Source of the DNA: Mucor racemosus
Lineage: Eukaryota; Mucoromycota; Mucoromycetes; Mucorales; Mucoraceae
Assembly (NCBI GenBank): GCA_027405735.1
Contig: JAPEHQ010000014.1
Span: 1 to 64,000, forward strand
Length of the DNA stretch: 64,000 nt
Direction of reading: 5' to 3'
Shown: piece by piece, positions 1-64,000 of the stretch
Numbering within the stretch: the stretch's first letter is position 1
How the letters are laid out: every line of letters begins with the position of its first letter
Notes under the pieces: generated by a model
Database searches by the model: none
Seen by the model: only the letters and a program-made list of their open reading frames with translations
Told to the model about the DNA's origin: nothing
Made by a program: the position numbers and the translations under genes

Positions 1-408
1 TTTGCTGCTTCCATTGAATTAGTTACCAAGACACAAGCTTTCTATTGTGGTAAGCCATCTGCCTTGATTATGCGTTATGCCCAACGTGTTCTCGGTTTGA
101 GTAGATTAGAGACATGTATTATTGGTGATCGTATGGATACTGATATCGTTGCTGGTATTACATCTGAGATTGATCCCGTTCTTGTCTTGTCTGGTGTCAC
201 TCAAATGGACGATTTGAAGGAATTTGCTTATGGTCCTTATCTCATCTTGGGTGGTGTATATGAAATCCCCTCTGATGATGAAAGTCATCGTGTTACTGAA
301 GAAGAATTAGAAGAAGCTAGCAGAAGAGTAAGTTTCAATTATGCGGATACACTTTTATTGGCGTGTTTATTAACGTTTCTCTTTTTTTCATAGGCTTCAT
401 TGTTGTAA
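1..408 (+). CDS. NagD-like HAD-superfamily (class IIA) phosphatase, 3' end only
   Basis: The window opens inside this gene, so the start and the nucleophile motif (DxDGT) are missing. Exon 1 is open from base 1 to 327. A GT-AG intron (328-393) follows, then a five-codon last exon ending in TAA at 406-408. The visible 113 residues hold the third HAD motif (CGKPS near residue 16) and the fourth motif (GDRMDTDI), then the LVLSGVT segment typical of the NagD/p-nitrophenylphosphatase class IIA family. These enzymes remove phosphate from small substrates such as nucleotides, glycolate phosphate or sugar phosphates, with Mg2+ held by the GDxxxTD acids. The GDRMDTDI...LVLSGVT pattern looks closer to bacterial-type NagD than to yeast Pho13, but the substrate cannot be read from this fragment. 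The tail after the core is acidic (EEELEEASRR). Confidence 0.85.
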
Positions 409-1289
409 ATATAAGCTTGTAAAATAACTTCCAATCAAAATAAAATATTCATGTATAAAAATATAATTTCTCTGGTATTTTTTGTATTTTGTCTCAATTA
501 CAAGGGTTGCCTTACAATAATATGTAGACTAATAGTATCGTCTTGAAAAAAGTCGCATAATTTTTTTTTATTACTCCTGCCCAATCATTCAAAGTGACAT
601 TATAGTTTTGAACTGTATCGTTCGAAAGAAGCTCTTTAGGGTACACGCTGTTGGAAAATAAAAAAAGTATTTATACAAGGTAAATTTAGCAGTTTATCCA
701 GAAAAAAAAAAAAGTATTTATCATGATTTGAATGCTTCAAGGACTTTTATAAAGATGAATATACACTGGAAATCCTTGCATTATTTCAGCACAGTTAAAA
801 CTCAACTCGTGTAACTCATTATAAAATCCAAGAGGTTACCTTGAGAGAATTGAAACATATTAATTAATCAATTTATGCATACGTTGCAAGATAGATTTCT
901 ATTATATCAGTTTTTGGGAGTAATTAGAATGTGTTTGTAATTATAATTTGTTTGTAATTATATAGATAGCAATGGTTAAGAATATTCGTATATAATTATC
1001 AAAGCAAAATGTATACCGAAATTTCGCATGATTTTGAAGTAATTATGATATACAGAGTCATTGCACATACCCAATGGTTAAATTTCGTGTTTAATATATA
1101 TATATATATAGATTTGATAAATTGAGGTTGCTCCAATTGCAAAATATAAGCAATTTTTATATCTTTTGATAAACCTTTTATGTACATCAGTTTCAAAACG
1201 CCAGTACATAATTGGTTTGTAAAGGGCTTCTCAGAGAAATCCCTCGGACATTACAAAACATATATAAATTGATTAAATCATACTACATG
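409..1289. other. Intergenic, no gene seen
   Basis: AT-rich sequence downstream of the phosphatase gene. It holds poly-A/T runs and a short (TA)n tract at about 1095-1111. I see no coding region, RNA gene or clear mobile-element end here. Confidence 0.6.
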
Positions 1290-2641
1290 TTTCTGAAATT
1301 AATTTATATCTCATGAAAGGCTCAAAAACACGTAAAATCCACTACTTTTTCCTTGAAAACTGGGGTCCACTTTTCATCGCTGCTATACTTTTTTTTTCAC
1401 TAAATATCACCAAGAAAAAATTATATGCCAATGTGCCTGAGATGATGAACTTTAATCCAAAAACAAGTATCCGGAAATATCCTATTTTTTGCAGTTAATA
1501 TTAATTTTTCAGTGCTAATGTTTCAGATTTTTTACGCGTATTTCACTGCTAAAGGACTGAAAACTTTGAGGCCTTATATCTCCAGAAAAAATTAAGATAT
1601 ACTAAAACTTTTTAATAATAAAACTTACTTGTTTCAAAGTGCTCTATAACATATTTAAGTATAAAAAAAATCTGAGCAATTTTATTTTTTTTTCATTTTT
1701 TTTGGCATTTCTATAGTAAGTTTCAAAATATTGGCTAAATTGAGCAACAATTTTTTTGCATTTATGTTATTAAGCTCGTTGAGCTCTTTCAGATCCAACT
1801 TAGAGCTTTTCAAAATGTTGATTTTTCGTGAAGATATTCTCAAAAATGTGTACAAAAAGGTACCTCCATTTCTGGCGTCCATTTTCCCCTTGTATACCCT
1901 CATCCCAAATTCTGAAACAGAAAAAAATTTGGACAAAAATGGTGTTTTCTCTACAAATAATTTAGCTAGAAGGTTGTACAATAGATCGATCGATAGATAC
2001 TTTTTTTGTGCATTATTTCATTTTATTATATTTTAAGTATACTTATAAAAAGTGATGTGTATCTTCAAAAAAACTCCAAAATTTCAATTGCATTTTACGC
2101 AAAATTTAATGTGAAATGTTTGTCTGAATTTTTTTAAATGGATGCAGAATCCAAGACTGTACAAAAAATATTTAGTATTCTAGGTTGACTTACTTTGCAG
2201 TTCATGAGCAATTAAATGATTTTGTTTTTTTTCATCATTTTTCGTCCATTTTTTAAAATAAATTTTGGAACCCAGTTATCATAAGCTGTAAGCTGTGATA
2301 TCGACTATTATTTTGATTATCTCAATGAAAAATCAATATTTTTCGCTGAAACAAAAAATGCAGAATAGCAATTAATTAGATCTATCTTGTGAATAGAGAA
2401 ATTAAGCCCTGGATAATGAGTTTTAAGTTTTAGAAGATAATAAACTATTATTTACAACTGCAGAAAACAAAAAAAAAATCCATTCTTGTGAGTATTGATC
2501 CAATTAATCTTCAATTATACATGATGATAGATTTAAATATATCCTGCATAAAAATTTATATTTTTACTTTCACAAATCACTGTGAATTGAGAAAACCATC
2601 AGAAAAACATGATATTTATGTCCAATAACATTACTTGTTGC
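1290..2641 (-). repeat. Dispersed repeat R1, copy 1
   Basis: About 1.35 kb that recurs, in the opposite orientation, at 7905-9030, 50850-52165 and 53823-55735, and in the same orientation at 19980-21650. Shared landmarks are a stretch ending in FNPKTSIRKYP..FCS (1313-1498 on the plus strand) and a stretch reading FSVSEFGMRVYKGKMDARN on the minus strand (1682-1981), which ends in poly-lysine. The same pieces occur in the other copies, some as open frames, some broken. No known transposase or reverse transcriptase motif is visible. The class is unknown; it may be a non-autonomous element or the decayed interior of a larger one. Its right edge abuts the LTR-like repeat that starts at 2642. Confidence 0.7.
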
Positions 2642-3363
2642 TGCAGTAGAATTACATACTAAAAACGCTTGATAAAAATAAAACTACCTAAATTCCAAGT
2701 GTCGCTCATAAAATATGATGCCACTTGAAATGTGAACAACAATAATAAACAAACGCTTCAATTGAACACAATAACAAACGCATATGCTAAAAATATGAAA
2801 TACCCTTTTTGAACCATACATGTTGTGTAGATGATAGCACCCTTGATCACGGCGCAGTCAATTACACAAATGACATGTATATATCAAAACAGGATTCTAT
2901 CCAAATCAATAATAATAATAATAAACAAAGATATCAATTTAATCAACTGCTCATCTATATCGAAGTTGCACTATCAATATAAATAAGATTCAAGCATATA
3001 AAAAACTACTCCTTAAAAATCAAGGTTACATAAAATAGATATAACAGAAATAAACAAAACAACAATTTCCCAAAAGGTCAATATTGTCACACTTGACATC
3101 AATCCCTTATGGTCAATGGTCTACATAATTTACCCCTTAAAATATTAAATAAATAACAATGTACTCAAAACAAGAAGATTACTAAATATACATTCATTCA
3201 AGTCTGATAGTATTCAAGTTCTCCAAATCACTGTAAATACCCTTATACTTTTTCAATTATTTTATATCTTCAGAAATCTTTTTTAATAAAAATTTTAGCT
3301 GATCATAATCGTCGTATTTATATTTTTTTATTTTAGTAAAAAACAACTTCGTTATTTACTGCA
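2642..3363. mobile_element. Solo LTR, family LTR3, copy a
   Basis: This 722-base block matches 5850-6583 in the same orientation at high identity. It begins TGCAGTAG and ends TTTACTGCA, so it has TG...CA ends inside a short inverted repeat, as long terminal repeats do. Unlike its partner it has no matching target duplication. The left flank is the R1 repeat and the right flank is the dynein-exon repeat. That suggests it sits at a recombination junction rather than at a clean insertion. An (AAT)n run lies near 2917. Confidence 0.7.
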
Positions 3364-4980
3364 ATCCAACTTGAATGCAAATACAGTGCCGAGGAACCAT
3401 TTGTAAGTACTTAAGTTGGTTCTGGTAAAGCATTGAATAAATTGGCTTGGGACAAAGAAGATAAAAAGGCGGCAATAGGTTCTTCCAGTGATGGCCATGT
3501 TTATGTTTATGATATTAGGTGTTGCATCCACAGATCTGGGTGCATTCCTTGGTTAAGATTACGACACAGTTTGATATGTTAAGTTCTACATTGCTGTGTA
3601 TTATGTTATGAAGCTCCGTTTATACAAGAATGTGGAACTAGTGTGTGTCACCTAGACTTGATTGGATATATGTATATATATAAATAGACTCCTTTAAACA
3701 GGTCATATAATTAGAGAATGTGAATATAAAAGAAGATGGTTCGATCTTATAATAAAGTTCTTTAGTTTTAGTGTGCTCTTTCATTTTATAACAGTTTTCC
3801 TTTATTTTTATTAAATGATTTAGTACATATTTTAGCTTTGAGATTGGTATAATCTCCTGGCGTAACATTAGGGAGATAAGAGTGAAAAAAACTCAATGTA
3901 AATCACCTCTAGCGCAATAATTATAAAGTATAATTATATTATCATCAAATAAACTACCACACAATATTAACATGTATAAATATTTACAGTAATAAGCTTG
4001 ATACAAGTGGGTGCAACATCGTAAATTCTTGAAAAAGTTTTCAAGTATTATAAAATCTCTTATTTTTAAGACTCACAAGGCTTATAAGCGGAATATTAAT
4101 TTAGAAAATTATTTTTGTCCAGATCATCAATTTTGACATTTTTTAATTTTTTTTTTTTTGGTTTTGCAAATCTAGAGTTAATTATACTACCAATTATAAA
4201 AACAAAAAATATACACATATGCAGAATTTAGAGCTCTATTTGCTCAATAGAAAATATACAATATTCTTATTGAAAAATATTACATGAAAATCCTTTAATC
4301 AAAAAACCGTTTTTGGGCCAAAAGTAGAAACTTTCATTACTTAACTTTTGATGTTAAGCTTTTATAAAATGTGTATTAGTTATAGCTACAATTTTCTCTC
4401 ACAATGTAGTATATTTAAACGTTGATTTTGGTATCAAAATTTGGTTTTTCTGTTTTTTGATCAAAATCATGAGTGTTGGTAAGGATAAAATGAGCCCCCA
4501 AAATGTCCGCTACAAAATCTGAATTTTCAGATTGTATATGGTTAAATATAAGAAAAGTAAAAAAAAAAAAAACGCTTTTATTTAAAACTTAAATATACAC
4601 CATAGTATAAGATACTTAGCCATTCAATCTTGCTATGCTCAATTACGGTGTTGCTTTACGGGCTCGTTTTTGCAATTTTTTAATGAATCTATGATATTAC
4701 AGACGTTTTTTCTGGTAGAAAAATGCATGTTTTTATGATAACAGATATTGCTTATTTTTTTTAGTTTATGGTTCATGCGCTGTAATGCTGCTTTTACATT
4801 GGCTGAAATGTGCAATTTAGAAGGGTTTTGATTGCGTTAAATAATGTAAAGCCTTGAAAATCCTTTTCTACGTGTGTTGTTTCTCTCTTTTTGTTTTCAT
4901 ATTCCAAGGATATATTTACCGTTTGATAAGGCGTATCAGACTATCCAGTTGGTATTCTTTTCTTTTATCTGAATAGACAT
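3364..4980 (+). pseudogene. Dynein-exon repeat, copy A (5'-truncated, split by a solo LTR)
   Basis: Bases 3371-3519 carry a decayed part of a cytoplasmic dynein intermediate chain WD40 exon. Frames recoverable in pieces give NLNAN, then LNKLAWDKEDKKAAIGSS and GHVYVYDI, which matches the last blade of the propeller. It is not translatable as it stands: a stop and frameshifts are visible. The flank after the exon, 3873-4980, is an AT-rich noncoding stretch shared with copies at 23585-25701, 30190-32560 (inverted) and 36640-39003. The copy is interrupted by the LTR at 3520-3867. It stops matching the other copies near 4980. Confidence 0.7.
3515..3872. mobile_element. Solo LTR, family LTR1, with 5-bp target duplication TTAGG
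   Basis: The LTR runs 3520-3867 (348 bases), from TGTTGCATCC to GGCGTAACA, so it has TGTT...AACA ends. TTAGG flanks it on both sides (3515-3519 and 3868-3872). The uninterrupted dynein-exon repeat reads across this point in the other copies, which confirms an insertion. A second copy lies at 35163-35507. A lone LTR of this kind is what remains after recombination between the two LTRs of a retrotransposon. No internal region is present. Confidence 0.88.
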
Positions 4981-5844
4981 GTTAACATTGTTTATATATA
5001 TATATACTCAAGATAACCAGCTAAAATACAATTAGAACTAGATATATTTATTTAAGTATATGTATAAGAAAAAAAGGATGAAGCTGTCAAACTATGTGTA
5101 TTAAAGATCAGGTATTTATATGTTTTAGGAGAGCGGATATAGGGTATAACATTCGATAGTTAAATCTTGATTTCATAAGTTGAAAGACCAGTTGTAGGAG
5201 GAGGCAAAGTTAAATAGATAGAATATTCTTTGATAATTGGTTAAACGGGAGAATATTCTTTATAACAGAAAAAGCCAATGTGATAGCAGATAAAGATTTA
5301 CGTTGGCTCAGCTTAAATAATATCACATCACTTTAGACTAAATATAATATATAATATAATCACTCCACCTTATACCATAATTGAAATAAAGTCTATATGC
5401 ATCATTCTTTACAGTTCCTAACTCTAATGATCATATCCAGATAACCTATTAAGGGCTTACAATGAACCATGTCTTCTGTGCGCATTATTAGTATTACATA
5501 ATCCAGCTCAATATTTAGTCAGTATCCTGAACAGTGTTTATTAGTTGCTATATCAAAAGATACTAATATAAAAATACTCTGCTAAAAGATACATTTTATT
5601 AATTCACTGATGCTTTATATTTATATGTTCTCTAGATGGGTATATGATTATTAATATTATTAATAAATTGCCGGGTATTGAGGTACTTGATATGATTTAT
5701 TCCCAAATCATATACAATGGAATTTGTGGAATTGGGAAAATCTGATTGTATCATTTGGATAAGATGTAGGATTGCTTATTTTTCATTGTTGCTAAGTGTT
5801 CCTGAATGTTCCTGATAGTCGTCGTTGTTAATGCTAGTGGTTAT
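4981..5844. other. Intergenic, no gene seen
   Basis: AT-rich sequence with a (TA)n tract near 4995. I can support no coding region, RNA gene or repeat end. Confidence 0.55.
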
Positions 5845-6588
5845 GTATTGCAGTGGAATTGCATACTAAAAACGCTTGATAAAAATAAAACAACCTAAAT
5901 TCCAAGTGTCGCTCATAAAATATGACGCCACTTAAAATGTGAACAACAATAATAAACAAACGCTTCAATTGAACACAATAACAAACGCATATGCTAAAAA
6001 TATGAAATACCCTTTTTGAACCATACATGTTGTGTAGATGATAGCACCCTTGATCACGGCGCAGTCAATTACACAAATGACATGTATATATCAAAACAGG
6101 ATTCTATCCAAATCAATAATAATAATAATAAACAAAGATATCAATTTAATCAACTGCTCATTTATATTGAAGTTGCACTATCAATATAAATAGGATTCAA
6201 ACATATCAAAACTACCCCTTAAAAATCAAGGTTACATAAAATAGATATAACAATAATAAACAAAACAAACATTTCCCAAAAGGTCGATATTGTCACACTT
6301 GACATACAATCCCTTATGGTCAATGCTCTACACAATTTACCCCATAAAATATCAAATCAATAACAATGTACTCAAAACTGGAAGATTACTAAATATACAT
6401 CCATTCAAGTCTGATGGTATCCAAGTTCTCTAAATTACTATAAATACCCTCATACTTTTTCAATTATTTTAAATCTTCAGGAATCTTTTTTAATAAAATT
6501 TTAGCTGATTATGATTGTATTTCTACTGCTTTTATTTTTTATATTTTTTTTTATTTTAGTAAATAATTTCGTCATTTACTGCATGTAT
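5845..6588. mobile_element. Solo LTR, family LTR3, copy b, with target duplication TGTAT
   Basis: The LTR runs 5850-6583 (734 bases), from TGCAGTGGAA to TTTACTGCA. The 5-base duplication TGTAT lies at 5845-5849 and 6584-6588. It is homologous along its length to 2642-3363. TG...CA ends and a 5-base duplication are standard for LTR retrotransposons. There is no primer-binding site or coding interior beside it, so it is a solo LTR. Confidence 0.85.
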
Positions 6589-7904
6589 GATGACATTTAG
6601 TATGAGTTACTAAATGTCATGCCATGTTGGATTTCATCAATAGTTGTTCCTGGATTTCTACACCTGGGTAAGCTTTTGATTTATCAATCAGCACACATGG
6701 GTCATTGTGCATTTTGTAGGTTTGAACAACAAGTTGGTTGCCTGCTATTTATTTATTTGTATAATAGGAAGGTTCGAAAAGCTCTTCATTATACTTATTA
6801 TGTATTTTGAATGCGATATAGAAAAGCACTACTACTCTATTAAATTTTGTATTTAAAGCTCTCTATCAAAGTAAAAAACAAAAATTTATTAACAGTATCA
6901 TTCCTCTGCACGGCAAGTAATTGAAAAATTTGATGAAGTTACGCAATCATTTAACCCTCTAAAATGGATGAGGTTGATCATTTATTTCAGAATTTTCAAG
7001 AAGGTGATGATGATATTGCCCCTACCTATATTTGACTTCAGAAAGCAATCAAAATCAAACAACTATCTTTATACTGGTAATATAATTGGAAATACTAATG
7101 TTACTGTGCAATTTCTGGAATACCAACAGTGTTGTGTCAATAAAACCAACAGCTCCAGATTTATACTGAAAATAAATGCTTATGAAATTCTGATGCGACA
7201 CGCGACAATCTTCCATTTTACTCATAAAACCACTTCATTATTCTCTCACAATGTTGTCTTTCTACAAAAAAGAAGAATTAAAATCAATATCAAATAGAGT
7301 TATGACTAAGATGTGCTGTGAGCATGATGATGATACTGATGAACTTAATGTTGAATTAATGTCTTGCATTACAATATAATAGCACTATCAAAGTAAATGT
7401 CCTTGCAATGTAGATTCTGTTTAACTTTATATTCTAGTAGTTCCATTCAGTAAAATTATTGAATAAACAGAAAAAGGAACAAGAGATATTGCCATCATCG
7501 TATTAAGGAACTAAGCAATTTGATATCTGACAACTATTAAAACCTATCATAAATCAAGACTTTTACAATCATTAACTAATTTGTAAGTCATGGAAATAAT
7601 AGATTCTTTGCATAACATAAATGATCGAACCACGTATATATTATATATTAGAAGAAGACATACATCACCCCCAGTATTGCTATACTTGATTCACTATAAT
7701 AGGAGAAATGGAATTCACTTTTGGTTACATCAATCCTTCAGTTTTTCCTATGCTCACAAATTATGATAATAACACAAAGTTGATTTGCTAAATATTATAC
7801 TCCTATATGCGCATTTTATTGTACATCACCGATGATTAAATAAAGAAGGATTTAAACAGCATCTCTTTTTAAGCTTTTTTTTTATAAAATTTGCTCCTTT
7901 TTAC
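6589..7904. other. Gene-free stretch with a fragment of the 'GHCTF' dispersed repeat and coding-like debris
   Basis: Bases 6690-6760 read HMGHCAFCRFEQQVGCLL on the plus strand. This matches the inverted pieces at 35513-35600 and 50270-50350, so it is part of a dispersed repeat. Bases 6960-7380 contain coding-looking pieces in shifting frames (for example EELKSISNRVMTKMCCEHDD near 7272) broken by stops, probably an old dead gene. I cannot name it. The rest is featureless AT-rich DNA. Confidence 0.4.
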
Positions 7905-9030
7905 TGCAGATTAACCTAAAAGCTATTCTACATTTTGGTTTCATTAAAAAATATTAATTTTTTGTAGAGATAATCAAAAAAAAAAAAATAACTCACATTA
8001 CAGCTTACATTCTATGCAGACTGAGTTTCAAAATCGATTTTGCAAAATCCATCAGAAAATGATAAAAAAAACAAATTTACTAATAGCTTATCAATTGCAA
8101 AGTAAGCCGACCTAGCTTACTAAATAGTTTTTGTACAGTTTCAGATTCTGCATCTATCTAAATAAAATTTAAATAAATGTTTCCCATTAAGTTTTGTGTA
8201 AAATGCAATTGTAAATTTGGAGATTTTTTGACAATACAGAACACTTTTTATAAGCATACTTTAAATTTAAATAATGGAAATAATGCGTACCAACATTATC
8301 TATCGATCGAGCTATTGTTTAACCTTTTAGCTGTATTTTTCGTGGAGGAAACGAGATTTTTGTCCAATTTTTTTTTTGAAATTCAGAATTTGGGATGAGG
8401 ATATACAAGGGGAAAATTGAGGTTAGAAATGAGGATATCTCTTTGTACACATTTTTGAGGATATCCACGAAAAATCAATATTTTAAAAAACTCTAAATTG
8501 GGTCCGAGAGAGCTTAACGAGCTTAATGACATGAATGTAAAAAAAATGCTTCTCAATTTAACGAATATTTTGAAACCTACAGCAAAAATACCAAAAAAAA
8601 AACAAAAAAAAAATAAAAGTGCTCAGAATTTTTTTATACTTAAATATGTTATAAAGCACGTCAAAACAAGTAAGTTTTATTATTAAAAAACGTTAGTATA
8701 GCTTAATGTTTTGTGGAGATATGAAGCCTCAAAGTTTTCAAACCTTTAGCAGTGAATTACGCGTAAAAAATCTGAAACATTAGCATTGAAAAATTAATAC
8801 CAACTGCAAAAAATAGGATATTTCCGGATACTTGTTTTTGGATTAAAGTCGGTCATCTCAGGTATATTGGCATATAATTTTTTCTTGGTGTTATTTAGTG
8901 AAAAAAAAAAGCTGAACAGGGATGATAAGTTGGTCTTCTGTTTATAGGAGAAAGCAGCAATTTTTTGCTTGATTTCGAGTCTTTCATGGAATATAAAATG
9001 AATTCAGGAACAGATAGCATAGTATAATTG
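7905..9030 (+). repeat. Dispersed repeat R1, copy 2
   Basis: Opposite orientation to the copy at 1290-2641. It carries the same landmarks: the GAGATAATC segment near 7967, the FLSNFFFEIQNLG piece near 8360, the poly-lysine-ending frame at 8498-8686 and the TTTCCGGATACTTG segment near 8820. Its two small frames are broken, so this is an older or more decayed copy. Confidence 0.7.
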
Positions 9031-9288
9031 ATTTATACATATTTTGCATTGTTTTAAAATACATGATACGTTTTAGTAGTTAAGGGTTTTTTATTTTTAG
9101 ATAATAATTGAGGTTGTTAAATGTAGTAGAAATCATGAATTTCTACAAAAATCAACAATTTTAAAAAGTCTCGCCACCTATTCGTACATGACAAATACAC
9201 TGAAATCCGGGGGGAAAAAATAAGGCCAATATTTATATTTATAAGGGGTAATATGTAACTTTTTTCATCAACTGAAATGTTATGTATA

Positions 9289-10719
9289 CTAAATGTATTT
9301 AGATTCTCTCATATCAATTGCTTCATCAACTATATTAAAAAATGAATTATTCTTATTAGATTGGTACATGCTGTCTTGCTTATATAAACCAATGATTGGT
9401 GTATTGATCTTTTTCTGCATAGTGGATCTTGTTGTCGCCGGTGGTGCTGCTATTTTAGTAGCTCCGTGTTTGTTAAACCTGAATTTATCAAGTTGATGCT
9501 TATTTGTAGTAGTTGATTGAGGTGATGCAACGTACGCGTTATCCCTTTTTCTTTCATTCAAGCCCTGTTTCTGCTTCTTTTCCTCCTGATTATTACTGCT
9601 ATTATCATACTCCATGAAATTAAATCTAGGAATGATCGACAATCTTTCCTTATTATTGTTTTGTTGCATTTTTGTTTGGAGTGATGATGGTCCGAATATC
9701 CTTCTTGGTGTTGTTGATGGGATTGATTGAACAATGAAATTGCTGCCATTGTTATTATCCCAAAACTCTTGATCTAATGTTTGATAACGTATTGCAATAC
9801 TACAACTAAATTGAGGCTGTGTATGATCGTTATCTGTCACTTTAATTTCAAACATGAAGCGATCAAATTCACTTTTACTGTCAGATCCATTATTAAACGC
9901 AGATTCTTTGTAATATGCCTCAACATCTATCCAGGACTTCCAATCATTAAAAGAGCATCGAGTTGTAACTCTCTTTTCATAAGCTATGTTATGCACTAGC
10001 ACACGACCTTGTACGGTTTGCAATGTATTGTTCCAAACAACACTCTCTAAACTAACCATTTGTGATATGAAACGCCTTGTTGGATGGATGGATAATGGCC
10101 AATTAGGTAAGGATAAATGATGACAATCACTGATATCAGTTCTAGTAAAAGTGGAGTGCTTTGCAGTTTGGGTATTGATAGTCGGTTGAGCAATGGTTAG
10201 TGAATCACACTTATCCTGTAAACCTTTTACCAAATATAATTCAAGGAAGGCATCTTCTAGTTTATCCTCTTCCTCTTCCTCTTCCTCTTCCTTTTCTTCC
10301 CCGATTTCATCATCATCATCATCTTCTTCTTCTTCAGTTTCTTCTTCATCGTCTTCGTCGTATTCATCCAATGGAGGAGGAGTATAAAAATGCACTACTT
10401 GAGTGAGAGGTACATTAAAATGAACAGATTTAGAGATGGCAGAAGTACAGAATGCTTCCGTTTTTTTCAATGAAGGTTTAAGCACGCGCCCCGCTATTTC
10501 TGATAGATTTGCCATGTCATTTTTTAATTTTGCCTTTGGGGAGGAAGGAGAAAATATAGCAGCAGAGGATGTTGATGGTGGCGATAAGGATGGAAATATG
10601 AAATTATTCATAGGTGTTGAATTGAGATAACAGTTTAAAGTAGATGCGTTTGATAAATTTGGTTTTAGACACACTCTTCGCATATTTGAATTTTTGGCAT
10701 TTGAGATTAAATCTGTCAT
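9289..10719 (-). CDS. CBM21-domain glycogen-targeting regulatory subunit of protein phosphatase 1 (Gac1/PPP1R3-like)
   Basis: A single-exon frame of 476 residues. Residues 97-101 (KSVHF) fit the RVxF-type motif used to dock the PP1 catalytic subunit. It is followed by VVHFYTPPP, a spacing typical of this family. Residues 118-152 form an almost uninterrupted Asp/Glu tract. A CBM21 starch/glycogen-binding domain follows at about 224-335, with VWNNTLQTVQGRVLVHNIAY, the SFNDWKSW segment and a final FWDNNNGSNF motif. Known members bring PP1 to glycogen and so activate glycogen synthase. The C-terminal 140 residues are low-complexity and rich in Asn, Gln and Lys. The gene is divergent from HFM1, sharing the 452-base interval 10720-11171. 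The family call is firm; the glycogen role is inferred from the family. Confidence 0.85.
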   Translation of the reverse strand: MTDLISNAKNSNMRRVCLKPNLSNASTLNCYLNSTPMNNFIFPSLSPPSTSSAAIFSPSSPKAKLKNDMANLSEIAGRVLKPSLKKTEAFCTSAISKSVHFNVPLTQVVHFYTPPPLDEYDEDDEEETEEEEDDDDDEIGEEKEEEEEEEEDKLEDAFLELYLVKGLQDKCDSLTIAQPTINTQTAKHSTFTRTDISDCHHLSLPNWPLSIHPTRRFISQMVSLESVVWNNTLQTVQGRVLVHNIAYEKRVTTRCSFNDWKSWIDVEAYYKESAFNNGSDSKSEFDRFMFEIKVTDNDHTQPQFSCSIAIRYQTLDQEFWDNNNGSNFIVQSIPSTTPRRIFGPSSLQTKMQQNNNKERLSIIPRFNFMEYDNSSNNQEEKKQKQGLNERKRDNAYVASPQSTTTNKHQLDKFRFNKHGATKIAAPPATTRSTMQKKINTPIIGLYKQDSMYQSNKNNSFFNIVDEAIDMRESKYI

Positions 10720-11099
10720 ATTATGTTTGTATACAAAGAAGAAAGAAAAAAAAAAAAAGAAGAGGCAAATAGGCTAATACAATAATATAATGTTTACATT
10801 ATAATACATTGCAGGAGTATCTACAGAAAGAACCCACCCCTTCTTTTATTCTTCAGTTGTATGGTGACACTTCTATTTACTCCTATAAACACCTGTTGAA
10901 TCGAAAATGCTATTCTATCATCTTTTTAGTAACACTGCATGTAATTGTATTCATAAAATTGGAAATTATCCCTGCATATATTCTGTTATTTCAGTAATTT
11001 TTGTGTCTTAAAAAGTTAAAATTGCATATCTCGTTGACATATCATCTGATTCGATGAATTCTTAAACGGTGGAGGATATTCAATAAAATCGATCGATAT

Positions 11100-11171
11100 A
11101 TACAATAGTGTTTTATCTCTCTCTCTCTCTTATATATATATATATATTATATATATATATAATAAACGCAA
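11100..11171 (+). promoter_or_regulatory. (CT)n/(TA)n microsatellite directly upstream of the HFM1 start
   Basis: A CT tract (11118-11130) runs into alternating TA (11131-11161), ending ten bases before the ATG at 11172. It lies in the shared divergent interval between the CBM21 gene and HFM1. The pyrimidine tract resembles fungal core promoters, and the TA run could vary in length. The regulatory role is inferred from position only. Confidence 0.45.
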
Positions 11172-14100
11172 ATGGAGAGTCCTTATTACGACAAGAATCA
11201 ATATCATATTACTAATACATTAACCTCTTCTTCTCGACAAATACCAGAGCCATCTAGTCCTAGTCCTATTGGAGATTGGTTAGCAAAAGAAGAGGCTTTA
11301 TTAGACGGTATGGAAACAGAGCTTTGCGAATTAATACCTCCAATATTAACAACACAAAATAATAACAATGTTGATCAAGTATGTGAAATATAGACATCAA
11401 ATGTTTCAACTCTTTATTTTGTTAATATATACTAACATGAATGTAAACGTTTTTTCTATACAGCGACATACTATGTGTTCTATCCCTGAAAATGGTATAT
11501 AGATAATATGTTGTCAATTGTATTTCAAGGTTTTAATTGAAATTAGCCGTAATCCCTCGTAAACCTGGAAAACAAACTGCTAACAATAGAAATAGTAATA
11601 ATTCTGCAGTCAATGGATTAAGATCAACTAGTGAAATCCGTATAAATTATCATATACTGTATTTGTTTATATGATTTGTATTTAATCATTCTGCGTATTA
11701 TAGCAAAACCATTCGATTCTATATTCAAATTTGGCTTATTCAATATAATCCAATCACAATGTCTCGCAGATGTATATAAAGAATATTATATGATGTTTAC
11801 TCAATATTGACCAAACTTTCAAAATTAGACATTCTATCAAAGCAATAACCTCGTCATTTCGGGTAAATGAATACATTGGTTGAATATGATCTACAAACTA
11901 AATGCATTGTAGCCCCTACTGGTTCTGGAAAAACTGTTTTTATGGAATTAGCTATCATTCGAGCACTTCTTCATAGTGGAAGTAATTCTAAAGTTATCTA
12001 CATGGCACCTACAAAAAGTTTATGTAACGAAAGAGCCAAGGATTGGCAGCTTAAGTTTAAGCCTCTTGGTATTGAATGTAGGCATTATAATGCAATGTAT
12101 ATTTGCTTACATAATGTATTCATATTACATTTATAATTTTTAGGTAAAAAGTTTACAGGAGATACTCAAAGAAGTTCCATTTCAGCTATTCAAAAAAGTA
12201 CTATCATGTAAAGTATATGCATCTAGTGTTATTTATACTTAAACAAGGCTTTAAAAATACTTTTTTTTATAGAATTACCACTCCTGAGAAATGGGATTCA
12301 ATGACAAGGCGTTGGAATGATCATAAACAATTGATGAAACTAATAAATTTATTTTTAGTATGCTATTCTTTATTAATTAGAAATATATGTCTTTGTATTA
12401 ATTATCACATTTGTATATAAAGATCGACGAAGTCCATATACTCAATGAAAAGCGTGGGGCATGTTTAGAAGCATGTGTAAGCAGAATGCAGGTAATTTTT
12501 TGACAGAAATTTTGCATGAACTTCAGGGGTTAATTGATCCACACCTGTTTTGATTCACAGACTATGGATATCAATTTACGTTATATAGCAGTTTCAGCAA
12601 CTGTACCCAACTTGGAAGACATAGCGACTTGGTTAAATGCAAAACGTACGTATGATATACATATAAACTAACTGCCTGTCTGTCTAACTATGGAGTAGCT
12701 ATTTCATATTCTGAGGAATATCGACCTATCAAGCTTGAAAGATTTGTTTACGCATACCAACAAAAGGAAGGAAATATGTTTTTATTTGATCGCAAATTAG
12801 ATTGGAAGTAAGTAAACACTCAAATAACATGTATTTGTAATCTGAATCTAATAATCATCTAGGTTATTAGAGATGATTGAAAAGCATAGCAATAATAAAC
12901 CTGTTTTGATATTTTGTTCTACTCGAAAATCTGCTGAACAAGCATGCTTTATCATTACAAAATTGATGGACAAAAAGGGCATATCAACATTAAAGTAAAA
13001 TATTTGCATTTTCTAAACTTTTTTTTTTTTTTTTTTTTTTACGTAAAATGTAATACCTTATTATATAGTGAAACTGCGGTTCCTTCACAGAATAATCCTA
13101 GGTTTAGAGATAAAAATCTAATCAAATTTGTAGGAAGAGGAATTGCATTTCATCATGGTAAATAATATATACATTGATTTGAGCATTGCATATACCATAT
13201 CTTAATATATAAAGTTAGCTGGATTAGATCCTAATGATCGCTCACAAGTTGAAAACAAGTTTATGAACAAAGAAATCAGAGTGATAGGTAACGTAGAAAC
13301 ATCAATTTTAGTGATTTTTACATTCTTAAACAAGTAATACCATAAAAAAATAGCTACAACGTCTACCTTGGCTGTGGGTGTAAATCTACCAGCACATTTA
13401 GTTATTGTCAAGTCAACCCAAGGTACGTTTTTATAGTAATATATAAGTCAATTACTTTTATAATCCACTTTTAGTAGGTTATCAAAACGGAAATTTAGAC
13501 GAATATACAGATATCGACCTCCTTCAAATGATGGGCCGAGCCGGTCGACCCGGTTTAGATACATCAGGCTGTGTAGTCATTCTAACTACATCAAAAATGA
13601 AGCTTCATTACGAATCTTTGATATCTGGCACAACTAATCTTGAAAGCCGACTTCATGAAAATTTGATTGAGCATTTGGTATCGGAAATCTGCTTGGGTAC
13701 AATAACAAATGAAGCTACCGCATTAAAATGGCTCCAATCTACATTCTTGTATGTCAGATTATTAAAGAACCCTGTATATTATAAATTGGATCAAGGTTCA
13801 ATTTCATCAAGTACGATATTACAAGAAATATGTTCCAAGGATTTAGAATTATTACAGTATCATAATCTTATTCAGAAATCAAGCGATTCAAAACTCAAGC
13901 CTACTGCATTTGGTTTTGCAATGGATATATACTATATTCGTTTTCCAACAATGGTTAGATTAATGGAAAGTAAAACACCTGAATCTGTGAAAGATACGCT
14001 TGATCTCATTAGCAAATCACATGAAGAAATGGACACTTTTCGATTCAATCAGGGAGATAAACAATTTCTGAATTCAATCAAAAATCATGATAATATTCGA

Positions 14101-16542
14101 TTCCCTGTTGACAGAATCTCTAATTTATCTGATAAAGTCTTTATAATGATTCAGTGTTTACTTGGAGATATCTCATTGAATAATAGTAACGGTGGTACGA
14201 CATTACTAGCAATTGAAGGGTCTAACATTATGAAACATTCTAGTCGCATAGCAAGATGTTTGTATTTATTTAAACCATGAAAAAACATACTACTAATGCT
14301 GTGGTTACAGGTTTAATTGATTGCAGTGTTCAAGAGAAAAATGCTGCTAAATTGAGATATGCACTTGAAATGTATCAATGTTTACAAGCCCACATGTGGT
14401 CTGATTCGCCTTACATTGCTCGACAATTACCAGGCATTGGCTCACAATATGCCAAGACAATTGCTCAAGCTAACCTGATAAACTTTGATCAATTAAGAAA
14501 TTGTGATCCTGGAAGATTTGAGCAGGTTCGTATTATGAAGCGGTTTAAATTCAAGATATCTATATTAATACATAATCAGTTATTACATCGAAATCCTCCA
14601 TTTGGAATCAAACTTTGTAAAGAGATTTCTATCTTGCCAGATATGTCGCTTGAAATGCATCAGGCATGTGTATATTTAGTATAAGGGTAGAGTATTTACT
14701 TATCTTTACACACTCGTAGATGACTATAAATGAATCTGCAACAAACCCTGAAACTGGAAATGTTATTGTTTCAATGCATTTGGGTATAAATTTGAGAAAT
14801 AAAGATGTAGTTACCCGTAACAAGCAAGGAAAAGGCTGTTATATACAGTTCTGGATGGGAACATCAGAAAACCATTTAGTAGATTTCCGTCGTACATTGT
14901 AAGTTGACATGCTATCAATAAATTGCTTCTCATTTAGTCTTTAATATACAAATGTAGAGTTTCTAATTTGATTAAACAAAAGTATGAATTTGATGTCAAA
15001 GTGGAAATTGAATCTTTAGGGAGCATCATTTACGCTCATTTACAATGTGGAGATTATGGTATATTTACTACATTATTATGCTTAAAGGCGCACTGTCATT
15101 AACTACTCTTTTCAAGTTGGCCTTGATATCCAAAAGGAATTTAAACCAAAATTAGATCCTAGAAAGTTCATTTCAATAGCTGGCCCATCTAATATTTCTA
15201 AACCGCAAAAAAATCAGCCTAAGCATATTGAAATACAAGAGGATTTCATGGATATAGATGATGATTTTGAAATGCAAGAGATATTTCAGATGCCAAATGC
15301 GCCTGTACAAAGATCAGCATTAACACCAGCGCCAGAATTGGCACCAAAATCAGCATCAAAACCAGCATTAAAATCAGAATTAGCATCAATGTCTGCATTA
15401 ATACCAGAACCTGCCGTCAACATCGAAGAAATGGATACTGATATTGAAGAAATAGATGATAATATTGATCCTCAAGCATATAATACTTTATTCGCAGACA
15501 ATAACAATAGAGAAACTGGTCCTAGCACTTCATTTGAGTCTACAAAATATAAAAAAATTCAAGAAAAAGGCAAGAAGAAACCCAAAAAGAAAACACCTTC
15601 TCCTCCAGAGCCGTGAGTATTAGAATACTTTATGTTTACATGCACTAATGATGCGGCTTTTATGTAGATGTAAACACCGTTGCAAGCATAAAGACAAGTA
15701 AAAATATACTAAAATTTACACCTTGATCCAATGTATTAAGGTTTATGTTTTTTTTTTTTTAGATGTCGACATAAATGCTGTAAATTATTCCTTCATGTAA
15801 TAAATGATAATGATACTGTTGGCCCTATTACTGGTACCAAAAGACCAAGCCCAGAAAATATAAATGATACACCATCTAAAGAAAGAAAGTTGGGATCAAC
15901 ATCAAATCCTACGACTAATTCTGATTTCAATCCAGCAACATCTTCACAACAACCACAAAGAGATTTATTTGATTATTTCCCTCAACTATCTGAAAAAGGT
16001 GCTTTATAATTAACTTTTTTTTTTTTTTTTTTTTTCTTGCATAGTTTGAATTAATATATTATTATCATTCTATATAGAAGTTGAATTATTAGGAAGCTTG
16101 GATAAAACAATCAGTGAAAATAAACCTACAACAGATGGTATAAATACATTTATAATTCCCCCATTTTGTAGGCTATAAATGTCTTAATATTCTCCTTTTC
16201 TATATAGTAGCAATGATAGATCAATCCATAGTAGATGATATTGACAATGATAGTATGGCTAATAATGATGAATTTGGTTATAATGTTGATGCTGATCGTC
16301 CTATCGATACTTTAAATTGCGATGAATTATGGGATGAAGTTGGGAGAATAGCTCACGAAGCATTTTCAACATTGAGCAAACAAGGAATAGGAGGAGAAGT
16401 TTCTGGTTCTGATTCCATTGATGTAACACAATCGCCAGAAGAAAAATCCGATGAAAAGAGCAAGGAATCTTTTACAATCGAGAATGAACTACCTACATTA
16501 AATGACTGGATTAAAGATAATGTAATCATCGTGTATAATTAA
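11172..16542 (+). CDS. HFM1: HFM1/MER3-type meiotic DNA helicase (Ski2-like, Sec63 domain, C-terminal Cys/His cluster)
   Basis: A gene of roughly 25 exons whose pieces join in frame across short GT-AG introns. In order: a Q-like segment (KPFDSIFKFGLFN) at 11704; motif I APTGSGKT, whose codons are split by an intron and resume at 11913; GDTQRS and ITTPEKWDSMTRRW (12144-12357); motif II DEVH at about 12426; motif III SATVPN near 12595; motif IV LIFCSTRKSAEQ (12907); TTSTLAVGVNLPAHLV (13353) and MMGRAGRPG (13528). A winged-helix/Sec63 region follows, with the helix-hairpin-helix LPGIGSQYAKTI at 14428 and RNPPFG at 14590. The acidic tail includes an Ala/Pro/Ser degenerate repeat (15300-15420) and a Cys/His-rich knuckle (15668-15795). 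The family promotes meiotic crossovers by unwinding and extending joint molecules. It normally has DEIH or DEVH in motif II. No disabling change was seen. Confidence 0.93.
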
Positions 16543-16677
16543 ATAAAAACTTTATCGCGTAACACCAAGTAGGCGGATTTAAGCATCCTTATACAAAAAA
16601 AGTTATACATGGTTTTATTGAATATGGGGGTGGGGAGGAGTAAAAGAAGCTATTTTGTAAATAACAGAATTCTTTCA
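16543..16677. other. Shared 3' interval between convergent HFM1 and coronin genes
   Basis: Only 135 bases separate the two stop codons, so both genes must end transcription within it or overlap at their 3' ends. It contains an AATAAA at 16541-16546 for HFM1, overlapping the stop codon. Confidence 0.6.
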
Positions 16678-18355
16678 TTAATCATCCCATTCATCTTCAG
16701 CAACCTCTTCATCTTCAGGGTTTGTAGGTTTAGGTTTAACTTGAACATCTTCAATATTCTTTGCTGCAGCAAACATACGTTCCATTTGTTCCTTTTTGCG
16801 TTGTTCATCACTCACAAACTTTTTGCCCATTTCAAATTTAGCCTTTGATTGTGCTTGAGATGCTGGTGGAGGCGCAGTTGATAAAAGCGACATATCTTCA
16901 GGTTGCAACGAAATTCTTTCCAATTGTTTATTTTCACCTTTAAACCAACTAGAAGCATCTTGAGCTGGATGATCTAAATCTAATGTTGGTACAAAAATGT
17001 CATCTTGAAAGAATTCGGGCTAAATTGAAAGAATAAATTAGTACTTCATTTCATACGTACTCTCATAAGAACTTACTCTGGCTCGTGGTACTCGGACACC
17101 AACAGGTTCAATGTTATTGGGTGTCAATCTATAAAATCTATCAATTTCAATATCCTTGACATGACACATCTTTTTAGGTAAGAATGCAAATCCTTGTTGT
17201 AATGTATTGCCTTCAATCTTGGCAACGGCAGTGAGCTGTCTATCCTCGACATGATATGTATGAATGGTTCTATCTCCTCTACCAGCAACAAACAATATTT
17301 GACAATCAGGATCATAATGAGCGCTCATGATACTGGGTGAAACATCAATTGTCTTTCTAGATAATGGCTTTGACAAATCTTCTTTGCTCAAGAGCAAGAC
17401 TTCACGAGAGGATCCAAGACCGAAACCAACACTTACTAACAGCTCATTGTCCAACCAGACCAAACGAGAAGGTCTAATGCTATTATGAGAAGGACCTTCA
17501 GCAACGATATCTCCAGTTCTAGCATTCAAAACTCGAATCTTTTTTTCTTTGGTGGTGGTGGCAATCTGTGTACCATCCGGACTCCATGCACAGCTGAAAA
17601 TAACATCCTTGTGTTGGTCTTTTAGAGCAATTTCTTCCTTTTGAGCTTGCAAATCCCAAATACGAACAGTTGGATGTCCCAAATCATCAGATGTAGTTAA
17701 TAAAACGTCTTTAGTAGTGGGGTGGAATTCAATTAAATGCACTTTATCCATAGCGCTTGATCCAAACACAAATTTAGGTTCTGCCAAGTCCTCTTCAATG
17801 CCTCCTTCAGGGATTTCCCAAACTCGAATCTTGTTATCAATTGAAACTAAAAATGTGGCAAAATATTAAAAATGTAATTTGATACGCGATCCTGTAAACT
17901 TACCAGTGACTAGAATGTTTTCATTGAATGGATCAAATTTGAAATTAATTACTTCAGAGTTATTAAGTACAGATGGGATATGAACAGGAAGACGACCTGG
18001 TTTCTCGGCGTTGATGACACCAACACGACCACCTGGACCAGAAAGAGGTACGGCGATAAATTTTGTGTTGGCCTACATTGTGTTGCGTTAGTTGATTGAC
18101 TATAGTAGCAATATACACTTTTTACCTGAATTAAATCACATTCGCCACTTTTATTGATACTAAGTCCTTGAAGATCTTCATAACGTGTGCTTGGATGATA
18201 GAATTTTTCCGAGATATATTTATAAACGGAAGCATTTGCAGATCCAAATTTAGGTAATGTCTTTTTTGTTTTTTTTTGTTTTGTTTTTTTCGTGATTGTT
18301 TAGATTTATTTGTATTCTATGTTGTGGATTAAAGTATTTATACCTTTTGTGCCAT
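16678..18355 (-). CDS. Coronin, coronin-7-like, single propeller
   Basis: Five exons (18344-18355, 18126-18260, 17904-18072, 17077-17846, 16678-17019) join to 475 residues with all phases matching. The first exon is only four codons (MAQK). The protein has the coronin layout: an N-terminal segment before the first blade, ANTKFIAVPLSGPGGRVGVI, blades with KIRVWEIPEGG and HPTVRIWDLQAQ, and the late coronin block FYRLTPNNIEPVGVRVPRAR. The latter is followed by PEFFQDDIF and ISLQPEDMS. The end, EVAEDEWDD, is the acidic tryptophan tail seen in coronin-7. Coronins bind F-actin and regulate Arp2/3; coronin-7 types also work at the Golgi. Animal coronin-7 has two propellers; this protein has one. There is no C-terminal coiled coil like that of short coronins, only a charged helix. 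Function here is inferred. Confidence 0.88.
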
Positions 18356-19979
18356 TTTTATTAGTTGTATGAAATGAAAAAAAGAAAGGTGATTTATCAC
18401 TACCAATTATCAATTTAGAAATCGAACAATGCGGTCATGGTTGCTCCAGAGAGAATGCGACACAAACAAGTGCATTCAAAGCCAGTTTCAATGTTTTCCA
18501 AATGCTGGGCAACTTCACTTTCCAGCAGAATTGCAATATCTTAAATATATCTTTTTCGTTGAATTTGTTCTTTTCAGTAATATCTCATATTCTGAAATAT
18601 GCACATATCTTCTTAAATAAATAGTACACAGTTTAACCATGAATTGGACTAACTGAATTAATATTAGTTGTAGCTATATTCTAATGATTGACAAAGACAT
18701 GGAAATAGTGCGAGAGAAAGCAATCTGCATGCTTTATTGCAAAGAATATAATGAAGAAAATACAACTAGACTCCTAAAAATAATTGATGGTAAAAATACA
18801 TTGGAAATTTGTTACCAAACTAGCTCATTAAAGCCAGCGCTTGTCCTACTTTTTAGAATCCTTGCTGAACCTCATATTTACAAGCGATATAAATCAAATA
18901 AACATGAGTGATGAACTTTGTTTGTTGTGTCTCTGAATTCACTACCTTAAAATGCCATTAACAATACATCTGATATTAATAATATTCTGGTAAAAGTAAA
19001 TCTCATTATATTCACCAAATTACAGCGTTTACTGGTTAATCTCATCTTTTCAGCTACAAATCTACACAAAATAGCCTTTGTTTTGGTATTAAATTGCAAG
19101 CACCTGATCAATGCTTGTCTGCATTTAATATTTATTATACATGTCTTGTTTTGGTTTCGTTGCTCCTGAACTTTTCTCTACTGGAAGATGCTATAGACTT
19201 GTTTAGCGTGAGCTTTAAGCAGTAGTAGTATATGCATTTATAGAAATTTCATAAATTATGTTGTAAAAAAGTGTCATATATTCCTGAGTAATCATGGTCT
19301 ATTGTACCCAAATTCTCAAACAGAGCACATTTACATATTGAAAATCCTTACTATATACAGATTTAAATGTACTTTCGATGCTATCATCACCATAAATATT
19401 AGTATTATTGATAATATTCTCACTAATTACACAATTTATCGCAATTTTGCATATGGTGTAAAGAGGCTGCATGGGAGTGATACTCTAGCTATAAAAACTA
19501 CAGTTACAATACTAGAAATTAATTCAATTGACTTTATACATGATAGACTATAGCAATCAACAAAACAGCAGTATTGATGAATATAATTGTCAAAAATAAC
19601 ATTATTTCTGAAAATAGTAGTCGTACTAGCAACACAAACATTTATAGCAGCATAAGCAATACATGTATCATAATAAAATTAGTAGTAATAATTTTATATT
19701 CATAGATACAAATGATACAGTAGCAGTAAACAATAATTATGGCATAGTAAGAAGCAAATACACAGTTAGCTTAAAAGATCAAAACAAAGCTGATGTTAAG
19801 CGCAAGACAAAAGGAAATATCACCTCATTGTTTAAGCATATATGCCCCATCTGAAGGTTAAGAAGTAGTGATGAAAAATTAAAACAAATGTATCCTTGTA
19901 ACTAGATACAAATACACGTAATATAACAATAATTACCAATATGTAATAACCAGTCTTCATATCTCTTCAAAACATTAAG
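18356..19979. other. Intergenic; no gene recognised
   Basis: Upstream of the coronin gene. Short open frames occur (18684-18911 and 19663-19854), but they have no recognisable family, no codon signature and no splice context. I see no RNA gene. The last part runs into repeat R1 copy 3. Confidence 0.5.
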
Positions 19980-21650
19980 CTATACCAACACTTTTTAATA
20001 ATAAAACTTACTTGTTTTAAAGCGCTCTATAACATATTTCAATATAAAGTAATTCTGAGCATTTTTATTTTTTTTCATTTTTTTGGCATTTTTTTAGTAC
20101 ATTACAAAATATTTGTTAAATTGAACAGCAGTTTTTTTACACTCATATCATCAACCTTGTTGCGATCTACCGGGTCCCATTTAGTTTTTCTCGAAATATT
20201 GATTTTTCGTGGAAATATCCTCAAATACATACAAAGGAATACCTTCTTTTCTAGCTTCGATTTTTCCCCCGCATACCCTCATCCCAAATTCTGAATTTGA
20301 AAAAAAAAATTGATAAAAATCTCGTTTTCTCTACGACAAATGCAGCCAGAAAGTTCAACAATAGCTCGATAGATATAAATTGTTTTTGCGCATTAATTTC
20401 ATAGTTTATATTTGAAACTTTTTTATAAAAAGTGATATGTAACTTCAAAAAATCTTCAGATTTTCAATTGCGTTTCACGCAAAACTTAATGTAAAACATT
20501 TGTCTAAATTTTGTTTAAATGAATGAAGAATTCAAAACTGTACAAATACCATTTAATATGCTAGCTCAACTTACTTTTCTGTTCATGAAGTATCAAACGA
20601 TTTTGTTTTTTTGGAACATTTTTCGGTCGATTTGTACAATGTTGCAAACCAGACCTTTCGGCCCTTAAAATATTATCCCCAACATGAATTCATTTTCTTT
20701 TCAATCCTTAAATCAGTAATACAATAACAAAAATTTTCTATAAATATGCCACCAAAATATGATATTAAATAAAAATTAGCTCTTTTCTTATTTAAAATCT
20801 CAATCCCTTATACATTAGTATCTTTTTACTTGTTTATAATCTAAATCTTAAGCCTGGAATACATTCTATATAATAGATAACTATCCTCTTAAGTACATTA
20901 TTGAATGCATCCTTGTTAAGTCGTTAGGAAACCGTCAATATTGTTTATTACAAATCTTAAGCCTGGAATACATTCTGTTACTAATAGACAGGAAACTATC
21001 CTCTTAAGTACATTAATTGAATACATCCTTTTAAATTAAGAAAGGAAACCATCATTTTTGTATTTTTTATTATTTACTCTTTGAAATGTCAAAAGAGTCT
21101 ATATAAATAATCTTGCCAGAATATTCCACTTTTATTAACAATACATCCTTTGGATGTATTTATATACATTAATTATAACTATTACTAGGGTTTTACTATC
21201 TAAGAATATGATGTAAGTCAATGATCCACATTGATTTACTGTAACACATAGACTGTGACCTTGGATGTGAGACATAGGATGAGTATTGACATAACACTCT
21301 TGACAATTATTTATCTTTTATTATCTACTCTTGACAATTATTACTCTTAAATACATTACACATATCATTTCATAACGATCAGTAACATATTATCTGATCT
21401 ATCCACTTTATTTCTACTATTATTTTAAATCCCGAAACCCATTTCTCAACAACAAATCAATTTTGAAACTCAATATCAGAGATTGTAAGGGGTAATGCAA
21501 ACTATTATATTAAGTATATCAACAAAAAATAAGTATTTTTCGCTGAAATAAAAAATGCAGAATAGTTTTCAGCTGGATTTATCTTGTGAAGACAAAAAAT
21601 TAATACATTGATTTTGGGATTTAAACTTTACAATCAATTTTAGGTTAATA
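19980..21650 (-). repeat. Dispersed repeat R1, copy 3, split by a solo LTR
   Basis: R1 homology runs 19980-20639 and resumes at 21452-21650, with the GCTGAAATAAAAAATGCAG block near 21541. The interruption is the LTR at 20640-21451. It has the same orientation as the copy at 1290-2641. The distal part is degraded. Confidence 0.65.
20636..21455. mobile_element. Solo LTR, family LTR4, inside R1 copy 3
   Basis: The LTR runs 20640-21451 (812 bases), from TGTTGCAAACC to TTTCTCAACA. The four bases ACAA lie on both sides (20636-20639 and 21452-21455). R1 homology continues across it. It contains an internal imperfect repeat: ATCTTAAGCCTGGAATACAT recurs at about 20846 and 20956, followed each time by CTATCCTCTTAAGTACATTA. 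I saw no other copy in the window. Confidence 0.7.
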
Positions 21651-23584
21651 TTAGGGCAATTCATTTATATCATGGTATCAACCCTTTTATTTTTGGGCAT
21701 ATATCAATGATCTATAGAACAAAGATAAATCTTTTTTGAAATCTGATAGAATTCGATTTAATATTGGGCGAGAAAATTCGAAACTTCTCTGAAAGCCATC
21801 TAAAAACCATCTGATACAGTACCTACTTTTTACAACCTCCGAAAACTGATATCAAGTTCTCTGTCTCGTCGAGGAATTTTGATCCTACTATTAATTTTCA
21901 GTTTTGCATAATAGTATTATACGCATACCTTTTTGCCACAATTGCTCTAGATAGCAACTTCCACAAGAAGCTATACTGTTTTATCAATAACAATAAGAAT
22001 TGAACAATAGTAAAAGGTGGAGTGTATTCAATATACAACATGAGGATATATGTAATAGACGGCAATCTCGGGGTAATAGAATGATAATATGGGTACAACA
22101 ACCAAGACTGAGATTATGAAAATAGATATCGGTAATGTCATATACTGTATAGATTGTGATATAACATATACAGTGCGCTGAAAAAATCATCGCCAAAGTG
22201 CGCTTATAGTTCATTGCGACTGATTCCTAAGAAAAAAAGCTATATTCGGCTATTGAATGCTGTTAAAAAAGTTTTTGTAGGGAAGATAAAATAAATAGCT
22301 CGGTAAAGAATTATATGCTAAATTTTTGTTAGGCCAGATCGCGTATGCAATAACGATTATAAAGCACATATATACCTAATAATTACAAAGCAACAAAGCA
22401 CCTATAGAAAGTTTTAAATCTGGGGGGTTTAACTCAATTGGTTATGTAACTACTGGAAAAATAATGATAAAATATGTGGAACAAGTAGAGATATCCACGG
22501 AAAAAGGTATTAAAAATAATAGGAGGAGTTCGACTAGATAACGTTAGGGTTTTATTATCAAGTTGAACTTAATTGAATCTTTTTTGACAGGAAGATGTCC
22601 TTCTATTTATGGTTCAGGTCAATAATTATAATTTGCTAGGATCCACATCTCGGTTATAAGTTTACTTGCTGTATTAATTAGACATGTCAGATTAAAGTGA
22701 TTCCTGATTTATCCCAGCGGTAATTCAAGCTAAGCACCAGATGAAATGGAGATTTAAATGGATGTAATGCACAGTAATAAAGCCTATGTTCTCCATGATA
22801 AATGCTACTTTGTATTATTTTTCTGTCTATAAATAAGATTGTATGTATTAATTTATGGGACTAAGTTTTAGGCAAATGTAGACTGTGCTTTTTACTAAAT
22901 CAAAATAAGAGCCAACTTTATTCATTTGTGAGTATTGAATCAATAATGCAAATGTAATGAATTGTTTACCAATTGGGTTTTAGCAATTGTTGGTAATGTT
23001 ATAAGTAGTAATGAAAGGAGTAATTAGTAGTAAGAGTGGAAAGTGGGGTTTATATATTCTTTCAAGTGTACAATGTAACATAAATTTAAGCGGCTTTATT
23101 TAGTCTAAATGTGCTATGCCACAAAATAGTATCCATAAACTCTCATATACTATTAATATATGATAATACTGATACCTCATTTAATCATAATAACATAAAA
23201 TATAAATCATTTATCAACATTTAATGCAAGAAGACCCATTATAATAATCTGTAATTTTGGACTAACAACAAAGGTGGATAATATGCTTATAGATGTTATT
23301 CTTATTATCAATTGGTAATTACTGCCTTAAAGAAAGTTGGGGTTCTTATTTGTAAATTAGATATTTAATTATTAAATAAATAAAAGTAAAGGGAGTGTAA
23401 CAATACAGATAAATCTACAAGGGGTCATGTAATGATTTTTTTTAGTATTTATATAAGGGATGCGGCAAGGTTTTGCATGAATGAAACTGAATGTTTGACT
23501 CATTATACCCTCCTTCTGAATATAAACAATTTTATATCTACCGTAAGTACATAAATAATTCTAAATCAAAAATTTATTTTATTA
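21651..23584. other. Gene-free stretch, possible Tc1/mariner end at about 22170
   Basis: AT-rich with no supportable gene. At 22170 the sequence TACAGTGCGCTGAAAAAATC follows a TA and looks like a Tc1/mariner terminal repeat, but I did not find its inverted partner. Bases 22750-22840 match 33770-33850 in the opposite orientation (around AATAAAGCCTA and CTCCATGATAAATG), so another low-copy repeat lies here. Confidence 0.35.
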
Positions 23585-25701
23585 TCAATAGTATTTAAGT
23601 GCAATCATTGCTACTGAATCGCATAACCAAGATGTTGTGTTTGCCTTAGGACTTTTAAAAGGGTTTAATAGCATGCTTTATCAAACTTATTACTTAGATG
23701 TTAAATACTTACCATATGCTATTATCATCTTGTTTTTTTATTTAATTGCTGTATTATTAAAAATCAAGCTTTCCATAGCTTATAACAATGACAGTAGGAT
23801 GTTTCTGATTTTAGATTGACATTTACAATAAGGCGGGCTGATGATACGTTTGATACTACTGTAGATGGATGGAACCAGTCAATTTAGTTTATGAAATTTG
23901 ACTGCAAATACCGAGGAACGATTTGTAAGTACTTAATAAGTTGGTTCTAATAAAGCATTGAATACATTGGATTGGGACAAAGAGGGCAGAAAGGCGACAA
24001 TATGTTCCTGTGATGGCAACGTTTATGTTTATGATATTGGAGAGGTAAGACTAAAACTCGATGTAGATTACCTCTAGAGCAATAATTATAAAGTAAGACT
24101 ATATTTATCAACAAATAAACTACGATACAATATTAATATGTACAAATATTTACAGTACCAAGTTTGAATCAAGTGGGTACAGCATCGTAAGTTCTTGAAA
24201 AAGTTCTGAGGTATAATAAAATCTCTTATTTTTAAAACTTACAAGGCTTATAAGCGGAATATTAATTTAGAAAATTATTTTTGTCCAGATCATCATTTTG
24301 ACATTTTTTTATTTTTTTTTTCTGATTTTGCAATTCTAGAGTGAATTATACTACCAATTATAAAAACAAAAAATATACACATATGCAGAATTTAGCGCTC
24401 TATTTGCTCAATAAAAAATAACAAACATTTTTATTGCAAAGTAATACATGAAAATCCTTTAACCAAAATCTTGTTTTTGGGGCAAAAGTACAAAGTTTCA
24501 TTACTTAACATTTAATATTAAGCTTTTATAAAATGTGTATTATCTATAGCTACAATTTTCTCTCATAATGTAGTATATTTAAAAGTTGATTTTGGTATCA
24601 AAATTTGATTTTTCTGTTTTTTTATCAAAATCATGAGTGTTGGTAAGGATGAAATGAGCCCCAAAAATGTCCGCTAAAAAATCTGAATTTTCAGACCGTA
24701 TGTGCTTAAATATAAGAAAAGCTGAAAAAGGAACGCCTTTTTATTTAAAACTTAGATATATCATCATATGAGAGACAACTTAGCTGTTCAATCTTGCTAT
24801 GCTTAATTACGGTGTTGCTCTAGGGGCTCGCTTTTGCAGTTTTTTAATAAATCTATGATATGACAGCCTGTTTTCTGGTAGAAAATGCATGTTGTTTCTA
24901 TGATAACAGATATTGGCTGTTTTGTTTAGCTTATGGGTTGATGCGCTGTAATGCTGCTTTTACATTGGCTGAAATGTGCAATTTAGCAGGGTTTTAATTG
25001 CGCTAAAGAATGTAAAGCCTTGAAAATCCTTTTATACGTGTGCTGTTTCTCTCTTTTTGTTTTCATATTCCAACGATATATTCACCGTTTGATAAGGCAT
25101 ATCAGCAGACTATCAAACTGGTATTCTTTTCTTTTATCTGAATACGCATGCTAGTATATGGGACTAATGTTTTAATATAGGTAGCATTCATTCGTTATAT
25201 TAGAGACTGATATTTTTATTTAACTACATTCTAAGACGAAATATCATTATTTACTACTGTATTTTTGGACGTATTTCTTGATTACCAGGTCAAATCGAAG
25301 GCAATGATACTTACTGTATATCTATTCAATGAAAAGCTAGAACTGGCTATAAACTCACGAAATGTTCCAGGAAAGTGATAAAATTTCAAATGACATAGAA
25401 ACACAAAAAAAAAAAGAATAATCTAATGTTTTGCATAATAACCATAGTTTTGATGGTAGCTATACTTGAAAACATATCTTTTTACAGCTGACAATCCGTA
25501 AGCTAAAATATTAAGTTTAAAGAAGGTTAATTTGTTTAAATTCTATACGTGATAAAGTAACATATATAATATTAGATTTGACTTGCCTATAAATTTAAGC
25601 AGTAAGTGGTATTTAAGTTTATGCTCGAGCAAAGACCATTGTTGCTGTAAACATTATAATTTATAATATCTATAAAATATTTACAAATGATGATAATCGT
25701 A
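23585..25701 (+). pseudogene. Dynein-exon repeat, copy B
   Basis: An intron-like acceptor (CTGATTTTAG, ending near 23815) leads into a decayed dynein intermediate chain exon at about 23816-24044: FDTTV, NQSI, TEERF, LNTLDWDKEGRKATICS and GNVYVYDIGE in mixed frames. A donor-like GTAAG follows at 24045. The remaining 1.65 kb is the same AT-rich tail found in copies A, C and D. The copy stops at the TA where the pogo-like element at 25702 inserted. It has the same orientation as copy D in the right palindrome arm and is more diverged from C and D than those are from each other. Confidence 0.7.
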
Positions 25702-26349
25702 CAGTCGTGATTAGATTTAGTGGAATCGTTTGGAGGGAGAAAGGTGTCCACTAAATCAAATTTTCCACCAAATCGAATAAATCATTTTCCGTAATATTGG
25801 ATCAAAAAATGAGAATAAAAAGGCGTTACTAGTTTATATTATTAAATAATGTTGTTAATAAAGGCTTTTCATATTCGAACAACTGAATTAAACAATGGAT
25901 AATAAGAAATTTATTAAAAAACTGAGGTAAATTAGGCACATGATTTGGTTATTCTCCATATTTCTTCTAATTTCATGGCTACCAGATCAAGCTATTCACG
26001 GCTAAATACAGTTTTATTCAATAGTGTTTATGTTTTACTAATATAGTGGACTGGTACACTATGAACAAAAAATCTCTTAATTCTCTTAATTGTGCCACAT
26101 TAAGGAAAATAAGAAAATTTTCACTGCTTATTTTTTTAAAATTTTGTCTTATTTTCCTTAATGTGGCATAATTAAGAGAATTAAGGGATTTCTTCTTTAT
26201 AGTGGTAGAGACAAAATTGTCCACTATTCCCTGAATCGATTCAGTGGATTTAGGCAGTAAAATTATGAAAAAAAAAACGGGAGATTTCAAACTGTCCATT
26301 AAATCGAAATCCGTTATTTACGAGTCCACTAAATCAAATCACGACTGTA
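25700..26349. mobile_element. pogo/Tc1-like MITE with 28-bp terminal inverted repeats and TA duplication
   Basis: The element runs 25702-26347 (646 bases). Its left end reads CAGTCGTGATTAGATTTAGT and its right end, on the other strand, CAGTCGTGATTTGATTTAGT. Both then continue GGAxTCG. TA flanks both sides (25700-25701 and 26348-26349). There is no transposase frame, so it is non-autonomous. The inverted repeats continue loosely inward, with further ACTAAATC blocks. A second MITE is nested inside (26057-26205). Its right edge is exactly where the giant inverted repeat begins. Confidence 0.8.
26055..26207. mobile_element. MITE M1, nested hairpin element
   Basis: About 149 bases, from CACTATGAACAAAAAATCTC to its inverted end at TTCTTTATAGTGG, flanked by TA on both sides. 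The two halves are almost complementary from end to end (TTAATTGTGCCACATTAAGG against its mirror), with a loop of about 30 bases, so the RNA would fold into a long hairpin. It sits inside the pogo-like element. The same family occurs at 29464-29606 and 39591-39733. Confidence 0.8.
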
Positions 26350-27649
26350 GGTATCTTATCAATTGAAAAAAAAATAGCATCAAACAACATGGATTCGTTT
26401 GAATTTTGACATTAAAATTTAAGTACAATTTGTATCTTTTATTTACAATATTTTGTTTAATTATAGCTACATTTTTGATAGAATAATAATGTATTGAATC
26501 CAAAAATTACAAAAACAACAAACATGGCTGGTCATGTTTATCAATTAAACACAAAACATCGGGATTTTTCATATCATGTTTCTTTACATTATAATGTGCC
26601 CAAAGTGCGTCGCTTTCATCTGTACTATTCCGATTAACTCTACCTGCATTTCTGATGGAGTAATGATACATTTTGGTTCATAAACAAGTACCTTTGAAAC
26701 AGTCGAAATGATGAGAGCGAGTGATATTACTCGAATTTGAAAGGGCGCCGAAATTTGCTAAGGGTATAAACCGGCCAATTATATCGCTCGATTCAAATCC
26801 TAAAAACCATTTTTAGGAGCGTCGTTTTAAATTTTGTCAATCCCAGATTCGTTCCGTAATCAATTTTGGATTAGATTTTTCATGAAAAACGATTCTAAAA
26901 ATTAAAATCGAATCATACTCGTGAGAATAGATAGTAAGTTGAATATGTTTATGAGAAACTTTTGACGTACATTTTTATTTCGCGTCGAATGGTGTTATTT
27001 TTAAAAATAATTTCTTAATAAAATTTTACACAAAATTAAAAATAAAAAATAACAGTTTTTGGGTAAAAAGTCATATTAGTTGAAAACAACCCATTAAATT
27101 AAACTATTGTAAATAATAGCCCTTATTTATACCTACATTTTGATATATTATTAATGATTGTAGCTATCTTTTTGGCTGAGAAAAATCAACTTTTTGATAT
27201 ATTTTTCAAAAAATCTATTTTCAGACGACCATATATAAGGGAAAAATTGATGGAGCTGAATTTGATTAGAAAAATTTACTAAAACTCAAATTTCTCCATG
27301 AGGTGTTGATACTTTTTGGAACAAAAAAATGAATTGGGTAGACAATCATTGGCACTATTATGTTAGCTAATAATTGCTTTAGGGAGCATATTTAGCTCTG
27401 CTTAATTTTGAAGAATTATCATTCTGATTTTTTAGACTTACCTCTCAAAATATCAGAAACATAAAGAAAGTTTTCGAATCTTTTAAGATTTTAATATGTA
27501 TGTTATAAAAAATAAAAAACAAGTAGTGTTTCATAATTGTTAAGACTTTGGTAGCTTATAATTTTATCGAGCTATTATCGACTAAATGCCATCATTTTTA
27601 GTAAGGAAAATCAAATACTGAGCCTTTTAAGCATTTAGTACCCACTTCT

Positions 27650-27946
27650 ATGCATATTGGATGGGATTTATTAGCTTATTGTGATACTGTAGTATATAAA
27701 GAAGAATTTGGTATTATTTGTTCAAGGACTTCCAATAGATTTATTGATTTGGTAAACTATCTGTGTCAAATATTGATCGTGCAATTTTCAATCCCAAGAC
27801 AATTTTTATGGAATTTTTTTAAAATTCATCCACTTGTTATGAGAATTATAACAGCCATGATGAATGCCACACATATTGTACAGGGAATATTAAAGTACTT
27901 TCTGCTTGATGGTAAAAAAAATCAATCAGAGATGATGAGAAAATAA
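27650..27946 (+). other. Unrecognised 98-codon open frame, present in both palindrome arms
   Basis: It starts MHIGWDLLAYCDTVV and ends in GKKNQSEMMRK. The mirror copy is 41251-41547 on the minus strand and is intact. It has a hydrophobic middle but no recognisable family, and no intron or promoter evidence. Preservation in both arms follows from the arms being nearly identical, so it is not evidence of selection. Probably not a gene. Confidence 0.2.
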
Positions 27947-28199
27947 CCGCTCACAATAAGCTACTGTACATGACTTGAGTCAGCGCTAGTTACATTCTAT
28001 AGATATGCATTTAATGACAAAAATCTTTATTTTCAAATCTATAAGAGCATTCATTTATGTCTAGCAGAGAAAGGGCTTTAGTGGATCTGAGAAAATTCTG
28101 TGCTCATATACTATACTTCTTGTATTGTAACAACAGTTTTTGAATTATGGTTACACATGTGGCCCATGTTAAATGAATGACGTAAATATTCCGAGCCTT

Positions 28200-28272
28200 C
28201 ACGCGTATATATACCGCAGCAAAGAGAAAACTTTTTCTTTTTCTTCTTTCTCCTCTTTTATAACTCATGGAT
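28200..28272 (+). promoter_or_regulatory. Orphan core-promoter-like segment in the palindrome arms
   Basis: CGCGTATATATACCGC, then a CT-rich run (TTTTTCTTTTTCTTCTTTCT), then an ATG at 28268. This looks like the core promoters and leaders of the true genes here (for example at 44390-44458). The frame after the ATG stops after six codons (MDVNNQ). The mirror copy is at about 40926-40997. It may be a captured host promoter. Confidence 0.35.
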
Positions 28273-28829
28273 GTCAACAATCAGTAATGGTTGTTGGCAT
28301 GCTATTTCGAGGATATGTTTGAATGAAATAGTACGTTTTAAATCCTCTAAAAAAAACAAAGCAATCTATATCCTGTTGAGTTTCGAAGTGGAATGCTTTT
28401 CAGTACAGTAAAAACAGAAAAGGGCATCCTCGAAGGCAAGACTTCTTCTTGAAGAAGCAAATATAATCAGGTAACTGGTAGTTTTGGATGCGTTTTTAGC
28501 CAGGGGGTTGAATAACTAAAAAAAATGCATCGAACAGAGTTTTTGAATTACATGTAATACTATCTGGCTGTTCTAAAACTACCCCAGAAAGTTTTCCCAT
28601 GAGAGACTTAAAATATGCTATAGCTCCCAACAATATCCTCGCAATATATTAGCAGCAACAAGCAAGCGCCTTTAAGCGTGTACAATCTCCTTAGGGGAGG
28701 ATCTGTCCGTTTAGAGATTGGAGTTGTTAGTTTCAAGAAATTGCAAAAAAAGTATCGACCCTGTTTATGTGGCAGGCTCACCCAACAACATTTCAACCGA
28801 TTGCTTCAATGACAAGTAAAATGACTCAA

Positions 28830-28925
28830 GACACGACCAAGGCAAGACCAAGGCAAGATCAAAACAGCATCAAGGCAATACCAAGGCAAAATTAAGACAG
28901 CACCAAGGCAATACCAAGGCAACAA
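28830..28925 (+). repeat. Short minisatellite, unit ACCAAGGCAA
   Basis: About nine imperfect copies of a ten-base unit. The mirror is at about 40272-40367. Non-coding. Confidence 0.65.
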
Positions 28926-29461
28926 CATATCAACTAGGCAATGTCAATGGGCCCTGTATCTTTTTTCCCTCTATTATTAGAGGTTTTTAATGGCAGTATA
29001 AAATGTAAAATATAAAGCTATAGCATATGTCTCGTAAATCCCTGATCCTTCACATATTAGTTCATCAATTGCTCTAATGGTTCAAATTTATCTAATAGTA
29101 AAGGTTTCCAATAAAAGTGTAATTTTTTCCTTGATAACAAATTTATTGATTTCCGGCTATTCTATTATTATTGATTTAATGTTTGTTGATTGATGAAAAG
29201 TAAATGATATATGAGATTAAAGGTTTTTTGTACTTTATACTGTATACTGTATACTATATATAATAATAATTGTGAGGCTGATTGACATTTGATATAAAAT
29301 TTGGTTGCTGTAGTATTTTGTTTGAGCATGGGCAAAATATAAATACTGTTAGAAAATGGCAACAAAATGCAAAACCTCACGAAGATTGAAAGAGGCTATT
29401 TACATTCATAACTGTTGTACAAAAACAGCATGTCAATACATACAGTAGTTCTAGTATACAG

Positions 29462-29608
29462 TACACTATGAAGAAAAAATCTCTTAATCCTCTTAATTGT
29501 GCCGCATTAAGGCAAATAAGAAAATTTTCACTGATTATTTTTTTGAATTTCGCCTTGATATGTCACAATTAAGAGAACAAATTAAGACGTTTTTTCTTCA
29601 TAGTGGTA
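29462..29608. mobile_element. MITE M2 (left arm)
   Basis: Same family as M1: CACTATGAAGAAAAAATCTC at the left and its complement ending TTCTTCATAGTGG at the right, flanked by TA. It has the same self-complementary body. The mirror-image copy is at 39591-39733, so this insertion happened before the arms were duplicated. Confidence 0.8.
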
Positions 29609-29689
29609 TATGCAAATGCATAGTGAGCGTTTACTTTTGGCTTTAGATTAATAAGTAAATGCATCTATTAGTAGCGTTCGCAAAATGAC

Positions 29690-30060
29690 CGAGCCCAACA
29701 CTACGGCCGACCTGTTGTGCTGCACAAGATGATTTTGTTGCGTCCATGTGGGCTGCACACTATGGCCTGATGCGTTGTTGCACCCACTGAATACTAGCTA
29801 AAAAAGATAACAAGATGTGCATGGGCATAACAAAAGAAACTGCTCACAAGCACAGCAAAAAGATTGTATGTGCAGAATTATAGATTTTGTCCGAGTGCAT
29901 GACATTAATCCCATGTGTGCATAATAATAGTAGAATTGCACATAAGCATATCATTATTCCTATTTGTGCATAATAATAATAAAATCTGACCATGAGCATA
30001 ATGAGCTGATCGTATGGGCAAAAATTGGTTTGTAAATGAGCATCGTGCCGTTCTCAAAAT
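29690..30060. repeat. Segment shared with the palindrome spacer
   Basis: The block around CTACGGCCGACCTGTTGTGC and the AATAACAAGATGTGCATGGG area recur, reversed, at 33430-33620 in the spacer, and in mirror at 39137-39507. So a third, more diverged copy lies between the arms. It may be another non-autonomous DNA element; I could not fix its ends. Confidence 0.5.
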
Positions 30061-30189
30061 TCCATTGCATTTTTTTTACTGGAATGGGGTTTTATATTAC
30101 ATTTGCTTTTATTAATATAGCTTATACATACTTATATAGACAATACCATTCAATATGTTTCTGATGTAGGGCAATACATGCAAGGTCCA

Positions 30190-32560
30190 ATACATTTACT
30201 GTACGATTATCATTATTTGTAAATATGTTTATAGTTATTATAATGCTTACAGCAACAATGGTCTTTGCTCGAGAATAAACTTAAATAACCCTTACTGCTT
30301 AAATTTATATGCAAGCCAAATCTACAATTATAGACGTTGCTTTATCATTCATAAAATTTAAACAAATTAACCTTGTTTAAACTTACTATTTTAGTTTACG
30401 ATTGTCAACTGTAAAAAGATTTGTTTTCAAGTATGCAGTAGTTACGATCATAACTATAGTTATTAAGCAAGACATCAGATTATTCCTTTTTTTTTTGTGT
30501 TTCTATATCATTTGAGATTTTATCACTTTTCTGGAACATTTCGTGAGTTTGTAGCCAGCTCTAGCTTTTCATTGAGTAGATATAAATATCATTGCCTTCC
30601 ATTTGATCTGGTAATCAAGAACTACGTCCAACAATACAGTAGTAAATAATGATATTTGATCTTAGAATGTAGTTAAATAAAAATATCAGTCTCTAATATA
30701 ACGAATGCTACCTATATTAAAAACATTAGTCCCATATGCTAGCATGCGTATTCAGATAAAAGAAAAGAATTCCAGTTTGATAGTCTGATATGCCTTATCA
30801 AACGGTGAAAATATCCTTGGAATATGAAAGCAAAAAGAGAGAAATAACACACGTAGAAAAGGATTTTCAAGGCTTTACATTATTTAGCGCAATTAAAACC
30901 CTGCTAAATTGCACATTCCAGTCAATGAGAAACATTTCTATTTACCATCAATAATTATTAGCAGATAATGTGAGATATTTCGCAAGCTTCAAACATCTCA
31001 TAATTTTTTTTTCTTTAAAAAAATCAATCAAAAAAAGCATGACTAAGTTTTTTTGGAACTTAATCATTAGGGATTGTAGATATATTTATTGCTTGATTAT
31101 CAATTTACAAAATAATATTAATTTCTATTTTAATTTTAATTCTTATTATAATATTATAATTACATGATCATGAATGTCTCTCAATGTAAAAGCAGCATTA
31201 CAGCGCATGAACCATAAACTAAGCAAAATACGCAATATCTGTTATCATAGAAACATGCATTTTTCTACCAGAAAGCCCGTCTGTCATATCGTACATTCAT
31301 TAAAAAATTGCAAAAGCGAGCCCGTAGAGCGACACCGTAGTTGAGCATAGCAAGATTGAACGGCTAAGTCTCTTACACTATGGAATATCTATGTTTCAAA
31401 TAAAAAAGCGTTTGTTTTTTTTTTACTTTTCTTATATTTAACTATATACTGTCTGAAAATTCAGACTCTGTAGCGGACATTTTTGGGGCTCATTTTATCC
31501 TTACCAATACACATGATTTATATCAAAAAACAGAAAAATCAAATTTTGATACCAAAATTAGCGTTTAAACATACTACATTGTGAGAGAAAATTGTAGCCA
31601 TAACTAATATACATTTTATGAAAGCTTAATATTAAATGTTAAGTAATGAAACTTTGTACTTTTGCCCCAAAAACGGGATTTTGGTTAAAGGATTTTTATG
31701 TAATATTTTGCAATAAAAACGTTTGTTATTTTTTATTGAGCAAATAGAGCGCTAAATTTTGTATATATGTATATTTTTTATTTTTATAATTGGCAGTATA
31801 ATTAACTCTAGATTTGCAAAATCAGAAAAAAAAATTAAAAAATGTCAAAATTAATGATCTGGATAAGAATAATTTTCTAAATTAATATCCCGCTTATAAG
31901 CCTTGTGAGTCTTAAAAATAAGGGATTTTATAATACTTCAGAACTTTTTCAAGAATTTACGATGCTGTACCAATTTGATTCAAGCTTATTACTGTAAATC
32001 TTTATATATGTTAATATTGCGTGGTAGTTTAATTGATGATAATATAGTCTTACGTTATAATTATTGCGCTAGAGGTAATTTACATTGAGCTTTAATCTTA
32101 CGTTTCCAATATCATAAACATAAACATAAACATAAACATTATCATCACTGAAACCTATTGCCGCCTTTTTATCCTCTTTTTCCGAAGCAAATTACTTAAT
32201 GCTTTATCAGAACCAACTGAAGCAGCACTTACAAATGATTCCTCGGCATTTGCATTCAAATTCCATAAACTAAATTGACTGGTTCCATATACAGTAGTAT
32301 CAAACTTATTATTAGTCCTCCATATGATAAATGCCGCCAATCTAAAATTAGAAACATCCCATTGTCATTGTTACAAGCTATTAAAAGCTTAATTTTAAAT
32401 AATACAGCTATTAAATACAAAACAAGATGATACTAATAGCATATGGTGAGTATTCAAAATCTAAGTGAGTTTGATGAAGTATGCTTCTAAACCCTTTTGA
32501 AAATCCTGAGGCAAACACAAGATCTTGGTCCTGTAATTTCTATCCATCAAAATGTCGCAA
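30190..32560 (-). pseudogene. Dynein-exon repeat, copy C (left arm)
   Basis: Read on the minus strand, the exon lies at about 32340-32110: acceptor-like TTTTAG, then FDTTVYGTSQFSLWNLNANA, EESFVSAASVGSDKALS and, after a frameshift, KKAAIG and VYVYDIG. This matches the blade of dynein intermediate chains that reads LDLWNLN...ALNRVRW...VGDSEG.I.VYDVGE. A GTTTATG hexamer is expanded four-fold inside it. The remaining 1.9 kb is the shared AT-rich tail. A 254-base insert interrupts the tail at 30928-31181. Confidence 0.75.
30923..31186. mobile_element. 254-bp insert with 5-bp duplication CAATG, left-arm copy
   Basis: Copies A and B of the dynein-exon repeat read straight through TTTACATTGGCTGAAATGTG, but here 254 bases (30928-31181) are inserted. 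CAATG is duplicated at both edges. The ends are short inverted repeats (AGAAACATT at one side, AATGTCTCT at the other). The interior is very AT-rich. The mirror copy is 38016-38269. Class unknown; a small non-autonomous DNA element is likely. Confidence 0.7.
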
Positions 32561-34208
32561 TTTTCACCACACAATGAATGCACCTTTTATTAATCTTGGC
32601 CTCGATATACATTGGGTATCAGTTTTTCACTATTGTATTTTCTCTGATTCATTAATATTAGGCCATATTGAACGATAGTGTATCAAATTTAAATTTACTA
32701 TTATACTGTTGGTATTTTTTTCTGTTATTATTAATTTAAAAACTTGATCCTATTATTATTATTATCATTATTGATTATAGTCGTCAAAATGATTCGTACA
32801 GTAAATCATATTACCATTTCAAATTGGTAGAAATTATACAATTGATATCTGCACTTAACACTTAACACTTGTAGATTGGAAAGTTGATGTCGTCTGTCTT
32901 TAGCTTGATGAATAATGCGTACTTTGGTTAACCAGTATGATTTATAATTGGAGGTGTTTCTACTCCTAAAAACTGAATTTTTAAATGCAACTGCATCTGT
33001 TGAATATCACTTGAGTTTCTGCGAGTTGTAGCTCATGTTATACTAACTCCCATTTTGGTAAAGATTGCTTTACATTCATCCACATTCAATTTTTCTGTTA
33101 TACAGCTTAATATTATTAATGTACTAACATTGAGTTGTGTCTATATCTCCATCAAAAATTGGCATTTTTTCCAGATGATGTCTACTACCAATTTCTAGAA
33201 AGCTCTACTATTATTATTTCCAAAAAAAAAATACACTTTAATTTGCTGCATTTCCCAAAATAATGAAAAACTGACAAATACATGTTCACATGTATGAAGA
33301 TTAAAATTGTAGACCAAAGGAGAGTGACGAGCTTAACGGGTGGTAGCGCATGCGCTATAAATTTAGTGGGACACACATATTCGTGAGTTCAAATAACACA
33401 CACGGTATCAATATCACGCACCTTGAAAGAATCTATAATTTTGCACATATAAATATTAGCTTTGTGCTCATGTGCAGTTTCTTTTGTTGAGCCCATGTGC
33501 ATATTGTTATCTTTTTAATTATATTCAGTTTGAACAACAGCTCAGGCTATAGTGTGCAGCAAACCCAGGCACAACACAATCATCTTATGCAGCACAGGTC
33601 GGCTGTAGTGCCTTTATATATAAATCTTTTAAATTTGTGATTTTATGCGCTTTTTGAATCCGGTTGTATTATCTTATATTTTTCAAGTTAAATCTGTTAT
33701 TAGGCTAATAATTTTGTAGGTTGTATTCATGCTTTACTTAAAATAAGCCTTTGAATAATTAATAGCTGAGAGTGTATGGATACATACAATCTTATTTATA
33801 GAAAGCACAAAAATAAAGACTAATAACATTTATCATGGAGAACGTAGGCTTTATTACTAAAAAAACTAATGGTAAAAGAAAGAACCAAGAGCTTCTAGGT
33901 CTTGGTTTAAAAGACTATTTATATGAATTACATTTCAATATGAGTTAGAAATAGAATTTGCTTCAAAATTGGCTGTTTTATACCCTCGAAAACCGAAAAT
34001 AGCAATACAGTCGAACCTTAATTTTTGTATGAAATTGCGATACTCGCAACTTATAGCTGCTTGGAATATTTAAACAACCGTGTCCGGGCTGTCCGGTAAT
34101 TTTTTTTATAAATTTAAAGCTTGGAAATATTATTAGATGGCCGCTTCCAGAGGTTGCTCGGCCTTTTTTGGAGGAGTGACCATTGGCAAAAAGATGAACC
34201 ATATACTA

Positions 34209-35060
34209 TGTTGTATGCCACGAAGTATCATATGTTATCAGTTTCTACATTATTAATATATCGTACAATCTATTGATTACGACATGTATTGAAGTTTGAA
34301 GTGACTACAAAAAATAGTAATTAAAAAACAAAAAAAAGCGTTACGAATACAATTATAACTCTTTGATATTTATTAAGATATAAAGTAAAGCAAAGGTTTA
34401 TGGATTACCATAGCCTTTGTGATATATATATTATTTTCTAATTCTATTAATAATACAGTAATAAGATCTTGAAGCAAGATCTTCGTGGTTTAGGTCTTAG
34501 TTCTTAGTTTGGAAGTACCATTGATACACTTTGACATTTTAAAGTTTTTTGTGATTTAAAGTTATTAGATCTTAGATGTTGCCTAAGATCAATTTGGTTA
34601 CTAAACAAACTTGGGATATGTAGTAGTTTACCACATAAAGTCTTGATATCAGATATAAAAAACTCCTAGAGTACTAATTTTAATCCAATAATTACCAAGA
34701 ACGCTTGGGCCTCAATTATGATACGATATTATTTCATCCCAGCGGTTAATTAATCAAGTAGCTATCAAATCAACATCCAACAAGCACATTTAGCGCAGCA
34801 TTGAAACAAGGTACTTTACAAGCTCTACAAGAACGGTTAAATTATGATTAATCCATTTCAATCCTTAAATTACTATCAAACAGATCTAATGGTTCAATAG
34901 TGCCCTAAGTTACACCTCAGGATATCAATATAAAAGGCCATACTTTTATATCTAAATAAACGATATCTTGTTTTTATTACACATTCGAAGAACTGATTCA
35001 TTACTCATTCTCTTTTAATTGTATTCTTTTTTAAGTATTATTTATCAAACCTAAAAATAC
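34209..35060. mobile_element. LTR2-type repeat, copy 1
   Basis: From TGTTGTATGCCACGAAGTAT to about TACACGACA. It is homologous to 53263-53822, which lacks about 320 bases of the middle. Shared blocks are CAAATCAACATCCAA, ACTATCAAACAGATCTAATG and GAAGAACTGATTCA.TACTC. TG...CA ends suggest an LTR, but no matching target duplication could be seen. Confidence 0.55.
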
Positions 35061-35157
35061 ACGACAAGGCTAAACCTTTGGAAATTCTGCGGATCAGCGC
35101 TAGAAGTGCCTGCCATTGCAACGGGGGGTCATTTGGATTCATATTTGTTGAGAAGAA

Positions 35158-35512
35158 CTGATTGTTGCATCCACAGATTTGGGTACATTCCTTGGTTAAG
35201 ATTACGACACAGTTTGATATGTTAAGTTCTACATTGCTGTGTATTATGTTATGAAGCTCCGTTTATACAGGAATATGGAACTAGTGTGTGTCACCTAGAC
35301 GTAATTGGATATATATATATATAATTAGACTCATTTTGGACTAGTCATATAATTAGAGAATGTGAATATAAAAGAAGATGTTTCGATCTTGTAATAAAGT
35401 TCTTTAGTTTTAGTGTGCTCTTTCATTTTATAACAGTTTTCCTTTATTTTTATTAAATAATTTAGTACATATTTTAGCTTTGAGATTGATATAATCTCCT
35501 GGCGTAACTGAT
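35158..35512. mobile_element. Solo LTR, family LTR1, copy 2, with target duplication CTGAT
   Basis: 35163-35507 matches the LTR at 3520-3867 almost base for base (TGTTGCATCCACAG... to ...CTCCTGGCGTAA). CTGAT flanks it on both sides (35158-35162 and 35508-35512). The last two bases of the LTR (CA) are not distinguishable. It split a 'GHCTF' repeat fragment whose two halves align with 50170-50370. Confidence 0.8.
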
Positions 35513-36639
35513 GGGCTTGCTGATTTTAGTAGGTGTAAGTAGCACGTAAGCAACTTGTTTCTCGAACTGGCTGAACGTACAATGACCCATGGATGCTAGT
35601 AGTTTTGGTGTCCAGCCGGTTTTTGCCAGCCAAACTTACTAGTATTCATATCATATGCATTGATGAAAAAGAAAAAATTTGCTAGACATATGCAAAACTT
35701 ACTAAGAAAAAAAAAGAAAAATCATATTCGATGAGAAGCAAGGTCATGGGATATTCTCTTTCGAAATTCATATCCTAATACCAATGAGCTTCCCCTTCGA
35801 CGGATTTAAAATCACGAATATGTGCGTCGCACTAAATTTATAGCGCATGCGCTACCACCCGTTAAGCTCGTCACTCTCCTTTGGTCTACAATTTTAATCT
35901 TCATACATGTGAACATGTATTTGTCAGTTTTTCATTATTTTGGGAAATGCAGCAAATTAAAGTGTATTTTTTTTTTGGAAATAATAATAGTAGAGCTTTC
36001 TAGAAATTGGTAGTAGACATCATCTGGAAAAAATGCCAATTTTTGATGGAGATATAGACACAACTCAATGTTAGTACATTAATAATATTAAGCTGTATAA
36101 CAGAAAAATTGAATGTGGATGAATGTAAAGCAATCTTTACCAAAATGGGAGTTAGTATAACATGAGCTACAACTCGCAGAAACTCAAGTGATATTCAACA
36201 GATGCAGTTGCATTTAAAAATTCAGTTTTTAGGAGTAGAAACACCTCCAATTATAAATCATACTGGTTAACCAAAGTACGCATTATTCATCAAGCTAAAG
36301 ACAGACGACATCAACTTTCCAATCTACAAGTGTTAAGTGCTAAGTGCAGATATCAATTGTATAATTTCTACCAATTTGAAATGGTAATATGATTTACTGT
36401 ACGAATCATTTTGACGACTATAATCAATAATAATAATAATAATAATAGGATCAAGTTTTTAAATTAATAATAACAGAAAAAAATACCAACAGTATAATAG
36501 TAAATTTAAATTTGATACACTATCGTTCAATATGGCCTAATATTAATGAATCAGAGAAAATACAATAGTGAAAAACTGATACCCAATGTATATCGAGGCC
36601 AAGATTAATAAAAGGTGCATTCATTGTGTGGTGAAAATT

Positions 36640-39003
36640 GCGACATTTTGATGGATAGAAATTACAGGACCAAGATCTTGTGTTTGCCTCAGGATTTTCA
36701 AAAGGGTTTAGAAGCATACTTCATCAAACTCACTTAGATTTTGAATACTCACCATATGCTATTAGTATCATCTTGTTTTGTATTTAATAGCTGTATTATT
36801 TAAAATTAAGCTTTTAATAGCTTGTAACAATGACAATGGGATGTTTCTAATTTTAGATTGGCGGCATTTATCATATGGAGGACTAATAATAAGTTTGATA
36901 CTACTGTATATGGAACCAGTCAATTTAGTTTATGGAATTTGAATGCAAATGCCGAGGAATCATTTGTAAGTGCTGCTTCAGTTGGTTCTGATAAAGCATT
37001 AAGTAATTTGCTTCGGAAAAAGAGGATAAAAAGGCGGCAATAGGTTTCAGTGATGATAATGTTTATGTTTATGTTTATGTTTATGATATTGGAAACGTAA
37101 GATTAAAGCTCAATGTAAATTACCTCTAGCGCAATAATTATAACGTAAGACTATATTATCATCAATTAAACTACCACGCAATATTAACATATATAAAGAT
37201 TTACAGTAATAAGCTTGAATCAAATTGGTACAGCATCGTAAATTCTTGAAAAAGTTCTGAAGTATTATAAAATCCCTTATTTTTAAGACTCACAAGGCTT
37301 ATAAGCGGGATATTAATTTAGAAAATTATTCTTATCCAGATCATTAATTTTGACATTTTTTAATTTTTTTTCTGATTTTGCAAATCTAGAGTTAATTATA
37401 CTGCCAATTATAAAAATAAAAAATATACATATATACAAAATTTAGCGCTCTATTTGCTCAATGAAAAATAACAAACGTTTTTATTGCAAAATATTACATA
37501 AAAATCCTTTAACCAAAATCCCGTTTTTGGGGCAAAAGTACAAAGTTTCATTACTTAACATTTAATATTAAGCTTTCATAAAATGTATATTAGTTATGGC
37601 TACAATTTTCTCTCACAATGTAGTATGTTTAAACGCTAATTTTGGTATCAAAATTTGATTTTTCTGTTTTTTGATATAAATCATGTGTATTGGTAAGGAT
37701 AAAATGAGCCCCAAAAATGTCCGCTACAGAGTCTGAATTTTCAGACAGTATATAGTTAAATATAAGAAAAGTAAAAAAAAAACAAACGCTTTTTTATTTG
37801 AAACATAGATATTCCATAGTGTAAGAGACTTAGCCGTTCAATCTTGCTATGCTCAACTACGGTGTCGCTCTACGGGCTCGCTTTTGCAATTTTTTAATGA
37901 ATGTACGATATGACAGACGGGCTTTCTGGTAGAAAAATGCATGTTTCTATGATAACAGATATTGCGTATTTTGCTTAGTTTATGGTTCATGCGCTGTAAT
38001 GCTGCTTTTACATTGAGAGACATTCATGATCATGTAATTATAATATTATAATAAGAATTAAAATTAAAATAGAAATTAATATTATTTTGTAAATTGATAA
38101 TCAAGCAATAAATATATCTACAATCCCTAATGATTAAGTTCCAAAAAAACTTAGTCATGCTTTTTTTGATTGATTTTTTTAAAGAAAAAAAAATTATGAG
38201 ATGTTTGAAGCTTGCGAAATATCTCACATTATCTGCTAATAATTATTGATGGTAAATAGAAATGTTTCTCATTGACTGGAATGTGCAATTTAGCAGGGTT
38301 TTAATTGCGCTAAATAATGTAAAGCCTTGAAAATCCTTTTCTACGTGTGTTATTTCTCTCTTTTTGCTTTCATATTCCAAGGATATTTTCACCGTTTGAT
38401 AAGGCATATCAGACTATCAAACTGGAATTCTTTTCTTTTATCTGAATACGCATGCTAGCATATGGGACTAATGTTTTTAATATAGGTAGCATTCGTTATA
38501 TTAGAGACTGATATTTTTATTTAACTACATTCTAAGATCAAATATCATTATTTACTACTGTATTGTTGGACGTAGTTCTTGATTACCAGATCAAATGGAA
38601 GGCAATGATATTTATATCTACTCAATGAAAAGCTAGAGCTGGCTACAAACTCACGAAATGTTCCAGAAAAGTGATAAAATCTCAAATGATATAGAAACAC
38701 AAAAAAAAAAGGAATAATCTGATGTCTTGCTTAATAACTATAGTTATGATCGTAACTACTGCATACTTGAAAACAAATCTTTTTACAGTTGACAATCGTA
38801 AACTAAAATAGTAAGTTTAAACAAGGTTAATTTGTTTAAATTTTATGAATGATAAAGCAACGTCTATAATTGTAGATTTGGCTTGCATATAAATTTAAGC
38901 AGTAAGGGTTATTTAAGTTTATTCTCGAGCAAAGACCATTGTTGCTGTAAGCATTATAATAACTATAAACATATTTACAAATAATGATAATCGTACAGTA
39001 AAT
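36640..39003 (+). pseudogene. Dynein-exon repeat, copy D (right arm)
   Basis: The plus-strand mirror of copy C. The exon lies at about 36858-37090, preceded by an acceptor-like TTTTAG at 36851-36856. It is open as far as SNLLRKKRIKRRQ, where a frameshift derails it. Upstream, 36640-36730 is also shared with copy B (CAAGATCTTGTGTTTGCCTC). So the repeat carries genomic, intron-bearing sequence, not a cDNA copy. Confidence 0.75.
38011..38274. mobile_element. 254-bp insert with duplication CATTG, right-arm copy
   Basis: 38016-38269, flanked by CATTG at 38011-38015 and 38270-38274. Mirror of 30928-31181. Absent from dynein-exon copies A and B. Confidence 0.7.
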
Positions 39004-39588
39004 GTATTGGACCTTGCATGTATTGCCCTACATCAGAAACATATTGAATGGTATTGTCTATATAAGTATGTATAAGCTATATTAATAAAAGCAAATGTAA
39101 TATAAAACCCCATTCCAGTAAAAAAAATGCAATGGAATTTTGAGAACGGCACGATGCTCATTTACAAACCAATTTTTGCCCATACGATCAGCTCATTATG
39201 CTCATGGTCAGATTTTATTATTATTATGCACAAATAGGAATAATGATATGCTTATGTGCAATTCTACTATTATTATGCACACATGGGATTAATGTCATGC
39301 ACTCGGACAAAATCTATAATTCTGCACATACAATCTTTTTGCTGTGCTTGTGAGCAGTTTCTTTTGTTATGCCCATGCACATCTTGTTATCTTTTTTAGC
39401 TAGTATTCAGTGGGTGCAACAACGCATCAGGCCATAGTGTGCAGCCCACATGGACGCAACAAAATCATCTTGTGCAGCACAACAGGTCGGCCGTAGTGTT
39501 GGGCTCGGTCATTTTGCGAACGCTACTAATAGATGCATTTACTTATTAATCTAAAGCCAAAAGTAAACGCTCACTATGCATTTGCATA

Positions 39589-39735
39589 TACCACTATGAA
39601 GAAAAAACGTCTTAATTTGTTCTCTTAATTGTGACATATCAAGGCGAAATTCAAAAAAATAATCAGTGAAAATTTTCTTATTTGCCTTAATGCGGCACAA
39701 TTAAGAGGATTAAGAGATTTTTTCTTCATAGTGTA
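39589..39735. mobile_element. MITE M3 (right arm)
   Basis: 39591-39733, mirror of M2, flanked by TA on both sides. The body is self-complementary. Confidence 0.8.
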
Positions 39736-42700
39736 CTGTATACTAGAACTACTGTATGTATTGACATGCTGTTTTTGTACAACAGTTATGAATGTAAATA
39801 GCCTCTTTCAATCTTCGTGAGGTTTTGCATTTTGTTGCCATTTTCTAACAGTATTTATATTTTGCCCATGCTCAAACAAAATACTACAGCAACCAAATTT
39901 TATATCAAATGTCAATCAGCCTCACAATTATTATTATATATAGTATACAGTATACAGTATAAAGTACAAAAAACCTTTAATCTCATATATCATTTACTTT
40001 TCATCAATCAACAAACATTAAATCAATAATAATAGAATAGCCGGAAATCAATAAATTTGTTATCAAGGAAAAAATTACACTTTTATTGGAAACCTTTACT
40101 ATTAGATAAATTTGAACCATTAGAGCAATTGATGAACTAATATGTGAAGGATCAGGGATTTACGAGACATATGCTATAGCTTTATATTTTACATTTTATA
40201 CTGCCATTAAAAACCTCTAATAATAGAGGGAAAAAAGATACAGGGCCCATTGACATTGCCTAGTTGATATGTTGTTGCCTTGGTATTGCCTTGGTGCTGT
40301 CTTAATTTTGCCTTGGTATTGCCTTGATGCTGTTTTGATCTTGCCTTGGTCTTGCCTTGGTCGTGTCTTGAGTCATTTTACTTGTCATTGAAGCAATCGG
40401 TTGAAATGTTGTTGGGTGAGCCTGCCACATAAACAGGGTCGATACTTTTTTTGCAATTTCTTGAAACTAACAACTCCAATCTCTAAACGGACAGATCCTC
40501 CCCTAAGGAGATTGTACACGCTTAAAGGCGCTTGCTTGTTGCTGCTAATATATTGCGAGGATATTGTTGGGAGCTATAGCATATTTTAAGTCTCTCATGG
40601 GAAAACTTTCTGGGGTAGTTTTAGAACAGCCAGATAGTATTACATGTAATTCAAAAACTCTGTTCGATGCATTTTTTTTAGTTATTCAACCCCCTGGCTA
40701 AAAACGCATCCAAAACTACCAGTTACCTGATTATATTTGCTTCTTCAAGAAGAAGTCTTGCCTTCGAGGATGCCCTTTTCTGTTTTTACTGTACTGAAAA
40801 GCATTCCACTTCGAAACTCAACAGGATATAGATTGCTTTGTTTTTTTTAGAGGATTTAAAACGTACTATTTCATTCAAACATATCCTCGAAATAGCATGC
40901 CAACAACCATTACTGATTGTTGACATCCATGAGTTATAAAAGAGGAGAAAGAAGAAAAAGAAAAAGTTTTCTCTTTGCTGCGGTATATATACGCGTGAAG
41001 GCTCGGAATATTTACGTCATTCATTTAACATGGGCCACATGTGTAACCATAATTCAAAAACTGTTGTTACAATACAAGAAGTATAGTATATGAGCACAGA
41101 ATTTTCTCAGATCCACTAAAGCCCTTTCTCTGCTAGACATAAATGAATGCTCTTATAGATTTGAAAATAAAGATTTTTGTCATTAAATGCATATCTATAG
41201 AATGTAACTAGCGCTGACTCAAGTCATGTACAGTAGCTTATTGTGAGCGGTTATTTTCTCATCATCTCTGATTGATTTTTTTTACCATCAAGCAGAAAGT
41301 ACTTTAATATTCCCTGTACAATATGTGTGGCATTCATCATGGCTGTTATAATTCTCATAACAAGTGGATGAATTTTAAAAAAATTCCATAAAAATTGTCT
41401 TGGGATTGAAAATTGCACGATCAATATTTGACACAGATAGTTTACCAAATCAATAAATCTATTGGAAGTCCTTGAACAAATAATACCAAATTCTTCTTTA
41501 TATACTACAGTATCACAATAAGCTAATAAATCCCATCCAATATGCATAGAAGTGGGTACTAAATGCTTAAAAGGCTCAGTATTTGATTTTCCTTACTAAA
41601 AATGATGGCATTTAGTCGATAATAGCTCGATAAAATTATAAGCTACCAAAGTCTTAACAATTATGAAACACTACTTGTTTTTTATTTTTTATAACATACA
41701 TATTAAAATCTTAAAAGATTCGAAAACTTTCTTTATGTTTCTGATATTTTGAGAGGTAAGTCTAAAAAATCAGAATGATAATTCTTCAAAATTAAGCAGA
41801 GCTAAATATGCTCCCTAAAGCAATTATTAGCTAACATAATAGTGCCAATGATTGTCTACCCAATTCATTTTTTTGTTCCAAAAAGTATCAACACCTCATG
41901 GAGAAATTTGAGTTTTAGTAAATTTTTCTAATCAAATTCAGCTCCATCAATTTTTCCCTTATATATGGTCGTCTGAAAATAGATTTTTTGAAAAATATAT
42001 CAAAAAGTTGATTTTTCTCAGCCAAAAAGATAGCTACAATCATTAATAATATATCAAAATGTAGGTATAAATAAGGGCTATTATTTACAATAGTTTAATT
42101 TAATGGGTTGTTTTCAACTAATATGACTTTTTACCCAAAAACTGTTATTTTTTATTTTTAATTTTGTGTAAAATTTTATTAAGAAATTATTTTTAAAAAT
42201 AACACCATTCGACGCGAAATAAAAATGTACGTCAAAAGTTTCTCATAAACATATTCAACTTACTATCTATTCTCACGAGTATGATTCGATTTTAATTTTT
42301 AGAATCGTTTTTCATGAAAAATTTAATCCAAAATTGATTACGGAACGAATCTGGGATTGACAAAATTTAAAACGACGCTCCTAAAAATGGTTTTTAGGAT
42401 TTGAATCGAGCGATATAATTGGCCGGTTTATACCCTTAGCAAATTTCGGCGCCCTTTCAAATTCGAGTAATATCACTCGCTCTCATCATTTCGACTGTTT
42501 CAAAGGTACTTGTTTATGAACCAAAATGTATCATTACTCCATCAGAAATGCAGGTAGAGTTAATCGGAATAGTACAGATGAAAGCGACGCACTTTGGGCA
42601 CATTATAATGTAAAGAAACATGATATGAAAAATCCCGATGCTTTGTGTTTAATTGATAAACATGACCAGTCATGTTTGTTGTTTTTGTAATTTTTGGATT

Positions 42701-42849
42701 CAATACATTATTATTCTATCAAAAATGTAGCTATAATTAAACAAAATATTGTAAATAAAAGATACAAATTGTATGTAAATTTTAATGTCAAAATTCAAAC
42801 GAATCCATGTTGTTTGATGCTATTTTTTTTTCAATTGATAAGATACCTA

Positions 42850-44387
42850 GTTATTTAGCGATTTTTACAGATTTCAGAAGCTTTGTAACACTTTTAAAAG
42901 TAGTTTTGCCTATTTTTACCCTAAATAATATCTTTAATTTGATGTATTATGTTTTTAAAAAGCTTAAAAATTGGTGGAGATATTAGTTGCTGAAAAAATA
43001 GAATATTTCACATTTCTTAGACGTTAGGTGATGGAACAATGTCAATGAGCAAGGCACATTGATAAACAATAACAGCATTCAAAGTTACTGTACTTGATAA
43101 TATTCTTGATTTGATAAGTTTTTTATGGGTGTTTCTGTGCAAAATGACTATAAAATAAGCAAATATGCATAAAATCAGATTCAATTTTGCATAATAAAAC
43201 TCATGCAAAAACGTCAAATTGTTAATATTGTATATATTATGTTTTGGTTAGTACATGACATTTGAAGATAGTTAATATCACTAACAAAAAGTATTGGAGA
43301 AACTCAAGTCAAAAATCGGTTTTAATTAATATCATCTTTGGCATTGCCAGCAAATTATCTGTAACTGAAAGCAGGTTTGAAATTTTCGTAAATTTCCTCT
43401 CAGTACACCGAGGGAGAAAAAATAACCATGATTGAAAAAAAAAAAAAAGTCTAATTAATCCCTCAATTTGATATATTTTAACTTTTCTATGTATGTATAT
43501 ATACAGCATCATGAGATACATACAAGTTAATAAATAAATGCTCTTTTTATATAAGATCGAAGTCGTCATGCAATGTATTTTACTTGTAATTTATCAAAAA
43601 CTTTGGGTATTCAATTGTACTTCTTATTTAACAGTTGTTTTATTGGGAGATCAATAGACAACAACCAATAATAATAGAAACATATCGTAGCAGACAGTGC
43701 CATCTATGGTACTGGCTGGCTTGCAGTCAAAGATTTTCGTTGAATTATGGAGTACATAATTGACAAAGGAAACAGTGTGATAAGCCGGATTATTGCTTCA
43801 AAACATATATACCTCAAAATGGTAGTCGAGTTCAAGCTGTACTGATAGTCTGTTAACAGTCTGTATAATCGAGTTTTGTTTTGGAAATCCTTGTCCGTAT
43901 TACATGCACATATATATCACAATATAAGATACTTTTTATAATTCTATTCTTTTTTTTTTTTTAGCATTTCGCATATAGTGCAATCTCAAAAAAAAAAAAA
44001 AAGATTTAGTGGGGTGTTTATGTAATTAGCGATCAGGACGAATTTTTTCTTGCACATAAAAATCAAATAATAAAAAGATTGTCGCATTGCTCTAGTGAAA
44101 TGAGCAGGTGATACTAAAAATCCCAATGTAAATGAAAATAGGTTTCCTGGGTGTTGTGTAACCAAGGAGAATCTTTGCATATCATGGTAACCATGAAATA
44201 AAAACGGTTCTCATGGCAACAAAATCAATGCAAGGAGAAACCAACAAAGATCTATATCAAACTTTGAAATACCATTGTATTTGTTATTGTAGTATAGTAG
44301 TATAAGTTCAGAGTAGGTGACTATCTGATAAACAGTTTGAAAGTTTTATCTGAATCTCAAGTGCAAAAAAGAGTACCCGCCATCTCA
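42850..44387. other. Intergenic; no gene recognised
   Basis: Flank of the palindrome, leading to the ArfGAP promoter. Short open frames (43017-43217, 43309-43569) show no family resemblance. I see nothing I can name. Confidence 0.5.
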
Positions 44388-44455
44388 ACCCGTCTTTTTC
44401 CTTTTCCCTTTTTCTTTTCGTACTTTTTTCTCTCTCTTCCCTTTCTTTAAACAAA
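44388..44455 (+). promoter_or_regulatory. CT-rich leader upstream of the ArfGAP start
   Basis: A dense pyrimidine run (CGTCTTTTTCCTTTTCCC and TTTTCTCTCTCTTCCC) ends about ten bases before ATG, followed by AAACAAA. It is typical of fungal transcription-start and leader regions, and supports the chosen start. Confidence 0.5.
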
Positions 44456-46099
44456 ATGTCAGCAGCAGAATATAAGAAAAAGTTATACGATATTCAAAGA
44501 ACTGGAGAGAATAAAAATTGTTTCGATTGCCGAGCACCTAATCCTCAGTGGGCAAGTATTTCTTATGGTATTTTCATTTGTTTAGACTGTTCAGGCATCC
44601 ATCGCTCTTTTGGTGTTCATATTAGGTAAGGCTTGAGATTGAAAACAAAAACAAAACATACACATTAAACAATTAAATAGTTTTGTTCGTTCAATCACAA
44701 TGGATAAATGGTTTGATGATCAGTTAAAGAAGATGGAGGTAATGCGTGCTGTGTTTTTTGTTGGCTTCTTTTTTGTTTTTTCTTAATAATATCATAGTTG
44801 GGAGGAAACGAAAAGGCCAGAATCTTCTTTGAATCTCAACCCGATTATTCACCTGATATGACCACACAAGAGAAATACCATACTCACTGTGCTGAATTAT
44901 ATCGTGACAAGGTAAACAAGAATGTTTTATTTAACTTTATATGATTATTGAAGCTTTGCAGTTATCAGCAGAGGCAGAAGGTCGTCCATGGACTCCTACA
45001 CCATCCATTAGATCTACAAAACAATCAACCGCAAGTAGAACTGCAAACAGTGGTACTCGCTCTTTGAATAGTCAACAGAATCGTACTGGATCCAATCTTT
45101 CCAATACACAACGCTCGAATTCTTCTATTTCAATGTCGGGTGGATTTGGTAGCGATTCTTATAATAGCAACAATAATAGCGGAAACTCATTTGGTAATGA
45201 TGATGAAGGTGTGAGTAAAAAGGTGCGCAATGAACAATATTTTGCTCAACTCGGTAATGCAAATGAAATTAGACCTGAGTAAGTTTTATAATTTAAGATG
45301 ATGGTACTCCTGTGAGGTTCTTAATTTATCTTTTATGTGTTTTAGTCATTTACCCCCAAATCAGGGCGGTAAATTCACAGGTTTTGGTAATCCTCAATGT
45401 AAGTGAAGCCTCTCTTATTTATTCCCCCTTATTTTTTCTAATATGAATTCATGAATTATAGTTGATGATGATTATGCTTCTAGAAGAAACGGTGGAAATA
45501 CACCTTCTGTGGATATTCATGAGATTATCAATGACCCTCGAGTTGCTATTGAGAAAGGTTGGTCGCTTTTGTCTTATGTTGGTAAGGCAGCTGTGGAGCT
45601 TGGAAAATATGCAAATGATACATATGTAAAACCTGCAGCAGCTCAATTAGCTGATCCTAATTTTAGAGGTCAAGTAAGAGAAAATGTCAATAGTTATGTC
45701 AATTCTTTTACACAACCCAAGGTAATTTTATTTGTATTTACATGCATGGTTTGTGGCTAATAGATGTTTTTCCAGAATTCAACTTATGGTCAATCTAGTA
45801 ATTCTTACCAAGGATACGGTAATAACAATGACTCAGGTTCCTCAACACCTTCTTTACGTTATTCGGGTATGAATTCATCCCATACAACTGATATTCCTGA
45901 CGACGATTTCTTCAGCTCTACCATTCATACTTTACAACCTACAGAAGAGAATATTAGCGGTAGACTTACTCCTACTTCTGCTTCAACTCCCCCAGCAAAA
46001 AATAGATCAACAAATAGTAGTTCTGTTCGTGCTAGAGCCAACTCCTCAACTAAAAAGAAGGTCAACGCCAATTCTGATGATGAATGGGGTACTTGGTAA
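44456..46099 (+). CDS. GCS1: ADP-ribosylation factor GTPase-activating protein (Gcs1/ArfGAP1 type)
   Basis: Seven exons (44456-44625, 44681-44738, 44798-44911, 44962-45278, 45346-45398, 45462-45721, 45776-46099) join to 431 residues. The ArfGAP zinc finger is complete: NCFDC, sixteen residues, CLDC, then [12 protein letters not shown] with the catalytic arginine and [10 protein letters not shown]. The family turns off Arf1-GTP and drives COPI coat cycling at the Golgi. The middle is Ser/Asn-rich and probably disordered. The segment around 45509-45700 ([20 protein letters not shown]) could form amphipathic helices of the membrane-sensing kind. The last residues, SDDEWGTW, form an acidic WxxW tail like the delta-COP-binding motifs in ArfGAP1 (inferred). 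Tail to tail with the NRAMP gene. Confidence 0.92.
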
Positions 46100-46473
46100 T
46101 TCATTTGGAGGAACATTTACATATAAAGCATTCGGCACAATACATAATAGAAATAGAAAAATCGGCAATGTATTATTAACTCTTTTCTATGAAACTGCTT
46201 GGTTTATTCTATACACATTTATCAAACATCTACTTTTTTTTTTTTTTCTTTATAAATACATATTTTGCCCATTTATTACATTTTAATTTAATGATGAATC
46301 GAAAAAAAAAAGATCGTAGCATAATTTACAATTTTGAAAAAATATCCTTCAATTATACATGCTAGAGTGTTATTTGATTAAAGCATCTCTGTAAAATCAA
46401 ATTTCGGGGCCACTTTTTTTTTTATCAAATAAAAGGATATGAAGTAATGATTTACATGATTTATTGGGTATGA
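46100..46473. other. Shared 3' interval between ArfGAP and NRAMP
   Basis: 374 bases between two convergent stop codons. AT-rich, with T and A runs (46230-46250, 46300-46311). No gene. Confidence 0.5.
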
Positions 46474-48447
46474 TTAAATTGACATGAATAAAGATACAAC
46501 TAAATATCCATTAAGACCAATTAATAGTAAAGAAATGAGAACAGCAGCTATATTGACAATCAAACCATTAACATAAGTTAATGGTTCAGGCCAGGAATCC
46601 ATTTCTTCTACAACAACAGCAGGTGTAGCTGCTACTGATGTGCTTTGAGAGCCAGGAGTCTCCTGCTGTGCAGTTGCGGAGGAATCTGGCTTGAGACAAT
46701 AGCTTTTTAATGTGTCTATATTCATTTTACTGAATTGAGGGAAGCGGAACCAGTCCGACTTTGAGGATGAGAAACGAAAACGAGCAATAGTACGATCAAC
46801 CAAAGACATTTTTTCTTGTTCAATTACTGTAACTGGGTCAGGATCCATATTTTTAGCTTGTACAACTAGCTCCAACTTCATTGCCTGCTTTTTAGCAGTA
46901 AAATATACAAGAGGAACGACTGCAAAAGGCAATTGAATACTTAATGCAACTTGACTACCAACAAGCATACTACTAAGACCTTCACGACCTGCAACACAAG
47001 CAGCTACCATGGCAGGGATGATTGCGATTAATCTAGTAACAACACGACGAATCCAAGGACGAGTAGTCATACCAAGGAAACCACTCATTACAACTAGAAT
47101 ATAATTTAGTTCAAATGTATATAAAGCTAATCATTATATATAAATTTTACCTTGGCCTGCTAATGTAGCAGTTAATGTACTAGATTGACCAGCACATAAT
47201 AAAGCTAATGCAAAAGTAACAGCAGCTGGAGGGCCCAAATATTGCATCAAAAGAGCATGAGCACTGAATAAATCTTGAACTTGTTGTTGTTGATTGTCAG
47301 GACCATAATAAAAGTTAGCAGCAGCAACAATAAGAATAGCACAATTGACAAAGAATGCAAAAGTAAGAGCGACGATTAAATCAACAAATCCATAATGTAA
47401 ATTACGTTTCAAAGAGGTGTCTAAATAAGTTTTAAGGGTTTCAAAATCAATCCCGGTACGAGATTTACATGATCCATTATCGGTTTCTAAACTGACAGCT
47501 GTATGCGAAGGAGGCAATTCCTTTTCAGCTGCTACATTGATAGACCCAACATGATCAACGGATTCCAAAATAGGTTCTTTAGTGTTATCCTTATTTCTCA
47601 AGGGGTCGCTTTTGACAAGCCAGGTTTCACCATTCTTGACTACCTTGGGTCGTTGAGTACGCCATTCACGACAACGAGCTTGAACAATGAAACTATGAAG
47701 GTAGAGATTATGAGGCATCACAGTAGCACCAATGATACCGATAGCGACATATAAGATTTCTGGGTCAGTAAAGATTTCTTTTGTAGGTAAAAAACCTTTG
47801 AAAACATCTACAGCTACAATATCTGAATAAGCTAATTCAATAATAAAGCAGATACCAACAGCAGCAACCAACATCATGACAAACATTTCAAAGAAGCGAA
47901 CCATTCTGACAGAAGCAGAATCAGATGAAGCACTATCGGGATCATCCGCTTCTTCCGTGTAGAACATCAAAATAATGAATACATCTACAGCAGTAATAGC
48001 AACACCTGCTGGCAATGGTAATTTTGGAAATAATAAATTTAGTGCAATAGCAGAACCAATAACTTCTGCGATATCAGTTGCAATAATTGCACATTCTGCT
48101 AAAACATACAAAAATAAATTGAGCCAGCGAGGAAAGTATTTTCTAGATGCTGATGCCAAATCAAGGCCTGCGATTGTTCCAAGTCGAATAGTTAAATTTT
48201 GTAAAAACACCGCAATCAAGTTGGACATTAAGATGATGAATAAAAGTCTGTAGCCATACGATGATCCACCTTCCATATCAGTGGCCCAATTTCCTGGATC
48301 TAGGCTATCATAAACATGTAAGATCTTCAAATTCAGTGCAAAATGTGTTTTATATACATACTATCCAACGGCTATCATGAAGCCAGGGCCAATGAATTTT
48401 CCTAATGTTTTCAGATAACTCTTTACTCGTTGTATCGGTTTAAACAT
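46474..48447 (-). CDS. NRAMP-family divalent metal (Mn2+/Fe2+) transporter
   Basis: Three exons (48362-48447, 47151-48304, 46474-47093) join to 619 residues in frame. The first intron splits the tyrosine codon just before the first-helix metal-binding motif, giving GFMIAVGY then LDPGNWATD. The sixth-helix motif ATVMPHNLYLHS is present near 47715, so both unwound metal-binding segments are intact. The family carries Mn2+, Fe2+ and other divalent metals with protons. Fungal members (Smf1-3) work at the plasma membrane, endosome or vacuole. The loop between helices 6 and 8 is long and polar (47500-47690). The C-terminal cytosolic part (46600-46870) is also extended. Starting at the upstream exon is required to complete helix 1; the internal ATG at 48330 would remove it. 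Confidence 0.92.
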
Positions 48448-50149
48448 GATTAAGCAATAGAGAACCAAAAGAAAAACGCAAGCAACCGAGATAATAAAAT
48501 AGAATATCTAGATGAATTCTTATTCTTCTGCTACACTCAAACATATAGTCACTATTTGTTCGCCGATTTAAGCGACATAAATATGCGTACAAGCAGGATA
48601 TACGGCTACTAAAGGTGGAATTTAAGAGTCTTTGTTACTATCTGAATCATAAGATCATGTTGCAGATAAATACGGCGTTCACTAGATTGAAGCGGGAGTT
48701 TAAAAGCATTAACATATTTTGTCGATATACGGTATATATTAATGTAGCAAGCATAACATTGGCATAATTCAAGGATAGGATTGAGTATCTGAAAATAACT
48801 TTATCTGTGGAAAATTAATTGATGAAACGCTGTTGCCCGCGTAAAATGAGACACCGTCATACAAGGTACAGTATAAATTTTTCCCATGTGAATTCAAATG
48901 AAAAACGAGTATAATTATTCTATAAATGACATCAGGTCTATTTGCATTATTACAGATTTTATTAGTAGCGGAAGGGTGATGTCAAGAAAGAATATCCTTT
49001 CGTATCACATAGAGGTATTTTCGCTACTATTCTTAAACATCGTTAAATTAAGTGCATGCTCAAGTACCTTCAGCGCTTGATTCATATGTACAATATTTAA
49101 AATTACTGCTTCACCTATCCTAAAACTATAAATTTAAATTTTACAGTTACAGATTTTCATATATAATACGGTATGAATACATACTTATTCTGTTTTTTTA
49201 TAATAAAAAAAAGTACTGGAACGTATATATTTTTGAGTTATACATATATCGTATGTCCTGTATATAGCTGTAGTGCTACACAAAGACTATTAAATACGAT
49301 ATTATTGTATAAAGGTTCATCCTGTTAACCTTGTAGCCAGCTTCCACAAAATAGAAATCATACAATTTGATAAATTGAAAATATTAGTTAGTAGTTTTGG
49401 ATATTATACTGTCCTTACTTCGCATTATTTGTTTTGAATTACTCTCGCTTGATCACATCTGTTAAAGTTAAAATCTGCAAATGCTCACTGTTTTCAACCA
49501 TCGATTTCTCTACCAATTTTGGAGATTATTGGAACCAGATTAAACTAGATTATATGTATAAAATATAAAGTAAACTTTTACTAATCTTAAAAGCGTTTTG
49601 AAGCCTCTTGCATTCTTATTAGCCCATCTAGAAACATTTACTTATCACTGTCGATAGTTGTCATTGCCGTATATGCTAAAAGCAATTGATTTAGTGCCAA
49701 GCTAAAGTTATTCTCAGTTTGAAATAGTTTGCTGAGCGACAACCCACGCCTCTGAAAAAGTGGGCGTTCTATACCTACGTACCTACGAATTAACGAGCAA
49801 ATCAATGAGCGCTAGAATTTACAATTCTGGATACTGTTGCAGCTGTAGTATATATTTTAAAGCTTTCAACCATTTGGATCAATATTCATTGACTATATAC
49901 GAGCATTTTTCCAGCGGCTTTATTTTTTCCAAGCAGAAAAAGAGAGATTTTTTCTTGAAACTTGTACTAACCTCCTCCAAAAACAGCTGTTGGCTAATGA
50001 AATCAAGTTATTTTTTTTGTACATCTACTGTGCATTAAATGCAGTTTCAAAATTCAATTTTGAACCATTATTTGATTTTATAAAAAATTCCAAAGAATAT
50101 CTGAAACAATCCTTACAAAGTAGTTTACACAAGTATGCGTTTTCATTTC
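48448..50149. other. Intergenic; no gene recognised
   Basis: Upstream of the NRAMP gene. Short open frames (48898-49080, 49760-50038) have no recognisable family. Nothing else is supportable. Confidence 0.5.
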
Positions 50150-50380
50150 TCCATCTTCACAGCAACTCAGGGAGGCAATTCTGTGGATCCACACTAGAAG
50201 TACCTGCTATTGCAATGGGAGGACATTTGGATCCATATTGTTCATCGAAAACTGGTGAGCTTACTGACCTTAGCGGGTGTAAATAGCAGGTAACCAACTT
50301 GCTGTTCAAACTCACCAAAGGTACAATGACCCATAAAAGCTGGTATCTGAAATACCTGTAGTATCTATTCATACCTATAT
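50150..50380 (-). repeat. 'GHCTF' dispersed-repeat fragment
   Basis: On the minus strand it reads WVIVPLVSLNSKLVTCYLHP, then RSVSSP and KCPPIAIAGTSSVDPQNCLP. The same stretch, broken, lies in the palindrome spacer (35070-35157 plus 35513-35640), and part of it at 6690-6760. Conserved wording in one frame of each copy suggests it came from a coding element. I do not recognise the protein family. Confidence 0.5.
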
Positions 50381-50849
50381 CCATAAAGAAGGGTAAACTA
50401 CTTGGATCAATGTTCATAGAGATCTTATTTTTAATTGTTTCCAATAAAATTGCGCAGTAAGCTATAAGTGCATTTTGGCAATGATTCTCCCGACACACAG
50501 TAGGTTGTGGGCGTTGCCCTTTGAGATCAGCGTATCAAAGATGTGTCCCTAATATCATGTCAATTTGGAAGTTATTATGATTGAAATTTTCTGAGATAAG
50601 GTTTTGTCGTCGATTTTTCACGATTGTAAAAAGTAGGTTTCAAATGGGTTGCGAATATATTCGCCCAATATTGAGTCGAATTATGTAAAATCTTCTAAAA
50701 CGATGTACCTTTCTTATATAGGCCACCGATATCTCTTGAAAATAGAAGTGTTAGTACCAAAATATAAGTGCACTGGCCAAACATTGACCAAAATTGACAA
50801 GGTTGACCTAAAATTGATTATTAAAATCGAACACCTAAACTAAGATATT

Positions 50850-52165
50850 GATTTTTTGTATTCACAAGAAAGACCCAAGCCTACGCTACTCTGTACTTCT
50901 TGTTTTAGTGAAAAATATTGGTTTTTCGTCGAGATAATCAAAATAATAGTTCACATTACAGCTTACAGTATACATTCTATGCTAACTGAGTTCCAATTTG
51001 TTTTTGTTGAAATGAACGAAAAATGATTCAAAAAAACAAACTCGTTTAATAGCTCATGAACTGCAAAGTAAGTCGACCTAGTATATTAAATAATTTTTGT
51101 GCAGTTTTGGATTCTGCATCCATCTAAACAAAATCCAAACAGACGTTTTACATTAAAATTTGCGCAAAATGCGATTGAAATTTTGGAGGTTTTTGGAAGA
51201 TACACATCACTTTTCATACGCATATTTTAAATTTGAATAATGGAGATAATGCACAGCCAAATTACCTATTGATCGAGCTATTATTTAACCTTTTAGCTGC
51301 ATTTTTCGTAGAGAAAACAATATTTTTGTCCAATTTTTTTGAAATTCAGAATTTGGGATGAGGGTACACAAGGGGAAAATTGAAGCCAGGAACGAAGGTA
51401 TCTTTTTGTACACATTTTTGAGGATATCTCCACGAAAAATCCATATTTTAAAAAAATCCTAAATTGGATCCAAGAGTGCTCAACGAGCTCAATGACATGA
51501 ATGTAAAAAAAGCGCTGCTCGAGTTAACCAATATTTTGAAATCTGCTGCAAAAATGTCAAAAAAATGCAAAAAAAATAAAAGTGCTCAAATTTTTTTATA
51601 CTTAAATATGTTTTAGAGCGCTTTAAAACAAGTAAGTTTTATTATTAAAAAGTGTTAGTATAGCTTAATTATTTCTAGAGATATGAAGCCTCAAAATTTT
51701 GAATCCTTTAGCAGTAAAATACGCGTAAAAAACCTTAAACATTAGCACTGAAAAATTAATACCAACTGCAAAAAGTAGGATATTTCCGGATACTTGTTTT
51801 TGGATTAAAGCTGAACATCTCAGGTACATTGGCATATAAGTTTTTCTTGGTGTTATTTAGTGAAAAAAAAAGTAGAGCAGGGATAAAAAGTGACACCCAG
51901 TTTTCAAGGAAAAAGCAGTGAATTTTACGTGTTTTTGAGCCTTTCATGAGATATAACATGAATTCAGGAATAGCTAGCATAATGTGGCTAATGTGTATCT
52001 ATTTTGTGGTCTCTGAGGTATATACTAAAAAATGTTTATTATGAGGTTTAGTTATAGAAAAGAAGGCACGCTCTGGTTTTGAAGATTGAAACTATGAATT
52101 TTTTTTTATGAATTCAAATTTAATATCAAAATCCATTTTAACTTATCGAGCGTAGTTTCTTCGTT
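50850..52165 (+). repeat. Dispersed repeat R1, copy 4
   Basis: Same orientation as copies 2 and 5. It carries an intact 74-codon minus-strand frame (51756-51980) with the same start, length and end as the one in copy 5 (55311-55535), differing at only a few residues. Its homology to copy 5 continues past the frame, with the TTAGTTATAGAAAAGAAG block at 52047. Confidence 0.7.
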
Positions 52166-52331
52166 TACTACAGCAAGTCAAAATAGGTTCTGAAGGACAA
52201 AACAAACAAAATAAATTGTAATTTTTTTATTGATTGATTAGTAAGAAAAATAATTACACAAATGTCATAGAGTGTGATTGTTTAGCTTCTACATAGAAAA
52301 AAATATAAAAATCAATTTTTATTATATATAC

Positions 52332-52796
52332 TAGGAATGGGCTTCGATTCGAGTTTGAATCGAGTTTTAACGGAAACGGCCATTCGATTCGAGTTGGAAA
52401 ACGGCCCGTTCTTTTGTAACCCAGATAAAAAACGGGGTGGGAGCAAGTATTGGTTTGCCTTAAGGAGGCTGTTAATAGCAACATTGTCAAGTTAATATGA
52501 GATTATGAATTGATAATAGCATATTTGGCAGTTTCACAACTTGAAGTATTTTTTCAATCCTGTTTTCGAGCTTAGCTAACAAAAAAAGAAAAGAAGAAAC
52601 TCGAATACCCTCATTCGAGTTTGCATAAAAAACGGCCCGTTAAAGCAGTCAAACTCGGTTAACCGTAATACGATGCGTTGTTTGTGAAATCCTAATATAT
52701 ACTAACTGTATTAGCAGATATTGTTTTCTTGTGGAGATCGGACGAGATCTACTTTTCTCTACTCGAGTATTTTTAGTGATATTTCGGAAGCCCATT
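52332..52796. mobile_element. hAT-like MITE
   Basis: The left end TAGGAATGGGCTTCGATTCG and the right end CGGAAGCCCATT (52786-52796) form an inverted pair. The TAGGxATGGGC start is characteristic of hAT elements. Inside, ATTCGAGTT-type blocks and AACGGCCCGTT palindromes recur in both orientations. There is no transposase. I could not define the 8-base target duplication with certainty. Confidence 0.55.
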
Positions 52797-53262
52797 TTCT
52801 TTATGAATATCTTATTTCATAAGCACAAGAGGGAGACATTCTGCATGCAATAATGTAATAATGCAAACTGTTTTGTAGGCCTACTACTGTCTGTACATTT
52901 CGATTTTGGTTTTCATACAGTAAGTAACAAATAGAGTATTACTAATTGTAACATAAAGGCATACATAATAATGGAATATCTTTAGTCAGTTTTCAGAGAG
53001 ACTTAAAAAACGCTCAGCGAATAACATTATTAATCATATTTGGATTTCTATCAGTTCCTGCTTCAGTCATCATCAGCTAGAAATCGGTTTGTCACCAAAT
53101 TTAATTTATCCTTAATAATGGACTTCAGGGTAACTATTAATGCATAAACAATACTATTAAAGGCATACCACTTTTCACTCAAGAAACACTTTATATGTAA
53201 AAGCTTAAGAATAATGCCCAAAGGTATCTAGCTTTTGTCAATTTATTATTTATTATCATGCA

Positions 53263-53822
53263 TGTTATATGCCACCAAGTACCATACTTTATCACCTTCT
53301 GCAGTATCAATACATCTTACAAAATATTAACTACGACATGCATTGAACCGCAAAGTCTTGATATCGGATATTATAAATAAGGAACTCTTAGCGTGCTAAG
53401 TATATGCAGCAGCAATTAAAAAGAACGTTTGGACCTCAATTATGACACCATATTATTTCATCCCAATAGTGGTTAGTTAATCAAATAGCTATCAAATCAA
53501 CATCCAAGCATATTTAGCGCAACATTGAAATAAGACAACTCATAATAAGCTCTGAAAGCACGGTTAAATTATGATTGATCTATTTCAATTCATAGATTAC
53601 TATCAAACAGATCTAATGGTTCAATAGTGCCTTAAATTACATCTCAGGATCTCAATATCAAATCAATATACAGTAAAAGGCCATACTTTTAATATATCAA
53701 TAAGCGATATTATTATCTTGTTGTTATTATACCGCCGAAGAACTGATTCACTACTCATTCTCTTTTAATTATATTCTTTTTTCAAGTATTATTTATCAAA
53801 CATGAAAATATAGGACACAACA
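53263..53822. mobile_element. LTR2-type repeat, copy 2
   Basis: From TGTTATATGCCACCAAGTAC to GACACAACA, so TGTT...AACA ends. It is homologous to 34209-35060 but about 300 bases shorter in the middle. It directly abuts R1 copy 5, which begins at 53823. No target duplication was recognised. Confidence 0.55.
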
Positions 53823-55735
53823 GGTAGTTTTATTGGGCAGAAGTATCATGTTTTGCTAATGGTTTTCTCAATTCACAGTGACTTGGGAAAGTAAACGATT
53901 TATCAAAATATGTTTAGGTTAAATAAAAACTAGAAATTTAATCAAATAAAGAGATATCATCGTTTATTGGAATGAAATTAATAGGGTTTATATACTATTT
54001 GATTTGGGGGAATTAATGATGTGATAAGGTAGTTTAGATGTTATTTAATAGTAATATGTCATGTTGGTATATCATATTGGATTATCGCACTGGCATATTA
54101 TGTTTTTGTACCATGCCTCTATACCATGATGCGTTTAGGAGCATGGTATAGTTAATATTCAATTAAGTAACTTCCGGTTCCGAATCTGTTATTGTTTACT
54201 TTTTTGGATTTAACATGATTATCCAGTTTAAGAATGATACATCAGTAGAAATATAAATTTTTATGCAGAATATATTTAAATCTACCATCCTGTATAATTT
54301 GAGATTAATTGGATCAATATTCACAAGAATAGAGTCTTTTTTTCTTGTTGTCTGTAATTGTAAATATTAGTTTATTATTTTGTAAAACTTAAAACTCATC
54401 ATCCAGGGCTTAATTTCTGTATTCACAAGATAGGTTTAATTGATTGCTATTCTGCATTTTTTGTTTTAGCAAAAAATATTGATTTTTTGTCGAGATAATT
54501 AAAATAATAGTTTTTATCACAGCTTGAAACCTATTATAACGGGCTTCCAAAATTTATTTTAAAAAATGGACGAAAAATGATTCAAAAAACAAAATTGTTT
54601 AAATGCTCATGAACTGCAAAGTAAGTAAATCTAGCGTCTTAAACGGTTTTTATACAGTTTTAAATCCTGCATCCATCTATATAAAATTTAAAAACATGTT
54701 TCACATAAAATTTTGCGCAAAATGCAATTGAAATTTTGGAGGTTTTTTGAAGATACAGAACACTTTTCATAAGCATATTCAAAATATAATAGACGGCAAT
54801 GATGCGCAAAAAAATTATCTATAGATCGAGCTATTATTTAATTTTTTAGCTACATTTTTCGTAGAGAAAACAAGATTTTTGTCCAATTTTTTTTCAGTTT
54901 CAGAATTTGGGATGAGGGTATACAAGGGGAAAATGGACGCCAGAAATGGAGGTACCTTTTTATACACATTTTTGGGGATATCTCCACGAAAAATCAATAT
55001 TTTGAAAAACTCTAAATTGGTTCTGAGAGAGCTCAACAAGCTTAATAATATTAATGTAAAAGAAATGTTGCTCAATTTAACCAATATTTTGAAACCTACT
55101 ATAGAAGTGTCAAAAAAAAAGAAAAAAAAATAAAAGTACTCAGAATTTTTTTATATTAAAATATGTTATAGAGCGCTTCAAAACAAGTAAGTTTTATTAT
55201 TAAAAAGTGTTAGTATAGCTTAATTTTTTCTGGAGATATGAAGCCTCAAAGTTTTCGATCCATTAGCAGTGAAGTACGCGTAAAAAATCTGAAACATTAG
55301 CACTGAAAAATTAATACCAACTGCAAAAAGTAAGATATTTTCGGATACTTGTTTTTGGATTAAAGCGAAACATCTCAGGTACATTGGCATATAATTTTTT
55401 CTTGGTGTTATTTAGTGAAAAAAAAAGTATAGCAGGGATGAAAAGTGAAACCCAGTTTTCAAGGAAAAAGCAGTGAATTTTACGTGTTTTTGAGCCTTTC
55501 ATGAGATATAACATGAATTCAGGAACAGATAGCATAATGCGACCAATTCATATTCATTTTTTAGCATGTAAAGTATATATACCCTAAAAACTGCTCAGTA
55601 GGGGCTTAGTTATAGAAAAGAAGACTCGCTCTGATTTTGAAGAATGGAAATTTTGAATTATTTTCAACCGTATATACCCACGAAAAATTTATACTTCAAA
55701 ACCCATTTTAACTTATGAAGTGCAACTTTTTTCAA
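53823..55735 (+). repeat. Dispersed repeat R1, copy 5 (best preserved)
   Basis: The longest copy, with about 330 extra bases (53907-54235) absent from copy 1. It has two open frames. One is 84 codons on the plus strand (54879-55133), starting MSNFFSVSEFGMRVYKGK. The other is 74 codons on the minus strand (55311-55535). Both recur in other copies. Neither shows a known motif, and the first ends in a lysine run from a poly-A tract. I treat them as sequence of the repeat rather than as genes. Confidence 0.7.
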
Positions 55736-56337
55736 GGCGAAATTGTTCAACGCAATCTGGTAAATCCTCTGCAGGAAAAATAACGCACTGATGTGCTACT
55801 ATATACCACTAATAAAAATTGCTTAAAAGTCTTTGAAAAGAAATGTTTAACTAATAATAGAAACAAGGTGAATTTTGATTCATAAATTGCATTATGCACA
55901 ATGGTAAATGGCACGCTGCGTTTCAAATGAGCATTTTGCTTTCGAAAATTTCAATTGAGAACAGCATTTGAAATTTTTCATGTATTATCATCTCGAGCAA
56001 CCAATATCAAATAATGACAATGAATGTTAATTCAATATTTTTTTTAATAATCAAACTTATGGAGTTTTGAGCATGTAAACTTTGTGATGCCTCTTATAGT
56101 ATTAAAAATGACTTGATTTGTTAATTCATACTTGACTCATCATTTCGTTCTCATGGAAACATGGAGAACCGCGCGCTTTCAATATCGCAATTATAGTCAC
56201 ATCAGTTCAGTTCAAGGCTCCTAAAATAAGCTCTCCCGCCCTCAAGGAGCCCTGTTTCTGTCAAAAAAGAATAGAAAAAAATCAAGAATTATATAATTTC
56301 TTTCTTCTTTACTTTTATATAAATTTACAATAACAAA
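55736..56337. other. Intergenic, upstream region of the Mge1 gene
   Basis: The last part (56290-56337) has a TTTCTTTCTTCTTTAC pyrimidine run before the ATG. No gene seen. Confidence 0.5.
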
Positions 56338-57133
56338 ATGTTTTCTGTTCCTGCACTTCGTAATGCTGCTGCCATGTCAGTTAGACGTACTACTACTGCT
56401 TCCTTAAGAGTTGCTACTGCTCTTCCTGTTATGCGTCGTACTTATGCTACTGAAAATGGTAAGGATACTCCCAAGGAGGGAGAAGAGGCTGCTGCTGCTG
56501 CTGCTGGTACTGAGGCTCCTAAAGCCGAGATTACCGAAGATGTCAAGAAGATGTTGGCTGAAAAGGATAAACAAATTTCTGAACTCAAGGTAAATATATT
56601 TTGATATTGTGGGAAAAAAGTTAGAATTCTGGAAAAAAGAAACCTAACATGTTTCTTAGGATGCTTACCTTCGTTGTCTTGCTGATCAAGAAAATGTTCG
56701 CGAGCGTAGTCGTAAAGAAATCGAAACCACCAAGGAGTTTGCCATTCAAAAGTTTGCAAAGGATCTTTTAGATACTGTTGATATTTTGAACATGGCATTA
56801 ACAGCTGTCCCCAGCGAATTGCGTGAAAAGAGCACTAGTCTTCAATCTGAAATCGCCAAGGATGCTGAAAAGGTCGTTGATCAATTAACAAACTTGTATA
56901 CTGGTGTTTCCATGACAGAATCTGAATTAATCAAGGCATTGAAGCGTCATGGCGTTGAGCGTGAAAACCCTGAAGGTGAGGCATTTGATCCTAATAGACA
57001 TCAAGCTCTTTTCCAGGCTCCCATGCCCGATAAGGAAGCTGGTACCATTTTTGCTGTACAAAAGATGGGTTATACCCTCAAGGGTCGTGTTCTTCGTCCT
57101 GCTCAGGTTGGTGTTGTTGCCGATTCTCAATAA
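56338..57133 (+). CDS. MGE1: Mitochondrial GrpE-type nucleotide exchange factor (Mge1)
   Basis: Two exons (56338-56589, 56660-57133) give 241 residues. The first 40 residues are rich in Arg, Ser, Ala and Thr with no acids, ending RRTYATE, a good mitochondrial import signal with a processing site. A Glu/Ala-rich linker and a long charged helix follow (ITEDVKKMLAEKDKQISELK, then DAYLRCLADQENVRERSRKE). The C-terminal beta wing ends in MGYTLKGRVLRPAQVGVV, the GrpE family signature. GrpE proteins release ADP from mitochondrial Hsp70 and so drive protein import and folding. Length and layout are normal for a fungal Mge1, and the gene looks intact. Confidence 0.95.
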
Positions 57134-57316
57134 TTCTATCATTCTGTATAGTATTACAGAGAGAAAGAGAGAGAGAGAAAATAGAGAGAAAATGAAATGT
57201 TATATTAGACCCAATCCTCCCCTCCCCCCTTTTTTTTTGTTTGATTTAATAAAATAAAAATGTATTATAGTAATTTTATTTCTTGAATTTTATAGAGGGG
57301 TATATAAATGTGATTT

Positions 57317-57765
57317 TTACATGAAAATAGCTAAAGTAAAAGTTCCCTCGTTGCGAATTACGACTTGACTACGATTTGTATACATAGAAAATTAGAATTT
57401 TATAAACTCTATAGGTTCTGGTGCTTACTTGTTTTCAAATTCAATATTAATAGTTGGACATTCAATCTTGTCTTCTTGAGTATTATCGAGATTACGAGCT
57501 GTGTTTGCGATAGATGTAATAAATGCTGCTGAATCTGGTTTAGCAATACCTCGAACTAAAAAAATACGCAGCTAAATAGTTTGTTTAAAAACTAAATACA
57601 TCATCTTTATTACCTCCTAGACAGAGACCTTTTTCGTCTGCAACCAACACGCCCTTGACGCCTTCCTTGTTGGCTCTAAATAGTACGATCAGTTGCTGAT
57701 TATTTATATAATATATACATTTGTACGTACAAATTGTCGAGTGTTGATATTAATTCAGATTCCAT
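57317..57765 (-). CDS. LAMTOR5: LAMTOR5/HBXIP-like Ragulator subunit
   Basis: Four small exons (57731-57765, 57614-57675, 57429-57555, 57317-57368) join to exactly 91 residues, the length of human LAMTOR5. Matching features are an N-terminal helix, then GVLVADEKGLCLGVRGIAKP (human: GVLCTDSQGLNLGCRG), a second helix (DSAAFITSIANTARNL) and two final strands (INIEFENNQVVIRNEG then TFTLAIFM). This is the short roadblock-type fold. In animals the Ragulator holds Rag GTPases on the lysosome for TORC1 activation; in yeast the counterpart is the EGO complex on the vacuole. The gene is easy to miss because the exons are so small. The stop codon seen just after exon 3 lies in an intron that begins GTAAGC. 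Confidence 0.82.
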
Positions 57766-58591
57766 AATATAATAAACAGAACACTAAATGGAGAATTTCA
57801 CCTGTTGAAACTGTTTTAAAAGCGCATTTCAAATATGGGTGCATGTAGATCTGATTAGAACTAGTTGCTTACAGTCAAATGTTCATGAGAACACCTTGAT
57901 ATTTTGAATGTACAGTGAAGCTGAGAAATATTGGTTAATTTAGGTCAATTTTAAATTTCACTTTGACCTAAATGAAAAGTTGTTTTGAGTGATTCTGTAG
58001 CCTATTTTTGAGTGTATTACATTTTGTTAGTAAACTTGCTCGAACTGCCAGTTGTATAATTTGTCTTATGGTGTACTTGTAAAGAAATCATACATGATTT
58101 TTGATTGATAAATACTACATCTTTAGTGATCACACTAGCTTTTTAGAGGCTTATTATACATCACAATTATATAGTGTTTTCATGATGTAAACTCAAAAGG
58201 GTAGCAAGTGAAGAAGCAGATCTATTATGGATCAAAATTATCCACTTGTGACATCTGTGTAGAATATATTGTCATCACATACAATAGATCACTACTAATA
58301 GATACCCAAATAGGGCTTTGATGTGGATTACGAGATCTTCCCCAAGCAGAAACTGATATAAAACGTTTCAGAATCAAAAGAAAAGAAGTTTAATAGTTAA
58401 CTATAAATGCAAATAAACTATTTATTGTATATGAAGAAATTTATATATTTGTGTTTGAGGTGAATATATATATGGATTTTGTAAACGCTTGTTTGCATGA
58501 GGCTTGTTGTGTGTATGTATTATTTTTGTTTGAGTCTGATCATGATGAGAAGCATACGCATTGTTGGAGGTTTCTGAGGTATATGTTGGAT
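57766..58591. other. Intergenic; no gene recognised
   Basis: AT-rich sequence upstream of the LAMTOR5-like gene. The minus strand at about 58250-58370 has coding-like composition in a broken frame, but I can name nothing. Confidence 0.4.
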
Positions 58592-58892
58592 TTACATTAA
58601 ATGATGAGCAACGGTTTCATCTGATGATACTTTAACTAAACCCAATGATTCCAATTCCAATTGATGAAAAATGGCCTCCTGTTTAGCTATATCCAGCTAA
58701 AAAAGAAATCGAGTTAGTAATAGCAATAGCAATAACAAAGATTCTCCAAATACTTACTAAAAGAAACGCAAATAGCTCAAATACTCCTGCATATTGAACA
58801 ATTTCAGAGAAAGAAGTGGGAACGGATGCAGATCTACACTCGACTACCTGCCATTGGGACGAAGATAATACCTTGTATCTGTCTAGTGTCAT
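58592..58892 (-). CDS. Unrecognised two-exon gene or 3' remnant, 79 residues
   Basis: Exon 1 starts at 58892 (MTLDRYKVLSSSQWQ). It is followed by a clean GT-AG intron (donor GTAAGTATTT, acceptor TTTCTTTTTTAG), then an exon reading LDIAKQEAIFHQLELESLGL and ending HHLM and a stop. The join is in frame. Both halves look helical and amphipathic, suggesting a small coiled-coil subunit. I do not recognise the family. A broken Tc1-type transposase begins about 15-30 bases upstream of the ATG on the other strand. So the gene may have lost its promoter or N-terminal exons to that insertion. It could be a real short gene or a truncated relic. Confidence 0.4.
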
Positions 58893-58904
58893 CTTGTTTT
58901 GGAT

Positions 58905-59437
58905 TATATGACATGTGTACCATCAATAGGTATAAGGAAACAGGTAGACCCTTACCAGCAGAGAGACCTGGAAGACCCCCAAAGGTAACAACCACCCAAA
59001 AAAATCGTATGCGAACATCAATTCGTCGTACACCAATGGATACGTTCAAGGATTACTGAAAGTCAATGAGGGCTGCAAATATGGACATTTGTTTGGATAC
59101 TTTCAAGAAGTATGCCAAAGAAATGGGTTTCCAACAGTATGTAATTACTAAAGTGTCTGCCTTGTCACCTCCTCAAATTAAAAAAAGGCTTGAATGGTGT
59201 ACCAAAAGGCTCAATTGGACACCTGAACAGTGGGAGAATGTATTTTGGTCGGATGAATCAATGTTTCGACTTGGAAAGGGTGCACCAGGTATGAATGTCA
59301 TCCGAATGCCTGGAGAAGCATTACAGGATAGACATAAGGTACAAACATTAAAGTTCGGAAGATGTTCACTAATGATGTGGGGATGTTTCCATGCTGGAGC
59401 TTTGGGTCCATTGGTCATTTGTAAAATGCATCTATAA
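58905..59437 (+). pseudogene. Broken Tc1/mariner-type transposase
   Basis: The frame reads NRYKETGRPLPAERPGRPPK, the second helix-turn-helix and GRPR-like region of Tc1 transposases. After a stop (TGA, 59057-59059) the same frame continues: KKRLEWCTKRLNWTPEQWEN, then VFWSDESMF with the first catalytic aspartate, then SLMMWGCFHAGALGPL. It ends at 59437. The N-terminal helices, the second aspartate and the final catalytic acid are missing, so the enzyme is dead. I could not identify terminal inverted repeats. Confidence 0.85.
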
Positions 59438-60738
59438 GTAAATCGAGGTGGGGTAATTGCGTCACCTGTTTGTCTATTTGGTGTCTCTTCCTCGTTATGT
59501 TCTTTCCCATTTTTTTTATCATCAAGGCAAAGTATTCAGAGCAGAACACTCGCTTAATCCTCTTTAGGTTTGCAAAAGAATACTAGCATTCTTTTGGGAA
59601 GATGGAACTCTTTAGTGTTATTGACAATTGCTACCATGGGAACTCTTTGTTTTCATGATTCTCAATACCATCTTCGGGTGAGAGCTTTTTGTTTGAAGAC
59701 TGTAGCTGTCTTCACTCAAAAGGTGAAAGGTTGCGCTCTGTTTGTTTAATGATGAATAATTGAATAGGTAATTATATTATATTACGAATTTTCTATCAAG
59801 CAAGCACTAATATACCACCTATAATATCAATTCACTTTGCAGAATATCACACTATGCTTTGAAAGAGACGCGTTATAAATGTCTCGAGTCGAGCTATCAT
59901 TTGAAACGTGGATTAGAAATGAACATCTATTCTAAAAACAGCATAGAAATCAGAAAACCTACAAAAACAATATAATACTTCTTTTATTTTTATTTTATTT
60001 ATATTATTTATCTCATTTTTAAGCAACATTATCTTGATAAAGTCTTTATATATTCAATTATTATTATTAGTGTTGCTAATAAAAACAATAGTTGGTTTTT
60101 GCTTTCATTAAAATTTATAGTTATTCATTGATTATAGTCTTAAGAAGAGTCTATATATCACATTTAAGTTATTGGGCTCAAAACCAAATCTTATGTCAGA
60201 ATCATAGTATTTCTCTGGGTATTTCTCGCTCTTCGAAGCTGTGAATCTTAGAAATAATACACTTTTAATGAATTGCTTAAATTTCAAAACTGCCAAAACA
60301 ACTTTTCCAGGGCATAATAAAATATCAATCAAACAACTGAAACTGAATGGAAATTTAACACATCAATGATCTTTAAAGGATTTCTATCTACCTTTATTGA
60401 CACTTTTTCAAACCATATTAGCGTCCACTCAATTATGTAGTTTATTGCAGTAATATTTATTTCTCAATGAGCCACCAATGATTATGATATATTGCTATCA
60501 ACATCCCAAGGAAACTGATTCAAGTTATTGTGAATCCACCACATCATAATGAGGTATAAGCTTACAAAATGATAAATTCAATGATGATCCCTTTGTGGCT
60601 CATTAACAAATGAAAAGACGCGGTTATCCATGACTAGACATTTGGGAGGATGTTTCGTTCAAGCTCAAGGCATCACTTAAAACATCAATTTTTTTGTGTT
60701 TTCTCTTTCTTTATTAACAAAAAACGGATAATAATAAT
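59438..60738. other. Intergenic; no gene recognised
   Basis: Contains no frame or RNA gene I can support. The stretch just before 60739 is an AT-rich leader (CTCTTTCTTTATTAAC). Confidence 0.5.
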
Positions 60739-61449
60739 ATGACCTCATCTTCATCAGCGTTACCAGACTGGCATAGTGAATTTGACTCAATAACAAGTAA
60801 AAACAATTGAGAATTTTATTTACTGTGAGATTGATACTAAAATTTAAAGGAGCAGATCTTCCAGAGGAACAGTATCTAGAAGCTTTGAGAAAGCAAATGG
60901 ACAAATTACACGCACCAAAATCAGTAAAAGAGATGCTACAACATATGCTTAATCTCTTGAAAGGATGTAAAGAACGAGAACGGGTCAAGGCAAATGAAGT
61001 TTCAGAATACAGTCGAAAAATACTCTCAGTTTACGATCACTACACGATTTTAGAAGAAATGTACAAGGCTGAACATAAAACTGTATTAAATTTGAAAGAT
61101 GAAAAGGCTGAATTACAGGCAAAGATTCTTGATTTAACAAAGAATAATTCAGAACAACAAGCAAACGATTTAAAAATTAAATTAGATGCACAAAGAGAAG
61201 AATTCAATAAACAAGCGACAAAACAAGCATTGGGTAGGAAGAAGATTGAAGAAAAATTAATGTATAAAGAAATCGATTATCAATCTGTCAAGAAAAAGTT
61301 GCAAGAAATCGAAGCTCAAAATGCAAATTTACAATTAGAAGTTCAAAGTACTAAATACTTGTTACAATTTTATTTGTCACCACAACAACAAAGTCAATTT
61401 ACAGCAGCACAACAACAGCAGGTATTACAGCAACAACAACAACAACTGC

Positions 61450-61501
<52 letters not shown>

Positions 61502-61529
61502 TCAACAACATCAACATCAACATCAATAA
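60739..61529 (+). CDS. Coiled-coil protein with C-terminal polyglutamine tract
   Basis: Two exons (60739-60796, 60850-61529) give 245 residues. The short first exon (MTSSSSALPDWHSEFDSIT) joins in frame through a 53-base intron. An upstream in-frame ATG inside that intron would give a false start. Residues from about 30 to 190 are a highly charged helical region with heptad spacing (KAELQAKILDLTKNN, KKKLQEIEAQNANLQLEV), almost certainly a coiled coil. From about residue 200 the protein is nearly pure glutamine, encoded by CAA repeats, ending in a Gln/His run. No enzymatic motif is visible and I cannot name the family. The tract length probably varies between strains. Confidence 0.7.
61426..61527 (+). 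repeat. (CAA)n microsatellite encoding polyQ
   Basis: About 34 codons, mostly CAA with scattered CAG, CTG and CAT. The core 61446-61499 is almost uninterrupted CAA. A separate poly-A run follows at 61567-61587. Confidence 0.9.
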
Positions 61530-61767
61530 TACTAAAAATAATACCTTAAAATATCCCCTCATGCAAAAAAAAAAAAAAAAAAAAAAAAGCAACACTCAAA
61601 TAGTTTATAAATTGCAAACCATAATCATTTTATTAATTAATAAACTCAAACTATTGTAAATTATTAAAGTTACATTGTGTGGTAAATAAGAAGGGAATTT
61701 TTTATGTAATATATATATGTATAAATGGGATATCTATGCTGATTAAGAAGAAGAAGAAGAAAGGAGG

Positions 61768-62811
61768 TTATTTTTGAGATGATCTCCTCCAGAAAAACAA
61801 AAAGCTTTTTCTATTGCTATTCTCGATATTATTATCACTAGTTGTAGCAATAGTCGAAGTAGATGAAGAATTCATAAAACTCAATCTTTTAGCTACTGGC
61901 GTTGGCATGTTTACGGATGGTAATGGCTTATTCGAATTCTTTTGTTTAGGTATACTAACAGTAATTGCAGGCTGTAATCTTTGTAAAGCTCTCTTTTCTC
62001 CATGCTCGGCAGCTTTGCGATACCATTCCATTGCAGTATTTTCATCTTTGTTAGTACCAATTCCCATTTCAGAGAAATAACCAACAGCATACTCAGCTCT
62101 TGGTAAACCATATTGAGCAGCACACATTGCCCATGCATACGCTTGTTCATCAGAGGGAGGTAATATTTGTGGTACACCCACCAAATACCAAGCAGTTAAA
62201 GCAAAGCAAGATTCGGGATGTTGTTGTTCTGCAGCAATGCTATAATACTGTATAGATAAACCAGCATCTGTAGTACATTCGAGTTTACCAAATTCGTAAC
62301 ATTCACCGAGACGATGCGCAGAAGGTGCATAACCTAAAACAGCAGCTTCGTGATATAGACTGATGGCATATTTGAGATCAACAAAAATGACAGATTCAAC
62401 GCCTTTTTCGTGCAAAAGAGCAAGTTCATGTAATGCGTGAGGATATTGTGTTGTAGCTGCTTCTGCTGATCTTTTAAGCCATTTATGACCATCTCGAACA
62501 TTCCTTGAAAGATTGAGTTCTCCTTTCATTTCTGCTAATCCGAGACGATACATTGCTCCTGGATGATTTAAAGTTGCCGCTTTTCTATATATAATTTTAT
62601 TATTATGAGTTTCATGTTGTTGTTTTTTTATGTAATATTTTTACCGGTAGTATTGAACTGCTTTGCCTTTATTTTTTGTTGTGCCTAGACCATCTTCATA
62701 ACATTTTGCAGTTCTAAGAATAATTAATAGAGTAAATAAACATGTAAATTGAAAAAAAGAAATGAAATGTCTATATTATTATACTGCATTATCTAGCAGC
62801 TTTGGTTGATC

Positions 62812-62843
<32 letters not shown>

Positions 62844-63739
62844 TTCTCCCCATCCCTTGGCATTTTTTGAGTGCATAAATGACCTCCTCCAGCCCCTCTG
62901 CTCATCCCCTTTGATTTCATATATTATATAATCTTCACCCCCAACCTCCATCCTCTCCTTTTATATTATAAATATATATATATATACCTATAAGCTGCAT
63001 CAGGATGATGATGTTTAGCTGATTGCACAAAAAGAGGAAAAGATTTGTCAAAATCAGGTTTTCCAGTTTTATTCAATAGGCCGGCCGCATACATATTAGC
63101 AAGATAGTATTGAGATTCACTATGTCCTCGCATAGCAACCTGTTTTAATAGCTTTTCTGCTTCAATCAAATAAGCATGTTGTTGTTGCTGTTGCTGTTGT
63201 TGGTCAATTTGTTCATTATCTTTTTGTTGCAATCTTTTAGCTGCTTCAACCAAGAAAATAGCAAAATCACATTGTATTTCCATATTATTAGTTTTTTTGG
63301 CATTTTCTCTATACATGTTGATAGTTTTACTATAAGACAATAAACTAGCATTTTGACCAGGTTTCAAATGTGAATGATCTAGTAATTGATCACTCGTTGC
63401 AGATTGGATACTACTAGATGAAAATGAATGATTGCGTGCAGAAGCAAAGGGCAATGGAGTAGATGGTGGTGATAATGGTAATGATGCATTTGACACATTT
63501 GGTTGGTTAATCGAAAGTGGGCTCGATGAACGACGAAAGGTTTGCTTTTCAATTTTCTTTTTAACGTCTATGCAGTTTGTATTAGGATTTGATTTTGAAT
63601 CCAATGGTAAGTTTGGAGTGGCATTAGATTTGGGATTAATAATAGTAGTTGGATCAATTTTTATGTCTGAAAGTATTTTATCATTTTTCAACATGGTTAC
63701 TTCGGGATGTTGATGATGATGATTTTGAATGTGTAACAT
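61768..63739 (-). CDS. SKT5: Chitin synthase activator, Skt5/Chs4-like Sel1-repeat protein
   Basis: Three exons (62988-63739, 62645-62713, 61768-62584) join to 545 residues. The first 190 residues are low-complexity, Ser/Pro/Asn-rich, with a His-rich start and a short polyQ run (63179-63202). Sel1 repeats follow: QYYLANMYAAGLLNKTGKPD, CYEDGLGTTKNKGKAVQYYR, ALHELALLHEKG, SAHRLGECYEFGKLEC, SCFALTAWYLVGVPQILPPS and AVGYFSEMGIGTNKDENTAM. The order and wording match the fungal Skt5/Chs4 family, which activates and localises class IV chitin synthase (Chs3 in yeast). Yeast Chs4 ends in a prenylation CaaX box; this one ends FFWRRSSQK, so membrane attachment by prenylation is not supported. The first intron is long (274 bases) and carries a CT repeat. 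Confidence 0.9.
62811..62848. repeat. (CT)n microsatellite inside an Skt5 intron
   Basis: A CT run with a few TTT interruptions, within the 274-base first intron (62714-62987). On the coding strand it is a GA run. Other introns of this gene and its neighbours are about 50-60 bases. Confidence 0.75.
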
Positions 63740-64000
63740 TTTGTTAGTTGAGTAGAAGAAAGAGAGAGAAAAAAAGATATAAACAAAACTAGTTTTTTTA
63801 TGTTTATTATTAAAGTAGGGCCCATCTTGATATTTTTTGCATTAAAAGGTTATAACTATTTTACGGCTCACATGTCTTACTAAAATTGGATGGTTCAAAC
63901 GCCAAGGGGGAGCGGGGAGGAGGAGAGAGAGGAAAAAAGCGCATACATGTATTTTTGTCGTGTGTAACAAAGTGTATGTAATGTAATGTGTCTTGTAAAA
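63740..64000 (-). promoter_or_regulatory. Upstream region of the Skt5 gene
   Basis: Read on the gene's strand, a pyrimidine-rich leader (TTTTTTTCTCTCTCTTTCTT) precedes the ATG by about 20 bases. A second CT-rich tract lies at about 63905-63937. No other gene is seen before the window ends. Confidence 0.45.

What the first reader, a model, noticed from the sequence alone, without database searches (positions are those of the whole stretch)
26348..42849. Giant, nearly perfect inverted repeat: 7.04 kb arms, 2.4 kb spacer
Seen directly: 26348-33386 and 35812-42849 are reverse complements with positions summing to 69197-69198. Only about ten substitutions and one homopolymer indel were noticed by eye. 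Natural palindromes of this size are unstable and rare in fungi unless recent or kept alike by gene conversion. The arms carry nested insertions (254-bp insert, MITE, dynein-exon repeat) in both copies, so the inverted duplication came after them. It could be a recent breakage-fusion or template-switch event, or an assembly artefact.
Basis: seen in the sequence. Interest (0 to 1): 0.8.

Follow-up and report, generated by a model that had tools for sequence, protein, structure and literature searches.

The report
Fungal repeat palindrome homogenised by conversion
A 16.5-kb stretch of a Mucor-like fungal genome holds two 7-kb mirror-image copies of transposon-derived DNA that are almost identical, most likely because the cell copies one arm onto the other, and similar near-perfect pairs were found at several other places where copies of this transposon lie back to back.

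Summary
The inverted repeat is real in the assembly: 26348-33394 and 35804-42849, 7,047 columns, 12 substitutions, one 1-base gap, 2,409-bp spacer. The arms are composite repeat DNA without recognised genes: a truncated dispersed repeat D plus half of a CACTAC-ended noncoding element A. The closest other copy (C14:165-172 kb) is 94-95% identical over D and outer A, the rest mostly 75-90%, so the arms are far more alike than the family background. It is not unique. Among nearby inverted pairs of A listed from the match tables, 7 of 9 are at least 99.5% identical (6 of 9 if C21 is scored whole); among direct pairs, 0 of 6 exceed 95%. At three loci the near-perfect core runs into the same repeat at lower identity, twice across an insertion, and the window mismatches crowd at the arm ends. 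That is the footprint of arm-to-arm gene conversion on older inverted repeats rather than one fresh inverted duplication. No read-level assembly check was possible. Conversion-homogenised inverted repeats are known; this instance was not met in the capped listings searched.

The parts
26348..33394 (+). left arm of the inverted repeat
   Evidence: 99.816% to the reverse complement of 35804-42849, 12 mismatches, 1 gap
35804..42849 (-). right arm of the inverted repeat
33395..35803 (.). spacer, 2,409 bp: pieces of the centre of element A plus a 343-bp insertion
   Evidence: pieces match A copies at C11, C1, C14:172.7-173.6 kb and C26
29699..33394 (+). left half of element A; terminus CACTACGGCCGACC at 29699
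   Evidence: terminal motif; genomic copies mostly at 75-90%
35804..39498 (-). right half of element A; terminus at 39498
26348..29698 (+). dispersed repeat D, left copy, cut at 26348
   Evidence: C14:165055-168346 95%, C18 86%, C1 80%, others 74-87%
39499..43376 (-). dispersed repeat D, right copy; runs on past the arm end to 43376
   Evidence: 42840-43376 adjoins D in C18, C1, C5, C15 and C26
25704..26347 (+). Tc1/mariner-like noncoding element (class by its ends, recalled) with CAGTCGTGATT...AATCACGACTG ends and TA on both sides, abutting the left arm end; itself carries a MITE
   Evidence: sequence; about 40 similar places listed; same junction at C14:165055
30928..31181 (+). 254-bp insertion in the left arm (38016-38269 in the right arm), absent from the C14:169.5-kb copy
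29460..29610 (+). palindromic MITE in the left arm (about 39587-39737 in the right arm); limits approximate
35163..35505 (+). 343-bp insertion in the spacer; the empty site is seen at C14:172.7 kb
23626..25705 (-). another, diverged inverted copy of A beside the left arm (85-89%), not homogenised

Best explanation
The palindrome is an older inverted pair of the same composite repeat (D joined to one half of the long-ended element A). Recombination repair between the two arms has recently made them nearly identical: a break or stalled fork in one arm is repaired by copying the other, and copying stops at or near the place where the arms cease to match (the Tc1-like element on the left outer side, the inner junction 33394/35804). 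Such pairs persist when inverted because a crossover only flips the spacer, while an equally similar direct pair would delete what lies between. Shown: arm identity, mismatch clustering, the shared older left junction, recurrence, and the orientation contrast in a small sample. Inferred: conversion as the copying process, its recency, and the reason for the orientation contrast.
For: (1) 9 of 12 substitutions lie in the outer 600 or inner 100 bp of the 7,047-bp arm (cut chosen after seeing the data); mean distance to the nearest arm end is 329 against 1,761 expected, not reached in 200,000 draws; the 4,860-bp mismatch-free run was reached in about 1 of 50,000 draws. (2) The left arm's outer junction (Tc1-like element, then D cut at 26348) also exists at C14:165055, about 5% diverged, so it is older than the 99.8% arms. 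The right arm end runs on into D as in 5 of the 6 other listed copies that reach D's first five bases. (3) Other A loci: C26:173605-179468 versus 180579-186441, 5,864 bp, 1 mismatch and 1 gap, with the same repeat at 78-86% beyond an indel of about 627 bp; C21 core 1,637 bp, 0 mismatches, then 96.3% and 95.4% beyond an indel of 231 bp; C18 about 1.2 kb with 0 mismatches, then 5-12 mismatches per 100 bp on its outer side; C26:238956-246223, 2,459 columns, 3 mismatches, all within 14 bp of the terminus; C4:1623932, 3 of 4 mismatches within 11 bp of one arm end. (4) At least 99.5% in 7 of 9 inverted against 0 of 6 direct nearby pairs, Fisher two-sided P = 0.007; with C21 scored whole (98.4%) 6 of 9, P = 0.028.
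Against: Two nearby inverted pairs are not homogenised (C20 85.0%; the window's own 23626-25705 copy against the left arm, 85-89%). At C6, C4:1516918 and C26:238956 no diverged homology was found outside the core (for the last only about 0.5 kb of flank was held), so a fresh inverted duplication is not excluded there. With looser scoring the C26:173.6-kb alignment is longer and has 10 mismatches, 2 gaps. At the 12 window substitutions the C14 copy agrees with the left arm at 7, the right at 3, neither at 2: no clean donor. Three of the palindromes were noticed before the list was made. No reads, second strain or related species were available.
Confidence: 0.67

Rival explanations
1. One recent inverted duplication: a broken end folded back or switched template at 33394/35804, copied outward for 7 kb, then joined the Tc1-like element.
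For: 99.8% identity; an asymmetric inner junction that, among the 40 matches listed for a 100-bp junction query, matched in full only at its own place; the 254-bp insertion and the MITE at the same positions in both arms; a single-copy-like order at C14:165-177 kb. Clustered changes at the inner junction could also come from error-prone repair (my inference).
Against: Mismatches would be spread evenly, yet they crowd at both ends; the outer junction is older and shared with C14:165055; it does not explain diverged homology outside the perfect cores at C26, C21 and C18.
Confidence: 0.17
2. Assembly artefact: a false join, or consensus homogenised between two similar copies.
For: Arms are long; the one gap between the arms lies in an A-run and other loci show isolated one-base gaps, as expected of long-read consensus; no reads to test.
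Against: 12 true substitutions, 9 of them transitions; the two outer flanks differ and the right one is the natural continuation of D; similar near-perfect pairs at other loci, three with a sharp step to lower homology; direct pairs at like spacing in the same assembly are not homogenised.
Confidence: 0.09
3. Element-intrinsic identity: the arms are the terminal inverted repeats of one recently moved foldback-like element.
For: A has CACTAC-type termini at more than ten ends and long inverted halves; C26:238953-246226 and C21:67804-74261 look like whole elements.
Against: Window arms run 3,351 bp beyond the termini at 29699/39498; in C26:173605 and C6 the palindrome centre lies at the element's outer end; no target-site duplication was found at the few termini compared.
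Confidence: 0.07

Closest known systems
Human Y-chromosome palindromes homogenised by gene conversion (P6; PMC3723533, passages seen)
   Same: Inverted arms kept far more alike than their age, multi-kilobase tracts, spacer retained
   Different: Much longer, on a constitutively haploid chromosome; population data exist there, none here
Caenorhabditis inverted repeats kept alike within species (PMC1803023, passages seen)
   Same: Arms far more alike within a genome than copies elsewhere; gene conversion discussed by the authors
   Different: Paralogous gene pairs, with the structure shown across species; here noncoding repeat DNA and no second species
Galileo and Foldback-type transposons (PMC3573991, passages seen; Tetris, PMC4079207, passages seen)
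   Same: Long, length-variable inverted ends, extended by recruiting neighbouring sequence; chimeric copies; recombination and conversion proposed by the authors
   Different: Different termini and host; here arms extend outward past the element into 3.35 kb of another repeat, and identity is near 100% within several loci against mostly 75-90% between loci
CACTA (En/Spm) transposons (terminal motif recalled; reviews seen in listing only)
   Same: Ends begin CACTAC
   Different: No transposase domain found in the element and no target duplication found; ends are kilobases long

Membership tests
Gene-conversion-homogenised inverted repeats | Arms more alike than either is to other copies of the same sequence | tested here: met
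   99.8% between arms; D elsewhere 74-95%, A elsewhere mostly 75-90%
Gene-conversion-homogenised inverted repeats | Identical core bounded by diverged homology or heterology | tested here: met
   Window edge mismatches and Tc1-like boundary; C26:173.6 kb, C21, C18. Not seen at C6, C4:1516918, C26:238956
Gene-conversion-homogenised inverted repeats | Inverted structure older than arm divergence, seen in relatives | not testable with these tools
   Only this one genome could be searched
Foldback/Galileo-type long-ended element | Long inverted ends sharing a common terminus across copies | tested here: met
   CACTAC-type terminus at more than ten ends; long inverted halves at C26:239 kb and C21
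Foldback/Galileo-type long-ended element | Target-site duplication at intact copies | tested here: inconclusive
   No matching flank at the window or C21 termini; the right end at C26:246226 is interrupted; few copies with both ends held
CACTA superfamily | CACTA terminus | tested here: met
CACTA superfamily | 2-3 bp target duplication | tested here: inconclusive
   Only a few termini compared, none matching
CACTA superfamily | Related transposase | tested here: not met
   No transposase family in six frames of 33397-42849; an autonomous partner elsewhere was not sought, so it is not filed as CACTA
Breakage-fusion / template-switch inverted duplication | Differences spread evenly along the arms | tested here: not met

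The most novel reading that the evidence does not exclude
The near-perfect palindromes are kept by selection as natural hairpin-RNA sources: read-through transcripts of the arms would fold into long double-stranded RNA that feeds the fungal RNAi pathway against A, D and the Tc1-like elements, so that conversion between arms maintains a silencing locus. No RNA evidence was looked at.
Probability: 0.07. Interest if true: 0.75.

Novelty: new member of a known kind. Interest (0 to 1): 0.42.

Why it matters
If the orientation contrast holds genome-wide, an ordinary transposon family in a Mucor-like fungus offers replicate palindromes for measuring how inverted repeats are created, homogenised and kept, outside sex chromosomes. 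It also warns that high identity between inverted repeats is not a clock for their age.

Tried and rejected
Coding content: six frames of 33397-42849, with stop codons read as X, against Pfam gave no family above its cut-off; Rfam gave nothing at gathering score over the window and only matches below gathering score at the inner junctions. The 113-aa frame in D found no PDB chain. The innermost 50 bp looked tRNA-like to me; ARAGORN found no tRNA in four dispersed copies, and their alignment shows a dispersed repeat that runs on beyond the junction. I first took A for an LTR element because of a direct end repeat at C14; termini in both orientations overturned that. Another dispersed repeat (54244-55527) was tried as a control: among 41 listed matches (40 of 3,185 candidates scored) there was no inverted pair within 5 kb, so whether homogenisation is special to A is not known. 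No unbiased genome-wide palindrome survey was possible, as the genome gives no file. Loci C26:174.5-184.4 kb, C21 and C6 were fetched because their table rows already looked like equal inverted pairs, and C20, C4:1516 kb and C26:238 kb because they showed inverted rows. The pair list holds 112 rows: 85 of the 120 matches, 23 of the 155 (not all of which were printed), and 4 window copies; the low-scoring rows were dropped, and the tool says its counts are lower bounds. C18 was found by self-alignment and is left out of the 9.
Full report
Observation. The window is C14:1-64000 of a 53.2-Mb, 54-contig genome. The best protein match that bears an organism name is from Mucor plumbeus (97% over 94% of a 408-aa metal-transporter exon), so the host is a Mucor or close kin. 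The inverted repeat is 26348-33394 against 35804-42849, with 12 substitutions and one gap in 7,047 columns.

Anatomy. The outer 3,351 bp of each arm is a dispersed repeat, D; the inner 3.7 kb is half of a noncoding element, A, whose end reads CACTACGGCCGACC at 29699 and, inverted, at 39498. A has many copies in the genome, mostly 75-90% identical to the arm. Both arms carry the same 254-bp insertion and the same MITE; the spacer carries a 343-bp insertion. The 254-bp and 343-bp insertions were recognised by empty sites at C14, the MITE by family copies.

The two outer ends are unequal. On the right, D runs on past the arm end to 43376, as it does in 5 of the 6 other listed copies that reach D's first five bases (C18, C1, C15, C5, C26). 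On the left, D is cut at 26348 by a Tc1-like element with TA on both sides. The sixth copy, C14:165055, has that same cut and the same Tc1-like element, at about 95% identity, but different sequence to the left of it. The left junction is therefore older than the near-identity of the arms.

Where the arms differ. Five of the 12 substitutions lie in the outer 527 bp and four in the inner 26 bp; three remain in the 6.5 kb between. Under even scatter the mean distance to the nearest arm end would be 1,761 bp; it is 329, a value not reached in 200,000 draws. At the inner edge the right arm has three changes not shared by the left arm or by the seven other copies aligned there. Against the C14 copy, the left arm agrees at 7 of 12 sites, the right arm at 3, neither at 2, which names no donor.

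Recurrence. From the match tables I listed pairs of A copies within 10 kb and measured them by self-alignment. Inverted: window 99.82, C26:173.6 kb 99.97, C21 99.94 (core; about 98.4 with its two flanking pieces), C6 99.85 (0 mismatches, 3 gaps), C4:1516.9 kb 100, C26:239 kb 99.84, C4:1623.9 kb 99.56, C20 85.0, and the window's own extra copy 85-89. Direct: C14 86.0 (shorter pieces 92.1 and 88.8), C11 94.8 and 89.9, C1:289 kb 86.5, C8 93.4 and 79.1, C4:314 kb 88.6, C1:2226 kb 86.3 and 80.8. That is 7 of 9 against 0 of 6 at 99.5% or more (Fisher P = 0.007; 6 of 9 and P = 0.028 if C21 is scored whole). C18, found outside the tables, is 97.8% overall with about 1.2 kb free of mismatches. The sample is small, the tables are lower bounds, and several palindromes were noticed before the list was made.

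Edges elsewhere. At C26:173.6 kb the core has 1 mismatch in 5,864 bp, ends at an indel of about 627 bp, and the repeat goes on at 78-86%; a looser alignment takes in 10 mismatches over 5,905 columns. At C21 the core ends at an indel of 231 bp and the repeat goes on at 96.3% and 95.4%. At C18 the mismatch-free core gives way on its outer side to 5-12 mismatches per 100 bp. At C26:239 kb and C4:1623.9 kb, 3 of 3 and 3 of 4 mismatches lie within 14 and 11 bp of one arm end. At C6, C4:1516.9 kb and C26:239 kb nothing homologous was found outside the core. Pooling chosen cores of eight loci gives 5 mismatches in 21,951 bp; the cores were chosen after the fact.

Mechanism. Old, diverged inverted copies with a nearly perfect middle that stops at heterologies are what gene conversion leaves. 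In published cases, palindrome arms on the human Y exchange sequence in multi-kilobase tracts with rare inversions (PMC3723533, passages seen), worm inverted repeats stay alike within species while diverging between species (PMC1803023, passages seen), and the authors on Galileo propose that long inverted ends attract recombination and conversion (PMC3573991, passages seen). That direct pairs at like distance are not alike here may reflect loss of similar direct pairs by deletion, which is my inference.

Novelty. Searches of the held papers for fungal palindromes with gene conversion, long-end homogenisation, Galileo, Mucoromycota CACTA repeats, and Mucor with inverted repeats, hairpins or Grem-LINE1 showed, in the capped listings (2 to 20 papers each), no title or abstract start that describes this in Mucor; of these papers four were seen in passages and the rest in the listing only. 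The kind of process is known; this is a new and fairly rich instance. On rechecking, the figures for divergence of other copies, the C21 score and the target-duplication verdict were mended; the confidence was lowered by 0.01 and that of the artefact raised by 0.01 for the C21 point.

Noticed in passing
C26:173605-186441 (L014, L026, L027): A second large palindrome: 5.86-kb arms with one mismatch around a 1.1-kb spacer.
   Followed up: partly
window 28091-29190 against the C14 copy 139 kb away: About 1.1 kb of the arm differs from the C14 copy at only 8 of 1,037 aligned bases, with some gaps, while bins on either side mostly differ by 2-7% and 4-19%; this hints at exchange between the two loci too.
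   Followed up: partly
C18:706656, C21:70903, C4:1518048, C8:1983275: A second kind of CACTAC terminus (continuing GGCCGAACTATGCTT or GGCCAAACTATGCTT) inside or beside A copies, twice in palindrome spacers; perhaps a nested relative.
   Followed up: no
window 1-420: The contig begins inside what looks like a HAD-type phosphatase gene (recalled from the sequence, no call); no telomere repeat was seen in 1-1300, so the palindrome is not shown to be subtelomeric.
   Followed up: no
window 54244-55527: A 1.28-kb dispersed repeat with 39 further places listed at 86-92%, also seen at 1288-2568, 7922-9021 and 50885-52105.
   Followed up: no
window 33344-33394: The innermost 50 bp of the arms belong to a dispersed repeat with 38 further listed places on many contigs.
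   Followed up: partly
C1:5938276-5938531 and C18:710058-710310: Pieces of the last 0.4 kb of D (29260-29670) also lie just beyond D's other end in two loci, so D may have direct end repeats.
   Followed up: no
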